The translations under genes were made by a program, and so were the position numbers. A DNA stretch of 64,000 bases. It comes from Pseudomonadota bacterium. GTDB taxonomy: Bacteria > Desulfobacterota > Desulfobulbia > Desulfobulbales > SURF-16. Shown here one piece after another: positions 1 to 64,000 of this stretch. Within the stretch, counting starts at the first letter, position 1. Each line of letters begins with the position of its first letter. The stretch covers positions 1 through 64,000 of the forward strand of contig JAHILF010000005.1 of the NCBI GenBank assembly GCA_018897105.1, given 5' to 3'. The notes under the pieces are model-generated. The model made no database searches and was not told where the DNA came from. It was given only the letters and a program-made list of their open reading frames with translations.

Positions 1-22
1 AGAAAAACTGACTACACTCGTC

Positions 23-93
23 GTCACCCCGGCGAAGGCCGGGGTCCAGAATTGTCGTAACTACCTGGATTCCGGCCTTCGCCGGAATGACGA
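23..93. repeat. REP-like palindromic repeat (two inverted GGCGAAGGCC-containing units)
   Basis: CGTCACCCCGGCGAAGGCCGGGGTCCAG ... CTGGATTCCGGCCTTCGCCGGAATGACGA; each unit is internally palindromic and the two are mutually inverted. Confidence 0.7.
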
Positions 94-292
94 ACCTGGG
101 CTCAGGCAACCGGCGAAAAGGCTTAAGTTAATGACATTGGCGTCACATCGGTAAACTGGGCATAGAATGCCGCCTGGTCGTAAAGATGCTGGGGCGTCAG
201 ACCGTGGCTAGCCATAGATTTTTTGAAGGCGCTTTGAGACTCGACAACCGGTATATTTAGAATTGCCGATTCCCTTATACTGTTCAGGCCGA

Positions 293-1264
293 TCAAAGGT
301 CCAGGTCAATCCAGGCCGGATCGTGGTCACTGCCATCTCCGCCATGTTTGGTCCGGCGGTCGATGGTCGGATTGGCGAAACGGCCTGCCAGAGCAGGACT
401 TAGCCAGATTTGGTCAAAGAGCTGGTACTCGGGCAATGCCGAGCCCGGCGGATTAAACCGGTGGGTCCAGGCGGTGGTCTGCGGCCCGGGTCCTTGGCCG
501 GTTGATTCGGCCTTGGGTGGGCGAGTCTCTGCCGGGTTTTGCAGGGCATTGATCAGCGGCTGGTTATCTGCCATCAGCATGGGCAGCAGGAATGGGGAGT
601 CCTGCCCGTCATTCATGTCGCCAGTGAGCACGAATTTGCTGTTCGGCCGTTCCATGTGGCTGATGATTCTCGAAATCGTCTCCGCTTGCCGCCGCCGCCG
701 GTTATTGGCGTTCATTGCGCCCTGAACCTGATCCTCCCAATACGGCACGTAGTGACTTTTTAGATGGGTATTATAGAGGGTGAAAAGTTTTTTTCTCTTG
801 TTGTCAAGGATCTCCACCTGCAGCAGGTCCCGGCTGAAAACCCTCTCATCCGGTTTTTCCGGATGGGTAGCTGTCTGGTGGGAGACGATCATGCCGATGG
901 GCAGCTTCGACATGATGCCCACATCAATGAGTCGTTGATCGTTACCTTCCACCAGGGCGATGTACGGATAGAGGCTCTGCAGATACTCCTGGTTGAACTG
1001 TTTAAGGATTTCTATGTGTTCGACTTCCTGGACCGCCAGGACATCGGCATTCATCACCTGGACAATCCGCCTGGCGATTTCCACCGTATCATCTTGTTTT
1101 TTGGCCTTGACCAGCCGCCCCATAAAGGTGCGCACCTTGACGACCGAGCTTTCGAAGGTCAAGGTGATCCCGCCGGGGTCCTCACCGGGTATGTCAGCTA
1201 TTTCGGCTAGGAAATTATAGCGGGAAAAGAGATTGTTGAGATTAAAGGTTCCTACTCTGACCAT
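293..1264 (-). CDS. Endonuclease/exonuclease/phosphatase (EEP) family protein
   Basis: TFNLNNLF, DVLAVQEVE, LTGDMND, GSDHDPAWIDL motifs typical of EEP nucleases. Confidence 0.8.
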   Translation of the reverse strand: MVRVGTFNLNNLFSRYNFLAEIADIPGEDPGGITLTFESSVVKVRTFMGRLVKAKKQDDTVEIARRIVQVMNADVLAVQEVEHIEILKQFNQEYLQSLYPYIALVEGNDQRLIDVGIMSKLPIGMIVSHQTATHPEKPDERVFSRDLLQVEILDNKRKKLFTLYNTHLKSHYVPYWEDQVQGAMNANNRRRRQAETISRIISHMERPNSKFVLTGDMNDGQDSPFLLPMLMADNQPLINALQNPAETRPPKAESTGQGPGPQTTAWTHRFNPPGSALPEYQLFDQIWLSPALAGRFANPTIDRRTKHGGDGSDHDPAWIDLDL

Positions 1265-1310
1265 CGTAAGTCTCCTTGGGCTGGATTAATTAGGGTTGCT
1301 GTCATCGCTT

Positions 1311-1400
1311 ACTTTTTTACCACAGAGAGCCAGAGAGCACAGAGAACGTTTTTATTATAATCAGTCAGCTCTGTGGAATTTGTGCTTTCCGTGGTAAATG
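1311..1400. repeat. Dispersed palindromic repeat family A, copy 1
   Basis: ACCACAGAGAGCCAGAGAGCACAGAGAACGTTTTTATTATAATCAGTCAGCTCTGTGG...TCCGTGGTAAAT; similar to 4558-4655 and 35190-35280. Confidence 0.7.
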
Positions 1401-1443
1401 TTGTTCCTTTATAACATCGCAAATCAGCCGCGCTGTCAAGGAT

Positions 1444-2328
1444 CTATGCATCCGCCTTGTTAGGCAGGCTGGTGATTCGGAAGCGTTGCAGATCCGCTAT
1501 GCCTTCCCATTGCGGCAGCCGTGAGATCGGGCCGTCGATCCGCACCAGAGGGGGATTGCGATCCGCCAGCCCGTTGATCTTGGCCCACAGGGTGATGTCG
1601 CCCCAATATTGCGGCGGTGTATCAGCGGCTGCCACGGCGGAGAAAATCTCGGCAGGCGTCGTGCATCCCCCGCGGATAGCCTGCAGGGCCAGGGCTTCAA
1701 GCCTCCCCATCCCGGTTGTGGGATCGGGCTGTTCCTTAAGCCAGCGGCTCACGGCGGCGGGAATCCACGGCAGGGGGGGATCTATGCTGCGTGACAATTC
1801 GGCAAGGAGCATTGGGTCTTGGGTGGCAAAGGCCTTATCCACCACCTCAGCAAAATGGAACTGTTCATCCGTGACCGGCTGCCGCCTGTCATACAGCGAA
1901 GCGAGCTGCCCCGGCTCAAGCTGGCCCAGCCCGTTGAAGGGCACGATGCCGGGAAATGCATCTACACAGAGAAGCTCTGCCTGCCGGATGCCCTGATACA
2001 GCATACAGGTAAGAATGTGGGCGAGCATTGATTGATCAAACAGGCAGGCGTCAAACCACAGGACAATTCGTTCATATTCTGTGGCGGTGGCGATTTTGCG
2101 GTACTGATTCTGCAATGTGCGCAGAATATGCTCCCGATCCAGGCCGCCGCGGGTTGCCTGTCCAAGGAACCAGGCCCGGGCAATAAGGGTATCATCCGTT
2201 GGCCAGCCGGGATTTCTGGGGCCATCATAGAGGATGTCGTGCCAGACAAATACCTCACCGCCCAGGCCGCACTTGGCAAGGTTACTGCCGGCGATATCGC
2301 CGCTGGTGATATGGAGGGTAGTGGTCAT
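1444..2328 (-). CDS. DUF1835 domain-containing protein
   Basis: N-term LHITSGDIAGSNLAKCGLGGEVFVWHDILYDGP resembles DUF1835; start set at internal Met (MTTTLHITSG). Confidence 0.65.
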   Translation of the reverse strand: MTTTLHITSGDIAGSNLAKCGLGGEVFVWHDILYDGPRNPGWPTDDTLIARAWFLGQATRGGLDREHILRTLQNQYRKIATATEYERIVLWFDACLFDQSMLAHILTCMLYQGIRQAELLCVDAFPGIVPFNGLGQLEPGQLASLYDRRQPVTDEQFHFAEVVDKAFATQDPMLLAELSRSIDPPLPWIPAAVSRWLKEQPDPTTGMGRLEALALQAIRGGCTTPAEIFSAVAAADTPPQYWGDITLWAKINGLADRNPPLVRIDGPISRLPQWEGIADLQRFRITSLPNKADA

Positions 2329-2397
2329 AAATTTGCCTTTCCTTACAGGTCCGAGTTGAACGTCCTGCCGCATGCTCTTATCTAGCAAAAGTTTGTC

Positions 2398-3030
2398 TCA
2401 TGCTGTTCGTGATATGAAACGTTGAAACACAGAATTGGCGAGATCTTCGTCTTGAGCCAAGTTGGCAACTCCTATTACTGACAACGACGCAATGATTTCA
2501 GCAAAGGTTAAGACTTCATCGACTTCTTCGGGGGCATATGCTGGTTCGACTGCTTCAACCGTGTTCCAACGCTGAACATGGAGGCCACCAGTATGGGTGT
2601 AGGCACACATAACACTCCAGAGTTTCTGTTTAACATTTGAAAGTACTTGCTCCGAGAAAGCAGGGGGTTCCTCCAGGTCATGAAGCAGAGTATCGACGCG
2701 TGGTGGCTCCCAACCCTTTAGGAAGCGGCGAATTTCCGAGTCTTTCGCGCATAGTGCGAGCCATTCTCCTCGCAAGTATGCTTCGAATGCAATACGTAGC
2801 AGAGCAAAACTTGAGGCGTACAAACGATGTTCGATCAGCACCACAATTGCGTGATGGTGATCCTGCGCGATTGCCAGGCAAGATGCCGCGGCACGGACAC
2901 GATCGTTAGCGGGGATTTCGCGTTCGTGGAGGGCGAGGCGAAGCCACTCAACGTATTCGCCCGCGGTTCGGTGTCTTTCAGAAGAGTTCATGATGTACCA
3001 GTCCGACATGGCATTGCAAATGGTAATCAA
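2398..3030 (-). CDS. Helical HEPN/DUF6988-like hypothetical protein
   Basis: Helical ORF with AQDHHHAIVVLIEHRLYASSFALLRIAFEAYLRGEWL; start could be internal Met near 2991. Confidence 0.45.
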   Translation of the reverse strand: MITICNAMSDWYIMNSSERHRTAGEYVEWLRLALHEREIPANDRVRAAASCLAIAQDHHHAIVVLIEHRLYASSFALLRIAFEAYLRGEWLALCAKDSEIRRFLKGWEPPRVDTLLHDLEEPPAFSEQVLSNVKQKLWSVMCAYTHTGGLHVQRWNTVEAVEPAYAPEEVDEVLTFAEIIASLSVIGVANLAQDEDLANSVFQRFISRTA

Positions 3031-3137
3031 AGAAGAGTTGGGTTCTGCAATTTTAACGGATCATATCACCCTGAGGGGTTTTATCCAACTTTTTTGCCTG
3101 TGCAAAAGATTCTTTTTGTTCGTACATACAACCGAGC

Positions 3138-3181
3138 CCGTCATTCCGGGCAAGCAAAGCGCGACCCGGAATCCATCTGGT
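3138..3181. repeat. Imperfect palindromic intergenic repeat
   Basis: CGTCATTCCGGGCAAGCAAAGCGCGACCCGGAATCCAT; near-identical copy at about 60868-60903. Confidence 0.6.
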
Positions 3182-3481
3182 TTTCCCAAAGCCGGGGACA
3201 GAATGATTTTCGCCAAAACCGCGAAAAAAATTCAGTCCCCTCAGTTTGAGGAAAAATTAATCAGTCTCCCTGCCTTTTTTTGCATCCTCCTCACTCATCC
3301 AGGAATGGGTCAGGGGCAAGTCGTTGCGGGTGCCGGCGGAGAAAAGCATCTGGAAGACATGCATATTGCCATGCCAGAATGAGGAGGAGCAACCCACCAG
3401 GTGAACCGCCACATGCGGACAAAGCGTTCGTCAAACATCTGGAGGACTTCATTTCTGTGTTCCTCAAACCGGGTCAGTCAA

Positions 3482-3679
3482 TCACATTTGCTTTATATCG
3501 ATTTCGTTATGAAATTTTCCTTCCACCACTTTAACAACTGCTTGACCGGCAATGACATTTTTCCCGTCAAAGGTCAGGGTCGGATTGCCGTATAGATCCC
3601 AGCCGTCGTTAAGCTTGGCACATACTCTTTTGCAGAATGTTTCATCATCTGGTCCGGTAAGATAGGAGTAGAGCTTCAT
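3482..3679 (-). CDS. DUF1737-like small protein
   Basis: 65 aa; MKLYSYLTGPDDETFCKRVCAKLNDGWDLYGNPTLTFDGKNVIAGQAVVK pattern. Confidence 0.6.
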   Translation of the reverse strand: MKLYSYLTGPDDETFCKRVCAKLNDGWDLYGNPTLTFDGKNVIAGQAVVKVVEGKFHNEIDIKQM

Positions 3680-4153
3680 TTATCACCTCTTAAGGTTATG
3701 CAATATTTTGTAATGGTCTGGTATGAAACAGACGGGGGGATGCGCGGGCAGTCGGCGGTCCCTCTTGGTTGAGTCTGTTGCGGCAAGATGGGTCTGCATG
3801 AGCAGCACGAGTCAATGGATCTATCCATGGCCGTACATAAAAGTTTTTATCGACAAAGGAGTGGGGTCGAGAGCGGATTCAATACGCCCCGCCGGGCAGA
3901 AACGATCACGCCGGTTATCAGGGGAGGGGCACAGATGCAGCCTCCGGCCGACTCCTGACGGGGCAGGGCAAAGTACCATTCTTCGAACTCAGCGACCAGA
4001 CCGGGGTGCCTTTAAGGCTGGTGAGGCTTGATAGATTGAACGCCCGGTATGGGCGTAAAGTCACCTGTAATGCGTATATTGGTAACATGAATACCATGAT
4101 GCTGGCAAGGGGGTTGTTGCAAGGCATGGCTGAGAAACAGGGGCTGGTATGAG

Positions 4154-4420
4154 CTAAAGTAAGCCGTCCAAAGCCAGCATCTCGCCCTCGGCCGCACCTT
4201 CTCTGAGTTTTCTGGCCTGCTGGTATTCGGCTGAGTTATAAAATTTTTTCGCCTGCTCCATGCTGGGGAATTCGATCAATACGACTCTGCGCTTTTCCTC
4301 CGGGCCTTCAAGGGTCATTGTTTCTCCGCCACGGGCGATATGTCTGCCACCGAACTTGGCAATGATGGCAGGCGTTACCTTCAGGTATTCTTTGAATCTA
4401 TCCCAGTCAATGATGTTCAC
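4154..4420 (-). CDS. DUF1330 family protein
   Basis: FGGRHIARGGETMTLEGPEEKRRVVLIEFPSMEQAKKFYNSAEYQQARKLREGAAEGEMLALDGL is typical of DUF1330. Confidence 0.85.
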   Translation of the reverse strand: MNIIDWDRFKEYLKVTPAIIAKFGGRHIARGGETMTLEGPEEKRRVVLIEFPSMEQAKKFYNSAEYQQARKLREGAAEGEMLALDGLL

Positions 4421-4527
4421 CCTTTTACGACAAGATAAGCGGCCATAGCGGCGATTTTCCTCTCCTTGCGGTATCCGGATAAAAATTAAAAGGCTTGCCG
4501 TCAGTCTTTATGACCTTTTGGCTGTTT

Positions 4528-4658
4528 CGTATTTATGCCCCTTGCGGGTAAAGAGTTTTTTTCCACCCCAGAGCACACAGAGATCACAGAGAAATAATTT
4601 TTATTACAGTCAGTTAGCTCTGTGGGCTCCGTGCTCTCTGTGGTAAATTTTCAGTTTT
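4528..4658. repeat. Dispersed repeat family A, copy 2
   Basis: GTATTTATGCCCCTTGCGGGTAAAG leader followed by CCCAGAGCACACAGAGATCACAGAG...AGCTCTGTGGGCTCCGTGCTCTCTGTGGTAAATTTTCAG. Confidence 0.7.
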
Positions 4659-4668
4659 TACAAAGTCA

Positions 4669-6012
4669 TCATTTTTTGCTGAGCCCATATTTTTTCAGGC
4701 GCCGCCACAGGGTGGTGAGGGGAATGCCGAGAATCTCACTGCTCAGCTTGCGGTTGTTGCCCGTAATATCAAGAACCTTGGAGATATGCTGTTTTTCCAT
4801 GGTTTCCAGGGAGAGCAGGTCCTCGCCCTCGAAGGTGGTAAAAGCCAGTTTTCTGAGATCAGCCGGCAGGTCACGGACCTGGATGCTTTCCCCCTCGGCC
4901 AGCGCCACCGCCCGCTGGATGATGTTTTCCAGTTCGCGGACATTGCCGGGATAATGATAATGCAGAAGGATATCAAGGGTCTGGGGGGAGATCTGCCTGA
5001 TGTCCTTGCTGAAGGCAAGGCCGAATTTCTCGATAAAATGGCTGATCAGCAGCGGGATATCGTCTTTTCTTTCCGTGAGCTTGGGCAGACGGATGGTGAC
5101 CACGTTGAGGCGGTAAAAGAGGTCCTCCCGGAATGAACCCGCCTCGACCTCCTTTTTCAGGTCCTTGTTGGTGGCGGCGATGATGCGGATATCCAGATCA
5201 ATGGCCTTGGTGCCGCCCACCCTGAAAATCTGTCTTTCCTGCAGTACATGCAGCAGTTTGACCTGCATGGACAGGGGCATCTCGCCTATCTCGTCTAAAA
5301 ATACGGTGCCTTCTGAAGCGGTTTCGAGCAGGCCGATTTTGGTGGCGGTGGCGCCGGTAAAGGCGCCTTTCTCATGGCCGAACAGTTCACTGGCGATGAG
5401 TTCTTCGGCAAACCCGCCGCAGTTGAAGGCGATGAAAGCATTTTCTTTTCTGGGACTCAGGGAATGGATGGATCTGGCTGCCATCTGTTTGCCGGTACCG
5501 GTCTCCGCCTGCAGCAGGACATTGCAGTTGACCATGGCCACTTTATTGATCATGGCGAAGACCTCCTGCATGGCCGGGCTGGAACCGACAAAGCCGGAAA
5601 TGGTGCCGCCGTTGCTCAAGGCCTGACGGAGAGCACGGTTTTCCTCAAGCAGTTCGATTTTTTTTCTGGCCGTGTTGGCCAGCAGCCTAATGTCATGACG
5701 CTTGAAGGGCTTGGTGATGTAATGGAAGGCGCCAGCCTTGATGGCATCCACCGCTGTTTCAATTGAGGCGTTGCCGGTTATGATGATCGCCTCCGTATCT
5801 TCAAATCTGCTTTTGACCTGGGTGAGAATTTCCATGCCGTGTATGTCCGGTAGATGCAGATCGATAAACACAATAGGGAAAGTTTGCTGGCCAAGTCTCT
5901 GCAAAAAGGAATGGCCGTCCAGAAAATATTCCACTTCAAATCCTTCTGCGTCAAGAACGCGTTTGATATGGCGGCAGGCCATCTCCTCATCATCAATTAT
6001 GGCGGCTTTCAT
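4669..6012 (-). CDS. Sigma54-dependent response regulator (REC-AAA+-HTH)
   Basis: Canonical REC (IIDDEE, FIDLHLPDIHG, TKPF), GETGTGK-like Walker A, GAFTGA, C-terminal Fis-type HTH. Confidence 0.92.
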   Translation of the reverse strand: MKAAIIDDEEMACRHIKRVLDAEGFEVEYFLDGHSFLQRLGQQTFPIVFIDLHLPDIHGMEILTQVKSRFEDTEAIIITGNASIETAVDAIKAGAFHYITKPFKRHDIRLLANTARKKIELLEENRALRQALSNGGTISGFVGSSPAMQEVFAMINKVAMVNCNVLLQAETGTGKQMAARSIHSLSPRKENAFIAFNCGGFAEELIASELFGHEKGAFTGATATKIGLLETASEGTVFLDEIGEMPLSMQVKLLHVLQERQIFRVGGTKAIDLDIRIIAATNKDLKKEVEAGSFREDLFYRLNVVTIRLPKLTERKDDIPLLISHFIEKFGLAFSKDIRQISPQTLDILLHYHYPGNVRELENIIQRAVALAEGESIQVRDLPADLRKLAFTTFEGEDLLSLETMEKQHISKVLDITGNNRKLSSEILGIPLTTLWRRLKKYGLSKK

Positions 6013-7447
6013 CTTGATTTCCCTGCTGTTTTTCCTGGTTTGCCGCTATGGGCAGATAGATTGTAAATTTTGTCCCGATATTCACTTCACTCTTTACTTC
6101 AACATAGCCCCCATGTTTTTTGATAATACCGTAAACAATGGAAAGGCCAAGGCCGGTGCCGGCACCGACTTCCTTGGTGGTGTAAAAAGGATCGAAAATA
6201 TGGCCGATAATCTCCGGCGGTATGCCCGGTCCCGTATCGATGACGTTTATCTTGAGCAAGTTGTTCGGTGCGAGTCTGGCATTGAGGTAAATGAGCCCCC
6301 CCCCCTGGGGCATCGCCTGGATGGAGTTGACGAACAAGTTGATGAATACCTGCTGCAGTTTCTGCATATCACCCATGACGAGGGGGAGATCCTCGTGGAT
6401 ATAATTTTCAAACCAGATGGCGTTGATCATCAGCTGGTTGGCGATGAGCTTGTGGGAGGCTTCCACTACGTCCTTGATGCGGAGCGGTACGGAGGATGGA
6501 GCTTTGTCCCGGGAAAAATCGAGCAGGTTCTTGACAACCCCGGAGGCCCTCTCCGTCTGGCTGATGATGTCGGCAATGATCTCTTTTGTCTCTGTTTCGG
6601 AAAGGGCACCGTATTCTTCCATCAGGGTATCTGCTGACAGGGAAATGTTGTTAAGGGGGTTGTTTAATTCGTGGGCAATACCGGAGGAGAAGGTGCCGAT
6701 GGCGGCCAGCTTGCGGGATTGCACCAGCTGTTCCTTTCTGGCATCGATCTCGGCGACCATCTTGTTGAAGTTAATAATCAGGACGGAGATCTCATCCTGT
6801 ATTTTAGCGTTATCGGCAATGGGGGTGAATTTGTCATTGGCCACGTCACGTGTAGCCTTCTGGACAAAGGCGATGCGTTTCAATACGTTCCTGACCTGCA
6901 GCTGGAAGATGAGAATAAGGGTAAAGAAAAGGGTGCCCGTGATGCTGACAAATCGGTAAAAGAGCAGTTCGAGGCTGCTGTGCAGGCGGTCATGCTTGCG
7001 TTTGACCAGCTTCTCGGCGAACTCCACCATGTCCCGGCCTGATTCCCTGATCCCCAGGGAGTCTATCTCGGCGGAGTAACTGTATTTCCTGAATATTTCC
7101 TTGTATTGGTAGAAGGTGCCGAGAAAATTATCATATTCCTGCCTGTCCGTAACTTCAAGAATGTCATCCTCCAGGATGGCGATATGTGATTGGATCTTGG
7201 ACAGAAAAACTAAAATGGGGGAGACGTTGTCGGTCCCTATTCCGAAGAGGAAATTTTTCTCATACCGGCGTAACTCCAGTACATCGTCTAAAAAACTATG
7301 AAACTGCTCCAGGGCCATGAGTTTCTTTTTCAGGGAAAATATCTGCCATGAGTAATCAGGCAGCAGCAGGCCGCCAAACACCATAAACAGTATGGTGATA
7401 AAAATGAGCCTTCGTCTGATGGTATGTCTCCCAACGAGACGTTCCAT
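5993..7447 (-). CDS. Membrane sensor histidine kinase
   Basis: N-terminal TM, periplasmic region, HAMP-like region, H-box SSGIAHELNNPLNN, N/G boxes (DTGPGIPPEIIGHIFDPFYTTK, GTGLGLSIVYGI); overlaps the regulator gene. Confidence 0.9.
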   Translation of the reverse strand: MERLVGRHTIRRRLIFITILFMVFGGLLLPDYSWQIFSLKKKLMALEQFHSFLDDVLELRRYEKNFLFGIGTDNVSPILVFLSKIQSHIAILEDDILEVTDRQEYDNFLGTFYQYKEIFRKYSYSAEIDSLGIRESGRDMVEFAEKLVKRKHDRLHSSLELLFYRFVSITGTLFFTLILIFQLQVRNVLKRIAFVQKATRDVANDKFTPIADNAKIQDEISVLIINFNKMVAEIDARKEQLVQSRKLAAIGTFSSGIAHELNNPLNNISLSADTLMEEYGALSETETKEIIADIISQTERASGVVKNLLDFSRDKAPSSVPLRIKDVVEASHKLIANQLMINAIWFENYIHEDLPLVMGDMQKLQQVFINLFVNSIQAMPQGGGLIYLNARLAPNNLLKINVIDTGPGIPPEIIGHIFDPFYTTKEVGAGTGLGLSIVYGIIKKHGGYVEVKSEVNIGTKFTIYLPIAANQEKQQGNQDESRHN

Positions 7448-7694
7448 GTTTTTTCTCCTATCTTACCCATGACGCCTAACGTTTCAACTTGAAATAAGAC
7501 AGATATACCATGTAGCCGGTAATTGCCAACAAGAAACTTCAGAACTCCCGAGGTCGTGACGTAATTCCAATGTTATGCCACCATCCCGGATTCTTGCTTG
7601 TTGCCAGTTTGAGTGCCTAAAATACTTTAAGTACTTTAAGTGCCTTAAATGAATGGTTTTTCTGCTTAGACCGCGCCGCAACTTCAAGTAGTTT

Positions 7695-7737
7695 ATACCC
7701 ACTAGGGGCACAAGATACCCACCACAAGGGCACAAGA
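7695..7737. repeat. Short direct repeat (ATACCCAC-like / GGGCACAAGA units)
   Basis: ATACCCACTAGGGGCACAAGATACCCACCACAAGGGCACAAGA; resembles the right end of the 40734-40884 element. Confidence 0.45.
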
Positions 7738-7948
7738 GCAATTTGCGCACCTTAGGCACTCTTCTCGAACCTCGATTAGGGTATCAACGCAAAATCTACC
7801 GCAATCAGGTTGTCTGAACTTTGTGTCAGGGGAATAAGGAGGCAGGATGGGTCGTCTGCGGGGTTGCCTGTGGCGATGGGACGATGCGGGGACACATCAT
7901 TGCTGGGTTGGACGGCATTCTCCTCGGGCTGATTAGTTATTTGGCTAA

Positions 7949-8395
7949 TTACTTAAGCAGGTCGCCGTTGCCCACTAACTGCAGAATCTTATACGGATCA
8001 CCCTTTTCATTGTAGAGAGTCAAGGCATTGGCTCCGGCCAGGGATACCTTGCCGCAATGGGAGATATAGTCCGTACCGCTTCCCGAGCGGCGCGCCCGAC
8101 GCAGGCAGAAGTTATTATTTTCGTCAATCTTCCAGGTATCTGATGAGCGGACGTTACCGGAGGGAAAGAGGATGGTATATTTGCCGTCACTGGCAAAATA
8201 GATATGACTGCTTTTCGGTATATCGTCCGACGCTGTTATCAGGAAGGTTCTGTCGGAGAGAATTTTTTTCAGCTCAGCGGTGGAAAGATAGCCTGCCTGG
8301 GCGGAAACGTTGGGGGCGGAGAAAAGAAAGGGGACAAACAGCAAGAAAAGAAACAGAATGGATTGTTTCATGATGACTCTCCCGGGCAGACGCAT
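7949..8395 (-). CDS. Hypothetical exported protein
   Basis: Sec-type signal peptide (MKQSILFLFLLFVPFLFSAPNVSAQA); no recognised domain. Confidence 0.6.
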   Translation of the reverse strand: MRLPGRVIMKQSILFLFLLFVPFLFSAPNVSAQAGYLSTAELKKILSDRTFLITASDDIPKSSHIYFASDGKYTILFPSGNVRSSDTWKIDENNNFCLRRARRSGSGTDYISHCGKVSLAGANALTLYNEKGDPYKILQLVGNGDLLK

Positions 8396-8522
8396 TGCTG
8401 GTTGTAAAAAAATCGGTCAAAGGCGGATTGTTTCCTGTGGCTTCCAGGATAAACCCGCCCTTGCACGGGTGTCAAGAGAGAATGAGGGAAAATAGGGGTG
8501 AGGACCATCTGTCCTCCTGCTC

Positions 8523-8978
8523 TTAAGCGAGCATTGCCTTGCGCCAGCCCGCCTCCTTGAGGCGGCTGATTCGGTTGACGGCCCAGGCGTTGATTTCCTG
8601 CAGATACCTTTTGGGGTTCTCGTCTTTCCTGGCAATGATACGCTCCCTTTCACCGGCAATATCCTCTGACTCACCGGGATACATTTCCCGCCAGGTGGCA
8701 TAGCCCTGATCAAAAATAAATTCCGGATTGATCTCCTCGGCTGACAGGGAGAGTCTGGTGAGACCATACATTCTGGCAAGGGTCATGTCATACTCGATGA
8801 TCCAGTCGTTATCCTGAAGCATGGTTTCCCGGTTGATGGGGGTGTCCGCCGAACAGACCGGGCAGAAAAGGCGCTCCAGCACATTGGGATCCATAATATT
8901 GTCGCGCAAATGAAACTGTACCTGTCTGCCGCCGCATTCACATTTTTTCTTCACTTCAATACACATGATTTCCTCCAC
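8523..8978 (-). CDS. Hypothetical protein with Cys pairs
   Basis: ORF with CECGG and CPVC Cys motifs; likely start MCIEVKKKCECGG. Confidence 0.55.
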   Translation of the reverse strand: MEEIMCIEVKKKCECGGRQVQFHLRDNIMDPNVLERLFCPVCSADTPINRETMLQDNDWIIEYDMTLARMYGLTRLSLSAEEINPEFIFDQGYATWREMYPGESEDIAGERERIIARKDENPKRYLQEINAWAVNRISRLKEAGWRKAMLA

Positions 8979-9049
8979 TATATTAATGAGTTGATTTTTT
9001 CAACACCATAGCATTAACGGAGGGAAATGCAAAGAAATAATAATTATTA

Positions 9050-12000
9050 CTAAAAATCTCCCAGGAGTTCCAGCAGATCTTCCGCCCGCAGTTTATGGCT
9101 CATATCGCTGCCTTCAAGGAGGCTGTCCGCCAGTTCGCGTTTGTCATGATGTAATCTGATGATTTTTTCCTCAATGGTGTTTTTGGTCACAAGCCGGTAA
9201 ACAGTCACGGGACGCGTCTGGCCGATGCGATGCGCCCGATCCGATGCCTGATCCTCCACCGCCGGGTTCCACCATGGGTCCATGTGGATAACATAATCGG
9301 CCGCGGTGAGATTGAGCCCCAGGCCGCCTGCCTTGAGGCTGATGAGGAAGAGATCGCCGTCTCCCGCCTGGAACTCAGTCACCTGTTCCTGGCGTTTCAG
9401 CGTTGGAGTGGAGCCGTCAAGATATTTATAGGGGATATGGCGCTCGTCGAGAAAGGCGCGGAGAATGTGCAGGTGCCGGGCAAACTGGCTGAAAACCAGG
9501 GCCTTATGGCGGTTTTCGATAAGATCCGTGATGATGGTGCCGAAAAGCTCGAGTTTGGAGCTTTGAATGGTCGTATCCGGTTGGACAAGCTTGGGATTGC
9601 AGCAGGCCTGCCGCAGTTTCATGATTTCTGCCAGGATCTGCATATGCCGGTGGGAGGGAGAGGCGTCACTGCGTACGATTTTTTCCAGGGCGCGGAAGCG
9701 TAATGCTTCGTAGAAGGCTGTCTCTTCAGGGCTCATATTGACCTGGAGAGTGACTTCTGTCCGCGGCGGCAGTTCCTCCAGGACCTGACTTTTCAAACGT
9801 CGCAGGATGAAGGGCTGGATCAGTTTTTTTAATTTTTTCCGGGCATTCTTGTCCTTGTCTTTTTCAATGGCCAGGGCATAGCGCTGATTGAACTGATCCA
9901 GGGAACCGAGCAGGCCCGGGTTGATGAAGTTGAAAAGATTCCACAGTTCTCCCAGGTGGTTTTCGATGGGGGTGCCGGTGGTGATCATCTTGAAATTGCC
10001 ATCGAGTTCCATGGCTGCCCTTGAGCGCTTGGTGGCAATATTTTTGATGGCCTGGGCCTCGTCCAGCACGATGACCTGCCATTTTCGGGAAGAAAGGAGT
10101 GTGGTTTCCTGTTGCAGAAGACCGTAGCTGCAGATAAGCACGTCAAAAGGCGCAAGAATGTCAAGCAGCTGTTGCCGTTCTTTGCCACCGAAGATCACCG
10201 CCTGCAGGGTGGGAGCGAAACGGAGGATTTCCTCCTGCCAGTTCATGCAGACAGAGGTGGGGGCCACCACCAGGGAAGGGCCCTGGGTCGCCTCCTGCAG
10301 AATGATGCCCAGGCTCTGCACGGTTTTCCCCAGTCCCATATCGTCGGCCAGACAGGCGCCCACACCCCAGTGTTTGAGACGGGCCAGCCATTTGAATCCC
10401 TCAATCTGGTACTCGCGTAGTTCAGCCTGCAGGGTTGTCGGCACGTCACTGTGAAAGGAGCGTGATTCCCGGATGCGCTGCAGCTGCTCCTGCCAATGGC
10501 TGTCGGCGGTCAACTGAACGCCGCTTTCCGTGAAACCTTCCAGGGCGCAGGATGCCAGGGGATGCATCCGCCGTTTCTGGCCAAGGGGTTCGGTAAAGGA
10601 GGTTAATTCATCCAGCTGTTTGCGGAATTCCCGGGACAGGGCCATAAATTCGCCTTTGCCCAGCGGAATGAATCTGCCGGAATTGGCCTGGGTCAGTTCC
10701 AGCAGCGTTTTCATCTCCATCACCTTTTCCTGGTCGATGGTGAGCTGTCCTTCCAGTTCAAACCAGTTCTGTTTCTGTCTGATCTGCACATGGAAATCAT
10801 GAAACGAGGCATGATGCCGGATGGTGAGTTTTTCCCCTTCCGGCCACTCTATGATGACATCATCCCCCAGGTTCTGGATTTCAGAAAGAACCTCAAGGCA
10901 ATCCTGCAGATCTTCGATGAACCATTCGCCGTCCATTCCGCCCAGTCTGGCCAGGGTCGGGCATCTTTCTTCAATCTGCGTGCAGTTCTCTCTCTCCTTG
11001 TCAAGGTTGCGACAGGTTTGCAGGCGTTTGCCGTTGATTTCGGCCATGACGTTCATCGCCCCTTCGCCTGGGTAGAGATAGGGCCCGCCGGTGGCAAAGG
11101 GCTTAACCAGCATGGAGACTCTGAAGCCGTTACCCACCTGCAGCAGTTGCATGATGATCTTGTCCGCCGCAGGTACCTCTTCGATTTCTCTGGAGGTGGC
11201 GCCGATATCAGAGTGAATGGTCAGACAGGAGGAAAGATTGCCCAGGGTTTCAAGGGCCTGTTTTTTAGCGCCTTCCGGAACGATAAGGCCGTCGTCGCCG
11301 ATGATTGCCGCAATTTTGCGGTGTTTTTCGGAGATCTCGATAATCCGGAAGCGGGTGGGGGTTTCCCGTAAGGCCATTACTTTTTCGTCGCCGATGGGTG
11401 AGGAAAATTCCAGCAGCACCTTGTCATCTTTCTGGGTGGCATGCAGTTCCGGTTCCCCTCTGGTGAATTCAACCGGCACTGAGGTGTGTGTGCTGGAAAA
11501 GAGCAGGGGGTGACCGACTAGGGCGGACAGGGTCTCATCCATGTCAAATTCAAAGGATGTTTCATGGCTGAACTCCTTTTTGCGTAATGTTGCCCTGATT
11601 CTCTGGTCCTGCTCTGTGAGGAAAGAGAGATTTTCTCCGGCATACAGACGCTTCAAGGCCACGGAGCGTCCCTGGCTCCATTTGCCGCTGGCGGTAAGCT
11701 TCTGTTCCCTGGGGTAAATGGTAACAAAACCGTCCTTGAAGTCCACCATCCAGACCATTCTGTACTGGAGTTGACCATTCTCTTCATTTTCCAGGCTGAC
11801 GATATTCAGGGCCTTCAGAGCCCGTTGCCACGATTTCTCATGGGGAAGCACGGAGTGCAGAGAGGTGAGTGCCGATTCCCCGCAGATGGAGCGGCTGAAT
11901 TCTTGATACGACTCGATTTCGGTGGCTTGATAGAGCAGGGAAGCATATTCCATGGCCAGCCAGTCGTAGCCGTTTTCTCTGGCCCGGATGTAAAATTCAT

Positions 12001-13195
12001 GCAGTTCGTGGCGCTGGGCTGATTCCAGCGTGCCGTTGAGCCAGAAACTGCCTAGGCCCATGAACAGGGCCGTCACCGCATCTTTTTCCCCCTGTTGCCA
12101 TATCTGTGCAGTGGAGTCCAGCTTGAAGTTTTCCAGTTTTGCCTTGGTCACCTTCTGAAGAATCCTGTAGGCAGGAAGCAGGGGATTATTACTCTGCTCT
12201 GTTTCCAAGGTGGAGATGAAGGTGGCAATGATCGGATACTTTCTGTAGTCTCCTGATTTCAGCAGAGCCAGGATGAAGATGAGTCCTTCCATGCCGATGA
12301 AAAAAACGTTTTTCGACTCTTTTTTGAGGCGCAGATCGATCAGATCCTCCTGAAAGCTGGCGATGGCATCGCTGTTGCGGCCCTCCAGGAATTCCAGCCA
12401 GCCCCGCAGGCCGAAGGAATCAATATAATTTTTGCCTTCGGCGATTTTTTCACGGGCTGCCTCGATGTCGGCGCGTAGGAGCTGGTTGAGGATAAGCAGA
12501 TAATAGACTGAGGGCCAACCCGGTGGAGGGATGATCTTCAGGATGTTTTCATCGGAGAGATAGGCAAGGGGCTGGGCAAACGATTCAAGATGGAGCAGGC
12601 TTTTTCTGCTTATTTCATGCAGGCTGTGGAGCTGCAGGTGGGGCGGCAGGGTGCTGAACCACTGCGCCTCAAACGGGTTGTTGACGATCTCCACCAGGGG
12701 CGAGTGCTGTTCCGAGGTTTCCGGGCAGTCATAATAGCGCAGCAGATGGTCATTGAAATGATCGAAATCGTTCAGATACAGCCCGATGCGCATTTCCCGC
12801 AGATGGCGCTGGCCTTTCTGCAGCAGGGTATCGTACGCCTGCCCCTGGACGGGAAGATTTTTGGCGATGATGCGGGCCATGCGGGCAAAGTTGCCTGCGC
12901 TCAGGGCCTTTCTGCTGATGATTTCAACAATAAGGGGGTTGCACTGGCAGCGCCAGGTCGCGAGACCCTGTTCCTGCAGTTTGCGCAGCGCCGCTGATTG
13001 CGAACGCTTCTCACCGGGCATACTTTCGTCATCATGCCTGCCGGTGAATTCCCGAAAACAGCTGATGGTGGTTGCAGCGCCGGCGGGCTCGAAAACAATC
13101 GCGATGAACTGGAGCAGTTTCTGCTCCTCCGGCGCTAGAGCATCGTATTGTGAGAGCAGGTGCGTAATTTCCTGGGTGAATGAAAAATTTGCCAT
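9050..13195 (-). CDS. SNF2-family DEAD/DEAH helicase
   Basis: Motifs DDMGLGKTVQ, LDEAQAIKN, TGTPIENHLGELW, LVFSQF, SLKAGGLGLNLTAADYVIHMDPWWNPAVEDQASDRAHRIGQ; ~800 aa unassigned N-terminus. Confidence 0.92.
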   Translation of the reverse strand: MANFSFTQEITHLLSQYDALAPEEQKLLQFIAIVFEPAGAATTISCFREFTGRHDDESMPGEKRSQSAALRKLQEQGLATWRCQCNPLIVEIISRKALSAGNFARMARIIAKNLPVQGQAYDTLLQKGQRHLREMRIGLYLNDFDHFNDHLLRYYDCPETSEQHSPLVEIVNNPFEAQWFSTLPPHLQLHSLHEISRKSLLHLESFAQPLAYLSDENILKIIPPPGWPSVYYLLILNQLLRADIEAAREKIAEGKNYIDSFGLRGWLEFLEGRNSDAIASFQEDLIDLRLKKESKNVFFIGMEGLIFILALLKSGDYRKYPIIATFISTLETEQSNNPLLPAYRILQKVTKAKLENFKLDSTAQIWQQGEKDAVTALFMGLGSFWLNGTLESAQRHELHEFYIRARENGYDWLAMEYASLLYQATEIESYQEFSRSICGESALTSLHSVLPHEKSWQRALKALNIVSLENEENGQLQYRMVWMVDFKDGFVTIYPREQKLTASGKWSQGRSVALKRLYAGENLSFLTEQDQRIRATLRKKEFSHETSFEFDMDETLSALVGHPLLFSSTHTSVPVEFTRGEPELHATQKDDKVLLEFSSPIGDEKVMALRETPTRFRIIEISEKHRKIAAIIGDDGLIVPEGAKKQALETLGNLSSCLTIHSDIGATSREIEEVPAADKIIMQLLQVGNGFRVSMLVKPFATGGPYLYPGEGAMNVMAEINGKRLQTCRNLDKERENCTQIEERCPTLARLGGMDGEWFIEDLQDCLEVLSEIQNLGDDVIIEWPEGEKLTIRHHASFHDFHVQIRQKQNWFELEGQLTIDQEKVMEMKTLLELTQANSGRFIPLGKGEFMALSREFRKQLDELTSFTEPLGQKRRMHPLASCALEGFTESGVQLTADSHWQEQLQRIRESRSFHSDVPTTLQAELREYQIEGFKWLARLKHWGVGACLADDMGLGKTVQSLGIILQEATQGPSLVVAPTSVCMNWQEEILRFAPTLQAVIFGGKERQQLLDILAPFDVLICSYGLLQQETTLLSSRKWQVIVLDEAQAIKNIATKRSRAAMELDGNFKMITTGTPIENHLGELWNLFNFINPGLLGSLDQFNQRYALAIEKDKDKNARKKLKKLIQPFILRRLKSQVLEELPPRTEVTLQVNMSPEETAFYEALRFRALEKIVRSDASPSHRHMQILAEIMKLRQACCNPKLVQPDTTIQSSKLELFGTIITDLIENRHKALVFSQFARHLHILRAFLDERHIPYKYLDGSTPTLKRQEQVTEFQAGDGDLFLISLKAGGLGLNLTAADYVIHMDPWWNPAVEDQASDRAHRIGQTRPVTVYRLVTKNTIEEKIIRLHHDKRELADSLLEGSDMSHKLRAEDLLELLGDF

Positions 13196-13397
13196 TTTGG
13201 TAGTATACCATATAATTGCTGTCTGACTTCCTCATTTTTATCAGACAATATGTTCAAGGCCAATTTTTTTGCCCGGCTTGCCTCTCTGTCAACCGCATGC
13301 TCCTGGTCGGGTATATGGGGATAATTTTGTCCGGTTATGATGCCGGTGTCATGCTTTTTAACTGGACAAAGTTCTTTTTTTTCAGTTTGTTCATCAT

Positions 13398-14150
13398 ATG
13401 AAAATACACTTTTTAGGGGTTGGCGAAGCCTGTGATGAACGCTGTCCCAATACATCGCTTCATGTGACAGCGGGAAAGGGGCAGCGGTTCCTGCTGGATT
13501 GCGGTTTTACCACCCCCCATCTCTATTTTGCCCTGAGCAGCGATCAGGACGAACTGGACGCGGTCTGGATTTCTCACTTTCATGGTGATCATTTTTTCGG
13601 TATGCCACTGTTGCTTCTCAGATTCTGGGAAATGGGCCGGAGAAAAAAGCTGGTTATCGCCGGGCAGCAGGGCACCCGGGAAAAAATTACGTCGGCCATG
13701 GAGCTTGCCTACCCGGGCTTTCTGCCGCGGCTCAGGTACCACCTTGATTTTGTGGAAATAGAACCGGGGCAGGTCCGGGAGATTGCCGGCACGATCTGGA
13801 GTACAGCGGAAAACATCCATTCCCAGCGTTGTCTGTCCTTATGTATCGCTGACAGCTCGCACCGGATTTTTTACAGCGGGGATGGCCGGCCGACCAGGGA
13901 GACGGAAACCCTGGCTGCAGGATGTGATTTGATCGTCCACGAAGCCTTCAGGCTGGAGGGGGAAGTGGAAAACCACGGCAATATCATGAACTGTCTGGAA
14001 TTTGCCGGCCGCGCCGGGGGGAAACATCTTGCCCTGGTACATGTGGAGCGAACCTGCAGAGAAACCGCCAAGATAAAAGTTGCCGGGCTGGAACGTAGCA
14101 GCGGGCCCCATGTTTTTCTGCCGGAACCGGGTGATATGTTTGTGTTATGA
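13398..14150 (+). CDS. MBL-fold hydrolase (RNase Z-like)
   Basis: HFHGDHFFG metal motif, YSGDGRPT, HEAF. Confidence 0.8.
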   Translation: MKIHFLGVGEACDERCPNTSLHVTAGKGQRFLLDCGFTTPHLYFALSSDQDELDAVWISHFHGDHFFGMPLLLLRFWEMGRRKKLVIAGQQGTREKITSAMELAYPGFLPRLRYHLDFVEIEPGQVREIAGTIWSTAENIHSQRCLSLCIADSSHRIFYSGDGRPTRETETLAAGCDLIVHEAFRLEGEVENHGNIMNCLEFAGRAGGKHLALVHVERTCRETAKIKVAGLERSSGPHVFLPEPGDMFVL

Positions 14151-14325
14151 GCCTCTTGCAAAAGGAACGTCGTAGCGAGATCGAGAGAAAAATATTCTGT
14201 GCAAGGATGAGTTGTGAAACCGCCCGGAAGCGTAGCAGTGCTACGGTGAAGACGATTTCACCAGGAAGACGCCGCACAGGATATTTTTAGCCGATCGGAG
14301 TAGATGTTCATTTTGCAAGAGGCTC
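14149..14325. repeat. 177-bp long-hairpin element with perfect 15-bp terminal inverted repeats
   Basis: GAGCCTCTTGCAAAA (14149-14163) and TTTTGCAAGAGGCTC (14311-14325); internal complementary arms AAAAATATtCTGTGC / GCACAGgATATTTTT and GTAGCAGTGCTAC hairpin. Confidence 0.8.
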
Positions 14326-14358
14326 GTATAAGAAGAATTCTTTTATAGACGTGAAGAA

Positions 14359-15417
14359 ATGGAAAAGATGATGAAATTCCAAGGGCTCGGAGTGGTCAAG
14401 GCTGCGGCCTGGGCCACCTTGCTGGTGTGCATGACGCTCATTTTCAAAACCCTGGGCTTCCTGTTTGTCCCTTTTTTCATCTCGCTGCTGCTCTGCTACG
14501 CCCTGGGTATTCCCATGGAAATCCTGCAGCGTCTCAAAGTCCCCAGCTCTCTGCGCATCATCATCGTGGTTTTTTTCATCCTCACGGTTCTCTATCTCAT
14601 CGGCAACATGGTAAGCCTTAATATTAAAGAATTTTACCTGCAGCTTCCCGAGTTTGAGAAGAAATTCTGGGACTATGCCGCGTATCTGCTCAAATGGTTC
14701 AATATCAGCCCAGATCAGGCCCGGGAAATGTATGACTCGGTCATCAAGAGCTTCAAACAGGTCGACCTGCAACCCATCGGCAGCATGGTGCAGCGCTTGA
14801 GCGGTTCCTTTTTTTCCTTTTTCGGTAACATGTTCTGGGTGATTCTGATCATGGTGTTCATGCTGGCCGAGCGGGAGAGTATTACCCAGCGCCTGGTCGA
14901 GGGGTTGGGGCCTAAAAATGCCGGGCCGGCGCTTGAGGTCATCGGCCGGATCAACAAGGCGGTGCAGAGCTATCTCGGCCTGAAGACCCTGATCAGTCTG
15001 TTGACCGGAGTGCTGGTCACCGTCGCCCTGGTTCTTTTTGACGTTCCTTTTGCCCTGCTCTGGGGCGTGCTGGCCTTTCTGCTGAATTTCATCCCCAATA
15101 TCGGCTCGCTGATAGCCGTGCTGCCGCCGGTGGCCATCACCCTTTTTCAGTTCGGCTCTTTCGGTAAGGCCGCCCTGGTGGCGCTTATCCTGGTGCTCAT
15201 CCAGATGGTGGTGGGTAATATCCTGGAACCGAAAGTCATGGGCAGGGGTCTTAACCTCAGTCCCCTGGTGGTTCTGCTCTCCCTGGTTTTCTGGGGATGG
15301 ATGTGGGGAATTGCCGGCATGCTGCTGTCCGTTCCCCTGACCGCCGCCTTGAAAATCGCCTTTGAACAGCTTGACTCCACTCGAGCAGTGGCTATATTAA
15401 TGAGTGCTAAGAAATAA
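14359..15417 (+). CDS. AI-2E family transporter
   Basis: Multiple TM segments; LLWGVLAFLLNFIPNIGSLIAVLPP, VVGNILEPKVMGRGLNLSPLVVLLSL. Confidence 0.9.
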   Translation: MEKMMKFQGLGVVKAAAWATLLVCMTLIFKTLGFLFVPFFISLLLCYALGIPMEILQRLKVPSSLRIIIVVFFILTVLYLIGNMVSLNIKEFYLQLPEFEKKFWDYAAYLLKWFNISPDQAREMYDSVIKSFKQVDLQPIGSMVQRLSGSFFSFFGNMFWVILIMVFMLAERESITQRLVEGLGPKNAGPALEVIGRINKAVQSYLGLKTLISLLTGVLVTVALVLFDVPFALLWGVLAFLLNFIPNIGSLIAVLPPVAITLFQFGSFGKAALVALILVLIQMVVGNILEPKVMGRGLNLSPLVVLLSLVFWGWMWGIAGMLLSVPLTAALKIAFEQLDSTRAVAILMSAKK

Positions 15418-15542
15418 GAGCTTATTTATGTATGGACAAACACTTAAGATGATTTTATAAAAATTCTGGGCGCAGCAGCGCCGCATGGTTTGCTTAACCA
15501 AGACTTTCAACCCTTTTTTACATATTACGGAGGAGCAAGAAA

Positions 15543-16259
15543 ATGTACGGAAATGGCTTTAATAGAACGGTTACCGTTTCTCAGGCCGAAACCCAGGCCT
15601 CAACAATTTTCCTGGCCAAGGTTTTCAACTGGATGGCCATAGGGCTGGGTCTCACCGGCCTGATGGCCTTTCTGGTGGCGAACTCGGAAACTGCCATGCA
15701 GATTTTCATCTTTAACCCCATGATGCGCTGGGGCATCATTATTGCCGAGCTGGGGCTGGTTTTTTATCTGTCAGCCAGGGTGATGCGTCTGTCTCCCCAG
15801 GTGGCAACCGCCCTCTTTCTCATCTACTCGGCACTTAACGGCGTCACTCTGTCCGTCATCCTGCATATTTATACAGCCACTTCCGTGGCCGCAACCTTCT
15901 TTATCACCGCTGGCATGTTCGGCGCCATGGCCATTTACGGCATGGTAACCAAGAAGGATCTCTCCGGCCTGGGCTCCTTCATGTTCATGGGGCTTATCGG
16001 CATCATCATTGCCTCGGTGGTCAACATCTTCCTGCAGAGCTCCATGATGGCCTGGATCGTTTCCGGCCTTGGCGTGATTATCTTCACCGGGCTCACCGCC
16101 TATGACGTGCAGAAAATCACCCAGATCGGCGCCTCCGGCATTATGCGGGAGGGCGAAGGCGCCATCCGCAAGGGGGCGATCATGGGCGCCCTGGCCCTGT
16201 ATCTTGATTTCATCAACCTGTTCCTTAGCCTGCTGCATTTCCTCGGCAACCGGGATTAG
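15543..16259 (+). CDS. Bax inhibitor-1/YccA family membrane protein
   Basis: Seven TM-like segments, GLTAYDVQKI, ALALYLDFINLFLSLLHFLGNRD terminus. Confidence 0.92.
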   Translation: MYGNGFNRTVTVSQAETQASTIFLAKVFNWMAIGLGLTGLMAFLVANSETAMQIFIFNPMMRWGIIIAELGLVFYLSARVMRLSPQVATALFLIYSALNGVTLSVILHIYTATSVAATFFITAGMFGAMAIYGMVTKKDLSGLGSFMFMGLIGIIIASVVNIFLQSSMMAWIVSGLGVIIFTGLTAYDVQKITQIGASGIMREGEGAIRKGAIMGALALYLDFINLFLSLLHFLGNRD

Positions 16260-16297
16260 TTTTTGACCGCCTGGATTTTGCCGCGGAGTAATTTGTA

Positions 16298-16319
16298 GGG
16301 GCGGTTCGCGAACCGCCCC
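16298..16319. repeat. 22-bp perfect palindrome
   Basis: GGGGCGGTTCGCGAACCGCCCC just downstream of the BI-1 gene. Confidence 0.75.
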
Positions 16320-16390
16320 CCTTGTATCTAAGCGGGATGATTGCATGGGTATGACACGGGTACAAATGAATGATTGCCAATTGTCATTCC

Positions 16391-16530
16391 TGTAGGGGCA
16401 CCCCTTGTGGGTGCCCTGGGAGCGGGCTACCCGTTGTGTGTCACTGTCCAGGCAGTTCGAGTTCGGGTACTGCATGATGGCCTATTCGGTACCCCCCTGG
16501 GATAGGGCACCCACAAGGGGTGCCCCTACA
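16391..16530. repeat. Inverted repeat with perfect 27-bp arms
   Basis: TGTAGGGGCACCCCTTGTGGGTGCCCT (16391-16417) vs AGGGCACCCACAAGGGGTGCCCCTACA (16504-16530). Confidence 0.85.
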
Positions 16531-16696
16531 TCCCCATCCGCTTTCTTCCTTTTTTTTTCTCTTTCCTGCCATCCCATAGCAGTTTTATCTTGCAAATTCT
16601 TTGATTGCGGGGTTTTTTCTGAGCAATCATTCATTTTCAGGGAGGTTGCCATTCTCCCTGTTTCCCGCTAAACAGCCAACCCGGAAAGAGAATCGG

Positions 16697-19621
16697 ATGA
16701 GTACTGCCAGGCCCACGGTGTTCATCAGTTACAGCCACCTGGATGAGGAGTGGAAAAATCAGCTTCTCCCGCATCTCAAGGCCTTTGAGCAGCAGGGTGA
16801 TCTGCTGCTCTGGCATGACCGCAGGATCGACACCGGCGCGGACTGGTATCCTGAGATCCAACAGGCGGTGGAGGGGGCTCGGGTGGCGGTCTGCCTCATC
16901 ACCAAAAATTTCCTGGCCTCGGATTTTATTACCAAGGAGGAGGTGCCGGCCCTGCTCAAACGGCGGGAGGCAGAAGACCTGACCATCCTGCCCCTGCTGG
17001 TCTCACCCTGCACCTGGCAGCGTATTCGCTGGCTCAAGGGCATCCAGATGTTTCCCCCGGACAACAAGTGTCTTGCCGCCATAAAAGATGAAACAGAGTG
17101 TGAGCAACTGCTCGTGGATTTTGCGGTCAAGGTTGTGGATCGGGCATTGGCAACGGGCCAGAATCATGAGGTTTCCGTTTTTGAAAATCTGCTGGGTAAC
17201 GACGTTTCGGAAGGGGTGACGGACCGGGCGCTGCCGGGCCTCTTGGGTAAGGATGTTCACGCTTACCAGGATCTCTTGGTCAACATTGACTTTTCGGCAG
17301 AACCACCCAGCCAATCGAGTTTCCCTACCTCGCTCTTAGAATTATTGCTGCCTCCAGTGGAGATCTCCCGTCTGCCCGTGACCGGGGCTGAACTCTTTGG
17401 CCGGGAGGCGGAATTGGAATTGCTGGACAGCGTCTGGGAGCAGGGCAAAAGTAATGTCGTCTGTTTTGTGGCCTGGGGCGGGGTGGGCAAATCCACCCTG
17501 ATCAACAAATGGCTGACGGAGATGGCTGCGGACAGCTATCGCGGTGCTGCCAATGTCTTTGGCTGGTCTTTTTACAGCCAAGGAACCGGCGAACGGGTCA
17601 CCTCGGCGGACCGCTTCATTGCCGATGCCTTGGCCTGGTTCGGCGACCCGGATCCTATGACCGGCTCTCCCTGGGACAAGGGCCAGCGGCTGGCAGGCCT
17701 CATCAAGCAGCAGCGGACGCTGCTGGTGCTTGACGGCCTGGAGCCACTGCAGGCCGAGCATGATTTTGACAAGGGCCGCATCAAGGACCCCGGCCTGGCG
17801 GCCCTGGTTGCGGAACTGGCCAGGAATAATCCCGGCCTCTGCCTCATCACCAGCCGGGAAGAGGTGGCCGATCTCCGTCGTTTCCCGCAAACTGTTCAGG
17901 CACGAAACCTGGAGCAGATTTCCGCCGCAGCGGGCCGGGCTCTGCTGCGGGTTGGCGGGGTGCAGGGCAAGGACCTGGAGCTGGAGGAGGCTTCGAGAGA
18001 ATTCGGCAACCATGCCCTGGCCGTTAAGCTCCTGGCCGCCTATCTCCATGAGATCCCCGGCCACCATATCAAAGAGGCGGCCGACATCCCTGACCTGGAA
18101 ATCCCCGAGGAGCATGGTCGCCAACCCCGGCGGGTCATGGCTGCCCTGGTCGGTCTTTTAGGGGATTCACCGGAGGTCGAGTACCTGCGGATTCTTGGCC
18201 TCTTTGACCGCCCGGCGGACAAAGAGGCCCTGGCCGCGCTGCTCACCCCGCCTGCCATCCCGGATCTCACCGGTCGCATCATGGCCGTTAAGGAGGAAGA
18301 CCGCCATGAATGCCTCACTCGCCTACGGCGCCTGGGTCTCCTTGCCCCGGCAAGCAGCCAACGACCCGGTGATCTGGACTGCCACCCCCTGGTGCGGGAG
18401 CATTTTTGTGACCTTCTTCGGGAGCAATTCCCCGCAGCCTGGCAGCAGGGCAACCTACGACTCTATGAGTATTATAAAAGTGTTGCCAAGGAATACCCGG
18501 AAACCATCGAGGAGATGACCCCTCTCTTTTACGCCTGCGCCCATGGTTGCCGGGCTGGTCGCCAGCAGGAGGCGTTAGATAAGGTTTATTGGAAACGAAT
18601 TAGTAGAAAGCAGGAAGCTTACATTAATCATAAACTCGGCGCTTTAGGCTCTGATTTGGCTGCCCTTGCTAATTTTTTTGAGTTACTGTGGGAACGGCCC
18701 ATTGCGGGGCTAACCGAGAAGGGTTGGTTTTTTCTCTTAGGTTGTGCAGGTTTCAACCTTCGAGCCTTAGGCCAGCTGAGCGAGGCCTCTAGGCCAATGG
18801 AAGCTAGTCTGGATGCTGCTGTGGTAGGGAAAGACTGGGAAAACGCCGCCATAGCTGCCGCCAACCTTAGCGAACTCTGTCTTGCATTAGGCAAGGTGGA
18901 CCAGGCTATGAAGTATGGGGAGCGATCGGTGGAATTGGCCGACTGGAGCGGTGATGTTTTCCAGCGCTTGGCCAGACGCACCACCCATGCATCTTCCCTC
19001 CATCAGGCTGGCCAATTAGCTGTGGCAGAGGAATTATTCCACCAAGCTGAGGCCATACATCGGGAACGCCAACCCCTGTATCCCTTTCTCAACTCCATGC
19101 CAGGCTTCTTATACTGCGACCTACTTCTCAATCTACATAAGCCGACCGAGGCTTTGGAACGAGCTGAGAAAGCATTGGGGGAGAGCAAAACGCATGGAGT
19201 CCTTCGTGATATCGGCCTGGATTACCTCACCCTAGGTCGAGCTTGCTTTTGGCTGGGTGATTCAGATACTGCTGCCACTCACCTGGACCGTGCTATGGAC
19301 TTCCTGCGCAAGGCAAATGAACAGGAGTTGCTGGTTCGCGGCCTCCTAGCCCAGGCCGCCTTCTGGCGGGAGCAAGGGCAGTTCCATGCCGCCCGCCGGG
19401 ACTTGGATGAGGTTCTGGAGATCGTCGAGCGGTGCGGCATGCGGCTCTTCCTCACCGACTATCATCTGGAAAGCTGCCGCCTGCTGCTGGCTGAAAACGA
19501 CCTGCCCTCCGCCCGCGGTCACCTGGGCCTGGCCAAAAAACTGGTCGAGGAAACCGGCTACCACCGTCGTGACCGGGAGGTAGAGGAACTTGAAAAGCTG
19601 TTGGCCGATGTCAAACGATGA
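16697..19621 (+). CDS. TIR-STAND (NB-ARC-like)-TPR protein
   Basis: TIR: PTVFISYSHLDEEW...LITKNFLASDFITKEEVPALL; NB-ARC: GREAELELLD, AWGGVGKSTLINKWL (Walker A), TLLVLDGLEPL (Walker B), LCLITSREEV, GNHALAVKLL; C-terminal TPR-like helices. Start ATG 16697 after GGAAAGAG. Confidence 0.9.
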   Translation: MSTARPTVFISYSHLDEEWKNQLLPHLKAFEQQGDLLLWHDRRIDTGADWYPEIQQAVEGARVAVCLITKNFLASDFITKEEVPALLKRREAEDLTILPLLVSPCTWQRIRWLKGIQMFPPDNKCLAAIKDETECEQLLVDFAVKVVDRALATGQNHEVSVFENLLGNDVSEGVTDRALPGLLGKDVHAYQDLLVNIDFSAEPPSQSSFPTSLLELLLPPVEISRLPVTGAELFGREAELELLDSVWEQGKSNVVCFVAWGGVGKSTLINKWLTEMAADSYRGAANVFGWSFYSQGTGERVTSADRFIADALAWFGDPDPMTGSPWDKGQRLAGLIKQQRTLLVLDGLEPLQAEHDFDKGRIKDPGLAALVAELARNNPGLCLITSREEVADLRRFPQTVQARNLEQISAAAGRALLRVGGVQGKDLELEEASREFGNHALAVKLLAAYLHEIPGHHIKEAADIPDLEIPEEHGRQPRRVMAALVGLLGDSPEVEYLRILGLFDRPADKEALAALLTPPAIPDLTGRIMAVKEEDRHECLTRLRRLGLLAPASSQRPGDLDCHPLVREHFCDLLREQFPAAWQQGNLRLYEYYKSVAKEYPETIEEMTPLFYACAHGCRAGRQQEALDKVYWKRISRKQEAYINHKLGALGSDLAALANFFELLWERPIAGLTEKGWFFLLGCAGFNLRALGQLSEASRPMEASLDAAVVGKDWENAAIAAANLSELCLALGKVDQAMKYGERSVELADWSGDVFQRLARRTTHASSLHQAGQLAVAEELFHQAEAIHRERQPLYPFLNSMPGFLYCDLLLNLHKPTEALERAEKALGESKTHGVLRDIGLDYLTLGRACFWLGDSDTAATHLDRAMDFLRKANEQELLVRGLLAQAAFWREQGQFHAARRDLDEVLEIVERCGMRLFLTDYHLESCRLLLAENDLPSARGHLGLAKKLVEETGYHRRDREVEELEKLLADVKR

Positions 19622-19693
19622 AATCAGTCGTTATTTGACGAAGACAATACGAGAATATCCCATCATCACACCCCAAGTATGGAGGATCCGGAA

Positions 19694-22600
19694 ATGATCA
19701 AGCTCATCGTTGAAGGCAAACCGCATGACACCACAACAACAATTCCTGATGATCTGCGGGATCTTCTGGTCGGCGAGCGCTGCGAGCTGGTTGATTTTGA
19801 CCTCGATACCAGAAGTCGCGGTGTGGAAGAGGCTCCACCTCCAATTGAAATCAAGGCCAATGAAGACGACCTGTTGGAACTGGAGCTGGAGGGCGGTGCA
19901 CGGATCTGGATGAGCGTGGCTGAATACCGTGACCACATCGCCGCCCGCTCAATGCGCGGCCCGCAGGAAAAGGGGACGGTCCGGATCAATGCCAGCCTGC
20001 CGCAAATGACCGAGGAGCGCGGGATCTTGCAGTGGGTTGTCAAGAGGCTGCGTTTCCTGGGTTTTGATGTGGCCGAGGGTGCGGCCGAAAAACTGGCCGA
20101 ACGGATCGACACCAGAAAAGGCCTGGAGGGACTCTATAGCTGTTCCATCGACAAGGAGAAACTGGAGCTGTACGAGCACCCGGACTTTCCGAGCGGGGCT
20201 GATCCGTTCCTGGTCTTTATCCACGGCACCATGTCCAGCACGGAAGGCAGTTTCGGCGGATTGTGGAGCGAGCAGCCCCAGGTACGCCGGCGGCTGGCCG
20301 AACATTATGACGGCCGGACCTACGCCTTTGAGCATAAGACCTTTTCCGAAAGCCCCATTGTCAACGCCCTGGCCTTGGCCAAGGCCCTGCCTGACGGAGC
20401 GCGCCTTCACTTGGTGAGCCACTCCCGGGGGGGCATGATCGGCGAACTCCTGTGCCGAGGCGGCAGGTTATTGACAGATGGGGCCACAGCGCTCTTTGAT
20501 GATACTGACTTTAAACTGTTCAAGGCCGCTGACCAGGCCGTGCCGCGTAGCGCCCTGCGGGAACTGGAGGCGGTGCTGCGGCAGAAACGGTTTACCGTTG
20601 AACGGTTCGTGCGGGTGGCCTGCCCGGCCCGGGGCACAACCCTGGCGTCAAAGCGGCTTGACCGCTATCTCTCACTGTTGAACCTGGGGCTCTCATCCCT
20701 GGACAAGAGCGGTTGGGCAGGGGATATCTTGTGGCTGGTGGGGGCAATTATCAAAGAACGCACCGACCCCCGCGTCATGCCGGGTCTGGAGGCGATGATG
20801 CCCGAGTCCACCACTGTCAAACTGTTGAACCGGTCCGATGTGACGGTTACCGGAGCGCTGCGGGTCATTGCCGGAGATTACGACGGCGGCAGCATACTCG
20901 GCTGGGTGGCCAATTGGGCAACGGAAGGATTTTTCGGCTCCGAGAACGACACGGTGATCAACACCCCGTCCATGTATGGCGGCGCTCTCCGGCAGGAAAA
21001 CCTTGGCTGGTATTACTTTGCCCAGGGCAGTAATGTTTGGCATTTCAGCTATTTCAGAGAGCAGATCACAGCTGGACTTCTGGCCGACGGTCTGCTCCAG
21101 GATGGGACGGAGAGGGCCGGGTTCCTGCCCATCTCTCAGGCCCCGCATCGGCACGACCCCATCGGCCGGGGCGTTGCTCTGGATTTCGCCGTTGAAGGGT
21201 GGGGCGCTCCCCTGGGGTGCAAAGCACCGTCAGCCAACGGCAGAAAACCGCTTGTGCTTCTGGTGCCGGGGATCATGGGGAGTCACCTGCAGGTCGCGGA
21301 CAGGAGGGTCTGGCTGGATTTTCTGGCCATTGCCCGCGGCAAATTGAAAGAACTCGACATTGATGCGTCGGGGGTGACCACGGACGGCGCCATGAAGCTG
21401 TCCTATGGAGACTTTGGTTCCTTTCTCTCAGCAAAAAATGAGGTCATTTACTTCCCCTATGACTGGCGGCGGCCGCTACGGGAACAGGGTACGGAATTTG
21501 CCCGTTTCATGGGCCAGGTGCTCGACGCGGCAGCGGCAAACGGCAGGCCTGTGCGAATCGTGGCCCACTCCATGGGTGGACTCCTGGTGCGCATGGCAGC
21601 GGTTCTCTCCAATCCCGAGCGGAACGGCAACCGCTGGTGGGAACGTTTCAGCGCGGCCGGCACAACCAACCGACTGGTCATGGCCGGTACACCCAATAAA
21701 GGCTCGTGGACCGTGCCCTACGCTCTCACTGGACGTGATTCCATTGTCAAGGTGCTGGCCGCCGTGGATTTGAGTCATGATAGAGAGGAGATCCTGCGAT
21801 GTATTTCCGGCTTTACCGGATTTCTGGAGATGCTTCCAGACGACGGGGATGGCCACTGCTTCGACATTGATAGCTGGGAGAAGTGGCAGAAGGCGGACGG
21901 GGAGGAATGGCCCCTTCCCGATGCCGCTTTACTCGCTGCCTGCCGTGAAAACCGCAGGCTTCTTGACCGATTTGATTTTACCGGAGATGCCGGAATAATC
22001 CGTTACGTAGCCGGCTGTGAGGATGAAACTCCGTCCGGGGTCCGGATCGTTAACGCGAAGGGCAGGAATGAACTCATTTTTGACCGCTCCACTAAGGGGG
22101 ACGGCCGGGTCCTCTGGGCCACGGGTATCCCTAAAGGAATCAAGACATGGTACGTGAATGCCGCCCACGGCGATATTTTGAACCAGGAAGATGCCTTCAA
22201 TGGCCTGTCTGAGATCATCGAATACGGTGAGACCAGCCTGCTGCCCACTGAACCGCCGGCCCGGCGTGCGCTTGCGGCTGGGGAAGAGATTATGGTTGAC
22301 CGGGGGTTGCCGATGTATCCGGATCAGAACATGCTTATCCGTGCCGCTTTGGGGGGGAGGATTCTTCCACCCAGGGATCGGAGGACCGAGAAATTTCCTG
22401 CATTCAAGGTCGTGGTCTGCCATGGGGATTTACTGGCAGCTAGGAATCCGGTGGCTGTTGGGCATTATTTCGGTGATACCATCAACGGCAGCGAGGCGGT
22501 CCTGGACCGGCGGCTCGACGGGCTGCTCACCCGGCGTTATCAACTCGGAATTTATACCGGTGCCGAGGGGAGCGTCAATGTCTTTGTTCATACGGAAAAC

Positions 22601-25123
22601 AAGAAAAAATATACCGCCATCATTATCGGTTTGGGTCAGGTCGGCGAGCTGACCCAAGCCCGACTTGCCAACTGCTTTGCCAGGGCGATCCTGGAATTTG
22701 CCACCTCGCCTGCTGTAGATGCCATTGGGCCACAGGGGGTTGAACTTTCCATCAGCACCCTGCTCATCGGCAGCGGTTCAGGCTGGGGTCTCGGGGTTCA
22801 GGAAAGCGTTCGTGGCTTGGTTGACGGTGCCCGGCGCGCCAATATGAAACTTGCAGAATTGGACGGCGCACCGATTCGGCTGCGTGAGTTGGAACTCCTT
22901 GAGATTTTTGAGGATAGAGCGCTCATCGCCCTGCGCGCTGTTCGCAGCCTTGCCACCCTCGGGGGGCTCGCAGGGGTCGAGTACGAGGCCTCCCTGCGCT
23001 GTGGAACCGGCGGACTTCAGCGGGCGGTCTGCGAGGATGGCGGCGACTGGTGGCAGCGACTCAAGGTGGAGATGAATGACAAGGACGAGTTGAAGTTTAC
23101 CTCCCTGACCGGCCTGGCCCGCATCGAGGAAAGGGGGCAGCCTACCCAGCTGGCCCTGGTGGATCGTCTGGTGAAGAATGCCGTAACCAATTCGTCGATC
23201 TCAACCCGGGAGATGAACGCCATTTACAACCTTTTGTTCCCCAACTCATTGAAAATGAGTGCCCCGGACCAGGGCGATCTGCTGCTGATGCTCGACCCCA
23301 AAACCGCAGGTTATCCATGGGAGATGATGTATGTCGGAGAAGGGACGCAGAAGGAGCCCCTGGCCTTACGGGCCGGTTTGATCCGGCAGCTCAGTCTGCC
23401 TGAATTCCGGGAACGGCCGGTGTACAGCTCACGGCAACATGCCCTGGTCATTGCCGATCCAGACCTGAAGTCAAGCAAATTTCCCGAGCTTTCCGGCGCC
23501 CTGCAGGAAGGGAAAGCGGTGGTCAGGATTCTTGAGCAGAAGGGATTTCAGGTGGAAAGGCAGTTGCAAAGCGACCCGCTTTCGATTGCCGGCGCCCTTT
23601 TCGCCGGCGACTACCGTATTCTCCATCTGGCCGGACACGGGGTTTTTGAGTATCCTATTACCAGTAAAGGCAGGGATGGCACCAGCAGAACCAGCCTTGT
23701 CACCGGCATGGTTCTGGAATGGCCGACAAATGCAGAAACCGAAAAGGATGATGCCCGGCAGGACCCGGTCCTGTTGACCGCCGTGGAAGTTCGTCAGATG
23801 ATCGCCGTGCCGGAGTTGGTCTTTATCAACTGCTGTTTTCTGGGCCAGATGGAGGGCCTTGACAAGTGGTTTGCCAAACGGCATCTCTTTGCCGCCAGCC
23901 TTGCTGCTAAATTTATCAGCATGGGGGTGCGAGCCGTGGTGGCCGCTGGCTGGGCAGTGAACGACAGCGCAGCCGAAATATTCGCCACTTCCTTTTACAA
24001 TGCCATGTTCGATGGTCACACCTTTGGCGATGCGGTTCGCGCCGCCCGTTGCAAGGCCCATGAGCAGGTGGGGAGTTGCAATACCTGGGCCGCATACCAG
24101 TGTTATGGCGATCCTGGTTTTCGTTTCCGGGAGAACCATGCGGCACGTCCGAGAAAGTTTTTCCTTGCCCCCCGAGAGGTGGTGTGCGAGTTGCGCGCCT
24201 TGGGCGAGAAGAAAAGGGATGCGCGGGGCAACCGGCTGAGCTCCGCTGACCTGACACGAGATCTGGAGCAGCTTGAACGTCTTATTCCACATGAATGGAT
24301 GATACAAAATGGCGAGATCCGGGCCGCCCTAGCCGCTGTTTATGCCGAATTGGGAGATAACGACCGGGCCATCGAACACTACGAGGCCGCTGAGATATGC
24401 CGGGACGGCGGCTGTACGGTTCGAGATCTGAACCAGTTGTCCAACCTGCGGGTCCGGCGGGCGCAAGATTATCCGCCTGAGCAGGCGGATAAGGAAATAC
24501 TTAGGGAGATAGAAATTCTCACCAGAAGGGCGGGCGAATTGGGTGAGACCCCCGATATCTGCACCATAACCGGCAGTGCGGTAAAGCGGCTGTTGCTGAA
24601 GGTGGCCGACAAGAAACCGACAAAGAAGAAAGAACTGGCGGACCTCATCCGTTTGATGGAGGAATGGTATGAGAAGGCAGTGAAAAGTGACGGTGAATTG
24701 GATCCCTATGCCGCCATGAACTCAATCTGTGCCGCCATCATCGAGGAGTGCTGGGCGGTATCGCCATCGCCTAACCAGGAAAAATTGGCAAAGATCCGCA
24801 ACCTCCTTGATCAAGCGACTATGGCCGGGCAGCGCCTGGAAGAAAAGGACCCGCGTTTCTGGAACGGGGTTCATGCCATCGACGCCGATCTCTACCGTTT
24901 TATTCTGACCCGGATGAAGGGAGGATTGGAGATCGATGGTGTTCCGGATACAAAGGAATTAAATGAGCGGTATAACAATCTGGCGGACAAATACGGTACC
25001 CCCCGGAAGATGGGTTCGGTTGCGGATCAGATCAAATTTGTCGCTCGTTTCCTGCCGGAGAAGGAGATGAAAGAGGTTAAGCACGACCTTGAGAAATTGG
25101 CAGAAAATTTGAGAAAGGGATAG
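19694..25123 (+). CDS. Giant alpha/beta-hydrolase (two elbows) - CHAT protease protein
   Basis: FVFIHGTMSS, HLVSHSRGGM, VLLVPGIMGSHL, RIVAHSMGGLL; CHAT region with ILHLAGHGVFEY (His) and ELVFINCCFLGQ (Cys); start ATG 19694 after GGAGG (ORF extends to 19679). Confidence 0.88.
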   Translation: MIKLIVEGKPHDTTTTIPDDLRDLLVGERCELVDFDLDTRSRGVEEAPPPIEIKANEDDLLELELEGGARIWMSVAEYRDHIAARSMRGPQEKGTVRINASLPQMTEERGILQWVVKRLRFLGFDVAEGAAEKLAERIDTRKGLEGLYSCSIDKEKLELYEHPDFPSGADPFLVFIHGTMSSTEGSFGGLWSEQPQVRRRLAEHYDGRTYAFEHKTFSESPIVNALALAKALPDGARLHLVSHSRGGMIGELLCRGGRLLTDGATALFDDTDFKLFKAADQAVPRSALRELEAVLRQKRFTVERFVRVACPARGTTLASKRLDRYLSLLNLGLSSLDKSGWAGDILWLVGAIIKERTDPRVMPGLEAMMPESTTVKLLNRSDVTVTGALRVIAGDYDGGSILGWVANWATEGFFGSENDTVINTPSMYGGALRQENLGWYYFAQGSNVWHFSYFREQITAGLLADGLLQDGTERAGFLPISQAPHRHDPIGRGVALDFAVEGWGAPLGCKAPSANGRKPLVLLVPGIMGSHLQVADRRVWLDFLAIARGKLKELDIDASGVTTDGAMKLSYGDFGSFLSAKNEVIYFPYDWRRPLREQGTEFARFMGQVLDAAAANGRPVRIVAHSMGGLLVRMAAVLSNPERNGNRWWERFSAAGTTNRLVMAGTPNKGSWTVPYALTGRDSIVKVLAAVDLSHDREEILRCISGFTGFLEMLPDDGDGHCFDIDSWEKWQKADGEEWPLPDAALLAACRENRRLLDRFDFTGDAGIIRYVAGCEDETPSGVRIVNAKGRNELIFDRSTKGDGRVLWATGIPKGIKTWYVNAAHGDILNQEDAFNGLSEIIEYGETSLLPTEPPARRALAAGEEIMVDRGLPMYPDQNMLIRAALGGRILPPRDRRTEKFPAFKVVVCHGDLLAARNPVAVGHYFGDTINGSEAVLDRRLDGLLTRRYQLGIYTGAEGSVNVFVHTENKKKYTAIIIGLGQVGELTQARLANCFARAILEFATSPAVDAIGPQGVELSISTLLIGSGSGWGLGVQESVRGLVDGARRANMKLAELDGAPIRLRELELLEIFEDRALIALRAVRSLATLGGLAGVEYEASLRCGTGGLQRAVCEDGGDWWQRLKVEMNDKDELKFTSLTGLARIEERGQPTQLALVDRLVKNAVTNSSISTREMNAIYNLLFPNSLKMSAPDQGDLLLMLDPKTAGYPWEMMYVGEGTQKEPLALRAGLIRQLSLPEFRERPVYSSRQHALVIADPDLKSSKFPELSGALQEGKAVVRILEQKGFQVERQLQSDPLSIAGALFAGDYRILHLAGHGVFEYPITSKGRDGTSRTSLVTGMVLEWPTNAETEKDDARQDPVLLTAVEVRQMIAVPELVFINCCFLGQMEGLDKWFAKRHLFAASLAAKFISMGVRAVVAAGWAVNDSAAEIFATSFYNAMFDGHTFGDAVRAARCKAHEQVGSCNTWAAYQCYGDPGFRFRENHAARPRKFFLAPREVVCELRALGEKKRDARGNRLSSADLTRDLEQLERLIPHEWMIQNGEIRAALAAVYAELGDNDRAIEHYEAAEICRDGGCTVRDLNQLSNLRVRRAQDYPPEQADKEILREIEILTRRAGELGETPDICTITGSAVKRLLLKVADKKPTKKKELADLIRLMEEWYEKAVKSDGELDPYAAMNSICAAIIEECWAVSPSPNQEKLAKIRNLLDQATMAGQRLEEKDPRFWNGVHAIDADLYRFILTRMKGGLEIDGVPDTKELNERYNNLADKYGTPRKMGSVADQIKFVARFLPEKEMKEVKHDLEKLAENLRKG

Positions 25124-25222
25124 AAAGGAGGTCTGTTTTTTTATACTCTTTATCAGGCCAAGTCATTGTCTGGTAAAAAGATTGCCGCGAAATCCGGATT
25201 TTTTGAGCAAAAAGGAGAGACC

Positions 25223-25540
25223 ATGAGCACGCCTGTGAAAAAGATCGATACCCCTTTCGGGGAGTATGCGCCGCGGGTTGCCAGCCACGACGAACTGGAG
25301 CGCGCGGCAGCGGTCATGGGGGACGCGGTGGAGGCAATCGCCCGGGTCAACCATGACAGGTGGGCGGCGGAGAGGATTTTCCAGGGGTGGCGCTACGGGG
25401 AAGAGCGGGATGATGCCCGGAAGCTGCATCCGGATCTCGTCCCGTATGAGCTCCTCTCCGAGGCGGAAAAACGAATCGACGTGGAGGGCGCCAAAGCGAT
25501 CATTGCCGAACTGATCAGGCTTGGAATTCTTCGGCAATGA
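25223..25540 (+). CDS. RyR domain-containing small protein
   Basis: IARVNHDRWAAERIFQGWRYGEERDDARKLHPDLVPYELLSEAEKRIDVEGAKAIIAELIRLG matches the RyR repeat pattern (W..R...GW.YG..RDD..K.HP.LVPY..L...EK..D); SD AAAGGAGA upstream of ATG 25223. Confidence 0.88.
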   Translation: MSTPVKKIDTPFGEYAPRVASHDELERAAAVMGDAVEAIARVNHDRWAAERIFQGWRYGEERDDARKLHPDLVPYELLSEAEKRIDVEGAKAIIAELIRLGILRQ

Positions 25541-25561
25541 TTGCTTGAACAGAATAGACAT

Positions 25562-25597
25562 AAAAAGGGAACTGACTGTCCGGTCAGTTCCCTTTTT
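25562..25597. terminator. Bidirectional intrinsic terminator closing the TIR/CHAT/RyR module
   Basis: AAAAAGGGAACTGACtgtccGGTCAGTTCCCTTTTT hairpin with A/T tracts between convergent genes. Confidence 0.85.
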
Positions 25598-25638
25598 ATG
25601 TTATGGCCAGGTTGGCGGAAATCAGGGAATCTCAGATT

Positions 25639-26571
25639 TCAGTTGCCATACAGTGTTTTATACTTTTCCTGCAGCTGCAGAAGATTATCCAGGTATTTGT
25701 CCTTGTTCTCCAGGCCGGATGTCGCGGTCATTTCCTCGATAAGGCTGTTGATGGGATATCTGATATCAATGCCCAGGGGATTGGCGTTTTTCATGTTGGC
25801 CAGGTCCATGACCAGTACGCAGTAATATTTGACCAAGGTTCTGAAAGCCGGTTCGCGGCGTAACAGATAGGACTGGCCGCCCAGTGTATTGAGAAAGAAG
25901 GTCGAGTAACTGTACATATCCTCCATGGGCAACTGGATCGGATATTGAATGTTCTGACACTCATCACGGTGCAGGATGAGAGAGTAAAACTCAGCCAGCA
26001 CCGGTTCTAACTGACCTTTTTCCAGGGCCATGATTTTTTTCAGGGTAAAGATATTTTTTTCCCCCAGGACACGATAAAAGTGAGCCGCATTCTGGAGTAT
26101 GGACAGGAGATTGTCCGTTTCTCTGGTGATGGTGGGTTTGTTGGTCCGCAGTTTATTGATAATCGTGGTGAAGTATGCCTTTGAACCCCCTTCCAGGGTG
26201 AGGTCGATAATGTAATCCTCCTGGTCCAGTCGGGCAAAAAACGCATCAATTCCGGCTGAGGTGGTTTTGCAGGGATCCATGGTAATGTCTTGGCCGGCTG
26301 CCTGGTTATCGGCTTCGGCACCGGACTCGGCCTGCATGCCGGCTGAGTCGCTCTGGCCGGTGGATTTGGAGCCTTCCTGGGTGGAAAGTTCTTTGTCAAG
26401 AATAGTCATCTTTTCCTGGAGTTTCTGCTGCTCCTGCTCCAGGGAGATGGCCGTTCTCTTGTCCGCTTTTCTGTTGGCATTAACTAGGAGCAATGCTGCA
26501 ACAGCGGCAAGGACGAGAAGAACAAGGATAATAATTGTTTTGGTGGGGGTGGTTTTCGTGGCGTTTGACAT
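25639..26571 (-). CDS. Hypothetical membrane-anchored coiled-coil protein
   Basis: N-terminal TM (TIIILVLLVLAAVAALLLVNA) then coiled coil; no recognised domain. Confidence 0.6.
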   Translation of the reverse strand: MSNATKTTPTKTIIILVLLVLAAVAALLLVNANRKADKRTAISLEQEQQKLQEKMTILDKELSTQEGSKSTGQSDSAGMQAESGAEADNQAAGQDITMDPCKTTSAGIDAFFARLDQEDYIIDLTLEGGSKAYFTTIINKLRTNKPTITRETDNLLSILQNAAHFYRVLGEKNIFTLKKIMALEKGQLEPVLAEFYSLILHRDECQNIQYPIQLPMEDMYSYSTFFLNTLGGQSYLLRREPAFRTLVKYYCVLVMDLANMKNANPLGIDIRYPINSLIEEMTATSGLENKDKYLDNLLQLQEKYKTLYGN

Positions 26572-26731
26572 GATTATTCACTTCTTGTCATTTAAAGATT
26601 TTTTTTGATAATATATGACGAAATAGGACTTCTGCATGGCTTGGAAGGATTTTATTTGTTATGCTGCAAGTTAATGTATCTTGCTTTGTTTATTCCGTCA
26701 AACAGAAATACGAATGGTTTCGTAATAACTC

Positions 26732-26814
26732 CCGGCACCGAATTTTCGTGACGATAAATAAGGAATTTATCATGCACTGTATGGCTGTCGAGAGGTTGTT
26801 GCGAGACAGTCAAA
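26732..26814. repeat. Dispersed repeat family B, copy 1
   Basis: GGCACCGAATTTTCGTGACGATAAATAAGGAATTTATCATGCACTGTATGGCTGTCGAGAGGTTGTTGCGAGACAGTCAAA; paralogous to about 40767-40884. Confidence 0.7.
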
Positions 26815-26850
26815 TATTTTTTCTTATATCCCCCTGACATCAATCTGTAA

Positions 26851-27276
26851 ATGGTCAGCGGACAACAAAATAACGATAGCAGCTCTTTCCTTGATTATAT
26901 GACAAAGGCATCCGTGAAACTTCTGGTGGTGGATGATTCAAGGGTAATGAGGCGCATTATCTCCTCATTCCTGGCAAAAATGGGATATGAAGATGTGCTG
27001 GAGGCGTCGGACGCCAACAGCGCCCTGAAGATTATTGCCACAGAGCCGGTTGCGGCGGTCATTTCCGACTATTCCATGCCCGGTTTGAATGGCCTGGATC
27101 TCTTGAAGGCCATCCGCCGTGACCCCATGCATAAGAACCTGCCGTTTGTCATGGTAACAGCCGAGGCGCAACTCGGGCAGATAATCGCCGCATTCAGAGA
27201 AGGGGCGCAGCAGTATGTAACCAAACCTTTTACCGCCGAATATATGGAGTATATCATTAAAAAGGTTATGCGGTAA
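26851..27276 (+). CDS. CheY-like single-domain response regulator
   Basis: LLVVDDSRVMRR, AVISDYSMPGLNG, VTAEA, YVTKPF. Confidence 0.92.
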   Translation: MVSGQQNNDSSSFLDYMTKASVKLLVVDDSRVMRRIISSFLAKMGYEDVLEASDANSALKIIATEPVAAVISDYSMPGLNGLDLLKAIRRDPMHKNLPFVMVTAEAQLGQIIAAFREGAQQYVTKPFTAEYMEYIIKKVMR

Positions 27277-27303
27277 TCATGGCACGGCAATAACAAAAAT
27301 TGT

Positions 27304-27861
27304 ATGATCTTGAATATGATATCTTTTCCGAATAAGAAAAAGAGCAATAACTGGCTGGAGAGATGTCTTCCCTTTGTCTCAAAAAGTCCGGAAATGAAGA
27401 TCAGGTGGCTTATCGGTGTCTTCAGAAAAGGAATTTTGTCCCAGGAGGAAATAACTCCTTATATCCGTTTATTGCTGCTTGAGAAAAGCGGGGAGGAACA
27501 GGGACAACTCAAGCAAGCATTCAGTGAACTTGAGGTGGAGATGCAGTATCGTTTTCTGGAGGCGGCAGATATCTATGATACACCGAAATTGTTTGCCTTA
27601 TGTCCGAATCCGACATTGAGACACGCGGAAATTGCCCTTTTGAAGAAAATCCCACCCTATGAGAAAAAAACGCAGCTCATTCTTGACAAGATTTTTTATG
27701 CCATAAGGGATCATTCCAGGGGAATGCTTGAGCAGGCGGCTGAATTGTTGATCAAGGAAGGGAAAGCTCCGGAGAATTTTCGGGATAATTATTCAAGATT
27801 TCAGGAAATTCTGCAGGATGAGGAATTACTTCTCTCGCTTTACCCCAATGCCAGGGGATGA
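27304..27861 (+). CDS. Hypothetical protein
   Basis: Intact 185 aa ORF directly downstream of the CheY-like gene; helical, HEAT-like appearance only. Confidence 0.5.
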   Translation: MILNMISFPNKKKSNNWLERCLPFVSKSPEMKIRWLIGVFRKGILSQEEITPYIRLLLLEKSGEEQGQLKQAFSELEVEMQYRFLEAADIYDTPKLFALCPNPTLRHAEIALLKKIPPYEKKTQLILDKIFYAIRDHSRGMLEQAAELLIKEGKAPENFRDNYSRFQEILQDEELLLSLYPNARG

Positions 27862-27944
27862 CAGGACAAAATATTGGTGTACTCAAGTCTGGGGGCAACT
27901 GGATGCTGGCCGTACCGACATCCAGTTGCATAGATCCGCTTGAA

Positions 27945-28208
27945 CTATTTCTTTTTCTTGCCGCCTGAGGCCCTCTTTGCTGCTTTCAGAGGGTTGACCT
28001 TGATGGTGCTGACAACTATCTCAGGTTTTTTGTGGGTGGCAAAATTGCAGATACCCAGACGCCATTTTGCATCGGGAAAGGCGAAAGTCTGACAATACTT
28101 GTTATTGTTTGCCTCGACGACTCTGTCGCATCCATCACACTGATCAATGATGGGATTAAAAAAACCGCTGCTTTGCAGTTCACTTGCTGTCGGTGCATTG
28201 GTAGCCAT
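27945..28208 (-). CDS. PxxKW family cysteine-rich protein
   Basis: CDGCDRVV, YCQTFAFPDAKWRLGICNFATH, Lys-rich C-terminus. Confidence 0.75.
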   Translation of the reverse strand: MATNAPTASELQSSGFFNPIIDQCDGCDRVVEANNNKYCQTFAFPDAKWRLGICNFATHKKPEIVVSTIKVNPLKAAKRASGGKKKK

Positions 28209-28549
28209 GACAGGATCCTCCTTGTATGAAAAATAAGAATATTTGTCTCAATAGAAAAATAAATTTGTGTTTACGAAACATATCTATCTAAATGAAAGAG
28301 ATGGCTCTGTCAACAGAAAAAAGTGCCTTGGAACCATGCTGCCGGCCCGTGGTCAGGTTTTTGCATCAGTTTGGGGTGAATGGAGAAAAAGTCCATAAGA
28401 AATGGAAAATATTGTCAATAAAGTTGTATTTCCGCAAATCTTGATATAAAATTTATTTCTGGATGCTGGTGATCAGCCGCTTTGCGGTGAAAAAAAACAT
28501 TTCACTTTCGTGAGTGTCTCATCCTGTAACGAAACAAAAGGATAATTTC

Positions 28550-29758
28550 ATGCCTGTCTATGTCTGGAAGGGAGTTAATTCATACGGTGAGAAGAGAAAA
28601 GGAAAAATCGAGGCTCACAGTGAAGCTGCCGCGCTTTCCCAGTTAAAGAAGATCAGAATCAAGCCGAGCGTTCTGAAGGAGGCGCAAAAAGATATTTTCA
28701 GCAACATTGCCATGTTCCAGCCGAAGGTGACCGGCAAGGATGTGGTGATTTTTACCCGGCAGCTGTCAACGATGATTGATGCCGGTCTTCCTCTGGTGCA
28801 AAGTCTGGATATTCTCGCGGCTCAGCAGGAAAATATTACTTTTAAAAAAATACTGACCGCTATCCGTACTGACGTCGAATCAGGTATGACCTTTGCCGAC
28901 GGCATGAAAAAACACCCCAAGGTTTTTGACAATCTCTACTGCAACATGATTGATGCCGGTGAAGTCGGCGGTATTCTCGACACCATTCTGACCCGTCTTG
29001 CCAACTTTATGGAAAAAAGCATGGTCCTGAAAAAAAAGATCAAGGGTGCCATGACCTATCCGGTGATCTGTCTCTGTATCGCTCTCGTCATCACTGCCGT
29101 CATTTTGATATTTGTCGTACCGGTTTTTGCCAAAATGTTTGCCGATTTCGGTTCGGCGCTCCCGGCTCCCACCCAGATTGTGGTCGACGCCAGTGATTTT
29201 GTCAAAAGTAATTTTTTCTTCATGGGCGCAGCCATTGTCTTTGTCGTTGTCGGCATCAAGAAAATTTATAACACGGAAAAGGGGCGGAAAAAAATCGACA
29301 AACTGGTCATTAACGCTCCTGTATTCGGGCCGCTTATCCGCAAGGTGGCGGTGGCAAAATTCAGCAGAACACTGGGCACCATGCTGCGCAGCGGCGTCCC
29401 CATTCTGGATTCGCTGACCGTGGTCGGCAAAACATCGGGCAACACGGTTATCGAGCAGGCAGTATTCAGGGTGGCGGACAGCATTACTGAGGGACGTTCC
29501 ATTGCCGAACCGTTGGAAGAGACGGGTGTTTTCCCCAGTATGGTTGTGCAGATGATCAATGTTGGTGAGGCCACGGGTGCTCTTGACACCATGCTGGAGA
29601 AGATTGCGGATTTTTACGATGAAGAGGTTGATCAGGCTGTGGAGAACATGACCGCCATGATTGAGCCTTTTATGATGGTTTTTCTCGGTGGTCTCATCGG
29701 CGGACTTGTCATCGCCATGTATCTGCCGATTTTCAAGATGGCGAGCGTTGTCGGTTAG
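28550..29758 (+). CDS. pilC: Type II secretion/type IV pilus inner-membrane protein (PilC/GspF)
   Basis: MPVYVWKGVNSYGEKRKG, FTRQLSTMIDAGLPLVQSLDIL, GEATGALDTMLEKIADFYDEEVD. Confidence 0.92.
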   Translation: MPVYVWKGVNSYGEKRKGKIEAHSEAAALSQLKKIRIKPSVLKEAQKDIFSNIAMFQPKVTGKDVVIFTRQLSTMIDAGLPLVQSLDILAAQQENITFKKILTAIRTDVESGMTFADGMKKHPKVFDNLYCNMIDAGEVGGILDTILTRLANFMEKSMVLKKKIKGAMTYPVICLCIALVITAVILIFVVPVFAKMFADFGSALPAPTQIVVDASDFVKSNFFFMGAAIVFVVVGIKKIYNTEKGRKKIDKLVINAPVFGPLIRKVAVAKFSRTLGTMLRSGVPILDSLTVVGKTSGNTVIEQAVFRVADSITEGRSIAEPLEETGVFPSMVVQMINVGEATGALDTMLEKIADFYDEEVDQAVENMTAMIEPFMMVFLGGLIGGLVIAMYLPIFKMASVVG

Positions 29759-29844
29759 GATGTCTTTTCCCCCCTTTCTCGGCCGGCCCGCATCTTTTTT
29801 TAGGCCATTTGCTTGTTTTAAAAAAGAAAATTACTTAGTTATTG

Positions 29845-29873
29845 TTGACAAAACATCAAGTTGAATTGATAAT
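29845..29873 (+). promoter_or_regulatory. Sigma70-type promoter upstream of eno
   Basis: TTGACA (29845-29850), 17-bp spacer, GATAAT (29868-29873). Confidence 0.65.
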
Positions 29874-29941
29874 TGTCTAAGTTGTATCAGCAAAAAAAAT
29901 CAAGATGATGATTTGCATCGCTTTCACAGCAATAAAATTGA

Positions 29942-31246
<1,305 letters not shown>

Positions 31247-31297
31247 GCATGTCTGACCACAACCCTATGGTTCTACAAATGATGGAGGTTTAGCAAC

Positions 31298-31585
31298 ATG
31301 ACCCTGACTAAGGCTGATTTGGTGCAGAAAATTTATCAAACGCATAATTTAACAAAGGCACAGGCAACCTCGATTGTTGAAACATTCCTGAAAATCAGCA
31401 AGGATTGTCTGGCTAATGGCGATGATCTTCTGATAAGCGGTTTTGGCAAGTTCAACATTAAAGACAAAAATGCCAGAAGGGGACGTAATCCTCAGACCGG
31501 CAAGGAGTTGATCCTGACTGCCCGCAAGGTGGTTACCTTCAAGCCGTCAGGGATCCTGCGCGACAGAGTAAACGGGATTCTATAA
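31298..31585 (+). CDS. HU/IHF family DNA-binding protein (IHF alpha-like)
   Basis: TKADLVQKIY...FGKFNIKDKNARRGRNPQTGKEL...VVTFKPSGILRDRVN. Confidence 0.92.
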   Translation: MTLTKADLVQKIYQTHNLTKAQATSIVETFLKISKDCLANGDDLLISGFGKFNIKDKNARRGRNPQTGKELILTARKVVTFKPSGILRDRVNGIL

Positions 31586-31640
31586 CAGACATTCCAGGTA
31601 AAGACTCAAACAGAACCTTTGCTGTCTGTTTTGTCCTGTC

Positions 31641-31686
31641 AGACGGGTGCGTTTTTCCGAAATGGAAAACTACCCGTCTTTTTTTA
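31641..31686 (+). terminator. Intrinsic terminator
   Basis: AGACGGGTgcGTTTTTCCgaaaTGGAAAACtACCCGTCT followed by a T-tract. Confidence 0.85.
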
Positions 31687-31841
31687 TTGTTCAGACGGGA
31701 ATTTCTGATAGATTAAGAGCTTATTTGCCGAACAACCTGCTAAGCACGTGAGCAATAAAGATTGATGGGGGGTCTGATGGGCATGATACCCTCAGAGGTA
31801 TTGCAGATCCCGGACAGTAAATAATAACGCAGAGCAAAATA

Positions 31842-32903
31842 ATGACACAGAAAACAAGAACACTGGCGGAGCTTGCCGCGTTAGTCGAAGGAGAATTGCT
31901 CGGTGACCCGGAGGTGAGGATCGCCGCTTTCAATGATGTGGCCCACGCATCTGCCGGGGAGATCACCTTCATCGCCCAAGGGAAATATGCTGACCAGTTG
32001 GAGCGGAGCAAAGCCTCGGCGGTCATTGTGCCCCAAAATATACAGGAAGTTGCCCTGCCGGCTATCCGGGTAAAAAATCCCTACCTGGCGGCCGCCATGA
32101 TTCATAACCTGTTTTATAAAAGGCTGCTCCCGGCCCCGGGGATCCATGAGAGTGCCGTGATCGGCGCGGATTGCCGCATTGCTGCTTCGGTGTCCATTGC
32201 CCCGTTGGCGGTTGTCGGCCGGGGAGTCACCCTTGGGGAAGAAGTTGTCATCGAGTCCGGGGTAGTTATCGGCGATGACGTGATCATCGGCGATGGGACA
32301 ATTCTTGAGGCAAACGTGGTGGTGCGGACGGGCTGCAGAATCGGCAGTCGGGTGATTCTTTACAGCGGCGCGGTGATCGGCAGTGACGGCTTTGGCTATG
32401 CCACCAATTCCCGTGGCATCCATATCAAGCGTCCCCAGGTCGGCAATGTGGTGCTTGAAGATGACGTCGAGATCGGAGCAAATACCTGCATTGACAGGGC
32501 CACCTTCGGCAGTACGGTGATCGGCAAGGGCACGAAAATCGATAATCTGGTGCAGATCGGCCATAATGCGGAGGTCGGAGAGGGATGCCTGATGGTGTCT
32601 CAAAGCGGACTTGCCGGCAGCTGCAAACTGGGCAATGGCGTTGTGTTGGCCGGCCAATCCGGGGTTGGAGATCATGTTGAGGTCGGCGACGGGGTCATGG
32701 CTGCGGGCCGGAGCGGCATCAACAGCAACGTCAAGCCGGGCTCGGTGGTTGCCGGTTTCCCGGCTATCGCCTATAAGGAATGGCTGCAGGCGGCCACGGC
32801 TTTTTCCCGGATTCCCCAGTTGTTGAAAGATGTTCGCCGCTTGCGTAGGCAGGTGAGTGAACTGGCAGGCGATGGAAAAAATAAGGAGACAGGAGATGAG
32901 TGA
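31842..32903 (+). CDS. lpxD: UDP-3-O-(3-hydroxyacyl)glucosamine N-acyltransferase
   Basis: Left-handed beta-helix hexapeptides, DGFGYA, IGHNAEVGE. Confidence 0.96.
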   Translation: MTQKTRTLAELAALVEGELLGDPEVRIAAFNDVAHASAGEITFIAQGKYADQLERSKASAVIVPQNIQEVALPAIRVKNPYLAAAMIHNLFYKRLLPAPGIHESAVIGADCRIAASVSIAPLAVVGRGVTLGEEVVIESGVVIGDDVIIGDGTILEANVVVRTGCRIGSRVILYSGAVIGSDGFGYATNSRGIHIKRPQVGNVVLEDDVEIGANTCIDRATFGSTVIGKGTKIDNLVQIGHNAEVGEGCLMVSQSGLAGSCKLGNGVVLAGQSGVGDHVEVGDGVMAAGRSGINSNVKPGSVVAGFPAIAYKEWLQAATAFSRIPQLLKDVRRLRRQVSELAGDGKNKETGDE

Positions 32904-33342
32904 AGTCGTTACGCAATATGATATCAATGAAATTTTAAAGCTGCTTCCCCACCGCTACCCCTTTATTCTGGTTGACCGGGTTCTTGCGGTGACACCCGGT
33001 GAAGCAATCAGGGCATTAAAAAATGTCACCATTAATGAGCCCTTTTTCCAAGGGCATTTCCCCTCCGAGCCGGTAATGCCCGGAGTGCTGGTGATGGAGG
33101 GGATGGCCCAGGCAGGTGCGATCCTGGCCTACCTTACCGATAAAGAGAAGATCGGCAAGAATCTTGTTTATTTTGCCGGCATGGATGGGGTGCGTTTCAG
33201 GAAAAAAATTGTTCCCGGTGATCAGATTATCTATGAATTAAATATCATAAAACGTAAAGCAAAACTTTTCAAAATTGCCGGCAAGGCCTTTGTGGATGGC
33301 CAGCTGGCAGCAGAGGCGGAACTGATGGCCACCTTTTCCTGA
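32896..33342 (+). CDS. fabZ: 3-hydroxyacyl-ACP dehydratase
   Basis: LLPHRYPFILVDRV, NEPFFQGHFPSEPVMPGVLVMEGMAQAG. Confidence 0.97.
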   Translation: MSEVVTQYDINEILKLLPHRYPFILVDRVLAVTPGEAIRALKNVTINEPFFQGHFPSEPVMPGVLVMEGMAQAGAILAYLTDKEKIGKNLVYFAGMDGVRFRKKIVPGDQIIYELNIIKRKAKLFKIAGKAFVDGQLAAEAELMATFS

Positions 33343-33500
33343 TACCTCTTGCCGGCTGCGAGAAAGGCTGGTAATTGCAGGCCGTCTGTGTTAAACAGAC
33401 AAGTTTTCATTACCACTTTCCACCCCTGTGCAAATGAGGTTGGAAACCGGCACGCCGGCATGCATCTTAATACATGTAACACTTAACATCTTGTGAAAAT

Positions 33501-34301
33501 ATGACTATTCACCCTACAGCTATTATTGACTCGGGTGCTGAACTCGATTCCTCAGTTTCTGTCGGACCCTATGCGATTATCGGCAAAGGGGTCAGGATCG
33601 ATGCTGACTCCCAGATAGGCCCCCATGCCTTTCTTTCCGGCCCTCTCACCATCGGTAAGGCCAATAACATCGGGGCCTTTTCCTGCATCGGCGCTCCTCC
33701 CCAGGACATCAAATATAAGGGCGAGGAAACCTTACTGAAAATCGGTGACGGCAATATCATCAGGGAATACTGTTCCCTCCATCGCGGCAGCCCAGGCGGT
33801 CACGGGGTCACCACCATCGGCAGCAACTGCATGCTCATGGCCTATTCCCATGTGGCCCATGACTGCACGATCGGCAACAACGTCATTCTGGTCAATAATG
33901 CCACCCTGGGTGGGCACGTGGAGATCGGCGATCGGGTCACCGTGGGCGGCATGACGGCTGTCCATCAGTTCTCCCGTATCGGGGAATACTCTTTTATCGG
34001 CGGCATGTCCGGTATCAGCATGGATGTACCGCCCTATGTTATCGTAGCCGGCATCCGCAATGACATGCAGGTGCGCGGCATTAACAAGATCGGGCTCAAG
34101 CGGGCCGGATTCAGCAATGACGATATCAGAAATCTCGGCAGGGCATTTACCTTGATATTCAAAACCAGGGAATTGCTGCTTCAGGAAGCGCTGGAGAAGG
34201 TGAAGACGGAAATTCCCGATTCCGCCCCGGTGGCGAGGATGGTAGAATTTTTCAATGTTTCCAACCGCAATGTGGTTAGATTAAGCAGTGATGACGAGTA
34301 G
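33501..34301 (+). CDS. lpxA: UDP-N-acetylglucosamine acyltransferase
   Basis: IHPTAIIDSGAELDSSVSVGPYAIIG, GAPPQDIKYKGE, AYSHVAHDC. Confidence 0.97.
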   Translation: MTIHPTAIIDSGAELDSSVSVGPYAIIGKGVRIDADSQIGPHAFLSGPLTIGKANNIGAFSCIGAPPQDIKYKGEETLLKIGDGNIIREYCSLHRGSPGGHGVTTIGSNCMLMAYSHVAHDCTIGNNVILVNNATLGGHVEIGDRVTVGGMTAVHQFSRIGEYSFIGGMSGISMDVPPYVIVAGIRNDMQVRGINKIGLKRAGFSNDDIRNLGRAFTLIFKTRELLLQEALEKVKTEIPDSAPVARMVEFFNVSNRNVVRLSSDDE

Positions 34302-35124
34302 GATCGGGATCATTGCCGGCGGGGGGCAGTTTCCCTATCTTTTTGCCGAAGCGGCGAAAAAAGCCGGGCGTGAGGTGGTCATTATCGGCCACAAAGGGGA
34401 GAGCCATCCTGATCTGGAGGCCATAGCGGATTGTTTCTGCTGGGTGAAACTCGGTCAGCTGGGCAAGATCATCAAATTCTTCCAAAAAGAGAAGGTGGAG
34501 GAAACGGTCTTTCTCGGCACGATCACCAAAACCCGTATTTTCCGCGATGTGCTCCCTGACCTGAAAGGGATATCCCTGTGGAATAAAATTGATGTGCGCC
34601 AGGATGATGCCATCCTGCGGGCCTTTGCGGGTGAGCTGGAAAAGGAGGGGATCAAGGTGCTTGACTCCACCCTTTATCTGCAGCATCTTCTTTTCCCGGC
34701 CGGCATTCTCACCTGCAAAAAGCCGACTGCCGGCCAGAGGCGTGATATTGACTTTGGTTTTCAGATGGCCCGTGCCATCGGTAAACTTGATATCGGCCAG
34801 TGCGTGGTGGTCCGCGATATGGCGGTCGTGGCCGTGGAGGCCATCGAGGGAACGGATGCCGCCATCAAAAGGGGCGGAGCCCTGGCCCGGGAAAAAGCAG
34901 TAGTGGTGAAGGTGAAAAAACCTGACCAGGATTTTCGCTTTGATCTGCCGGCCATTGGTCCGACTACCATTGAATCCATGCAGGAAGTAAGGGCTGCCGT
35001 ATTGGCTGTTGAAGCAGGCCAGGCTCTTTTTTTTGATCGGGAGACGGTGATAAGCCAGGCCGATAAGGCCGGAATTGTGGTGGTCGGGGTGCAAGTGGGA
35101 GCAGACGGCAGGTTGGAGTTCTGA
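34288..35124 (+). CDS. lpxI: UDP-2,3-diacylglucosamine pyrophosphatase LpxI-type
   Basis: GIIAGGGQFPYLFAEAAKKAGREV, QRRDIDFGFQMARAIGKLDIGQCVVV; overlaps lpxA. Confidence 0.9.
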   Translation: MMTSRIGIIAGGGQFPYLFAEAAKKAGREVVIIGHKGESHPDLEAIADCFCWVKLGQLGKIIKFFQKEKVEETVFLGTITKTRIFRDVLPDLKGISLWNKIDVRQDDAILRAFAGELEKEGIKVLDSTLYLQHLLFPAGILTCKKPTAGQRRDIDFGFQMARAIGKLDIGQCVVVRDMAVVAVEAIEGTDAAIKRGGALAREKAVVVKVKKPDQDFRFDLPAIGPTTIESMQEVRAAVLAVEAGQALFFDRETVISQADKAGIVVVGVQVGADGRLEF

Positions 35125-35152
35125 TCAGTCCCACACCTCAAACTTGATGGCT

Positions 35153-35300
35153 GCGTATTGATGCCCTTTGAGGGTAAAATAAGTCATTTTTTCACCACCG
35201 AGCACGCAGAGATCACAGAGAACGTTTTTATTACTGATAGTTAGCTCTGTTGGCTCGGTGCTCTCCGTGGTTAATTTTCAGTTGTTGCGAGACAGTCAAA
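35153..35300. repeat. Composite dispersed repeat (family A copy 3 plus family B right end)
   Basis: GCGTATTGATGCCCTTTGAGGGTAAAA ... CCGAGCACGCAGAGATCACAGAGAACG...CTCGGTGCTCTCCGTGGTTAATTTTCAGTTGTTGCGAGACAGTCAAA. Confidence 0.7.
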
Positions 35301-35326
35301 CTTTCAATTTTTTCAGCATTTTTTTC

Positions 35327-36193
35327 ATGAAAGCCATGATACTTGCCGCGGGTTTCGGTACCCGGCTGAGGCCCTATTCCCTGCTCAGGCCGAAACCCCT
35401 CTTTCCGGTGCTTGATCTCCCTCTGATCCTGCGGCATATTGCCCAGTTGCGGGAGGCGGGATGTGACGCCATTCTGGTGAACTGCCATCATTTACGGGAA
35501 CAGATTGTCGATCTGCTCGCCGGCCTGGATGGCATTTTTCTGCAGCAGGAACCGATTGAGCTGGGAACCGGGGGTGGTATGCGCATGGCCCGGGATTTTT
35601 TCGGATCAGAACCGGTGCTGGTGATCAACGGCGATATTTTTCATACCATTGATCTGGCCCGGGTTTATCAGGAGCACTGCAGCTCAGGGGCTGACGCCAC
35701 CCTGGTACTCCATGACTGTCCGCGCTTTAACAATGTCTCGGTGGATGATAAGCTGGATATTACCGCTTTTGGCGCAGGGGGAAGCGCCAGAAAGATGGCC
35801 TTTACCGGCATCCATGTTCTTGACCCGAACCTGCTCTCGGTGATTACACCGGGCATTTTCTACAATATCATTGACTGTTATCGCTACTGGATCGCGCGAG
35901 GCAAGAAAATCCGCGCCCATGTTGTCCATGACCACTTCTGGACGGATATGGGCACGCCCGAGGATTATCTCGACCTGCATCGGGTGCTGTTGACCCGGGA
36001 GCCGTTTAAAGGGGCTTCGCCCTTTTATTACGGCAGCGGCGTGGCAATACCTGCTGATCTGCAGAGCAGAGACTGGCTGTGTGTGGGGGCAGGTGCCCGC
36101 ATCGGCCGCCACTGCCGTTTAAGCCGGGTGGTGGTCTGGAATGGCGCCCAAGTGCCGGATGGGACAATACTGGAAGATGTGATTGTCGTCTGA
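35327..36193 (+). CDS. Sugar-1-phosphate nucleotidyltransferase (MurU-like)
   Basis: MILAAGFGTRLRPYSLLRPKPLFPVLDLPL; ATG 35327. Confidence 0.88.
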   Translation: MKAMILAAGFGTRLRPYSLLRPKPLFPVLDLPLILRHIAQLREAGCDAILVNCHHLREQIVDLLAGLDGIFLQQEPIELGTGGGMRMARDFFGSEPVLVINGDIFHTIDLARVYQEHCSSGADATLVLHDCPRFNNVSVDDKLDITAFGAGGSARKMAFTGIHVLDPNLLSVITPGIFYNIIDCYRYWIARGKKIRAHVVHDHFWTDMGTPEDYLDLHRVLLTREPFKGASPFYYGSGVAIPADLQSRDWLCVGAGARIGRHCRLSRVVVWNGAQVPDGTILEDVIVV

Positions 36194-37257
36194 TGACTGA
36201 AAACACCAAAGAAAAAGAGTTGATTTTTGGCCTGCTGCGGGAACTTCATCTCTTGCAGGACGGGGCCTTGCCGCAGCTGGACAAGATGAGCGGTGACGGC
36301 TCGGATCGCTCATTTTACCGAATCCTGCTTGAGGCAGGGCTCTCCTTCATCGCCGTTTTTCCGTCGCCGACCCTGACCAAGGGAATGAAGGAACAGGCTG
36401 CGGCCTTTCGCATCGGCGTCCATCTGCATGACAAGGGCGTGCCGGTGCCGGAAATTGCCGGCTATGACAAAAAAAACGGCCTGCTTCTCTTTGAGGATCT
36501 GGGCAATGTTCACCTACAGGCCGTTGTCCGCGAGGCACGCGTATTTGCCGAGGTGGAACCCCTTTACCGCCAGGCTATTGACGGATTGATCCGCTTTCAA
36601 CTGGAGGGGGCGCGCAATTTTGATACCCGCTTCTGCTGGGATACCCCCCGTTATGACATGTCGCTCATGCTCAGCCGGGAATCGGATTATTTCAGATTTT
36701 CCTTCTGCCGGGATTACATGGGCAAGATAGCCGATGATCCTCGGCTGCTGCTTGAACTGCAGCATATTGCCCGCAGGGCTGCCCTGGAACCGGCCCGGTA
36801 TCTGCTGCATCGTGACTTTCAGTCCCGTAATCTGCTGGTGCATGGAGGCAAAGTGCATATCATTGATTATCAGGGGGCGCGGCTCGGCCCGCTTGGTTAT
36901 GATCTGGCCTCACTGCTGCTTGATCCCTATGCAGGTTTAAGCCTGGAGTCACAGGACGTGCTGTATGGTTATTATTGTGATACCATAAGCGGACTGCTTT
37001 CTCTTGATCAGGAAAATTTCCGGGCAGGCTATTACTGTCTGGCTCTGCAGCGTAATCTGCAGATTCTGGGTGCCTTTGCCTTTTTGAGTCAGATAAAAGG
37101 CAAGATTTTTTTCGAACAATTTATTCTGCCGGCGGCAGGTTCACTCAAAGCGCTTTTGCAAGATTCCCTGGGCAGGGAATACCTCTCCCTGGCCGGGCTT
37201 GTCGACGAGCTGGAAGAACAGCTGAAAAAGGCGCAATTTTTCCGAATGGATGATTAA
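36193..37257 (+). CDS. APH-family sugar kinase (AmgK-like)
   Basis: GDGSDRSFYRI, LLLFEDLG, LLHRDFQSRNLLV, HIIDYQGARLGPLGYDLASLL; start overlaps the previous stop (TGATG). Confidence 0.82.
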   Translation: MTENTKEKELIFGLLRELHLLQDGALPQLDKMSGDGSDRSFYRILLEAGLSFIAVFPSPTLTKGMKEQAAAFRIGVHLHDKGVPVPEIAGYDKKNGLLLFEDLGNVHLQAVVREARVFAEVEPLYRQAIDGLIRFQLEGARNFDTRFCWDTPRYDMSLMLSRESDYFRFSFCRDYMGKIADDPRLLLELQHIARRAALEPARYLLHRDFQSRNLLVHGGKVHIIDYQGARLGPLGYDLASLLLDPYAGLSLESQDVLYGYYCDTISGLLSLDQENFRAGYYCLALQRNLQILGAFAFLSQIKGKIFFEQFILPAAGSLKALLQDSLGREYLSLAGLVDELEEQLKKAQFFRMDD

Positions 37258-37259
37258 CT

Positions 37260-38603
37260 ATGCAAAATTCCCGTTGCCCTCTGGTGGCCCTTGTCGGCCG
37301 ACCCAATGTAGGCAAATCGACCCTGTTTAACCGGATTACCAAGGCGAGGAAGGCGATCGTCGATCCTACTCCGGGAGTCACCCGTGACCGTCATTATGAA
37401 AAGGTAACGGTAAACGACCGGCAGTTTATTCTCGTTGATACGGGCGGCATAGAGATTGCCCGGGACGAAACCATGAGCTCGCTGATTCAGCAGCAGACCC
37501 AGCAGGCCATTGAGGAGGCGGATATCATCGTCCTGCTGCTCGATGCAAGAGGAGGACTGCTGGCGGAAGATTATGAAGTGGTTAACATGCTGCGGCGGGT
37601 CGATAAACCGTTTTTCCATGTGGTCAATAAGATTGACGGGCCGGAACAGGAGGAGACCCTGCTTGCCCAATTTTATGAGCTGGGCATTGACCGCCTCTGG
37701 GGTGTTTCGGCAGAGCACGGGTACGGCGTAGCGTATTTCCTCGAAAATCTGGTGGCCAGCATGGCCCCCGCTGAAGAAGGGGAGGTCTTGCCGGACGACA
37801 CCATTAAAATTGCCTGCATCGGCCGCCCCAATGTGGGCAAATCATCATTGATCAATCGTCTGCTCGGCGAGGAACGCATGGTGGTTTCGGAGATTCCCGG
37901 CACCACCCGTGATGCGGTGGACACCCTGCTTGAAAGAAATGGGCGCAACTATCTTCTCATCGACACCGCCGGCATCCGGCGCAAGGGCAAGGTAACGGAA
38001 AAGCTGGAAAAGTTCAGTGTCATGCGAGCCCTGTCCACCCTGGAGCGATGTGACATTGCCCTGCTGCTCATCGACGCAGGAGAAGGGATCACCGAACAGG
38101 ATACCAAGGTGATCAGCTATGCCTTGGAGCGCGGCCGGGCCTGTCTGCTCCTGGTCAACAAGTGGGACCTGGTAAAAAATGAGAAAAAACAGCAGAAGAA
38201 AATTCTTGAAGAGGTGGCCATGGCCACGCGTTTCATGGAATATGCACCGGTGCTCAATATCTCGGCTCTCACCGGGGCAGGCACCAACAGGATTTTTTCC
38301 GTGCTGGATGAGGTCTATAAGCAGTATACTGCGAAGTTTTCCACCAATATGATCAACAACATTCTCCGGAAAGCGGTGGAAACCCACAACCCTTCGCTCC
38401 ACAAGGGAAAACGGCTCAAATTTTATTACACCACCCAGGTGGGAATCAAGCCGCCTACCTTTATCATCTTTGTCAACTACCCGAAAGGGGTGCATTTTTC
38501 CTACCATCGTTTCCTTGCCAATCAGTTCAGCGCCGGCCTCGGGCTGGATAAGATCCCCGTGAAAATTATCTTGAAGGAGCGGCAGCGCAAGAAGTACGAC
38601 TGA
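37260..38603 (+). CDS. der: Ribosome biogenesis GTPase Der
   Basis: Two G domains: GRPNVGKSTLFNRI, PGVTRDRHYE; GRPNVGKSSLINRLLGEERMVVSEIPGTTRDAVD; KH-like C-term. Confidence 0.98.
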   Translation: MQNSRCPLVALVGRPNVGKSTLFNRITKARKAIVDPTPGVTRDRHYEKVTVNDRQFILVDTGGIEIARDETMSSLIQQQTQQAIEEADIIVLLLDARGGLLAEDYEVVNMLRRVDKPFFHVVNKIDGPEQEETLLAQFYELGIDRLWGVSAEHGYGVAYFLENLVASMAPAEEGEVLPDDTIKIACIGRPNVGKSSLINRLLGEERMVVSEIPGTTRDAVDTLLERNGRNYLLIDTAGIRRKGKVTEKLEKFSVMRALSTLERCDIALLLIDAGEGITEQDTKVISYALERGRACLLLVNKWDLVKNEKKQQKKILEEVAMATRFMEYAPVLNISALTGAGTNRIFSVLDEVYKQYTAKFSTNMINNILRKAVETHNPSLHKGKRLKFYYTTQVGIKPPTFIIFVNYPKGVHFSYHRFLANQFSAGLGLDKIPVKIILKERQRKKYD

Positions 38604-38988
38604 CAGTCCGGGAGCACCCGGTCAGCATGCCGGAACATTTGCTTGATTTTACGGGTTACCGTTGGGTGGTCATCAGCCCATTTATGATGAAAGTGTCTCT
38701 CTTTGCCAACATTTTTTCCGTAGTCGCGCTATTTTTTTTGAGTAATTCTAATAAAATAGTTGGTGAAACGTAAAAAAATCATATAATGGGTATAATATCC
38801 TTAAGCGGGGGGCAGCCCTTGTTATCTTCTTTTTGGTGGGGTAGACTTTATCGCGTGGGTTGCGCGTAATAGCGTGTGGCTGGCAGTGCGAAACCTTGCA
38901 GCATCTTGAGAGCTTATTTGCAGACAAAGCCCTCAGCTGATTCCTGTAAAAATTCCCCGGCAACGGGTGGATTCTGCAGCCCGGGTTA

Positions 38989-40425
38989 ATGCGCGAAGAA
39001 ATGGACAATGATGGGACAGATATGGAGACCAAGATGACGTATCCTCAACAGAAGCAACGGAAGGTGACTCTGTTGCTGATTGCTGAAGATGACAGTTTCT
39101 CCCAGCAGTTACACAACGATCTGCTCGGCAACGGGTTTCTGATGCGGAAAATAATTCTCGGGGGTGAAGGTGAAGATTTCCCGGAAATATTGAATGTGGA
39201 TGCCGTTGTTGTCTGCTCCTGCCAGCCGGATCCATTGGACGGCATCTATCTTCTGGAACGGTTTAAATCCCTTGGCCATGAGATGTCCATATTTCTGGTT
39301 GCCCGCCATGGCTCGGAAAAAAAGGCCGTTGCCGCCCTTAGGTCCGGTGCCACCGATTATTTCTCCGGACCGGATGCCAATGAAGAACTGACCCGTTGCA
39401 TCAAGCATCATTTACATGATCGGGCCGCCGCCTTTGAGATATCGTCAGCTGAAAAAATAAAGGACCAAAACGGCGAATCCGAACTGGTGGGCGCCAGCAG
39501 GCAGATGCAGGAACTGCGGAATTACCTGCTGAAAGTTGCCAACCGGGACAGCATCGTGCTCGTTACAGGTGAGACGGGAACCGGCAAGGAGTTGACGGCG
39601 GATTATATCCATTCCCACAGCCGGCGGAAAAATATGCCGCTGATCCGCATCAATTCTTCTGCCATGCCTGAACAACTGGTGGAAAGCGAGCTTTTCGGCT
39701 ATGAAAAAGGGGCTTTCACCGGTGCCGTCAGCGCCAAGCCTGGCAAATTCGAACAGGCTCACGGCGGTACGCTTTTTCTTGACGAAATCGGCGAGATGTC
39801 ATCCTTTGCCCAGGCAAAGATCCTGCGTATTCTGGAATGCGGGCGGGTTCACCGCCTGGGCGGCAGTGTTGCCACGGACATTGACGTGCGGATCATTGCC
39901 GCGACGAATCAGGACCTGGAGCAACTGGTGGAGCAGGGACGGTTCAGAAAGGATCTTTTTTTCCGGTTGAATGTGGCGCGGGTGCATCTGCCTCCTCTAC
40001 GTGACCGCAGAGAGGATATCCCTGTGTTGCTGAGCAAGTTTGTCAAGGATTTCAATACGCTTTTTGGCCTGCATACCAAAGGATTCAGTGAAAAGGCCTG
40101 GTTTTCCCTGTTGAAATATGATTGGCCCGGCAATATCCGTGAGCTGAGAAATGTCCTGGAGGCAACCTATATCAACGGCCCGTCCGATACGATCACTTTC
40201 CGTGATCTGCCCAAGCCTTTCCAGCAGATGTTTTACGGTGGGGATTTTCGGCCCAAGAGTGAACGTGACCAGGTGCTGTCTGCGCTTTTTGCCGCTAACT
40301 GGAACAAGAGCAAGGCTGCCGAGAAACTCAACTGGTCCCGCATGACTCTTTACCGGAAGATGGCCAAACATCAGATAGTGCAACACCGCAGTATCCGTAC
40401 GCCATTTTCTGTGATACGCCAGTAA
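38989..40425 (+). CDS. Sigma54-interacting transcriptional activator with degenerate receiver
   Basis: GETGTGKELTADYIH, EKGAFTGAVSAKPGKFEQAHGGTLFLDEIGEM, Fis-like HTH; REC lacks phospho-Asp (AVVVCSCQPDPLDG). Confidence 0.92.
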   Translation: MREEMDNDGTDMETKMTYPQQKQRKVTLLLIAEDDSFSQQLHNDLLGNGFLMRKIILGGEGEDFPEILNVDAVVVCSCQPDPLDGIYLLERFKSLGHEMSIFLVARHGSEKKAVAALRSGATDYFSGPDANEELTRCIKHHLHDRAAAFEISSAEKIKDQNGESELVGASRQMQELRNYLLKVANRDSIVLVTGETGTGKELTADYIHSHSRRKNMPLIRINSSAMPEQLVESELFGYEKGAFTGAVSAKPGKFEQAHGGTLFLDEIGEMSSFAQAKILRILECGRVHRLGGSVATDIDVRIIAATNQDLEQLVEQGRFRKDLFFRLNVARVHLPPLRDRREDIPVLLSKFVKDFNTLFGLHTKGFSEKAWFSLLKYDWPGNIRELRNVLEATYINGPSDTITFRDLPKPFQQMFYGGDFRPKSERDQVLSALFAANWNKSKAAEKLNWSRMTLYRKMAKHQIVQHRSIRTPFSVIRQ

Positions 40426-40591
40426 TTGTCCGGCACTTGTCACATTACCTTGTGACGTCCATCTGTCACATTCTGCCCTGAGTCCGTTAGCCACCAGCCG
40501 AAAGGCTGAAATTCCGTCCTGTTTCCCTTATATTGCCGTTCCAATCCGTCCCTTGCCCTTCCACCTGTTACAGGTTTGCCGGGAAATGATT

Positions 40592-40605
40592 TTGACTGAC
40601 GTCAA
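40592..40605. promoter_or_regulatory. Possible CRP/FNR-family operator
   Basis: TTGAC-TGAC-GTCAA inside AAATGATT...AATCATTT. Confidence 0.35.
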
Positions 40606-40733
40606 TCATTTCGCCTAATATATTGTTTTGTTTGGTTTATTTATTTATGCCTCCTGTGGCGCGGATTTTGATTAGCTTAAAACCGGTAGCAATAGTGTTT
40701 TCGCTTCATCCGACCGGGGAAAATTGATGAGTT

Positions 40734-40884
40734 CGTATTTATGCCCCTTCAGGGTAAAAAAATCTTGGCACCGAATTTCCGTGACGATAAATCAGTAACT
40801 TATCATGCACTGTACGGCTGTCGAGAGGGTTTTTACCCAAGGGGCATAAATACCCGCAAGGGGCATAAATACGAGACAGTCAAA
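40734..40884. repeat. Long-hairpin repeat (family B copy 2)
   Basis: GTATTTATGCCCCTTCAGGGTAAAAAAA ... GGTTTTTACCCAAGGGGCATAAATACCCGCAAGGGGCATAAATACGAGACAGTCAAA; core shared with 26732-26814. Confidence 0.7.
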
Positions 40885-40918
40885 AATTCCGCAAACCATA
40901 AAAAAGGGTAAGGCAACT

Positions 40919-41176
40919 GTGAGCAAAACAATTGAAGGCAGGTACGCGAATTATTTTGATATCGGGCATAACGCCTTTGAATTTGTTATTGATTGCGGCC
41001 AGTATTTTCAGGAAAATAATGATGTCGTCTGTCATACCCGCATCATAACCAGTCCGGTCTATGCAGCGGCGCTGTTGCAGGTTCTTGCCGATGGCTTGAA
41101 GAGCTACAGGGAAAAGTATGGCGAGATTCCGGAAATCGAGGAGACAACGGTAAAGGGATGGAGCATGCTCTGTTAG
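40919..41176 (+). CDS. DUF3467-like small protein
   Basis: GTG start; GRYANYFDIGHNAFEFVIDCGQYFQENNDVVCHTRIITSPVYAAALLQVLADGLKSYREKYG. Confidence 0.65.
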   Translation: MSKTIEGRYANYFDIGHNAFEFVIDCGQYFQENNDVVCHTRIITSPVYAAALLQVLADGLKSYREKYGEIPEIEETTVKGWSMLC

Positions 41177-41307
41177 CGTTTCTGCCCGGTATCTCGTAGA
41201 ATTTCCAGCTTTTTACGATTTTGATCATTCCTGCCCCATCATTGCTGAAGAGGACATTATGTCTCTGCGGTGCAGTTTTTCTTTCATAACTGGATAACAG
41301 CGAAAGT

Positions 41308-42690
41308 GTGAAGCTCATGACAACCGGTAAATCTGCAACTGCCTCGGCAAAACTCATTATTGCCGCAGGGGGAATCATGGAAAAACAAACCCCCCGAGGG
41401 ATCATGATTGCCGTGATCCTACGCGACCGTTATGGGGAGGAATGGGCTTTGCCCAAGGGGAAACTGGAAGAGGGGGAATCCCTTGAAGAGGCAGCCCTGC
41501 GGGAAGTCAATGAAGAAACCGGCTGCCGGGCGGTGATCACCTCTTTTGCCGGTACCAGTTTTTATCATCCCGGCAAGGCCCCGAAAGTGGTTTTTTTCTG
41601 GAGGATGCTTGCCTCAGATGAATGCCGTTTTACCCCTTCAAGAGAGATAAAAAAACTAGAGTGGCTTACCCCCCGGGAGGCATTGCGGCGGCTGACCCAT
41701 AATGAGGAAAAAAAGTTGGTGGCCGCCATCTACGGCAGGGCAAATGATATTGATCGCTACCTGCCCACCTTTTCCCGCTTTTTTCAGACAGCCAACCTGA
41801 TCTTTACCAGAATTACCGCCATGCATCGGTGGCAGAGGTTGTCGGCCACTATAAATTCCTATGCCATGGAACTCGAGTGCCGGGAAAATGTCTTTCGGGG
41901 CCAAAAGAGCTCTTGTGAGCCCTGCATTGAGGAGGCAAGGGAGGCGCTACGCCGGGCTCAACAGGCGCTTGATGACCAGGGTGACATCGATGGCGGCTGG
42001 AAGTATTTTTTTGCTGCGCAACGGATGGAGATATTTTCCCTGGATCAGGACCAGTTGCGGACCAAAGCCATTGTCCTGTACAATGAGTCGGAAAAACTGA
42101 CCGGCTGGCGCAAGGAGGCGGTGCGCGATCTTCTCGCGGATGTGGAGAACGGGGCTGCCATGACTCGGGAGCATGTTTTCCAGGCCGCCCTGGTCATTGA
42201 CGAAAACTATATGAACCAGGCCTATAAGGACGGATTACTGCGCAGCCACGTTGTCTATCTGGCCCTGATCCTTTTGGTGCAGATCAGTTTTCTCTCCTTT
42301 AATTTCAGCCAGATAAAGAGGGTTTTTTCCTCCGCCACGGAACTGCCGTTATCGGATGACTGGATGTTTGTTAGCGTGATGGTTTTCGGTCTGCTCGGCG
42401 GCACGGTAAGCGCCATAGTATCCGCCCCCACCGCCACCAAGTCAACAAGGGTACCGGAAATGGCCCATACCATCCGGGTCACCATGCTGCGCATTCTCAT
42501 GGGCATGGTGTCGGCTTTGCTCATCGTCATGATTATCAAGTCAGGCATCGGCGCGCAAGTTTTCAATAAAGAGATTTTCGACAAACTGGGAAAAACAAAT
42601 TATTTCCTGCTGCTTGCAGCATTTGTCTCCGGTTTTTCCGAAAGACTGGTGCTCCGGTCAATACGGCTTTTTGTGGATAAAAAGCCGTGA
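41308..42690 (+). CDS. NUDIX hydrolase fused to helical linker and multi-TM domain
   Basis: NUDIX box GKLEEGESLEEAALREVNEETGC; C-terminal hydrophobic segments with AAFVSGFSERLVLRSI. Confidence 0.85.
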   Translation: MKLMTTGKSATASAKLIIAAGGIMEKQTPRGIMIAVILRDRYGEEWALPKGKLEEGESLEEAALREVNEETGCRAVITSFAGTSFYHPGKAPKVVFFWRMLASDECRFTPSREIKKLEWLTPREALRRLTHNEEKKLVAAIYGRANDIDRYLPTFSRFFQTANLIFTRITAMHRWQRLSATINSYAMELECRENVFRGQKSSCEPCIEEAREALRRAQQALDDQGDIDGGWKYFFAAQRMEIFSLDQDQLRTKAIVLYNESEKLTGWRKEAVRDLLADVENGAAMTREHVFQAALVIDENYMNQAYKDGLLRSHVVYLALILLVQISFLSFNFSQIKRVFSSATELPLSDDWMFVSVMVFGLLGGTVSAIVSAPTATKSTRVPEMAHTIRVTMLRILMGMVSALLIVMIIKSGIGAQVFNKEIFDKLGKTNYFLLLAAFVSGFSERLVLRSIRLFVDKKP

Positions 42691-42756
42691 GGACCGATCG
42701 AGTCTTGCAGCAGCGGTAAATGATGGTCAGATTAAATCATAAAGGGGAGTCTGGTG

Positions 42757-45021
42757 ATGCAATTAACGAAAGAACAGGAAGAGGCATCCGGGCGGCTGCT
42801 GACAGGTGATGCGGATAACAGAATCTTCTGGAGCGACAATGGCAAAATAGCAAAATTTATCATGGGACGACTCTCTGCACCCTCAGGGGATGACCCGGAA
42901 ACCATTGCCCGGGCCTTTATTTCTGATAACCGGGAACTCTTCGCCCTGGCAGCGGATGTGCCTGAGCGGCTTGAGGTGTCATCCATTGAACATGACCGAC
43001 AGGGCCATTCACATGTCTGCCTGGCCCAGTTCATCCGGGATGTGCCGGTGCATGAGGGTTCGGTGCAGGTGCATATCAACGGTGACGGCGTGGTGACCGC
43101 TTACAAGGACAACCGGTTGGCTGAGGCGGATGTGGATTTCCAGCCGCGTTTCAGTGAGGTGAATGCCGTGCATGCCGCCATGGCGGATATCGGCGAGGAG
43201 CAGGGTGAGAAGCAGCAGAGCAGGCGCTGTCTCTATCGGCATACCGACAAAAAAGTACATCTGGCCTGGCAGGTGGAAATAGTGGTCCAGCATGAGCATG
43301 GTGCACGCTTTTATTTCATCGATGCCCATGACGGCAGCGTGCTCTACCGCTTTTCCGAAAGCAGGGCCATCATGGCACAGAAGACCTATACGGCAAAAAA
43401 TCAGCAGACTCTGCCCGGTACTCTGGTTGTCCAGGATGAACAGACTTCCACCGATGAGGTGGTGCAGGCTGCCCATAACAATGCCAAAGAGGTCTACAAG
43501 TATTACCAGAAAACCTTCGGCCGCGACAGTTATGACAATCAGGGCTCCCCCCTGGTGTCCACGGTTCATTTCGGTCAGTCCTACAACAACGCCTACTGGA
43601 ACAGCTACCGGAAGCAGATGGTCTACGGCGACGGAGACGGCCGGCAGTGGCTGCCTCTGGCCTATGCCTTGGACATTGTCGGCCATGAATTCACCCATGC
43701 CATCACCTCCTGTACCGCCCGTTTTGTCTATGCCGAACAGTCCGGCGCCCTGGATGAGGCATTTGCCGATTTCTTCGGGGTGATGATAGCGAGCGACGGG
43801 GAGATAGTGGACTGGCAGATGGGGGAGGGAGTCTATACCCCTTACCGCAGCGGCGACGCCCTGCGCGATCTGTCAGATCCTTCCCGCTACGGTCTGCCGG
43901 ACCACATGGACTCTTTCATGCATATCCGGCCCGATGAGCTGCCTGATGGGGAAAAAAATGACCTGGGCTGGGTTCATTATAACTGCGGCATTCCCTGCAA
44001 GGCGGCCTATCTCACCGTGGCCGGGGGCACCCACCACGGCATCACGGTGGAAGGCATAGGCAGGGAAAAGGCGGAGCAGATCTATTTCCTCGGTCTGACC
44101 GAATATATGCGCAGCTCCACCCTGAGCCGCTGGACCTTTGAGCAGGCACGCTTTGCGGCGCTGAATGCTTGCCGCCAGCTGTACGACGACCAGGGCAGGG
44201 AATATGCCGCCCTTAAGAATGCCTGGGCCGCAGTCGGGGTGGGGGAACCGGCAGCCAGGTTCGCCGTGATCGACAAGGAGGTCAGCCCGTCGCTTGCCAT
44301 CCCGGACAATAAGCCCCAGGGAGTCAGCAGCTCCATTCAAATCGAGGAACAGGGGATTCTCAGGGAATTAACCGTGGTTGTCATGATTAACCATTCCTAC
44401 ATAAACGACCTGCGGGTGCGACTGGTGTCCCCCGGCGGCGAGGAGGTTGTGCTGCATGACCGTACCGGTGGGGAGGAGGATGACATCATTGAGGAGTACC
44501 GCATGGACAACACCCCTGATCTGTTGAAGTTTGTCGGCGATATGGTGCAGGGAGAATGGCAATTGATCGTTGCCGATCATGCCCGGCTTGATCAGGGCAC
44601 CCTGGCCAGCTGGGGCTTGACCATGGCCATGGAAAAACTTGAACAGAAAAGCCTGGCCAGGGAGGTTGGACTTGAGCTGCCCATCCCGGACAACAGCCCC
44701 CAGGGGGTTGCCGGCATCATCTCCGTTGAGGAGAGCGGCACCATTCTCCATGCTGATGTGACCGTTGATATCTCCCATACCTGGGTCGGGGATCTGCAGC
44801 TCATTCTCATGGATCCGTCCGGCAGCGAAATGGTGCTGCACGACCGGTCGGGCTCCAGTCGCCATGACATAAAAAAAACCTACAGCACCCGCACTGACGA
44901 CGTGCTGCGTCAGCTGGTCGGTGCTGCGATGCAGGGCGACTGGACCTTAAAGGTGAGTGACCTGGCCGCTCAGGATACCGGCATCCTGCATGGATGGAAA
45001 ATGGAGATCCTGTACAGCTGA
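42757..45021 (+). CDS. M4 (thermolysin-like) metallopeptidase with two C-terminal P-domains
   Basis: DIVGHEFTHAITSC, SGALDEAFADFFG, FTP-like propeptide; two repeats LxIPDNxPQGVxxxIxxEExG...WxLxxxD with SPGGEEVVLHDRTGG / DPSGSEMVLHDRSGS. Confidence 0.9.
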   Translation: MQLTKEQEEASGRLLTGDADNRIFWSDNGKIAKFIMGRLSAPSGDDPETIARAFISDNRELFALAADVPERLEVSSIEHDRQGHSHVCLAQFIRDVPVHEGSVQVHINGDGVVTAYKDNRLAEADVDFQPRFSEVNAVHAAMADIGEEQGEKQQSRRCLYRHTDKKVHLAWQVEIVVQHEHGARFYFIDAHDGSVLYRFSESRAIMAQKTYTAKNQQTLPGTLVVQDEQTSTDEVVQAAHNNAKEVYKYYQKTFGRDSYDNQGSPLVSTVHFGQSYNNAYWNSYRKQMVYGDGDGRQWLPLAYALDIVGHEFTHAITSCTARFVYAEQSGALDEAFADFFGVMIASDGEIVDWQMGEGVYTPYRSGDALRDLSDPSRYGLPDHMDSFMHIRPDELPDGEKNDLGWVHYNCGIPCKAAYLTVAGGTHHGITVEGIGREKAEQIYFLGLTEYMRSSTLSRWTFEQARFAALNACRQLYDDQGREYAALKNAWAAVGVGEPAARFAVIDKEVSPSLAIPDNKPQGVSSSIQIEEQGILRELTVVVMINHSYINDLRVRLVSPGGEEVVLHDRTGGEEDDIIEEYRMDNTPDLLKFVGDMVQGEWQLIVADHARLDQGTLASWGLTMAMEKLEQKSLAREVGLELPIPDNSPQGVAGIISVEESGTILHADVTVDISHTWVGDLQLILMDPSGSEMVLHDRSGSSRHDIKKTYSTRTDDVLRQLVGAAMQGDWTLKVSDLAAQDTGILHGWKMEILYS

Positions 45022-45066
45022 CGTGAGAAGGGAAAGGCTGCACTTTTTGGCTGGCGGATTTGCCTC

Positions 45067-45795
45067 CTATTTGGGCTGGGCAAAGAATTTATCCAGCATG
45101 CGGGGAAAGTTGGACAGCGAGGTCAGATGGCTGTAAATCCAGGCAAATTCACCTTCTCTAAAAAAATCGAGCACCTTTGCATCTTCGAGGGCGCGCAGTT
45201 TTTCCTCGTTCACCACAAAGATGCCGTTCAGTCTAAATTTCTTGCTGCCGTCCCTGGTGCCGAATTCGGCCTTCATTTCCTGCAGCACGCCGCTATCCGC
45301 CAGACGGGAGATAAAAGAATTGGTATGCTGCATCTGCATATGATAATCCTGGATCAGCTGTACCGCTTTTTCCAACATCGGCGCCGGGGTTCCGTCTTCA
45401 TTGAAGACGGGAGCGCCCTTTTCCGCGTCAATTCCCTTGTATGCTTCATCGATGCAGATGTTCAGCTTGCCCGCCTCATTGGTGGTTGAGGGTACGAACG
45501 GATAACGCCTGATGTAGGCGGGAATGTAATAGCCGTTCCATTTTCCTTCCTTGGAGACAAAGAGGTTCTGGTTATCCTGCAGCCCTAAAATGATGGTGGG
45601 GATGTATGCTCCCTGGCTGTTTTTGATGAAGGCAATGGGGTATTCCTTTGCTGCCTCGATGAATTCCACCCCGGCAATGGGTATGGAATTGGCCGAGGCG
45701 GCAAAGAAAAAATCAGTCACCGGAGCAACTCTGGTTTTTTTGTGTTTCGTGATGTCGAGAACCACGATTTTCTCATAGATGAGCATCTGGGGCAT
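45067..45795 (-). CDS. SapC family protein
   Basis: FAASANSIPIAGVEFIEAAKEYPIAF, YYIPAYIRRYPFV, CIDEAYKG. Confidence 0.88.
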   Translation of the reverse strand: MPQMLIYEKIVVLDITKHKKTRVAPVTDFFFAASANSIPIAGVEFIEAAKEYPIAFIKNSQGAYIPTIILGLQDNQNLFVSKEGKWNGYYIPAYIRRYPFVPSTTNEAGKLNICIDEAYKGIDAEKGAPVFNEDGTPAPMLEKAVQLIQDYHMQMQHTNSFISRLADSGVLQEMKAEFGTRDGSKKFRLNGIFVVNEEKLRALEDAKVLDFFREGEFAWIYSHLTSLSNFPRMLDKFFAQPK

Positions 45796-45821
45796 TTTTG
45801 TCTCCTGAAAAAAAATAAAAA

Positions 45822-45853
45822 ACGGCTGTAAAAACGTTCCTTTTTACAGCCGT
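45822..45853 (-). terminator. Intrinsic terminator of the cytochrome gene
   Basis: ACGGCTGTAAAAAcgttccTTTTTACAGCCGT; on the minus strand followed by TTTTTATTTTTTTT. Confidence 0.85.
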
Positions 45854-45874
45854 GTTCTGTGTGGGTTTTGCCGG

Positions 45875-46189
45875 CTATTTTGCCAGGGATTTGATGTAGA
45901 GCTTAAGCGACTCCATGGCAACGGTATTTTCACTGATGCCTTCACCCTGCAGGGGCCCCTTGATACACTGGTTGATCAGAGCGGCCAGGTCGGATCTGGC
46001 GCCCGCCTTTTCCATTCCCTTGCCGTTTGCATGGCAGGTATTGCAGCTTTTGTCATTTTTGGATGCGCCCAGCCCCGCATTATTAAACAGGGTGTGGCCG
46101 AGCTCCACCGAGGCCTCTTCGGCCTGGACCGGCAGCGCAAAGAGCACGAGAGCACATGCTGCGGCGAGTAGTGTGACGGTTTTTTTCAT
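45875..46189 (-). CDS. Small c-type cytochrome, exported
   Basis: Signal peptide MKKTVTLLAAACALVLFALPVQAEE; CNTCH haem motif; distal Met candidates. Confidence 0.85.
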   Translation of the reverse strand: MKKTVTLLAAACALVLFALPVQAEEASVELGHTLFNNAGLGASKNDKSCNTCHANGKGMEKAGARSDLAALINQCIKGPLQGEGISENTVAMESLKLYIKSLAK

Positions 46190-46500
46190 TTTGGACTCCT
46201 TGTTTGAGTGGTGAAAAGGTGTTTCTCCTGCAAGATGAAAGAGTGGAAACGGGACGGATTTTCGGCGGCCCCGCAATCCAGCCGAGAGAGGCTGCTGCCT
46301 GCATTATTATGTTATAAAAATGAGAAAAGGCAACATCATTTTTTTTTCGGATGGGAATTCAGGGACCTCTCTTTCGGTCTGCGATGAAGACAAATACCAG
46401 TAGGGTCACCCTCTGACTGCCAGCGGAAAGTTTCTGTTAAAAGAAGTTGAAATTAAAAGGAATATTACCTAGAGTGATTTTATTACTGAGCAAATGCATT

Positions 46501-46522
46501 TGAATGAATTTCCGTTCACTCA
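46501..46522. promoter_or_regulatory. Imperfect palindrome upstream of the T6SS cluster (operator-like)
   Basis: TGAaTGAA-N6-TTCAcTCA 19-40 nt before the GTG of the first T6SS-cluster gene. Confidence 0.4.
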
Positions 46523-46540
46523 TAATAAAAGGATGTCTGC

Positions 46541-48682
46541 GTGGATCAAATTTTGGCAACCGAATCCCTGCTCCCCTGGCTTGAGCCGGAATCCTCCAAG
46601 GTTTACCTGAAGGTTTCTGCGCCGGGTAGGGATTCATCCGTGCCAGCAGTGCCGTTTGCTTTCCCACTTCTTGACGCCTCTTCGCCCCTTGCCCGCCTTG
46701 TTCCCGCCTCTTTCACTGACGGTTCACCACAGACGATCAAGGATGTCTTTCTGCTGGTGCAGAAGGACCAGTATACCTTTTCGGAAACTCAGGTGCCCTT
46801 CAGCAATCGGGATATCGATGCGATGTGGCGGCAAACCGGGGAAGTCGCGGCTGTAGATGATGGAGCCCCCATTGCCACCGGACTGCTTTGCCCGGCTGGC
46901 GGCAGCGCCGGTATGCCCCTGTGGAGGTCACTTTTTTATTGCGTGCTCCGGCAACTTTTTTTTCATCCCCCCTGTCCCCGCTGCGGTAAATTGCTGGAAC
47001 TTTGCGCTGCAGATGAGGTGCTGACTGCTGCCGGCCTGCCGGCCTATTCCTCGAGTCTGCAGCGTTTCCTTTTCTGCCCCGCCTGCCAGGGTGGAGGCGG
47101 GCAGACGGAGTTTTTCGCCTATGCCGCCCCGGATACAGCCGCTCCTTTGGTCAAAAACCGACTCGCCCTGATCGATGAATTTGCCCAACTTGTCGGCAAC
47201 AATAAAGTGGGGACGGATTTTCCCTGCCAAGACTGCCCCCAGAGCGGGGAGTGTTTCGGGCCGGGCAAACAGGCGGCAACAAGGATTATCCCCTTGGCCT
47301 TTTATCCGTTTAGAATGATCGTCACCCCTGCCCGGCAACTCCATGCCGCCGATTTTCTCTCCCTTATTTCCGGGGCGTCAGGGGCGGAACTTGCGGGCCA
47401 GCTTGAGGTAGCGGGTCTGCCGGGCCGGGCTGCCTGTGTCAAGGCCTTGGGCGGCCGGGAAGGGGGCAGGATATCCCTGTTTTTTCAAGACGCACGACGT
47501 TTTCCGGAGGTGCTCTATCTGAAACTGGCCCTGCTGGCACAGATCAGCAGAGCCGCTTTTCCCGCCTTGTCCCATCTGCAGCATGCGGATCTACGGCTTT
47601 CTATCGATCAGTTCTGGGTTGACTTTGCCGACTATGAGGGGCCATTGCCCTATTTCTGGAATTTCCGGGCTATGCCGCTGGCCATCGGTTTGACTCCGCC
47701 ACCTCCGTCCGCTTTCCTGAAGGTCCCGGAAGCCCTTGGCATCCACACCCTTTCCCTGCTGTGGTTCAATGTCCTGGTGGCAAATAGCAGCCAGACACCC
47801 CGGGATATTACGCAATCTCTCGCTGATTTTTATGAAAAGCATCAGGCAGAGGCGGAACCGGATTTTCCCGCCTCTGCCGGTTTTAGCCCCGGCAACATTT
47901 TCTGGCGGCCTGTTGCTCAACAGCTTCCTGCAGAATGGCTTGCCCTCTGGCAGCAGGCTTTGGGGCTGGGCTGGTCTCTGCTGCGCCAGTCGTGCCAGCC
48001 GGCAGCTGATTTTTCGGCAGCAACCTTCACTGCCCAGTTGGCTCGCCTGGCCGAGGAGGTGAAGCAGAGCCTGTTTGCCGTTGAGGCTGTGCCGGTTATG
48101 GCAATGCCTGCGGAAGATAGCGAGGGGGCCATCTGCCGGATCCTGCTCGACATCCGGCAGAAGTGGATGGCGGAGCTGCCAAGCGAACCCGCAGTGCAGG
48201 GAGTTGCCGCAGATGCGGCTGGTCAGGTTGAGGGGCAGGTCGTGGAGCTGCCGGAGGAAGAAGATCTGGAAAAAACAGTAATGATGACTGCGGACCAGCT
48301 TGCGATACTCATGCGGAAAGAAGCCCAGCCTGCCAGTGCCCCGCAGACCCATGTCGTTGATGAGGCACCGCCGACCATCAGCCCTGTGTCACCAGTAGGC
48401 GGGTCCCCAGCAGGCAAGTCCGCGGAGAAAACGGTGCATCCCGTCACGGATGAGCAAGCCGGTCTTGAAAAGACAGTGATCATGAGTGCCGATGCAATTG
48501 CTGCACTGCTTGCCGGCCGCAGCGGTAAAGCCACCCCCCCCGCCCCGGCACCAAGCGAGAAGAAGCCGGCACCGGCGAAACAGCAGTTGCCTGATGCCGC
48601 GGAGGCCGGGCTTTCTGAAACAGTGATGATCAATCCGAAACAACTTGAAGCGCTGAGGAAAATGAAAAAGAATGACAAATAG
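46541..48682 (+). CDS. T6SS-cluster accessory protein with Cys-rich knuckles and repeated TV(M/I) motifs
   Basis: CPRCGKLLELC...FCPACQGGG, CQDCPQSGEC; C-term LEKTVMMTADQLAILM, LEKTVIMSADAIAALL, LSETVMINPKQLEALRK. Confidence 0.7.
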   Translation: MDQILATESLLPWLEPESSKVYLKVSAPGRDSSVPAVPFAFPLLDASSPLARLVPASFTDGSPQTIKDVFLLVQKDQYTFSETQVPFSNRDIDAMWRQTGEVAAVDDGAPIATGLLCPAGGSAGMPLWRSLFYCVLRQLFFHPPCPRCGKLLELCAADEVLTAAGLPAYSSSLQRFLFCPACQGGGGQTEFFAYAAPDTAAPLVKNRLALIDEFAQLVGNNKVGTDFPCQDCPQSGECFGPGKQAATRIIPLAFYPFRMIVTPARQLHAADFLSLISGASGAELAGQLEVAGLPGRAACVKALGGREGGRISLFFQDARRFPEVLYLKLALLAQISRAAFPALSHLQHADLRLSIDQFWVDFADYEGPLPYFWNFRAMPLAIGLTPPPPSAFLKVPEALGIHTLSLLWFNVLVANSSQTPRDITQSLADFYEKHQAEAEPDFPASAGFSPGNIFWRPVAQQLPAEWLALWQQALGLGWSLLRQSCQPAADFSAATFTAQLARLAEEVKQSLFAVEAVPVMAMPAEDSEGAICRILLDIRQKWMAELPSEPAVQGVAADAAGQVEGQVVELPEEEDLEKTVMMTADQLAILMRKEAQPASAPQTHVVDEAPPTISPVSPVGGSPAGKSAEKTVHPVTDEQAGLEKTVIMSADAIAALLAGRSGKATPPAPAPSEKKPAPAKQQLPDAAEAGLSETVMINPKQLEALRKMKKNDK

Positions 48683-49421
48683 CGCTCAGCTCAAGCAAAT
48701 AACCAAAGAAATCAGGCAGATTTATCAGGCGGACAGGGTCAATGCCGCAGCCCTGGTTGAGGAGCATCTCATTCATGCCTTGGCCGATTACAGCGCTTCA
48801 GAGCGGCTGGCCTTTCTGGAAAGATGCCTCGCCGGTTTCGGCCATATTCCCGCGGTGCCATCACCTCCTCCGGCCTCCCCGGCCGAGGTGAGTTCCGAGG
48901 CATTCAACAAGCTGTTGACAATGCTTCTTGGCAAAGAGATATTGGAGAGAGAGCTGTCAACCGAGGAGATGATCAAACACCTGGCCGCCGCCTTGAATAC
49001 CGTTTTTGATTCGGTCAATAAGCTGATAGGCGGCATCAATGCCACCCTGATGGGCAGCGCCTCGGGCGAGGAAACCATTCGGGTTGTGATCAGTTCCAGT
49101 ATTGATGAAAAGAAAGGGATCGCTTCCCTGGAGAAATATCTTGATCAGATCGGTCAGTTTTTCGCCATAGCCCTGCGGGCATATAAGGAGGCCGCCCAGA
49201 CCAAGATCGGTGAAATTTTAAATGAGCTGGATCCTGTACGTATTGCTGAAGAGAATGAAAACGGTCTGAAATTCGGGCCGTTGCGCAAGGCGCATCAGTT
49301 TGACTGCTACCAGGATAAGTATAAGACCCTGCTGAACTGGCAGCGATCCGGACTGCTCTTGGAAGCGTTTATGAAGGAATTTGAAAAAAATTGCCAAAAG
49401 CTTTATCTGAAGAGGGAGTAA
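48672..49421 (+). CDS. T6SS-associated protein, possibly TagH C-terminal-like without FHA domain
   Basis: Position directly before tssJ; GLKFGPLRKAHQFDCYQDKYKTLLNWQRSGLLLEAFMKEFEKNCQKLY. Confidence 0.45.
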   Translation: MTNSAQLKQITKEIRQIYQADRVNAAALVEEHLIHALADYSASERLAFLERCLAGFGHIPAVPSPPPASPAEVSSEAFNKLLTMLLGKEILERELSTEEMIKHLAAALNTVFDSVNKLIGGINATLMGSASGEETIRVVISSSIDEKKGIASLEKYLDQIGQFFAIALRAYKEAAQTKIGEILNELDPVRIAEENENGLKFGPLRKAHQFDCYQDKYKTLLNWQRSGLLLEAFMKEFEKNCQKLYLKRE

Positions 49422-49976
49422 ATGAAAAATTATTGGAAGCTATCCTGGGGAATTTTGTGTCTTTTTTTTCTTGCATCCTGCGCCAAGGTGCCGCCGCCAC
49501 CCCCGGTACCGCCTGCGCCGCCGCAGTATTCCTACAGCAAGGATGCCGTCAAGATTCAGATCAATTCAGATTCCCAGCTGAATCTCTATCAGTCCAGCCC
49601 CCATACCCTGCTGCTCTGCGTTTACCAGCTCAGCGATCCCAACGCCTTCTACCGGCTGACCGGAGACATCGACGGCATCTACAAGCTGCTCTCCTGTAGC
49701 CAGTTCGACCCCAGCGTCACCCATTCCAAACGCTTCATTGTCCAGCCTGATCAGAAAGTCACCTATACCCTTGATCGGGCTGAGGGCACCAAGTATGTGG
49801 CCATTGGTGCGGGTTACTACAATGTCCGCAAGGAGGATGTCACGCGTCTTTTTGAAATTCCCGTCGTGGAGAAAAAATCGGAAACATCCGATACACTCCG
49901 CGTGCTGGAACCGGATGTCCTTACTGTCGATATTGACTTGGGTCCAACCAAGATCAGCAGTATTACCGGTCAATAA
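49422..49976 (+). CDS. tssJ: T6SS outer-membrane lipoprotein TssJ
   Basis: Lipobox LASC; INSDSQLNLYQSSPHTLLLCVYQLSDPNAFYRL. Confidence 0.9.
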   Translation: MKNYWKLSWGILCLFFLASCAKVPPPPPVPPAPPQYSYSKDAVKIQINSDSQLNLYQSSPHTLLLCVYQLSDPNAFYRLTGDIDGIYKLLSCSQFDPSVTHSKRFIVQPDQKVTYTLDRAEGTKYVAIGAGYYNVRKEDVTRLFEIPVVEKKSETSDTLRVLEPDVLTVDIDLGPTKISSITGQ

Positions 49977-50076
49977 ACAGCCGGCCTGACTGGCGCAAGG
50001 CCTGCCTGCCGGGCCTTGTCGATGTCCAGGCTGAAGCTGCTCCGGGGTTACAATATCCGATACATGGAAGGGGATT

Positions 50077-51471
50077 ATGGTGGATATCAACAGATCGATT
50101 TTTTGGCACCAGGGGCTTTTTCTCCAGCCCCATCATTTTCAGCAGCATGACCTGTATATCCAGGATCTGCACCAGCCGTTCCGGAAATTTCTCAATCCCT
50201 ACTTCTGGGGTGTGGCGGCCATGGAGGCCTCCCGCGGGGCGCTGGACAATTTTTCCTTTGACATCCTGAAAGGGGAGTTTGTCTTTCAGGATGGCACCTA
50301 TGTGGTCTTTCCGGGCAATGCCGTGCTGGCAAAGCGATCTTTCAAAAACGCCTGGGTTGAGGAGGACAAGCCCTTCACCATTTATCTCGGGTTGAAAAAA
50401 TTGGATGAGGCCGGCAGTAATGTGACGGAGCTGGCAAGTCTTGACAAGATCGGCGAGGTATCGACCCGCTATGTGACCCTGGCTGAACCGGAACAGATCA
50501 ATGACCTGTATGAAAACGGCCCGCCCGGCGAGGTGAAAAAACTGCATCTGGTGCTGAAACTTTTCTGGGACAGTGAAAAGGAAATGGTGGGCGATTATCT
50601 GCTTCTCCCCCTGGCCCAGCTGGAAAGGGACGGCGAGGTGATCCGCTTTGTGCCGGGCTTTGCCCCACCTGCGGTCACCCTGCAGAGTTCCGAGGTGCTT
50701 ATCCAGACCGTCAAAAACATCCGGGACCAGATCGGCAGCCGCAGCCGGCAGCTCGATGAGTACAAGGCCCAGCGCGGCATCCATACCAGTGATTTCGGCG
50801 CCCGGGACATGGTCTTCATGCTGGCCCTGCGCAGCCTGAACAGGTATGTGCCGCTGCTGTTTCATCTCACCGAGCCGGCCTTTACCCATCCCTGGCCCGT
50901 CTTCGGACTGCTGCGCCAGCTGATCGGCGAGCTTTCCTCCTTTTCCAGCACCGTGAATGTGCTGGGAGAACTGGACGACGGCCAGGCCCTGCTCGGCGCT
51001 TATAACCATAATGACCTGGGCAAATGCTTCCTGGCCGCCCAGTCCCTGATTTCCCGTCTGCTGGATGAGATCACCGCCGGCCCCGAATACATCATCAGGC
51101 TGGTCTTTGACGGAACCTATTACATCGGTGATCTGCTGCCGGCTCATTTCACCGAAGGCAACCGCTATTACCTGGTGGTGGAGACCGAGGAGGAACCTCA
51201 ACAGGTGCTCGACGCCCTGCAGGGCATCGCCAAACTCGGCTCGCGAGAGTCACTGCCGCTGCTCATTGCCCGGGCGCTGCCCGGCGTTGCTCTGGAACAT
51301 CTTGCCATCCCGCCCCAGGAGTTGCCCCGGCGGGCGCATTGCCTCTATTTCCAGATCAATCATCATGGGGATCAATGGGGCAATGTGGTGAAAGGCAACA
51401 ATTTGGCATTATACTGGGACAATGCGCCGGATGATTTCAAGGCGGAACTGATGGTCGTAGGGAGGTCGTGA
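50077..51471 (+). CDS. tssK: T6SS baseplate protein TssK
   Basis: IFWHQGLFLQPHHFQQHDLY, HLAIPPQELPRRAHCLYFQI. Confidence 0.95.
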   Translation: MVDINRSIFWHQGLFLQPHHFQQHDLYIQDLHQPFRKFLNPYFWGVAAMEASRGALDNFSFDILKGEFVFQDGTYVVFPGNAVLAKRSFKNAWVEEDKPFTIYLGLKKLDEAGSNVTELASLDKIGEVSTRYVTLAEPEQINDLYENGPPGEVKKLHLVLKLFWDSEKEMVGDYLLLPLAQLERDGEVIRFVPGFAPPAVTLQSSEVLIQTVKNIRDQIGSRSRQLDEYKAQRGIHTSDFGARDMVFMLALRSLNRYVPLLFHLTEPAFTHPWPVFGLLRQLIGELSSFSSTVNVLGELDDGQALLGAYNHNDLGKCFLAAQSLISRLLDEITAGPEYIIRLVFDGTYYIGDLLPAHFTEGNRYYLVVETEEEPQQVLDALQGIAKLGSRESLPLLIARALPGVALEHLAIPPQELPRRAHCLYFQINHHGDQWGNVVKGNNLALYWDNAPDDFKAELMVVGRS

Positions 51472-51473
51472 CA

Positions 51474-52151
51474 ATGCGTTTACGGGATTGCTTTGCCGAA
51501 CTGGTGGCATATGTGGCCTATTTTTTAAAGAGCGACATCCAGAACAGTCTCTCCTACAGCCAGGTGCAGACCGATGTGCAGCGGCTGCTGTCGGAAAGTG
51601 ACACCATGGTGCGGCAGGGGCAGATTTCCAGCGAGGAATACGATGAGGCGCGCTTTGCCATCTGTGCCTGGATCGATGAGTCGATTCTTAATTCACCCTG
51701 GCAGGGCCGGACGCAATGGCAAAAGGAACTCCTGCAGCGCAGGTATTATCAGACCACAGATGCCGGTGAAGAGTTCTTTGAACGGCTGAACCGGCTTGAC
51801 CAGCAGCAGCGTGGCGCCAGGGAAATTTACTATCTCTGTCTGGCCATGGGTTTCAAGGGCAGGTATCACCAGCAAGGTGACGATCTGCTGCTCGACCAGC
51901 TCAAGACATCCAATCTCAAATACCTGCTGGGCAGCTCGGTTGGCCTGCCTGCCCTGGACCGGACCGAGCTTTTTCCCGAGGCCTACCCGGTGGAAAGCGC
52001 CGGTCCAGCCTCCGCAGCCAAACAGAGCATTTTTACCCCGGCGGCCATCGCGGTGTTTGTGTCTCCTGTGGTGCTGTTCGGAGTACTATTTTTCATTTAT
52101 ACCTTTATCTTGAATAATATCGGTGAGAATTTCCTGAAAGCGGTGTCCTGA
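51474..52151 (+). CDS. tssL: T6SS TssL/DotU
   Basis: DEARFAICAWIDESILNSPWQGRTQWQKELLQRRYYQTTDAGEEFFERL, C-terminal TM. Confidence 0.93.
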   Translation: MRLRDCFAELVAYVAYFLKSDIQNSLSYSQVQTDVQRLLSESDTMVRQGQISSEEYDEARFAICAWIDESILNSPWQGRTQWQKELLQRRYYQTTDAGEEFFERLNRLDQQQRGAREIYYLCLAMGFKGRYHQQGDDLLLDQLKTSNLKYLLGSSVGLPALDRTELFPEAYPVESAGPASAAKQSIFTPAAIAVFVSPVVLFGVLFFIYTFILNNIGENFLKAVS

Positions 52152-55100
52152 TGAAACAATTCTGGCGAATACTGATAAAATCCCTCCTGGTTATCACGGG
52201 CCTTGCCCTGGTCATTCTGCTGGTGGCAGGGCTGGTCCTCATCCTGGACTGGCCCTGGTGGACCGGGTTCTTTTTTCTCCTTTTGCTATTCGGCGCGGCA
52301 ATCGGCGTTATTCTGGTGCGCAAAATTCTGCGGCGGCGCGGGGAACAGAAGTTCGTTGACCAGATCATCTCCCAGGATGATCTGAAGCTGAAGGCCATGG
52401 CGGCCCAGGAGAGAGATGAAGCGCAACTTCTCCAGGCCCGCTGGAAGGAGGCCATCGACACCCTGAAAAGCTCCCATCTGCGCAAATTCGGCAATCCCCT
52501 CTATGTCCTGCCCTGGTATCTGGTGATCGGTGAGAGCGGTTCCGGCAAAACCACTGCCATCAAAAGCGCCCGGCTGTCTTCACCCTTTGCCGCGGCAGCC
52601 CAGGTGTCGGGCATCTCGGGCACAAGGAACTGCGACTGGTGGTTCTTTGAGCAGGCGATCATTCTCGATACAGCCGGTCGTTATGCCATCCCGGTACATG
52701 AGAGCCGTGACAAGGACGAGTGGCACAGTTTTCTTGGCCTGCTGGCCAAGTTCAGGAAAAAGGAACCGCTGAACGGCCTGATCGTCACCGTCTCCGCCAG
52801 CAAACTGCTTGAGGCAAGCCAGGAGGAGCTTGAACGGGAGGGGCTGCAGATCCGTTCGCGCATTGATGAGATCATGCTGGCCATCGGCAGCAAATTCCCG
52901 GTCTACGTCATGGTGACCAAATGCGACCTGATCAAGGGCATGACCCATTTCTGCGACAAGCTGCCGGAAAAGGTGGTCAATCAGGCCATGGGGGTGATTA
53001 ATCCCCAGCACATGAAGGTAACCCCGGCCTTCTGGACCAATGCTGTGGATACAGTCAGTGAACGGGTCGGCAATCTTCTCCTGCGGGTGCTCCATGACAC
53101 CAAGTCCAGCAAAGTGGACCCGGCCCTCATTCTTTTCCCCAGTGAATTTGAAAGATTACGCACTGGCCTGCACAACTTCATGGCCAAGGCCTTCCAGGAA
53201 AACCCCTATCAGGAAACACCCATCCTCAGAGGTCTTTTCTTTACCAGCGGCAGGCAGGAAGGCACCCCATACTCCCATTTTCTCCAGAAGCTTGGGTTGC
53301 TGGGTGAGAAGGAAGTGCTGCCCGGCACCAACAAAGGGCTCTTTCTCCATGATTTTTTTGCCAGGATACTGCCCATGGACAGGGGCATTTTTGCCCCCAC
53401 CACCCGTTCCCTGGAGTGGCAGCGGCTGAGCCGCAATCTGGGACTGACCTCCTGGGTGGCCCTGATCATCGCCCTCTGCGGGCTGATGAGTTTTTCTTTT
53501 GTCAAGAACCTGCAGACCATGCGGGAGGTGCCCAAGGAGTTCCTGCAGCAGTCCGGCCCGGTGATGCAGGGGGATCTGCTGATGGATGTGGTCAGTCTTG
53601 ATCAGTACCAGCAGGCAATTCTGCGTATTGAGCAGCGGAACAAAAACTGGTGGATGCCGCGCTTCGGTCTGACCCATAGCATTGAGGTGGAGAGACAGCT
53701 GAAGGCGAAATTCAGCCAGCAGTTCAGAAAGACCTTTCTCATGCCGCTGGACAAGAGGATGGCGGACAGGATGGCGGGCTTTAATCTCGCCACCCCTGAT
53801 CAGCTGCTCAACCGCCATATCAGCCATCTGGTCCGCCGCATCAATCTTTTGAAAAAACGGCTGCAGACCAATGATTACCAAGCCTTGTCCGACATGCCCC
53901 AGGTGCCTTTTCTCATCCTGCTCTCCCAGGAGCAGAAAGAAATGATCCCGGAAATCAGAAAGAAGATGGGCAGCATCTATCTCCATTATCTCTACTGGAA
54001 TCAGGATGACAGCCAGGTCAACCTGGAGCTCACCGAGCTGCAGAACTGGCTGAAATTCTGCCTGGCCTCCAAGGGGGGGAGGCTTGACTGGCTGATTCCC
54101 TGGGCCAACGAGCAGGAGAATCTTGCCCAGGTGACGCTGGCCGACTTCTGGGGCGGCAGCAGGAATGTCCAGGATGCTGTCAGGGTGGCCCCGGCCTTCA
54201 GCCGCAAGGGCAAGGCGATGATTGACGCCTTTCTGCAGGAGATCGAGGCCGCGCTGCCGGAGCCCGGTCCTTCTCTGATCGCCCGCCAGAAACTTGAATT
54301 TGCCGACAGGTACCGCCAGAGTTATCTGGAGGAGTGGCGCAGTTTTGCCGCAGGCTTCAGCCAGGGGACAAAACGACTGGCCGGCTATGAGGAATGGCTG
54401 CCCATGGCCCAGAAGATCACCTCGTTGACCGGTCCCTATCTGACCCTGCTTGACAAGATGGCCGATGAATGCACGACGGTTGCCGGGGAGGGCAAGAGTG
54501 TGCCTGCCTGGGTGGCGCTGACCACCTCCTATCGCAACCTGCGCGCCCAGGCCGAGGTGCTGGCCAGGTCCGAAGGAGGCGGCGGCCTGCTGGCCAAGGC
54601 CGGGGAAAAGTCCATGAATCTGATTGATAAGGTGGGGCAGAAGCTTGACAGCGGCCGCCCCGAGAATCTCGAAAACCAGCTGCAGGCCGCCAAGGCCCTC
54701 AGAGACTTTCAGAACTCCCTGCAGGATGTCATGCCCACCCTGTCGCCGCGCAAGGCCGCCTATGATACCGCCGCAGCGGTGTTCAAGGATGAAAAGAACC
54801 CCATTGCCACGGGCCGGCAGGCGATTGCCAGAATGAAAACCTATATGACCTCCGGCAAAAAGGATGAAGATGTCTTCTGGGCACTGATCAATGGTTCCAT
54901 TAACTTTCTGTGGGATTTTGAAAGGGCCGAGGCTGCCTGTTATCTGCAGGACCGTTGGGAAAAGGATGTGCTGGTGGAAGTCCAGGGCATCAGCGATCAG
55001 CAGAAGGTGATGCAGCTGCTGCTTGATGAGGACGGTTATGCCATGAAGTTCGTCAAAGGTCCGGCCGCACCCTTTATCAGCAGAAACCCCAGTAAAGGGT

Positions 55101-55636
55101 ATTACGCAGTGCGGGCTCTCGATGGCCAGGTTGCCTTTGATCCGACTTTCTTTACCTTTCTGACCAAGGGGGTGAGTGCCAAGAGAACGGTCCAGGCCAG
55201 TTATGATGTGTCCATCAAGGGCCTGCCCACCGATGTTAATCAGGAGGCCATGATAAAACCCCATGCAACCCATGTTGAGCTGCAATGCGCCAGCGGCAGC
55301 GTCAAGTTGAATAACTTCCAGTTCCCGGAAACGAAAACCTTCCAGTGGTCGCCGGAAACCTGCGGGGATGTTGTCTTTGAAATTGAGGTGAGCAATCTGG
55401 TGCTCACCAAGATTTACAAAGGCAGCCGGGCTTTTGTCAGCTTTCTCCAGGACTTCAAAACCGGTCAGATGTCCTTTTATCCCGGGGACTTCCCCGAACA
55501 GAAAGAGGAGCTGCAGCGGCTGGGCATAAAATATATCAAGGTCAGCTATCAGTTTGCCGGCAACGGTCCTATTCTCCAGCTGCAGCAGGCATCCCCCGGC
55601 CAGGTGCCGTCGCGAGTGGTGCAATGCTGGGATTAG
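52151..55636 (+). CDS. tssM: T6SS TssM/IcmF
   Basis: N-term TMs, Walker A GESGSGKTTAI, CDWWFFEQAIILDTAGRY, C-term WSPETCGDVVFEIEV. Confidence 0.95.
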   Translation: MKQFWRILIKSLLVITGLALVILLVAGLVLILDWPWWTGFFFLLLLFGAAIGVILVRKILRRRGEQKFVDQIISQDDLKLKAMAAQERDEAQLLQARWKEAIDTLKSSHLRKFGNPLYVLPWYLVIGESGSGKTTAIKSARLSSPFAAAAQVSGISGTRNCDWWFFEQAIILDTAGRYAIPVHESRDKDEWHSFLGLLAKFRKKEPLNGLIVTVSASKLLEASQEELEREGLQIRSRIDEIMLAIGSKFPVYVMVTKCDLIKGMTHFCDKLPEKVVNQAMGVINPQHMKVTPAFWTNAVDTVSERVGNLLLRVLHDTKSSKVDPALILFPSEFERLRTGLHNFMAKAFQENPYQETPILRGLFFTSGRQEGTPYSHFLQKLGLLGEKEVLPGTNKGLFLHDFFARILPMDRGIFAPTTRSLEWQRLSRNLGLTSWVALIIALCGLMSFSFVKNLQTMREVPKEFLQQSGPVMQGDLLMDVVSLDQYQQAILRIEQRNKNWWMPRFGLTHSIEVERQLKAKFSQQFRKTFLMPLDKRMADRMAGFNLATPDQLLNRHISHLVRRINLLKKRLQTNDYQALSDMPQVPFLILLSQEQKEMIPEIRKKMGSIYLHYLYWNQDDSQVNLELTELQNWLKFCLASKGGRLDWLIPWANEQENLAQVTLADFWGGSRNVQDAVRVAPAFSRKGKAMIDAFLQEIEAALPEPGPSLIARQKLEFADRYRQSYLEEWRSFAAGFSQGTKRLAGYEEWLPMAQKITSLTGPYLTLLDKMADECTTVAGEGKSVPAWVALTTSYRNLRAQAEVLARSEGGGGLLAKAGEKSMNLIDKVGQKLDSGRPENLENQLQAAKALRDFQNSLQDVMPTLSPRKAAYDTAAAVFKDEKNPIATGRQAIARMKTYMTSGKKDEDVFWALINGSINFLWDFERAEAACYLQDRWEKDVLVEVQGISDQQKVMQLLLDEDGYAMKFVKGPAAPFISRNPSKGYYAVRALDGQVAFDPTFFTFLTKGVSAKRTVQASYDVSIKGLPTDVNQEAMIKPHATHVELQCASGSVKLNNFQFPETKTFQWSPETCGDVVFEIEVSNLVLTKIYKGSRAFVSFLQDFKTGQMSFYPGDFPEQKEELQRLGIKYIKVSYQFAGNGPILQLQQASPGQVPSRVVQCWD

Positions 55637-56364
55637 GCAGATCCGCCGGCAACTGGCAATGGCAACTATCCGGAAAGCATCCGGTGGCCAAGGATTTCTT
55701 TGTCCTCGGCGACAAAAATCCGATGGCCGAGGCCTTTGCCCAGTGGATACGCCTCGGGACCGAACAGAGCACAGCCGGCCGCGAGATGCTCGTTGCCAAC
55801 TGTTCGTGGCGGTTCTGGGCCAAAACCGGCAACCGGCAAAACCTGGTCTGCGGGGTGATGCGCAACAGCTGTGATTTCATGGGCCGTCCCTATCCGCTGC
55901 TGGTCATGGGGACGGGTGTGCTGGACAGGTGGGAGGAGAACTGGGAGCTGCTGCCCCTGGCCTGTGAAGGGCTATGGAGCCAGATGGAACAGATGGCCAC
56001 CAAGAATTACCAGGAGCTTGACCGGCTCAAGGAGGATCTGCTCATGCTCCGTCCGCCCCACGCCCGCTGGCAGGATCTGCACCGGCAAAGCGCTGAGCTG
56101 CTTGACGGGCTGTTGCCCGGCGACCTGCCTGTGCTTGCGACCGGTGAACAGGACGCCCTGTTTCTGCCCCTGCGCTGTGCGGACCATTGCGACCCCTTTG
56201 CCCTGATCATCCATCTGCACCGGGTGCTGAAAGAAAAAATCAGCGTGGTGCCCAATACCATATTTGTCGGCGGACCGCTTGAGCAGCCTGGTTTTGCCCT
56301 TTTTACCAGGCCGCTGAATATCGCTGATTTTGCCCGGATGTGGCAGCCTCTGACAGTTATATGA
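55624..56364 (+). CDS. tagF: T6SS-associated TagF
   Basis: GKHPVAKDFFVLGDKNPMAEAFAQWI, position after tssM. Confidence 0.85.
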   Translation: MLGLGRSAGNWQWQLSGKHPVAKDFFVLGDKNPMAEAFAQWIRLGTEQSTAGREMLVANCSWRFWAKTGNRQNLVCGVMRNSCDFMGRPYPLLVMGTGVLDRWEENWELLPLACEGLWSQMEQMATKNYQELDRLKEDLLMLRPPHARWQDLHRQSAELLDGLLPGDLPVLATGEQDALFLPLRCADHCDPFALIIHLHRVLKEKISVVPNTIFVGGPLEQPGFALFTRPLNIADFARMWQPLTVI

Positions 56365-56484
56365 TCTTTTTTTATTTGAAATGCATGATTTGCAGGTGAT
56401 ACAAGGTAATAAGCTGCTTTGGTTCCTCCTGCAGGAATGAATGTACATATCAGGTATGTACTTTCTGCCGCAAAACCTTAATAG

Positions 56485-57327
56485 ATGAGAAAGGATACTT
56501 TTCTTGTGACAGTAAAAGAATTGATCAAATCAGGCAAACTCACTGAGGCCAGGCAGCAGCTCGTCGCCGCAGTGCGGGATAAACCGGGGGATTTGGCAGC
56601 CCGCACCCTGCTGTTTCAGGTGCTCTGCTTTTGCGGGGAGTGGGACAAGGCGGACCGCCATCTGGAGGCCATAGCCACCCAGGACCCCAGCCGGGAGGCC
56701 GGGGTTATCGGCTACCGGAACCTGATCCGGGCGGAAAAGGAACGGCTTGTGGTCATGGAAGAGGGCGGCTGCGCCTCCTTTCTGACCGAACCGCCTGCCT
56801 ATCTTACCCTTTACACCGCGGCCCGGGCCAAACTGTCTGAAAAAAAAGTGGACGAGGCGGAAGAGCTCTGCAAACGGATTGATGGGCAGATACCGGCCAT
56901 CTCGGGTGTGGCCAACGGCAGCCCCTTTGCCGGTTTCCGCGACACCGACACCCTACTGGCGCCGTTTCTTGAGGTGATGGCCCATGAACGCTATCTGTGG
57001 GTGCCCTTTGAATCCCTGCGGGAGCTCTCCATCACCCCACCCCAAACCCTGCTTGACCTGCTCTGGGTTTCCGCCCATGTCACCACCTGGGAGGGATATG
57101 CCATGAACTGCTTTCTGCCGGTATTGTACCCCGGATCCTTTATCCAGGAGGATGAGCGGATCAGACTGGGGCGGATGACCGACTGGATTTCCCTCGGCGG
57201 CTCTCTGGCCCGCGGGATCGGGCAGCACGTTTTTGAGGTGGATGGACAGGATATGGCCATTCTGGAAATTACTGATGTCACCTTCAACTTTCCCCAAATG
57301 AAAACTGACGATGAAGAGAAACATTGA
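56485..57327 (+). CDS. tagJ: T6SS accessory TagJ/ImpE-like protein
   Basis: LIKSGKLTEARQQLVAAVRDKPGDLAARTLLFQVLCFCGEWDKADRHLEAIATQDP; ...CFLPVLYPGS..., LGRMTDW. Confidence 0.85.
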   Translation: MRKDTFLVTVKELIKSGKLTEARQQLVAAVRDKPGDLAARTLLFQVLCFCGEWDKADRHLEAIATQDPSREAGVIGYRNLIRAEKERLVVMEEGGCASFLTEPPAYLTLYTAARAKLSEKKVDEAEELCKRIDGQIPAISGVANGSPFAGFRDTDTLLAPFLEVMAHERYLWVPFESLRELSITPPQTLLDLLWVSAHVTTWEGYAMNCFLPVLYPGSFIQEDERIRLGRMTDWISLGGSLARGIGQHVFEVDGQDMAILEITDVTFNFPQMKTDDEEKH

Positions 57328-58690
57328 TATTGAAGCGATACTGACGCCTCTGACCGGGGATAATCCCGCCGGCGAATATCTCCGCTACAGTCCGGTTTAT
57401 GACGAGATCCAGGAGGCGAGAAGGGCGGATGACATGCTTGACCGGGGTGACTGGCAGCATGAAATCAAGACCTCGGACTGGGAAAAGGTGCTGACCCTTA
57501 GTGTGCAGGCACTCTCGGAAAAGACCAAGGACCTGCAGATTGCCGCCTGGCTGCTCGAGGCCATGACCTATACCGAAGGTTTTACCGGCGTCAATGCAGG
57601 GCTGACCATCATCACCTCCTTTATGCAGGATTTCTGGGAGCATCTGTACCCCGAGATAGAGGATGATGATCTGGAATACCGCATCGGTCCTTTGGAGTTT
57701 ATCAATGACAAGCTCTGGCTGCCGATCAAGCAGATCCCGGTGACGGACAGCGCTTCCACACCGGGTTATTCATGGATGAAGTGGCAGGAATCCCGTCAGG
57801 TAGGTTCTGAAAAGGACACCCTCAACCAGTATGGCGATGTGGACGATGACAAAAAACGACAGCGCCAGGAACTGATATCGGAAGGGAAACTAACGGCCGA
57901 GGAGTTTGACGCCGCTGTTTCCGCATCCTCCAAGGTCTTCTATGTCACCCTGGCCGAGGATGTCACCGCCTGTCTTGCCCGGTTTGCCGAGCTTGACCGC
58001 GTTGTCGACGAGAAATTCGGCAGGGAGGCGCCGCGGCTGGCGGAGTTGAAATCCTCATTGGAAGATTGCGAGCAGCTGGTTACCAGAATACTGAAGGAAA
58101 AAAGGGAACGGGAGCCTGATGCAGTACCCGAAGCGGAAGAGGCCCCCTCTGATGCAGCGGCTGCGGCAGAAGACGTTCCTGTCCAGGATGTTGCTCCCCG
58201 GCAGGCGGGGCAGGCTCAGTCCTCTCCGGCTGCGGCAGGGCTAGCCGCCGCGGCGCTGCCGCCGGGTCAGTACCATGTCAATCGCCTGCTCGGTTCTACC
58301 GGCATTGAAGAGGCGGTGTGGCAGGACGCCCTGGCCAAGCTCAAGTCCGGCGGCATCAAGCAGGCCCTGGAGCATCTGCTGGGGGCCTCCTGTAGTGCCC
58401 AGTCCATCAGGGAAAAAACAAATTTTCGTCTGCTCATGGCCCGGCTCTGCCTGAAGGCCGAGCGGCCGGACCTGGCCAGGCCCATCGTCGAAGAGCTGCA
58501 TACCCTCATCGGCGAGCTGCAGCTTGAGCGCTGGGAGTCACCCATCTGGCTTGCAGAGGTGCTGGAGACACTGTACATGTGCCTCACCGCAGAAGGGGCA
58601 TCGGATGATGATCGCTATCGGGCCAGGGAGCTGTTGACCAGGCTCTGCACCCTGGATGTGACCAAGGCAATGGAATATACCCTCGAGTGA
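57311..58690 (+). CDS. tssA: T6SS TssA (ImpA N-terminal domain)
   Basis: LTGDNPAGEYLRYSPVYDEIQEARR, WLLEAMTYTEGFTGVNAGLTIITSFMQDFWEHLYPEIEDDD. Confidence 0.93.
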   Translation: MKRNIDIEAILTPLTGDNPAGEYLRYSPVYDEIQEARRADDMLDRGDWQHEIKTSDWEKVLTLSVQALSEKTKDLQIAAWLLEAMTYTEGFTGVNAGLTIITSFMQDFWEHLYPEIEDDDLEYRIGPLEFINDKLWLPIKQIPVTDSASTPGYSWMKWQESRQVGSEKDTLNQYGDVDDDKKRQRQELISEGKLTAEEFDAAVSASSKVFYVTLAEDVTACLARFAELDRVVDEKFGREAPRLAELKSSLEDCEQLVTRILKEKREREPDAVPEAEEAPSDAAAAAEDVPVQDVAPRQAGQAQSSPAAAGLAAAALPPGQYHVNRLLGSTGIEEAVWQDALAKLKSGGIKQALEHLLGASCSAQSIREKTNFRLLMARLCLKAERPDLARPIVEELHTLIGELQLERWESPIWLAEVLETLYMCLTAEGASDDDRYRARELLTRLCTLDVTKAMEYTLE

Positions 58691-58789
58691 TGGCCCATCA
58701 GGGCGAGTTGCAACAGCGAAGGAACAATGCGATGCAATAGGTTTTGTACAGACCTTGTATCATGTGGAAAATGAAAAAGGAGGAGTAAC

Positions 58790-59317
58790 ATGGCAAAAGA
58801 AAGTCTGCAGCATACCCTGGACAGGGTACGCTCTCCGAGGGTCCAGATCACCTATGACGTGGAGGTGGGGGACGCCATCGAGATGAAGGAAATACCTTTT
58901 GTGGTCGGGGTGCTGGCCGACTTGTCAGGCAAGCCGGACAAACCGTTGCCCAAGCTGAAGGAAAGAAAATTCATCGAGATCGACCGCGATAATTTCAACA
59001 ACGTCATGGAGGGCATGAAACCGCGTCTTGCTTTTCGTGTCGACAACAAGCTGACCAATGACGATTCCCAGATTGCGGTTGAACTCCGTTTCAAATCCAT
59101 GGATGATTTCCATCCTGAACGGGTTGCCGAACAGATCACCCCGGTGCGCAAGCTGGTGGATGCGCGGCGGCGGCTTTCCGAACTGCTCAACAAACTGGAC
59201 GGCAATGACAAACTCGACGAACTGCTCCAGGATGTCATTTCCAACAGCGATTCTCTGCAGAAACTGAGCAAAGAGGCCGGTGTGGATAAAAAGGAAGATG
59301 AAAAGGATAAAGAGTAA
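58790..59317 (+). CDS. tssB: T6SS sheath subunit TssB
   Basis: RVQITYDVEVGDAIEMKEIPFVVGVLADLSGKP, RKFIEIDRDNF. Confidence 0.96.
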   Translation: MAKESLQHTLDRVRSPRVQITYDVEVGDAIEMKEIPFVVGVLADLSGKPDKPLPKLKERKFIEIDRDNFNNVMEGMKPRLAFRVDNKLTNDDSQIAVELRFKSMDDFHPERVAEQITPVRKLVDARRRLSELLNKLDGNDKLDELLQDVISNSDSLQKLSKEAGVDKKEDEKDKE

Positions 59318-59331
59318 AGGAGGTAGCAAAG

Positions 59332-60828
59332 ATGGCCGGAAATGAACAGCAGGTACAGCCGGAGGCCGCTCAGGCAACGGCAGTGCAGGAAGAAAAAAGC
59401 CTCCTGGACCAGATAATCGAGGATGGGCGTCTTGCCCGGGAGGAAAGTCAGAAACCCTGGGCCAAAGACATCGTCAGCGAGTTTGTATCCCAGATCCTGG
59501 AGGGGACGATAACGGTTTCCAAGAATACGGAGGCCATGATCAATGCCAGAATCAGCGAGATTGACAAGCTGATTTCCGCTCAGCTCAACGCGGTCATGCA
59601 TCACGAGGATTTCCAGAAACTGGAAGGTTCCTGGCGCGGTCTGTCATACCTGGTTTCCCAGTCAGAAACCGGGGAAAAGCTCAAGATCAGGGTGATGAAT
59701 GTCAACAAGAAAGATCTGCTCAAGGACATGGAAAAGGCCTCCGAGTTTGACCAGTCCGCCCTGTTCAAAAAGATCTATGAGGAAGAGTTCGGCATGTTCG
59801 GCGGCTCTGCCTATGGCGCCCTGATCGGCGATTACGAATTCAGCAATCATCCCCAGGATATCACCCTGCTGGAGAAAATCTCCCAGGTGGCGGCCGCGGC
59901 CCATGCTCCTTTCCTTTCCGCGGCAGCACCCCAGCTGTTTAATCTTGACACCTTTACCGAACTTGGCGAACCCCGGGATATGGCCAAAATCTTCCAGAGC
60001 GTTGCGTACGCCAAATGGAAGTCGTTCCGGGAATCAGAGGATTCCCGCTATGTGGCCCTGGCCATGCCCCATATTCTCATGCGCCTGCCCTACGGCAAGG
60101 CCAATGTGCCGGTGGAGGCCTTTGATTTTGAGGAGCAGGTGGACGGCACCGATCACAAGAAGTATCTGTGGGGCAATGCCGCCTATGCCCTGGGCACCCG
60201 GCTGACCGAGGCCTTTGCCAAGTATCACTGGTGCGCCGCCATCCGGGGCGTGGAGGGCGGCGGCCTGGTGCAGGGGTTGCCCGTGCATACCTTCCAGACG
60301 GACGAGGGTGATGTCGCCCTTAAGTGCCCCACCGAGATCGCTATTACCGACCGGCGTGAAAAAGAGCTGGCCGATCTGGGCTTTGTCCCGCTGCTGCACT
60401 GCAAGGGTACCGATTATGCCGCCTTTTTCAGTACCCAGTCGGCCAACAAGCCCAAAGTGTATGATACGGATGCAGCTAATGCCAATGCCAGATTGTCCTC
60501 GCAGATACAGTACATTCTTGCCGTGTCACGGTTTGCTCATTACCTCAAATCCATGATGCGCGACAAGATCGGCAGCTTCATGACCCGCAAGAACGCCGAG
60601 GATTTCCTCAACCGCTGGATCAACAACTATGTCCTGCTGGATGATAATGCCAGCCAGGAGATGAAGGCCAAGTATCCCCTGCGGGAGGCCCGTATCGATG
60701 TCAGTGAAGTACCGGGCAAACCGGGGGTTTACCGGGCGGTGAGTTTTCTCAAGCCCCACTTCCAGCTCGATGAACTGACCGTTTCCCTGCGCCTGGTTGC
60801 CGAGTTGCCGCCGCCGGCAAAGGGGTAA
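59332..60828 (+). CDS. tssC: T6SS sheath subunit TssC
   Basis: LEGSWRGLSYLVSQSETGEKLKIRVMNV, FGGSAYGALIGDYEF, KPHFQLDELTVSLRLVAELP. Confidence 0.97.
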   Translation: MAGNEQQVQPEAAQATAVQEEKSLLDQIIEDGRLAREESQKPWAKDIVSEFVSQILEGTITVSKNTEAMINARISEIDKLISAQLNAVMHHEDFQKLEGSWRGLSYLVSQSETGEKLKIRVMNVNKKDLLKDMEKASEFDQSALFKKIYEEEFGMFGGSAYGALIGDYEFSNHPQDITLLEKISQVAAAAHAPFLSAAAPQLFNLDTFTELGEPRDMAKIFQSVAYAKWKSFRESEDSRYVALAMPHILMRLPYGKANVPVEAFDFEEQVDGTDHKKYLWGNAAYALGTRLTEAFAKYHWCAAIRGVEGGGLVQGLPVHTFQTDEGDVALKCPTEIAITDRREKELADLGFVPLLHCKGTDYAAFFSTQSANKPKVYDTDAANANARLSSQIQYILAVSRFAHYLKSMMRDKIGSFMTRKNAEDFLNRWINNYVLLDDNASQEMKAKYPLREARIDVSEVPGKPGVYRAVSFLKPHFQLDELTVSLRLVAELPPPAKG

Positions 60829-60867
60829 AGGAACTGTTTAGCTGATGAGCTGTTGAGCTGCTGAACG

Positions 60868-60903
60868 TCATTCCGGGCAAGCGAAGCGCGACCCGGAATC
60901 CAT
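60868..60903. repeat. Imperfect palindromic repeat between tssC and hcp
   Basis: CGTCATTCCGGGCAAGCGAAGCGCGACCCGGAATCCATG; second copy of the 3138 repeat. Confidence 0.6.
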
Positions 60904-60984
60904 GAATAAGCTGTTAAGTTGATAAGCCATGAGCCATAAACCATGAGCTATTAGACAGAAAAAACTTAAAGGAGGAGAAACACT

Positions 60985-61473
60985 ATGTCAGCTGATAATT
61001 ATCTGCAGATTACCGGAATAAAGGGCGAAAGTACGGATGACAAACATAAGGATTGGATCGAGATTCTTTCCTTTAACTGGGGCGTTTCCCAGATGGCCTC
61101 GGCCTCCCAGAGTACCTCCGGCGGCGGGACCAGCCAGCGGGCCGATTTCCAGGATCTCTCCATCGTCAAGTTGATGGACAGCGCCTCGCCATTGTTGTTC
61201 AAGGCCTGCGCCACAGGCGTACATCTCGATGAGGTGAAACTGGAGCTGTGCCGCGCCGGCGGCGATAAGCTGCTCTACATGGAGTACATCATGAACAATG
61301 TCATTATCAGTTCGCTCAGCGTCGGCGGCGGTGGCGGCGGCGAACCCACGGAATCGGTCACCTTCAACTACGGCAAGATCAAGTTGAATTATATCAAGCA
61401 GGCCCGCAAGGGCGGCGGCGCCTCGGGCAACGTGCCTGCCGGCTGGGATCTTCAGAACAACAAGGACTTTTAA
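60985..61473 (+). CDS. hcp: T6SS tube protein Hcp (TssD)
   Basis: GIKGESTDDKHKDWIEILSFNWGVSQ, VTFNYGKIKLNY. Confidence 0.95.
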   Translation: MSADNYLQITGIKGESTDDKHKDWIEILSFNWGVSQMASASQSTSGGGTSQRADFQDLSIVKLMDSASPLLFKACATGVHLDEVKLELCRAGGDKLLYMEYIMNNVIISSLSVGGGGGGEPTESVTFNYGKIKLNYIKQARKGGGASGNVPAGWDLQNNKDF

Positions 61474-61491
61474 GCCGCTAAGACCGTGCTG

Positions 61492-61962
61492 ATGAAAAAG
61501 AGCCAGGCGGCCCAGGCCTCCATACTGAGCAGGCTCGTGGACCAGGAACCTGCTGTCACCCATGAGCCTGCTCAGCAACTTTTCTCCGTTGGTCAGATCA
61601 AGGATGCCGTAGCGCGGGATCTGGAAAATCTCCTGAATACCAGGAGAAATATCATTACCCCGCCTGCTTCGTACCGGGAGGTCGGCAACTCCCTGTTTGT
61701 CTATGGTCTGCCTGATTTCACCAGCCGGAACCCGGCCCACATCGCGGTGCGGTCCCAGTTGCGTCTGGAAATTGAAAAGACCATCTCCCATTTTGAACCG
61801 CGGTTGAAAAATGTTGCCGTGCATATTGATTCCCCCGGGGCAATGGGCAGGAATCTGCAATTCAGAATTACCGGGGTGTTGGTGGTGGAATCCATAGCCG
61901 AACAGGTGGTTTTCGACACCAGTTTTGATTTGAACAGAAGCAGATACTCCATCCTGAAGTAG
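61492..61962 (+). CDS. tssE: T6SS baseplate TssE (gp25-like)
   Basis: IKDAVARDLENLLNTRRNI...SLFVYGLPDFTSRNP; LEIEKTISHFEPRLKNVAV; GTG 61486 is an alternative start. Confidence 0.93.
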   Translation: MKKSQAAQASILSRLVDQEPAVTHEPAQQLFSVGQIKDAVARDLENLLNTRRNIITPPASYREVGNSLFVYGLPDFTSRNPAHIAVRSQLRLEIEKTISHFEPRLKNVAVHIDSPGAMGRNLQFRITGVLVVESIAEQVVFDTSFDLNRSRYSILK

Positions 61963-62018
61963 CCGGGCAGGGATGGGTTTACCGAGCTGTATTACTTCAG
62001 GATTTTTTTGAGACGGTC

Positions 62019-63824
62019 ATGGATGATGCACTGCTGAGCTATTACGAGCGGGAACTGAGCTATGTCAGGCAGATGGGAGCGGAGTTTGCCCGCAAATATC
62101 CCAAGATTGCCGGCCGGCTTCTCCTGGAGCGCGACAGATCGACGGATCCCCACACGGAAAGGCTGATTGAGGCCTTTGCCTTTATCAGCGGCCGTATCCA
62201 CAAAAAAATTGATGATGATTTCCCGGAGATCACGGAATCGTTATTCAATATCATCTACCCCCATTACAATAATCCGATTCCGTCGCTGACCATCGTCCGT
62301 TTTGAGCCGATCATGCAGAACATCTCCGAGGCGGGCTATCTCATCGACCGCGGCACAAAACTCTATTCCCGGGCGGTCAATAGCACTCCGTGCCAGTTCC
62401 GAACCTGCCAGCCGGTGCACATCTGGCCGGTGGAGGTGGTCTCAGCCGGTTTCAAGGATCCCAAGGTGCTGAAGAAAGGCGCCCAGCAGGCCATTCATCT
62501 CCAACTCAAGACAAATAACAAGATTCCTTTTTCCAGCCTGGCCTGGCAAAACCTGCGCTTCTTCCTGCATGGCCAGCATGAGCACGTCTTCAACCTCTAC
62601 GAGCTGCTGTTCAATAATGTCTGCCATGTGGAATGCGAAGCTCCGGGCGGCCAGGGGCCGGCGCGCAGCATCTCCCTGGGAGCGTCAGCCGTCACTCCGG
62701 TGGGCTTTGACGATGAGGAGGGTATCCTGCCGTTTTCCCAGAGATCCTTTCCCGGCTATCGCCTGCTGTTCGAGTACTTTTCCTTTGCCGAGAAATTTCT
62801 TTTTTTCGATCTGCAGGGGCTGAACCGGGTAAAGGAGGCAAAGATCGATGACACTCTGGACATCTGGATCTATCTGAACAGAACCGCTAAATCCAACCTG
62901 ATTATCAGCAGGGACACCTTCTGTCTCAATGCGGCGCCGGCAATCAATCTCTTTTCCAAGACCGCCGAGCCCATCCGGGTTGAGCAGCGCAAGACCGAAT
63001 ACCAGGTGGTGCCGGATATTCGGCGCCAGGACGCCATGGAGGTGTACAGTATTGACCGGGTCACCGCCTCCCTGGGGGCCAAGGCAGGGGATCTGTTCGA
63101 ATACCGGCCGTTCTACTCCATGCGCCACCACCTGCGGGAGGACGACGAAAACAGCAGGCAGGCCTTCTGGCATATCCAGCGGCGGCAGTCGGAAAGAAAA
63201 GGGGACAACGGCACCGATGTCTATCTCTCCTTTACCGATTTGGATTTCCAGCCCACGGATCCGGGGGTGGAGATCCTGACCATTCATACCACATGCACCA
63301 ACCGGGACCTGCCATCCCGGCTGCCCATCGGCGCCCCTGACGGAGATTTTGATCTGGAGATCGCCGCCCCCCTGGCCAGGGTTGTCGGTATCATGAAACC
63401 GACGCCCACCCGACGGCCCTCATTGGGAGGGGCGCTGCACTGGCGTTTGATTTCGCACCTGTCCCTGAACTATCTCTCCATTGTTGAGGGAGGAGAAGAG
63501 GCGCTCAGGGAAATCCTCCGGCTCTATGATTTTGATAACTCCCCTGCCACCAGGCAGCAGATCAACGGCATCACCCGTCTGAGCTCCCGTTTCATCACCA
63601 AGCGGATGGGGCGCTCAATGGGGCGGGGAGTGCAGGTTGTCATTGAATTCGACGAAGACAAGTATGTCGGTACGGGCATCTTTCTCTTTGCCAGTGTTCT
63701 GGAAAGGTTTCTGGGCCAGTATGTTTCGGTCAATTCCTTCATTCAGATGGTGGCACGGACCATTCAGAATAAAGAGGTGTTGAAGGAGTGGGCTCCGAGA
63801 AGCGGCAACCGAATTCTTCTTTAG
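62019..63824 (+). CDS. tssF: T6SS baseplate TssF
   Basis: YYERELSYVRQMGAEFARKYPKIAGRLLLE, RLIEAFAFISGRIHKKIDDDFPEITESLFNIIYPHY. Confidence 0.96.
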   Translation: MDDALLSYYERELSYVRQMGAEFARKYPKIAGRLLLERDRSTDPHTERLIEAFAFISGRIHKKIDDDFPEITESLFNIIYPHYNNPIPSLTIVRFEPIMQNISEAGYLIDRGTKLYSRAVNSTPCQFRTCQPVHIWPVEVVSAGFKDPKVLKKGAQQAIHLQLKTNNKIPFSSLAWQNLRFFLHGQHEHVFNLYELLFNNVCHVECEAPGGQGPARSISLGASAVTPVGFDDEEGILPFSQRSFPGYRLLFEYFSFAEKFLFFDLQGLNRVKEAKIDDTLDIWIYLNRTAKSNLIISRDTFCLNAAPAINLFSKTAEPIRVEQRKTEYQVVPDIRRQDAMEVYSIDRVTASLGAKAGDLFEYRPFYSMRHHLREDDENSRQAFWHIQRRQSERKGDNGTDVYLSFTDLDFQPTDPGVEILTIHTTCTNRDLPSRLPIGAPDGDFDLEIAAPLARVVGIMKPTPTRRPSLGGALHWRLISHLSLNYLSIVEGGEEALREILRLYDFDNSPATRQQINGITRLSSRFITKRMGRSMGRGVQVVIEFDEDKYVGTGIFLFASVLERFLGQYVSVNSFIQMVARTIQNKEVLKEWAPRSGNRILL

Positions 63825-64000
63825 CGGAAAGTCTTTTTGAGGAATTTTATAACTTTTCCTTTTTTAAGGCGGTGGACCTGCTGGAGAAACTGTCCCCGGA
63901 CTGCAAACCCCTGGGCCAGACCCTTGATCCCCGCCGGGAAGCGGTGCGTTTTTCCGTCAGACCGGGTCTGGAATTTGCGCCGAGCGACATCGCCGGTCTC
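63788..64000 (+). CDS. tssG: T6SS baseplate TssG (partial, truncated by window end)
   Basis: Frame from GTG 63788 reads VGSEKRQPNSSLAESLFEEFYNFSFFKAVDLLEKLSPDCKPLGQTLDPRREAVRFSVRPGLEFAPSDIAGL, overlapping tssF; not in the ORF track. Confidence 0.88.
   Translation, partial: MGSEKRQPNSSLAESLFEEFYNFSFFKAVDLLEKLSPDCKPLGQTLDPRREAVRFSVRPGLEFAPSDIAGL

Follow-up and report, generated by a model that had tools for sequence, protein, structure and literature searches.

A putative TIR-to-CHAT abortive-infection operon of modular build, with a host-encoded RyR-domain protein

The nearest described systems

The TPR-S domain (PF20308) is said to have been predicted by Burroughs and Aravind in 2020 to be a scaffold that senses NAD-derived signals and works together with effectors and with genes of the TIR/NADase kind; the bacterial locus described here shares with such TPR-S systems an effector with a TPR-S match above the Pfam cut-off and an adjoining gene of the NAD-consuming type (TIR). 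Thoeris in general pairs a TIR-domain protein with a separate effector that senses its product; here a TIR gene stands in tandem with a gene for a putative effector that would have to sense the TIR product. Neither a known ThsA effector (SLOG-SIR2 or TM-macro) nor a PADLOC Thoeris call is found; the ThsB model is matched by the TIR domain alone, and the products of the second and third genes match no Thoeris model. In type IV Thoeris a caspase-like protease is switched on by N7-cADPR, the product of TIR (Rousset et al. 2025, cited after PMC12847820). The likeness to our locus lies in a TIR gene beside a gene for a caspase-superfamily protease in the same operon, a predicted nucleotide signal, and predicted death or arrest, but here i) the TIR domain is carried on a STAND-TPR sensor; ii) the protease is a CHAT domain within a protein of 1814 amino acids that also holds two lipase-like hydrolases and TPR-S; and iii) there is an extra gene for a RyR-domain protein.

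Three further comparisons are instructive. Phage RyR domains bind or cleave 2'/3'cADPR, acting alone as sponges or glycosidases, and such cutting or sequestering of cyclic-ADPR signals by phage proteins has been shown only recently (PMC13232231); our third gene product resembles RyDEP of that study in Pfam family, in the equal spacing of four ligand residues, and in being a small stand-alone RyR protein, but it is encoded in a bacterial TIR operon whereas RyDEP is phage-encoded. In the VMAP/MoxR-vWA ternary conflict systems a caspase-superfamily protease always occurs with an alpha/beta-hydrolase, and TIR and STAND parts recur (PMC7159879), but here the hydrolases are fused to the protease, and no MoxR ATPase or vWA gene was seen in the operon or among the neighbouring genes scanned. 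The CD-NTase and SAVED sensor of SAVED-CHAT/CBASS are likewise absent: the second gene product has no SAVED domain and reaches an E-value of only 0.017 to SAVED_CHAT.

The original prediction had called the system undescribed. No model in PADLOC v2 or NCBIfam covers the operon, but TPR-S and TIR-to-caspase signalling are already published ideas. Our best reading from sequence comparison is that the pieces are known and that their combination represents a probable modular TIR-to-CHAT abortive-infection operon, type IV Thoeris-like, with a host-encoded RyR protein that would handle the signal.

Architecture of the three genes

Three genes, all on the plus strand, occupy positions 16697-25540 of the window (the whole stretch of DNA analysed, 64,000 nucleotides), with gaps of 57 and 99 bp between the called ORFs; their position, strand and order agree with what had been predicted, and Pfam matches and intact motifs bear out the main domains proposed for each product. 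Gene 1 (16697-19621, with an ATG start in a frame that extends back to a TTG at 16601) encodes a TIR-STAND-TPR protein of 974 amino acids, a candidate invader sensor and generator of an NAD+-derived signal. It consists of a TIR_2 domain (16718-17050; Pfam 1.5e-14) with a candidate catalytic Glu at residue 81/82; a STAND NTPase core (17390-17941) with Walker A GGVGKST at residue 261 and a Walker B-like LVLDGLE at residue 343; and a Pfam array of TPRs (18743-19612) that presumably recognises the trigger. The core had been described as an NB-ARC-like STAND ATPase; the STAND assignment holds, but NACHT (2e-5) and AAA_16 (3e-4), though both below the Pfam cut-off, match better than NB-ARC (0.02), and we prefer to call it NACHT/AAA_16-like.

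Gene 2 (19679-25123) encodes the predicted 1814-residue effector, examined by Pfam (DUF7379/alpha-beta hydrolase 1.7e-30, LCAT 1.5e-6, CHAT 2.1e-29) and in an alignment with 10 full-length homologues. Hydrolase 1 (20186-21223) is a lipase-like DUF7379 domain in which Ser249 and candidate Asp and His residues are invariant in all homologues, and a search with its profile finds thermostable lipases of solved structure (E about 5e-4); hydrolase 2 (21224-22318; Ser631, Asp808, His830) is of the LCAT/group XV phospholipase A2 type, with profile matches to both at 8e-8. The caspase-like CHAT protease domain (23210-24112) has a His1320/Cys1386 dyad that is invariant across homologues; in sequence, CHAT and the two hydrolases keep every catalytic residue. 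The two hydrolases and CHAT had been recognised from the start, but two further domains had been overlooked. One is TPR-S (24362-24724), the predicted sensor of an NAD-derived signal (2.4e-6 and 28.5 bits against a Pfam cut-off of 27.6; 5.4e-7 in a genome search). The other is a Peptidase_M17_N-like domain (22457-22705; Pfam 4e-5, above cut-off), whose sole profile match in the PDB is the N-terminus of cytosol aminopeptidase (3.4e-4) and which, through the macro-like fold of the Peptidase_M17_N family, is a candidate module for binding a nucleotide or ADP-ribose; a single-sequence structure prediction of this domain gave a pLDDT of 44 and no meaningful result in a fold search, and the macro-like fold is taken solely from the Pfam and profile matches. 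No homologue of gene 2 was found in phage records, nor relatives of hydrolase 1 in a profile scan of viral contigs.

Gene 3 (25223-25540) encodes a RyR-domain protein of 105 residues (PF02026, 8.7e-19); animal ryanodine receptors carry the domain too. His44, Trp47, His69 and Asp86 correspond, with identical spacing (+3, +25, +42), to H75, W78, H100 and D117, the residues with which phage RyDEP binds cyclic ADP-ribose (PMC13232231). Phage homologues of gene 3 are less than 60% identical, a RyR profile scan found no relatives in viral contigs, and gene 3 sits in a bacterial operon, unlike a phage-encoded immune-evasion protein.

Exchange of the effector and co-occurrence in other genomes

The three genes had been taken for a closed system, a view that comparison shows to be not wholly accurate: among the genomes searched the exact trio occurs in the present genome only, homologues of gene 2 often lack RyR, and a sister species has a different middle. 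Specifically, at the same chromosomal site in the sister species the flanks are kept, gene 1 is 77% and RyR 84% identical in amino acid sequence, and the 5.6 kb between them (19608-25209, plus strand), with break points at gene boundaries, is exchanged for a non-homologous cassette of a phosphoesterase and a CHAT/TPR-S protein (positions 6486-9996 of its locus, L010). A counterpart of this cassette, 76-80% identical, occurs in another family between a DUF4062 gene on its upstream side (intact in genome G577, broken in G104) and RyR on its downstream side. DUF4062 proteins, as in Swarozyc, are TIR-like NADases (PMC13174449); the related unit has a DUF4062 gene in the slot that a TIR-STAND protein fills in the window. 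Among congeners, the site is empty in one, and another retains a decayed locus with a RyR remnant. The swap amounts to a natural experiment, with one sensor and one RyR gene beside two unrelated effectors, through which signal production, sensing and RyR function become separable for testing.

More widely, of 17 strong TPR-S matches 11 lie no more than 10 kb from a TIR, whereas the expectation per site is about 1.4%. The closest homologue of gene 2 (55%) is separated by 80 bp from a TIR gene, and another carries a fused C-terminal TIR. Six genomes of the order keep the RyR family of gene 3 next to TPR-S genes; in genome G029 a TPR-S/patatin gene is followed by RyR, with a TIR-TPR gene 1.3 kb further; and on an Ensifer plasmid a single strand carries, in order, SIR2, STAND, a periplasmic-binding-protein-like gene, a homologue of gene 2, and RyR. 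Near several homologues of gene 2 (in Azotobacter, Paracoccus and Burkholderia) neither TIR nor RyR is named, a clostripain-type protease being present instead in two cases, and gene 2 may perhaps work without TIR. The TPR-S context is not the only one for RyR, since a genome-wide search of a phylum sample also turned up RyR domains that had no strong TPR-S match in their vicinity.

A predicted NAD-derived signal and the part played by RyR

We consider it probable (roughly 0.68), as judged from the sequences, that the three genes form one modular abortive-infection operon driven by an NAD-derived signal. In such an operon i) the TPRs of gene 1 would sense the invader, and ATP-dependent STAND assembly would activate TIR, by analogy with its family; ii) TIR, given its candidate catalytic Glu, would convert NAD+ to a signal derived from ADP-ribose, probably a cyclic ADPR isomer; iii) TPR-S of gene 2, possibly with the M17_N-like domain, is predicted to read the signal and switch on the CHAT protease; iv) CHAT would cut the gene 2 protein itself and/or cell proteins, freeing the two lipase/phospholipase-like hydrolases to damage membranes; v) the cell would die ahead of phage production; and vi) the RyR protein would bind the signal made by TIR. 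The core of this scheme, in which genes 2 and 3 sense a TIR signal that leads to CHAT and hydrolase action, was part of the original prediction, and comparison supports it well because of TPR-S in gene 2, the TIR-fused homologue, the frequency of TIR beside TPR-S, and the binding or cleavage of 2'/3'cADPR by phage RyR domains (PMC13232231). If true, a lipase-releasing CHAT protease joins the effectors driven by TIR signals, and bacteria have a RyR-domain protein of their own that is central to signalling by cyclic ADPR.

We slightly favour RyR as a built-in buffer or off-switch, in which case it would be the host's own equivalent of phage RyDEP and act as a sponge or as a glycosidase, since RyR is kept while the signal-generating and effector genes around it are swapped. 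The alternative, to which we give a little less than even odds, is a co-receptor, and no off-switch, that binds the signal and hands it to the TPR-S scaffold. RyR and TPR-S do form one polypeptide in four genomes of several families (RyR comes first, then TPR-S and a cyclase-like domain, with a TIR gene adjoining in two), and RyR adjoins TPR-S effectors of differing kinds; but the presence of one RyR family beside two unrelated TPR-S effectors at a single locus does not point to close contact between the proteins, and the phage RyR proteins work alone (PMC13232231). Tentatively, and with rather less confidence than we attach to the operon itself, bacterial RyR proteins could be a general host-encoded module for signal handling in TPR-S/NADase immunity, which would deal with cyclic ADP-ribose signals as a buffer, a hydrolase off-switch or a co-receptor and stay constant while the sensor-NADase slot (TIR-STAND, DUF4062, TIR-TPR or SIR2) and the effector slot (double lipase-CHAT, phosphoesterase plus CHAT, patatin or cyclase) change; on that view RyDEP would be a host module that phages have captured.

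Bacterial TIRs can also be plain NAD+-depleting effectors (PMC12847820), and several full-length homologues of gene 2 have no TIR named nearby, as might be expected if the operon acted mainly through NAD+ depletion, with TIR as the toxic agent and gene 2 as a second, independent weapon; we think this unlikely, given that TIR is fused to or beside TPR-S effectors in most loci and that a conserved RyR domain, which binds cyclic ADPR in its relatives, points to signalling. Less likely again is a stress or developmental regulator built on a protease cascade, with no role in phage defence: in its TPR stretch, the STAND-TPR portion of gene 1 is similar to regulators of the AfsR/MalT type, and ordinary chromosomal genes flank the locus, but no DNA-binding domain was seen, the effectors are swapped, the locus is empty or decayed in congeners, and homologues occur on plasmids, one of them beside restriction-modification genes. 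It is very improbable that the three genes were acquired horizontally one by one and came to be neighbours by chance, for although the exact trio was found once and gene 2 homologues are often solitary, the co-directional genes are tightly spaced, the sister species keeps the outer genes around a swapped middle, and the order SIR2-STAND-gene 2-RyR recurs in Ensifer.

A hairpin terminator with a perfect 19-bp stem (25558-25601) separates the operon from a gene that runs towards it, closing the operon as had been proposed, and Pfam annotation of the neighbours (a Bax1-I-type membrane protein and an AI-2E transporter; a 310-residue protein and a response regulator) agrees that none is related to the operon. 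No classical defence island was seen around the operon at this locus, and no direct evidence of flanking mobile-element ends was found. A perfect 27-bp inverted repeat (16391-16530; arms 16391-16417 and 16504-16530) does precede gene 1 as predicted, but we do not judge it part of the system, and we reject it as a regulatory element or mobile-element end because it is one copy of a dispersed repeat: with 2 mismatches at most, its core occurs 21 times genome-wide, and most copies form pairs that face each other.

Operon layout and the domains of gene 2

The three co-directional genes of the original prediction are borne out, all on the forward strand with intergenic gaps of 57 and 99 bp. Gene 1 (16697-19621, 974 aa) combines, according to Pfam and motif inspection, a TIR_2 domain with its candidate catalytic glutamate present (E81 or E82), an NTPase core of the STAND type (Walker A GGVGKST; its matches to NACHT and AAA_16 fall under the Pfam cut-off), and TPRs at the C-terminus; Pfam assigns two alpha/beta hydrolases, a Peptidase_M17_N-like domain, CHAT, and the predicted sensor TPR-S to gene 2 (19679-25123, 1814 aa), and an RyR domain to gene 3 (25223-25540, 105 aa). 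The hairpin expected to close the unit lies between gene 3 and a convergent gene, and has a perfect 19-bp stem in the sequence (25558-25601). The inverted repeat noted ahead of gene 1 (16391-16530) is one of many genomic copies and was left out of the system for that reason; it is a dispersed, REP/MITE-like palindromic repeat with core TAGGGGCACCCCTTGTGGGTGCCC, found genome-wide as 21 half-sites at <=2 mismatches, mostly in facing pairs. Further upstream, a metallo-beta-lactamase-fold protein (13398-14150) weakly matching anti-Pycsar Apyc1 (1.2e-5, under cut-off) is probably an ordinary chromosomal hydrolase.

In an alignment of ten full-length gene 2 homologues, Ser249 of hydrolase 1, Asp808 and His830 of hydrolase 2, and CHAT His1320 and Cys1386 are invariant, and Ser631 of hydrolase 2 is present in nine. 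The nearest profile matches are bacterial lipases for hydrolase 1 (5e-4), and group XV phospholipase A2 and LCAT for hydrolase 2 (8e-8). The M17_N-like domain, located between hydrolase 2 and CHAT, has a cytosol aminopeptidase N-terminus as its sole profile match among solved structures (3.4e-4). The fold of that N-terminal domain resembles a macro domain, so the M17_N-like domain may be suited to binding ADP-ribose; the one structural model predicted for it is of low confidence.

Effector exchange and the partners of gene 2

In the closest relative, a sister species from the same genus (L010, JAHIVT010000059.1), the operon is flanked by the same genes, at ~92% DNA identity. The two sequences are 86% identical from the upstream DNA through gene 1, as far as window base 19607, and 92% identical from 25210 on, in RyR and the downstream DNA, but similarity is absent in between, where the middle spans 5.6 kb here (gene 2) and 3.5 kb in the relative. 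The replacement encodes a 497-aa calcineurin-like phosphoesterase and a CHAT protein that weakly matches TPR-S, both 76-80% identical to genes in genomes of another family (G090, G104, G577), where RyR again lies 3′ of the pair. The DUF4062 gene upstream of the pair is intact in G577, split in two frames in G104, and a mere remnant in G090; DUF4062 proteins were recently shown to act in phage defence as TIR-like NADases (PMC13174449). The pair is also found on Methylobacterium and Paraburkholderia plasmids. One congener has an empty operon site, and another retains only the 3′ half of RyR.

Homologues along most of gene 2 occur in G495 (55% identical), G144, G431, G170, and the window's own genome, as well as on Azotobacter, Ensifer, Paracoccus, and Burkholderia plasmids, and their partners vary: i) TIR is fused C-terminally in G144; ii) in G495 a TIR gene lies 80 bp off with further TIR genes past it, and there is a DUF4365-STAND-TPR gene that shares 46% identity with gene 1 over its STAND-TPR part; iii) the Ensifer plasmid carries, on one strand, SIR2, STAND-WD40, a periplasmic-binding-protein-like gene, the gene 2 homologue, and RyR; iv) in Rhizobium leguminosarum a shorter, hydrolase-less form is flanked on both sides by TIR-STAND-WD40 proteins; v) the partner in G431 and G170 is a clostripain-type protease; and vi) no TIR or RyR is named among annotated neighbours of the Azotobacter, Paracoccus, and Burkholderia copies. 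Gene 2 is thus a putative independent effector, often but not always wired to TIR or another NADase. Direct adjacency of gene 2 homologues to clostripain-family (C11) protease genes at L110 (3275-9578) and L112 (4013-11040) suggests a two-protease variant. At a locus on contig C52 of the window's own genome (L023, 7529-18836), the second gene-2-type protein (1870 aa) has lost the nucleophile Ser of hydrolase 2 and lies near a TIR ORF and a TPR-S protein whose N-terminus resembles nucleotide-processing domains.

RyR, TPR-S, and NADases

Among 396 genomes of the phylum, 16 have RyR, 13 have strong TPR-S, and four have both (odds ratio 13.7, p ~0.001). RyR and TPR-S form a single polypeptide in three of these four (G289, G331, G374), and likewise in G584. 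Of these four fusions (L078 2362-4674, L079 7389-9710, L080 370-2658, L076 250-2445), three have a cyclase-like C-terminus, through which an ADPR signal might be relayed into a cyclic-nucleotide one, and a TIR-TPR gene follows 3′ in G289 and G374. In G029, RyR comes after a TPR-S/patatin gene, and 1.3 kb beyond it lies a TIR-TPR gene. A TIR domain lies within 10 kb of 11 of 17 strong TPR-S matches, where the frequency of TIR predicts ~1.4% per site; some matches share a locus, which makes the binomial p-value too small, but the excess itself is clear. A third TPR-S locus of the window's genome (C105:1054-4656, L092) has TIR <3 kb off, and on a Priestia plasmid (L061, NZ_CP128553, 1599-9808) RyR adjoins a nucleotide cyclase, a Pycsar-effector-like gene, and a TIR gene.

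The phage anti-Thoeris protein RyDEP binds 3′cADPR through H75, W78, H100, and D117 and cleaves it with the H75/D117 dyad, and most relatives tested bind without cleavage (PMC13232231). Gene 3 His44, Trp47, His69, and Asp86 match this spacing (+3, +25, +42); His44, Trp47, and Asp86 are conserved both in the TPR-S fusions and in every one of the order's six intact stand-alone RyR proteins. In the Ensifer protein the Asp is missing, and position 69 is Gln in the sister species. Weaker gene 3 homologues occur in 61 phage records. As far as sequence goes, the RyR protein may be a sponge, an enzyme, or a receptor.

Proposed mechanism and known systems

The best-supported chain of those considered is that trigger binding by the gene 1 TPRs would drive STAND assembly; the TIR would make a signal derived from ADPR; CHAT would be activated once TPR-S, perhaps together with the M17_N-like domain, reads that signal; and proteolysis and lipase action would bring death or arrest. 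RyR would be a buffer or off-switch, a role we slightly favour because the same RyR adjoins effectors, and likewise NADases, that are unrelated to each other, and therefore probably acts via the small molecule; RyR may instead be a co-receptor, given its fusion to TPR-S in other genomes. The genes and domains first described stand, and their interpretation as a conflict system with an NAD-derived signal is partly supported.

In type IV Thoeris a TIR product likewise activates a caspase-like protease (PMC12847820), and other conflict systems pair caspase-type proteases with alpha/beta hydrolases as in gene 2 (PMC7159879). The operon may work like a TIR-signalled protease system; we do not file it as Thoeris because no Thoeris effector model matches its proteins. 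Unless the 2020 TPR-S paper already covers them, which is the main caution, the new elements are a putative double-lipase-CHAT-TPR-S effector wired to TIR-STAND, a candidate host-encoded RyR partner of a TIR operon, and the clean effector swap between sister species.

What the first reader, a model, noticed from the sequence alone, without database searches (positions are those of the whole stretch)
16697..19621. NLR-like architecture in a bacterium: TIR + NB-ARC-like STAND + TPR
The translation shows FISYSHLDEEW (TIR box 1), NFLASDFITKEEVPALL (S-x-F-x-x-x-E region where TIR NADases carry the catalytic Glu), AWGGVGKSTLINKWL, TLLVLDGLEPL, LCLITSREEV, GNHALAVKLL and a TPR-like C-terminus. This is the plant TNL order with TPRs replacing LRRs. 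STAND proteins are established phage-protein sensors (Avs family).
Basis: partly seen in the sequence, partly recalled or inferred. Interest (0 to 1): 0.7.

Follow-up and report, generated by a model that had tools for sequence, protein, structure and literature searches.

The report
TIR-NLR operon with RyR signal gene
A bacterial cousin of plant immune receptors sits in a three-gene operon with a giant protease/lipase-like effector and a small RyR-domain protein of the family recently shown to bind or destroy TIR-made signals, and a sister species has swapped the sensor half and the effector while keeping the signal-making and RyR parts.

Summary
The architecture alone is not new; the STAND-TPR core occurs in about 4% of sampled Pseudomonadota genomes. 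The context was missed. The gene opens a compact operon: gene 2 (1809 aa) has two alpha/beta-hydrolases, a macro fold, a CHAT caspase-like protease and a TPR-S domain folded like ASK1's central region; gene 3 is a 105-aa RyR-domain protein with the four key residues of phage RyDEP, which cleaves cADPR immune signals. At the same site one congener keeps TIR/NB-ARC and RyR but has a divergent TPR half and other effectors; another keeps only an RyR remnant; a third is empty. Best reading: an abortive-infection-type system in which an NLR sensor switches on TIR, an ADP-ribose-type signal drives a swappable effector, and RyR reads or limits that signal. Signal, phage sensing and killing are inferred, not shown. 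New variant of a known kind.

The parts
16391..16530 (.). perfect 27-nt inverted repeat (arms 16391-16417 and 16504-16530), REP/MITE-like, in the upstream region of gene 1
   Evidence: the repeat finder; region 95.5% identical in G002
16697..19621 (+). gene 1: TIR-NB-ARC-TPR NLR-like receptor, 974 aa
   Evidence: ORF; Pfam; model
16718..17050 (+). TIR domain of gene 1 (catalytic-Glu candidates E81/E82 at 16937-16942)
17363..18406 (+). NB-ARC/AP-ATPase STAND module with winged helix (GGVGKS P-loop at about 17477-17494; Walker B LLVLDGLE; TSRE; HPLVREH)
   Evidence: alignments; fold matches
18707..19618 (+). TPR sensor region of gene 1; 63.5% aa identity to G002 against 90% for TIR and NB-ARC, dS 1.30
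19694..25123 (+). gene 2: effector-type protein, 1809 aa from ATG 19694 (GGAGG upstream)
   Evidence: ORF (listed from 19679); sequence; Pfam
20210..20806 (+). first alpha/beta-hydrolase of gene 2 (DUF7379/Abhydrolase_6; invariant SHSRGG, candidate nucleophile S244)
21434..21649 (+). second alpha/beta-hydrolase (LCAT-like; AHSMGG, candidate nucleophile S626, replaced by G in the paralog L078)
22394..22975 (+). macro-fold (Peptidase_M17_N-like) domain of gene 2
   Evidence: Pfam; macroH2A1.1 Z 15.9 (rmsd 2.8, 166 residues), leucine aminopeptidase Z 16.2
23210..24112 (+). CHAT caspase-like protease (H1315 in LAGHG; C1380/C1381 in FINCC)
   Evidence: Pfam E 2.1e-29; separase Z 22.1, Csx29 TPR-CHAT Z 21.6
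24167..25120 (+). TPR-S domain, fold of the ASK1 central regulatory region
   Evidence: Pfam TPR-S 28.5 bits against cut-off 27.6; 5ulm Z 19.9 over 265 residues
25223..25540 (+). gene 3: RyR-domain protein, 105 aa; H44, W47, H69, D86 at the spacing of RyDEP H75/W78/H100/D117
   Evidence: Pfam RyR 68 bits; paper PMC13232231
25558..25601 (.). 19-bp perfect hairpin with T run, likely bidirectional terminator closing the operon
18545..25222 (.). block exchanged relative to congener G002: TPR half of gene 1 plus the whole effector gene

Best explanation
The locus is a three-gene conflict (abortive-infection-type) operon. Inferred mechanism: the TPR region of gene 1 senses an invader product; its NB-ARC ATPase then oligomerises and brings TIR domains together; the TIR domains turn NAD+ into an ADP-ribose-type signal. 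Gene 2 reads that signal through its TPR-S and/or macro domain and releases its CHAT protease and lipase-like hydrolases against the cell. Gene 3, an RyR-domain protein, binds or hydrolyses the signal, as a brake on basal signalling or as a second reader. Sensor and effector are exchangeable; the TIR/NB-ARC signal generator and the RyR gene are the constant core. Shown: domain content, folds of gene 1 and of gene 2 residues 860-1809, gene order, presence of candidate catalytic residues, and the block swap. Inferred: enzymatic activities, signal identity, sensing and cell death.
For: Gene 1 domains and fold. Same strand, gaps of 72 and 99 nt, terminator after gene 3. TPR-S of gene 2 has the ASK1 central-region fold, Z 19.9, with macro and CHAT folds beside it. 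In G002 at the same site DNA identity is about 90-95% over most of TIR/NB-ARC (with a dip at 16945-17544) and over the RyR gene and flanks, falls to 60-70% at about 18545, vanishes over the effector, and returns at 25223; dS is 0.35 in TIR and NB-ARC but 1.30 in TPR. G002's replacement effectors again include CHAT. Gene 2 orthologs/paralogs elsewhere sit beside TIR genes: G407 (55% identity, TIR genes downstream and a related DUF4365-STAND upstream), G000:C52, and 6 of 31 public loci. RyR genes lie within 3 kb of TIR in 5 of 14 other genomes of the phylum (0.06 expected on uniform placement) and within 5 kb in 4 of 20 Bacteroidota loci. RyR is fused to TPR-S in L064 next to a TIR gene. Phage RyR proteins cleave or sequester 2'/3'cADPR through H, W, H, D residues present in gene 3 (PMC13232231). 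A TIR-made signal is known to activate a caspase-like protease in type IV Thoeris (reported in PMC12847820).
Against: Most homologs of gene 1 in Pseudomonadota are solo genes without gene 2 or RyR. In the 31 public gene-2 loci no STAND of this family or RyR was found; the usual partner is a metacaspase (20/31), sometimes a TIR-like/TPR-S gene. RyR-TIR adjacency was not reproduced in Pseudomonadota (0/7 within 5 kb, 1/7 within 10 kb), and defence-island clustering inflates the phylum-level figure. In G002 the RyR has Q in place of H69 and a high dN/dS of 0.56, so its function may be relaxed there. TPR-S in the G002 CHAT protein is below cut-off. No enzymatic or phage data.
Confidence: 0.52

Rival explanations
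1. Gene 1 is a self-sufficient Avs/bNACHT-like defence protein whose TIR depletes NAD+ directly; genes 2 and 3 are independent conflict genes that share the site by chance.
For: Most homologs are solo TIR-STAND-TPR genes, some in tandem pairs; Foldseek places Avs3 among the matches (E 4.1e-6); gene 2 relatives usually partner metacaspases.
Against: Compact operon with a terminator after gene 3; RyR kept with TIR/NB-ARC while the middle is exchanged for another CHAT-bearing effector set; gene 2 relatives in G407 and G000:C52 also adjoin TIR genes.
Confidence: 0.27
2. A narrower version of the best explanation: the RyR gene is an immunity/quenching protein only; it removes basal TIR product and protects the cell from gene 1 or gene 2, like a host-held copy of a phage sponge.
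For: RyDEP-family chemistry (PMC13232231); four residues conserved; 189 phage records carry homologs of gene 3.
Against: In other bacteria RyR is fused C-terminally to TrkA_N channel-like proteins next to TIR genes, which fits a reader more than an eraser; only 1 of 9 characterised phage family members (RyDEP and eight homologs) was catalytic; H69 is Q in G002.
Confidence: 0.3
3. The protein is a regulator or developmental cell-death switch (MalT/AfsR-like STAND) rather than an antiphage sensor.
For: TPR part matches MalT and AfsR models.
Against: No DNA-binding domain found; enzymatic N-terminal domains swap among homologs (TIR, DUF4365); patchy presence at one site in the genus and fast sensor turnover.
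Confidence: 0.1
4. The TIR domain is a catalytically dead scaffold that recruits gene 2 by contact.
For: No TIR activity was tested; active-site geometry was not measured in the model.
Against: Glu present at the alphaC position and conserved in homologs; TIR under strong constraint, dN/dS 0.15.
Confidence: 0.08

Closest known systems
STAND protein with TPR sensor, PDB 6mfv
   Same: STAND ATPase followed by a TPR sensor; Z 22.8 over 529 residues, Foldseek E 1.9e-14
   Different: the match covers model residues 225-873, i.e. not the TIR domain; no operon comparison made
Plant TIR-NLRs (RPP1, ROQ1)
   Same: TIR then NB-ARC then repeats; RPP1 tetramer Foldseek E 9.3e-10
   Different: TPR instead of LRR; dedicated CHAT/TPR-S effector and RyR gene in operon
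Avs / bNACHT antiviral STANDs
   Same: tripartite effector-STAND-sensor plan
   Different: no PADLOC Avs family match; NTPase is NB-ARC-like; separate effector gene
Type IV Thoeris (TIR to N7-cADPR to caspase-like protease)
   Same: TIR generator plus caspase-superfamily protease in one operon
   Different: TIR here is fused to an NLR; protease sits in a 1809-aa protein with hydrolases, macro and TPR-S
Type II Thoeris (His-ADPR, TM-macro)
   Same: macro-fold domain downstream of a TIR
   Different: no transmembrane segment predicted in gene 2
TPR-S / ASK signalosome-type NAD-derived-signal systems (Burroughs and Aravind 2020, from memory)
   Same: TPR-S domain with ASK1 central-region fold encoded next to a TIR
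   Different: signal generator is an NLR; RyR gene added
Phage RyDEP (RyR R12 domain) anti-Thoeris proteins
   Same: RyR domain with H, W, H, D set at identical spacing
   Different: host-encoded, inside a TIR operon; activity unknown
Craspase Csx29 TPR-CHAT and SAVED-CHAT
   Same: CHAT protease fold (Csx29 Z 21.6; SAVED-CHAT Foldseek E 4e-6)
   Different: other activation modules and context

Membership tests
NB-ARC/AP-ATPase STAND (NLR-like) | P-loop, Walker B, TTR/TSR motif, winged helix, C-terminal repeats | tested here: met
   motifs conserved in alignments A1, A4, A5; NRC1/NRC2 NB-ARC and Apaf-1 Z about 20; Pfam NB-ARC itself is sub-threshold
NB-ARC/AP-ATPase STAND (NLR-like) | nucleotide-dependent oligomerisation | not testable with these tools
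   needs protein
TIR NADase | TIR domain with catalytic Glu in alphaC | tested here: met
   Pfam TIR_2 E 1.5e-14; E81/E82 in helix 76-93
TIR NADase | cleavage of NAD(P) | not testable with these tools
   needs assay
Avs (antiviral STAND) | match to a PADLOC Avs family | tested here: not met
   no Avs family at E <= 0.1
Thoeris | ThsB-type TIR | tested here: met
   PADLOC ThsB1 E 4.5e-21 over residues 6-150 only
Thoeris | ThsA effector (SIR2-SLOG, TM-macro or the type IV caspase-like protein) beside a stand-alone TIR | tested here: not met
   TIR is fused to a STAND; gene 2 matches no ThsA model and has no TM; type IV effector models were not on hand
TPR-S systems | TPR-S domain | tested here: met
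   28.5 bits, cut-off 27.6; ASK1 central region Z 19.9
TPR-S systems | binds an NAD-derived signal | not testable with these tools
   prediction of Burroughs and Aravind 2020 (from memory; paper not held)
CHAT protease | CHAT fold with His/Cys dyad | tested here: met
   Pfam E 2.1e-29; H1315 and C1380/C1381 conserved; separase Z 22.1
RyDEP/RyR R12 | RyR domain with ligand/catalytic H, W, H, D | tested here: met
   Pfam 68 bits; spacing +3, +25, +42 identical
RyDEP/RyR R12 | cADPR cleavage or sequestration | not testable with these tools
   in the phage family RyDEP is catalytic; of eight further homologs six bind and none cleaves

The most novel reading that the evidence does not exclude
Bacterial TIR-NLR operons carry their own RyR-domain protein as reader or eraser of the TIR-made cyclic ADP-ribose signal, and evolve by exchanging sensor half and effector as one block around a fixed TIR/NB-ARC + RyR core; phage RyDEPs would be captured pieces of such host systems.
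Probability: 0.3. Interest if true: 0.78.

Novelty: new variant of a known kind. Interest (0 to 1): 0.56.

Why it matters
RyR domains were only recently shown, in phages, to degrade or sequester TIR-made cADPR signals. Finding an RyR gene inside a host TIR operon, retained while sensor and effector are exchanged, makes testable whether bacteria use RyR to read or switch off their own TIR signal, and bears on the old link between cADPR and animal ryanodine receptors. It also offers a bacterial TIR-NLR with a separate, swappable executioner, parallel to plant TNL-to-helper signalling.

Tried and rejected
Viral contigs: no relative of gene 1. Plasmids: only TIR-region matches. PADLOC and NCBIfam: no named defence family for gene 2 or the RyR gene. 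Prophage/plasmid origin: the site lies between a Bax1-I gene and a 310-aa gene conserved in the genus, no tRNA in the window. Gene 2 as an obligate STAND partner: rejected, 31 public loci show metacaspase, TIR-like/TPR-S or TIR partners and no STAND of this family. RyR-TIR linkage as universal: rejected, a large AAA-RyR family and the Pseudomonadota loci are not TIR-linked. The VIA list did not test the TIR part of the gene 1 model; no separate TIR fold was made (both prediction jobs used). The Burroughs and Aravind 2020 paper is not held, so its scope is from memory.

Full report
Observation. Pfam finds TIR_2 at residues 8-118 (E 1.5e-14), TPR at 683-972, and a STAND NTPase between them that scores just below the curated cut-offs of NACHT, AAA_16 and NB-ARC. 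Motifs conserved in homologs (GGVGKS/T, LLVLDGLEPLQ, LCLITSRE, GHALA, HPLVREH) follow the AP-ATPase/NB-ARC plan. An AlphaFold2 model built on 14 window/locus sequences (pLDDT 81.5) has STAND-TPR protein 6mfv as best Foldseek hit (E 1.9e-14; Z 22.8 over 529 residues), then plant NB-ARC domains (NRC2 Z 20.7, NRC1 Z 20.5) and Apaf-1 (Z 20.1). The catalytic-Glu candidate is E81 or E82: E81 aligns with the plant TIR Glu, E82 is the column kept in same-subtype homologs; both lie in helix 76-93. Active-site geometry was not measured.

How common. A 77%-identical ortholog is in one congener. A profile of the STAND-TPR core hits 16 of 398 Pseudomonadota genomes; most of the well-conserved hits are solo TIR-STAND-TPR genes, two loci with tandem copies, others with different N-termini. 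In G407 the same core carries DUF4365 instead of TIR (E 1.3e-36). The architecture is therefore a known kind, in line with published surveys of AP-ATPase conflict proteins (PMC7159879, PMC8195603).

Operon. Two genes follow on the same strand. Gene 2 (start 19694 by its GGAGG) begins 72 nt after gene 1 and encodes 1809 aa: two alpha/beta-hydrolases (DUF7379/Abhydrolase_6; LCAT-like), a Peptidase_M17_N match, CHAT and TPR-S. The model of residues 860-1809 (pLDDT 80) shows a macro fold (macroH2A1.1 Z 15.9, rmsd 2.8 over 166 residues; leucine aminopeptidase Z 16.2), a CHAT protease (separase Z 22.1; Csx29 TPR-CHAT Z 21.6) and a TPR-S with the fold of the ASK1 central regulatory region (5ulm Z 19.9 over 265 residues). 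Gene 3 (25223-25540, 105 aa, AAGGAG upstream) is an RyR domain (68 bits). A 19-bp hairpin terminator follows at 25558-25601.

RyR. [quoted passage not shown] Gene 3 has H44, W47, H69, D86 at exactly the same spacing. In G002 H69 is Q. 189 phage records encode homologs.

Same site in the genus. G005 has no insert: the Bax1-I gene and the 310-aa gene are about 190 bp apart. G004 has only a 3' remnant of about 160 bp of the RyR gene. G002 has gene 1 and RyR but, between them, a calcineurin-like phosphoesterase gene and a 655-aa CHAT gene in place of gene 2. DNA identity between window and G002 is about 90-98% through the left flank and the start of gene 1, dips at the TIR/NB-ARC linker (16945-17544), is 82-93% over NB-ARC, drops to mostly 60-70% from about 18545, disappears over the effector, and is 81-95% again from the RyR start. 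dS is 0.35 in TIR and in NB-ARC, 1.30 in TPR, 0.16 in RyR, 0.10-0.26 in neighbours. The simplest reading is exchange of one block holding the sensor half and the effector, with TIR/NB-ARC and RyR left in place. This rests on two genomes, so one event at least.

Neighbourhood evidence elsewhere. Gene 2 relatives: G407 has a 55%-identical copy with TIR genes just downstream and the DUF4365-STAND 3 kb upstream; the window's own genome has a paralog at C52 flanked by a TIR gene and a metacaspase. Among 31 public loci, 20 have a metacaspase, 7 a gene with a TIR-like N-terminus, TPR-S and SLOG-like part, 6 a TIR gene; none has this STAND or RyR. RyR: in the window's phylum 5 of 14 other genomes have TIR within 3 kb (0.06 expected on uniform placement; defence clustering not corrected); Bacteroidota 4 of 20 loci within 5 kb, all four outside the large AAA-RyR family; Pseudomonadota 0 of 7 within 5 kb. 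In L064 RyR is fused to TPR-S beside a TIR gene, and in L172, L187 and L058 RyR ends a TrkA_N protein next to a TIR gene. RyR is thus often, not always, tied to TIR.

Mechanism. Most likely: TPR senses an invader product, NB-ARC oligomerises, TIR converts NAD+ to an ADP-ribose-type signal, gene 2 reads it by TPR-S and/or macro and unleashes CHAT and hydrolases, RyR reads or limits the signal. A TIR-made signal activating a caspase-like protease is established for type IV Thoeris (as reported in PMC12847820). All biochemical steps here are inference. The chief rival is a solo NADase gene 1 with unrelated neighbours.

Verdict.

Noticed in passing
L187:8045-13274; L190 about 9.6-10.1 kb; L172:9706-12658; L058:2290-4101: TrkA_N (RCK)-RyR proteins, several with an N-terminal hydrophobic segment, directly beside TIR genes; look like TIR-signal-gated channels (L190 seen only by profile).
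   Followed up: partly
window 46541-63824: Type VI secretion gene cluster by sequence appearance (TssK, TssL, TssM, TssB, TssC, Hcp, TssE, TssF-like); not searched against families.
   Followed up: no
window 16391-16530: Perfect 27-nt inverted repeat, REP/MITE-like, upstream of gene 1 and shared with G002.
   Followed up: no
L078 (G000:C52:14000-33000): Paralog of gene 2 with neighbouring metacaspase, TIR-like/MPFG gene and TIR gene in the same genome.
   Followed up: partly
L079:5013-8831 (G000:C164): TIR and CHAT domains in one 1272-aa protein.
   Followed up: no
window 13398-14150: Metallo-beta-lactamase fold protein with a weak, sub-cut-off match to anti-Pycsar Apyc1 (25.3 bits, cut-off 50); probably a housekeeping hydrolase.
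   Followed up: no
L068, L069, L173 and similar: Large AAA-RyR(-RyR) family of about 850-930 aa, common in Bacteroidota and mostly not linked to TIR.
   Followed up: no
gene 1 residues 126-222 (window 17072-17362): Linker between TIR and NB-ARC is largely disordered in the model and among the fastest-evolving parts (56.7% aa identity to G002, dN/dS 0.55).
   Followed up: no

Follow-up and report, generated by a model that had tools for sequence, protein, structure and literature searches.

What does the long gene at 19694..25123 (plus strand) of the window, the whole 64,000-nucleotide stretch of DNA analysed here, encode, and does its product act by itself or together with its neighbours? A sequence-only reading had proposed a single polypeptide in which two alpha/beta-hydrolases and a CHAT protease form a zymogen or self-processing lipase effector that attacks membranes. 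The gene, here called the effector gene, lies in one stop-free open reading frame at 19679-25123 (plus strand) that encodes 1814 amino acids from its first ATG, a protein of about 1,810 residues, and the single intact chain was thereby borne out. The start at 19694 (Met6) is preceded 8 nt upstream by a Shine-Dalgarno sequence, GGAGG (19681-19685), and Met6-IKLIVEG lines up with the starts of homologues, such as MAIQLIIPG. For both reasons 19694, also the start preferred earlier, is a better start than 19679; residues are nevertheless counted from 19679 throughout. Neither a signal peptide nor a transmembrane helix was visible in the effector, whose top 19-residue hydropathy is 1.6, and on these grounds a secreted toxin was rejected. 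NCBIfam and PHROG gave no match to the protein, and none was found in the phage records searched; a phage gene was rejected for lack of a PHROG or phage-record match.

Pfam searches resolved the chain into a DUF7379 hydrolase, an LCAT-like hydrolase, a Peptidase_M17_N-like domain, a CHAT domain and a TPR-S domain, and all five matches exceed the curated cut-offs, those of TPR-S and M17_N barely. Domain boundaries are based on sequence profiles, including profiles compared with solved structures. The motifs quoted previously are all in place (FIHGTMSS at residue 180, SHSRGG at 247, LVPGIMGS at 528, AHSMGG at 629, HLAGHG at 1316 and FINCCFLGQ at 1382), and the domains that contain them match beyond chance (DUF7379, E 1.7e-30; CHAT, 2.1e-29; LCAT, 1.5e-6). 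When 27 diverse full-length relatives were searched one by one, DUF7379, LCAT, CHAT and TPR-S were each matched in all 27, and Peptidase_M17_N was recognised in four. The earlier inventory had thus identified the hydrolases and the CHAT domain correctly, but had missed the Peptidase_M17_N match (927-1009), the TPR-S domain (1562-1682) and the TIR-STAND-TPR and RyR genes that lie upstream and downstream of the effector.

Conservation of the predicted active sites was assessed by aligning 83 full-length proteins, namely the window protein, a paralogue from its own genome, and proteins from two genomes of the phylum and 79 named contigs. Hydrolase 1 (residues about 178-478; 20210..21112, plus strand) matches PF24096 (DUF7379) with 106.8 bits against a cut-off of 33, and each residue of its predicted triad, S249, D424 and H455, is present in 83 of 83 sequences. 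Its profile weakly aligns with thermostable bacterial lipases, including their ENDGIVNTVSM acid motif. Hydrolase 2, which is LCAT/LPLA2-like (residues about 518-862; 21230..22264, plus strand), matches PF02450 (LCAT) with 28.1 bits against a cut-off of 21. Its predicted triad consists of S631 (79/83), D808 (83/83) and H830 (83/83). The profile of hydrolase 2 matches group XV phospholipase A2 (8e-9; 4x90) and LCAT, and its oxyanion motif, nucleophile elbow, GDG(R/T)V Asp and catalytic His align with those of group XV phospholipase A2, although the Asp/His segment alone scores weakly. The LCAT-type likeness proposed for this domain is consequently upheld at all three catalytic residues, whereas the effector domain differs from LCAT and group XV phospholipase A2 in being bacterial, in lacking a signal peptide and in forming one part of a large fusion. 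S631 is lost from the own-genome paralogue, where it is Gly, and from three other proteins, so hydrolase 2 may be dispensable. The Asp and His of both hydrolases, on which the sequence-only reading had staked its proposal, were found at sequence level in every aligned protein, and the chain is predicted to contain two serine hydrolases with complete conserved triads beside a CHAT His/Cys dyad, an arrangement kept across many species.

The CHAT protease domain (residues about 1165-1490; 23171..24148, plus strand) matches PF12770 with 103.3 bits against a cut-off of 24. The predicted dyad residues H1320 and C1386 are both present in 83 of 83 proteins; the named relatives were fetched with a pair of short patterns that contained NCC and YDW, respectively, so the count for C1386 is partly circular, while that for H1320 is unbiased, the other catalytic residues lying outside the patterns. 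The catalytic Cys is most likely C1386, the second Cys of FINCC. The CHAT profile also matches 8tl0 (E 8.5e-4), which is a SAVED-CHAT protein (PMC11417357). Membership of the SAVED-CHAT group was rejected, since Pfam found no SAVED domain in the effector and a weak match to the PADLOC SAVED_CHAT model (E 0.017; residues 1405-1476) falls inside the CHAT domain. Between hydrolase 2 and CHAT lies the Peptidase_M17_N-like domain (residues about 895-1140; 22361..23098, plus strand; PF02789, E 4e-5, just above the cut-off), and the family profile matches the N-domain of a cytosol aminopeptidase, 3jru (E 9e-4). Peptidase_M17_N domains have a macrodomain-like fold, and this one could possibly be a ligand-binding domain. 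The TPR-S (tetratricopeptide repeats-sensor) domain (residues 1562-1682; 24362..24724, plus strand) matches PF20308 only marginally in the window protein (28.5 bits against 27.6; E 2.4e-6), and its best E among the 27 relatives is 6.9e-14. Burroughs and Aravind (2015, 2020) reportedly predicted TPR-S and RyR domains to be sensors of nucleotide signals in threshold-dependent prokaryotic immune systems.

Relatives were recovered with a four-sequence alignment as the query; a scan with the single protein recovered none. The species genomes searched encode them at 405 or more sites, in hundreds of species; the count is a floor because only stretches that matched the two short patterns were tested. 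Going by record titles, the phyla represented are Pseudomonadota, Desulfobacterota, Nitrospirota, Acidobacteriota, Bacteroidota, Chloroflexota and Verrucomicrobiota. In plasmid records the relatives carry the product name 'CHAT domain-containing protein', and one plasmid homologue sits in a restriction/Fic gene cluster. A shorter architecture, LCAT + M17_N + CHAT, also exists (P0005). Azotobacter chroococcum DSM 2286 encodes two full-length members in tandem (L063, 1943-7435 and 9587-15211). The genome of the window carries a second effector copy (L035, G000:C52); beside it (about 14128-16750 and 6854-7399), TIR and STAND-TPR segments occur in different frames and a further TIR open reading frame seemingly lacks its N-terminus; these are frameshifts or assembly errors.

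Genes around the effector were counted by seeded profile (HMM) searches of all open reading frames at the 83 loci, in 1.25 Mb of flanking DNA in which many flanks are short. A C14 caspase was found in 23 of the 83 loci, each less than 400 bp upstream and on the same strand, with none elsewhere in the flanks, and all 23 keep the SGHG and C-H-S-G motifs. A clostripain (C11) gene immediately precedes the effector on its strand in three loci, and astacin peptidases lie upstream in two. A TIR gene adjoins the effector in 14 loci from several separate branches of the tree, and Pfam added one further TIR. TPR-S proteins near the effector lie mostly within 4 kb. At least one of C14, C11, TIR and a TPR-S protein is present in 48 loci, and none in the remaining 35, partly owing to short flanks. 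Directly downstream, 19 loci have an adjacent M15 peptidase gene on the same strand (for example L117, 15289-15948), and in many of them the two genes overlap by 4 bp at the effector stop; this M15-type peptidase is probably a further component of the system, perhaps a cell-wall enzyme. Near the effector at L117 (15965-17509) and at 10 other loci, a protein of about 515 amino acids with no Pfam match also recurs. Across the FastTree tree of the family, partners of a given type are scattered, suggesting that exchange of partners has taken place. Because the partners are caspase, clostripain, TIR, TPR-S and M15 genes, we read the setting of the effector as that of a conflict system.

In the window, the gene upstream of the effector (16601..19621, plus strand) encodes a TIR-STAND(NACHT-like)-TPR protein, a predicted sensor or switch and maker of an NAD-derived signal, which matches TIR_2 (E 1.6e-14), NACHT (2.1e-5) and TPR_12 (1.9e-12) in Pfam and the PADLOC ThsB model (E 4.8e-21). 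Its true start is probably Met33 (MSTARPTVFISYSH), at about 16697; no strong alignment that fixes the catalytic Glu of its TIR domain was obtained. The two genes are on the same strand and 57 nt apart. The third gene of the set, which begins about 100 nt downstream of the effector, encodes a 105-aa RyR-domain protein (25223..25540, plus strand; PF02026, E 5.7e-19). GC content is 55-61% across the set, 51-56% to its left and 43-52% to its right.

In three congeners (G298, G300 and G301) the corresponding site was located by its flanking genes, Bax1-I and type II secretion F, and read. G298 keeps the TIR-STAND-TPR gene at 77% amino acid identity, and its nucleotide similarity to the window (84%) reaches position 19607, the end of that gene, and resumes at 25210 with the RyR gene; the exchanged stretch is therefore the effector segment only. 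Between these two genes, G298 carries first a calcineurin-like phosphoesterase (497 aa, E 9.4e-9) and then a CHAT protein (E 1.4e-23), which is not significantly similar to the window effector in a pairwise comparison (L138; G298:C108:35000-47200, reverse strand). Since TIR-STAND and RyR genes are kept around a different middle, the effector gene behaves as an exchangeable cassette. In G300 the set is absent save the C-terminal half of the RyR gene (L139, G300:C56, about 1384-1626), so loss of the set there is likely and the remnant is probably the scar of a lost island. No gene of the set was found at this site in G301, and no full-length effector copy in the other members of the genus searched.

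Taken together, it appears moderately probable that the effector is an exchangeable part of a conflict system triggered by the TIR-STAND protein, most likely one of anti-invader cell suicide. The gene setting is that of conflict or suicide systems. The sequence-only reading had taken the protein alone, but the evidence makes it an exchangeable member of a system of several genes. At the level of sequence, support comes from three complete conserved predicted active sites, a predicted sensor domain, the caspase, TIR and TPR-S partners and wholesale replacement of the effector in a congener; support for the pairing with TIR comes from gene position and from a single informative congener, not from many. 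In the proposed mechanism, the TIR-STAND-TPR protein would use its STAND/TPR part to detect an invader or damage, and its TIR domain would then produce an NAD-derived signal that the TPR-S domain of the effector, the M17_N-like domain and the RyR protein could read, singly or in combination. CHAT would thereby be unlocked to cut target proteins, possibly the partner caspase where one is present and possibly the linkers of its own chain, and both serine hydrolases would attack lipids or lipoproteins, resulting in membrane damage.

Several known systems resemble this locus in part. The threshold-dependent immune systems, which have TPR-S, RyR and calcineurin-type components, share TPR-S and RyR as predicted sensors, and a calcineurin-like effector is present in the G298 cassette. 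In VMAP conflict proteins, caspase-superfamily domains always have an alpha/beta-hydrolase gene adjoining (Kaur et al. 2020, PMC7159879). The MoxR-vWA ternary systems likewise place a caspase-superfamily protease beside an alpha/beta-hydrolase, and in one locus (L037) DUF7379 and CHAT are encoded by separate neighbouring genes, the CHAT one with TCAD7; the window effector, in contrast, fuses hydrolase and protease and adds an LCAT-type hydrolase and TPR-S. Membership was rejected, since Pfam found neither a MoxR AAA+ ATPase nor a vWA gene among the window neighbours scanned on both sides. In type IV Thoeris, the TIR product N7-cADPR activates a caspase-like protease (PMC12847820), and the window operon similarly has a TIR gene beside a caspase-superfamily protease effector. 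However, the window TIR is fused to STAND-TPR, the effector has two lipase-type domains and TPR-S, and Thoeris membership was rejected because no ThsA-type effector domain (SIR2-SLOG or TM-macro) was found in the effector or the neighbours scanned. A CHAT His/Cys protease is also shared with the defence system Borvo (PMC10952713), with Csx29/TPR-CHAT (Craspase), in which the protease is switched on allosterically (PMC10028731), and with SAVED-CHAT, the latter two being sensor-controlled, whereas the effector lacks SAVED and its CHAT lies mid-chain in a multi-enzyme protein. No Cas families were found among the window neighbours scanned.

The self-processing zymogen originally proposed, in which the main or only substrate of CHAT is its own chain and cleavage of linkers frees the lipases to lyse the membrane, is somewhat unlikely. 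Protease and lipases are indeed fused, the hydrolases and CHAT remain together throughout the long form of the family (27/27), and three poorly conserved stretches, at residues about 480-520, 870-900 and 1500-1530, could carry cut sites. Yet no conserved cleavage site was found, the substrate cut by a known CHAT protease is a separate protein, Csx30 (PMC10028731), and fusion is dispensable for the pair, since DUF7379 and CHAT also occur as separate genes. The 23 caspases and three clostripains directly upstream of the effector would fit a protease relay, in which CHAT cleaves and activates the neighbouring caspase or clostripain, or is itself cleaved and activated by it, while the hydrolases target acyl groups on proteins, or lipoproteins, instead of bulk membrane. 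The window locus itself, with no adjacent caspase or clostripain and with TIR or other genes taking that place, makes such a relay doubtful.

It is likewise improbable that the TIR-STAND gene and the effector merely share a defence hotspot with no joint function. The 57-nt spacing on one strand, the adjacency of TIR genes in several separate branches and the different CHAT-containing cassette between the TIR-STAND and RyR genes of the congener, which fits a shared controller, all argue against it, even though hotspots gather unrelated systems and STAND genes occur in few homologue loci. In favour of mere neighbourhood, the more distant relatives of the TIR-STAND gene read in three further genomes of this phylum did not have the effector downstream; the two genes are thus not always paired. 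A housekeeping enzyme of lipid or protein turnover, outside any conflict, is very unlikely: the hydrolase folds are all widespread in metabolism, but the effector occurs patchily, with no full copy in the congeners searched, it has caspase, TIR and TPR-S partners, and it is found on plasmids and islands.

We therefore return to the TIR-STAND-triggered conflict system as the preferred reading. A wider and more tentative extension of it, possible rather than probable, is a modular immune chassis, with TIR-STAND-TPR and RyR fixed at one site while the middle is swapped whole, a signal-gated CHAT controlling two lipases, and caspase, clostripain and TIR partners interchangeable in hundreds of species. 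The parts are of known kinds; what is new is that they are joined in one chain that has two conserved hydrolases, together with the breadth of this family and the exchange of cassettes at one site, and a limited literature search found no description of the fusion or the exchange. Caspase-like proteases and alpha/beta-hydrolases recur together in bacterial conflict systems. Here protease and hydrolases are welded into one chain with a sensor, so that the link between protease and lipase can be addressed by point mutants of one gene. The locus of the sister species, with the same controllers and another cassette, is a natural swap that raises the question of whether TIR-STAND triggers are effector-agnostic.

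Additional features were noted upstream of the set. The minus-strand gene at 9050-13195 encodes a 1381-aa SNF2 helicase with a strong match to the PADLOC DpdE/ZorD models and a below-cut-off match to the SCO1167 helicase family; it is probably an ordinary helicase. An RNase Z-like MBL-fold protein, encoded at 13398-14150, has a sub-threshold match to the Anti-Pycsar protein Apyc1. Just upstream of the TIR-STAND gene lies a perfect 27-bp inverted repeat, TGTAGGGGCACCCCTTGTGGGTGCCCT, with arms at 16391-16417 and 16504-16530 and 86 nt between them. Genome-wide, 21 copies were found at no more than 2 mismatches, often as facing pairs, compared with 0 for a reversed control, and the repeat is a dispersed REPIN/MITE-like element.

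Follow-up and report, generated by a model that had tools for sequence, protein, structure and literature searches.

The third and last gene of a TIR operon encodes a stand-alone RyR-domain protein that is probably a receptor or a brake of a TIR-made alarm, as its residues and genomic neighbors suggest. The operon lies in the window, by which we mean the whole 64,000-nucleotide stretch of DNA that was analyzed. We give about even odds (a probability of roughly 0.5) to the reading that this protein would be the TIR-signal-binding subunit, a receptor or co-sensor working with TPR-S, a domain of the effector encoded just upstream. The features concerned are as follows:

16697..19621, + strand: TIR-NACHT-TPR protein, 974 aa (Pfam TIR_2, TPR_12 and, below cut-off, NACHT; PADLOC ThsB)
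19608..25209, + strand: exchangeable effector cassette, in place of which the same-genus genome G090 has a metallophosphatase gene and a 645-aa CHAT gene (DNA identity on the flanks, gene content)
19679..25123, + strand: effector, 1814 aa, with two alpha/beta-hydrolase regions (DUF7379, LCAT), an M17_N-like region, CHAT and a C-terminal TPR-S domain at residues 1562-1682 (Pfam)
24362..24724, + strand: region of the effector gene coding for TPR-S, the proposed partner of RyR (Pfam TPR-S)
25207..25222, + strand: Shine-Dalgarno region of the RyR gene (AAAAGGAGAGACC), also the right junction of the cassette swap relative to G090 (blastn identity is back at 25210)
25223..25540, + strand: RyR gene, stand-alone RyR-domain protein, 105 aa (Pfam RyR, pocket alignment, structural model and fold matches)
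25558..25601, no strand: intrinsic terminator hairpin closing the operon, between convergent genes (-31.9 kcal/mol, z -9.4)

The RyR protein and its operon

A profile search places Pfam RyR (PF02026) at residues 33-102 of the 105-aa protein (E 5.7e-19, 68.6 bits against a cut-off of 27.4), and the genome has no other RyR match. Its AlphaFold2 model (pLDDT 91.5) is closest in fold to the Bacteroides thetaiotaomicron RyR protein 6UAG/3NRT, which forms dimers and sits in a different genomic context (Z 11.4/11.3), and also matches R12 of human RyR3 in structures with adenine nucleotides (Z up to 9.4) as well as phage RyR proteins in a library of viral structures. With a score above the curated cut-off and the R12 fold, the protein belongs to the RyR family, and it is not one of the phage evasion proteins. 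Its likeness to animal R12 extends to the ligand-binding residues reported in PMC13232231, whereas in animals R12 occurs as a tandem repeat that forms part of a calcium channel. The reading frame is protein-coding: it opens with ATG just downstream of the ribosome-binding site, and its dN/dS is 0.13-0.16 against two relatives of the same order (the value of 0.56 against the nearest relative has few changes behind it). An antisense ORF at 25163-25561 was set aside because the plus-strand frame is the one under selection.

Gaps of 57 bp (TIR/effector) and 99 bp (effector/RyR) separate the three genes. Since the RyR gene starts 99 bp past the effector and is followed directly by a near-perfect, bidirectional terminator, we consider TIR-NACHT-TPR, effector and RyR to form one operon, and the description in an earlier note of a single-RyR protein as third gene of a TIR operon is borne out. 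The operon is chromosomal, with syntenic housekeeping genes on both flanks, for which reason an origin of the RyR gene as part of a prophage was rejected.

The first protein carries TIR_2 (1.5e-14), TPR_12 (1.6e-12) and NACHT (2e-5, under its cut-off), with a P-loop GVGKST at residue 262. Its TIR domain aligns to plant TIR NADases in the PDB, and residue 81/82 is its candidate catalytic glutamate. It is presumed to be both infection sensor and NADase signal maker. Identity to the G090 protein drops from 88-89% in TIR and NACHT to 66% in the C-terminal TPR part, as expected if the TPR part is a fast-changing sensor end. The PADLOC model for ThsB matches this protein (4.5e-21), but no model for ThsA (the SIR2/SLOG effector of type I Thoeris) hits the other operon proteins. 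Neither the RyR protein nor the CHAT protein of the window is matched by any PADLOC model.

What the earlier note had called the CHAT protein does contain CHAT (2.1e-29), a caspase-like fold, but it is a much larger effector that also includes DUF7379 (1.7e-30) and TPR-S (PF20308; E 2.4e-6, 28.5 bits against a cut-off of 27.6, rising to 32 bits in the genome search), just as the TIR gene is more fully TIR-NACHT-TPR. The CHAT catalytic residues are presumably His1320 and Cys1385/1386. A PDB sequence search returned no relative for the CHAT region or for the G090 metallophosphatase. Elsewhere in the window genome there are further domains of these kinds (12 TIR_2 and four CHAT matches in all), among them, on contig C164, a protein of about 1275 aa in which TIR and CHAT are fused.

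A predicted pocket for TIR-made signals

Phage RyR proteins bind 2'cADPR and 3'cADPR, which are immune signals made by TIR domains (PMC13232231, a May 2026 preprint). One of them, RyDEP, hydrolyzes both through H75 and D117, with W78 bracing the adenine and H100 contacting the phosphates (PMC13232231). Since this work shows both binding and cleavage, prokaryotic RyR domains can no longer be called poorly characterized, as the earlier note had it. In the window protein, H44, W47, H69 and D86 are found at +0/+3/+25/+42, exactly the spacing of H75, W78, H100 and D117 in the alignment with RyDEP. H44 is invariant in the RyR domains collected and the other three positions are conserved in most of them. 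These four residues, which contact cADPR in RyDEP, lend support to the idea of an NAD-derived ligand sensor and favor a receptor, as does the fold shared with an adenine-nucleotide binder.

The predicted pocket also holds the full RyDEP catalytic H/D dyad, and hydrolysis or sequestration of the signal would fit as well. RyR could then be encoded by the host to keep basal TIR signal low, either soaking it up as a sponge or destroying it as a glycosidase, and so set the activation threshold and allow recovery, in a role comparable to that of a ring nuclease in type III CRISPR. We regard such a brake as less likely than a receptor but as its main rival; this is what the RyDEP group, the only characterized relatives, does for phages. 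Residue conservation is no predictor of hydrolysis, because seven of the eight phage homologs tested did not hydrolyze the signals despite conservation, leaving RyDEP as the one enzyme in a group otherwise made up of several sponges (PMC13232231). The RyR protein of G090 has Q at the position of H69, which also speaks against a brake.

The window protein resembles RyDEP and the phage sponges in family, in the equal spacing of the four ligand and catalytic residues and in being small and free-standing. Unlike them, it is encoded in a bacterial chromosomal TIR operon, would presumably serve defense rather than evasion with an activity predicted from its sequence, and belongs to a clade that is always near TPR-S or CHAT genes.

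Partners, fusions and exchange of the effector

A lack of conserved linkage had been set beforehand as a finding that would refute the proposal, and the linkage proved to be conserved. Among 44 RyR loci in 41 genomes from several phyla (160 Mb), TIR is kept across phyla, with a TIR_2 match within 10 kb at 15 loci against 0.9 expected and within 5 kb at 12 loci against 0.45 expected, counts that measure association and not function because the genomes are non-independent and defense genes cluster. TPR-S is the firmer partner with the tighter linkage: this 160 Mb of sequence contains 12 strong TPR-S domains, and nine have a RyR no more than 5 kb away. Both associations favor a receptor, while some loci count against it: G079 and L009 have neither TIR nor DUF4062 nearby, and L012, L013 and L119 have neither TIR nor TPR-S nearby. 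The intact RyR/TPR-S/TIR cluster of L004 has a further RyR copy beside it that is degenerate, carrying two in-frame stops (3270-3527; G572:C41:20240-20509). Between RyR and TIR in G009 lies a protein with a below-cut-off match to the 23S rRNA intervening-sequence protein family (L032 6572-7510, - strand).

The 29 loci of 44 that have no TIR within 10 kb would suit another reading, in which RyR is a passenger in a defense island or senses a general metabolite (ATP, ADPR) unrelated to TIR; the titles of the PDB matches give ATP, ADP and AMP-PCP as ligands of human R12. Its position in the same operon, the fusion and splitting of RyR and TPR-S, and its decay upon loss of the operon make this improbable.

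RyR, TPR-S and a guanylate-cyclase-like domain share one chain in L007 (Chloroflexi) and in L062, L063 and L064 (Desulfobacterota), in that order from the N terminus, and a TIR gene adjoins these fusions wherever the contig continues. In independently sampled Acidobacteriota the same parts are split, a TPR-S-cyclase gene adjoining two of the three stand-alone RyR genes whose surroundings were read (overlapping in L120, convergent in L121). It is mainly because these two domains form one chain in some genomes and come from two genes in others, in Rosetta-stone fashion, that we think the window RyR may bind the TPR-S region of the effector. The fusion to TPR-S and an output domain also supports the suggestion of an adaptor. 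Fusions to a kinase and to TrkA_N put RyR where sensor domains usually sit, and together with its place N-terminal to TPR-S and cyclase this arrangement would point to a receptor and away from a brake.

The kinase case is a Pirellulaceae protein with a C-terminal RyR domain (L014 4466-5809, + strand). Six further loci (L015, L016, L018, L074, L119 and L124) encode membrane-type proteins with tandem C-terminal RyR domains, with TrkA_N detected in L015; these look like RyR-ligand-gated ion channels or transporters and are reminiscent of the animal ryanodine receptor.

Stand-alone RyR genes have various neighbors, namely TPR-S-patatin in G009, hydrolase-TPR-S in L004, hydrolase-TPR-S-TIR in L005, and metallophosphatase plus CHAT in four Desulfobacterota (G090, G079, G096, G161) and one planctomycete. 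One RyR family thus accompanies CHAT, patatin, hydrolase, cyclase and metallophosphatase-CHAT effectors, which favors a receptor. A point against is that TPR-S in the 645-aa CHAT proteins is found by Pfam hits at threshold only, in L009 and G161, and the call was left resting on these because profile comparison of their C terminus with TPR-S was weak, aligning only an ExxG...KR motif. DUF4062, a TIR-like NADase in Swarozyc (PMC13174449), stands upstream in place of TIR near metallophosphatase-CHAT-RyR in two of these relatives, G161 and G096. The likeness to DUF4062 systems ends at the window operon, which has a true TIR domain, and the Swarozyc paper (PMC13174449) makes no mention of RyR or CHAT. 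In G096 the DUF4062 gene is present as two ORF fragments (L033 11587-12230, - strand), possibly a pseudogene or an assembly error.

The comparison with G090 is at the same chromosomal site, where blastn aligns the DNA up to 19607 at 86% identity and again from 25210 at 92% identity but finds no alignment across the middle; the right junction falls in the RyR ribosome-binding site. The encoded TIR-NACHT-TPR and RyR proteins are 77% and 83% identical to those of the window. Since the flanks align and the middle is swapped, we consider the effector an exchangeable cassette and TIR and RyR the fixed parts. Polarized RyR substitutions number three on the window branch against six, with no speed-up on the window branch, as if RyR handled the ligand and not the effector. 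Retention through the swap fits a receptor, but a retained partner could equally be a ligand-handling enzyme, as a brake would be. In two other same-genus genomes the site is empty (G016) or has lost TIR and the CHAT effector, leaving a frameshifted 3' half of RyR (G074); RyR is therefore not maintained without its operon, again in line with a receptor.

This decay once the effector is gone, and the small size of the gene and its place last in an operon with predicted cell-damaging enzymes, would also suit a proteic antitoxin that shuts off the CHAT or hydrolase effector by direct binding. Five loci, however, carry relatives of the effector (hydrolase-CHAT-TPR-S, 54% and 33-36% identical) with no RyR nearby, and the obligate pairing of effector and antitoxin that defines toxin-antitoxin systems is thus absent. 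The 54% relative, in L080, adjoins a TIR gene, and one of the others is a paralog in the window genome itself (L075, G000:C52:14000-33000; 5529-11141, - strand), 1870 aa long and 33% identical over its length. This paralog adjoins a 673-aa TPR-S protein and a TIR fragment. Because the CHAT family of the window also occurs without RyR, a simple antitoxin is very doubtful, and the suggestion of one in the earlier note is weakened; the same RyR family serves unrelated effectors, and an antitoxin would not be expected to conserve a ligand pocket. The same five loci show that the long effector does not always need RyR, be it as antitoxin or as receptor. That effectors of this family can do without RyR, even beside a TIR gene, weighs against a receptor and suits a brake.

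A proposed signaling route and its relation to known systems

If RyR is a receptor, the TPR end of the TIR-NACHT-TPR protein would sense invasion and NACHT would oligomerize, upon which TIR, going by its family and conserved glutamate, would turn NAD+ into a cyclic-ADPR-type nucleotide. RyR, associated with the C-terminal TPR-S domain of the effector as the fusions and splits suggest, would bind this nucleotide in the H44/W47/H69/D86 pocket recognized from the alignment. The CHAT protease and hydrolases would thereby be licensed, the cell damaged and the infection aborted.

Burroughs and Aravind are said to have predicted in 2020 that TPR-S is a scaffold recognizing NAD+-derived signals. The window effector is like the TPR-S effector systems in carrying TPR-S and adjoining TIR, and unlike them in that a separate RyR domain accompanies its TPR-S. 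Type IV Thoeris combines TIR with a caspase-like protease activated by N7-cADPR (as summarized in PMC12847820), and the window likewise has a TIR signal maker and a caspase-fold protease in one operon, with TIR_2 and CHAT both above their cut-offs. In contrast, its TIR is fused to NACHT-TPR, its CHAT protease is fused to two hydrolases and TPR-S, and it has the extra RyR gene. The operon may work in the manner of type IV Thoeris and other TIR-signal systems, but assigning it to type IV needs the identity of the signal. For RyR in host TIR operons our literature search found PMC13232231 only, and no description of the RyR/TPR-S pairing in such operons; Yirmiya et al. 2025 (bioRxiv), a systematic study of TIR systems that may describe operons of this kind, lay outside its scope. 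The eLife 2020 conflict-systems paper and the NAD-ADPr review make no mention of RyR.

A broader proposal, which we hold only tentatively, is that RyR, together with TPR-S, is the receptor subunit dedicated to a cyclic-ADPR signal that TIR makes, in a widespread, unnamed class of immune operons with interchangeable effectors; RyDEP and the sponges, and perhaps animal R12, would then descend from such sensors or share ancestry with them. Binding of TIR-made signals by RyR has only recently been shown, so far on the phage side. In the window locus and its relatives the same predicted pocket belongs to the host, whose operons combine it with TIR signal makers and with effectors of the CHAT, patatin, hydrolase or cyclase kind. 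A host-side RyR would offer a testable origin for the phage sponges and a probable binding partner in TPR-S, and may link bacterial immunity to the long-debated cADPR sensitivity of animal ryanodine receptors.
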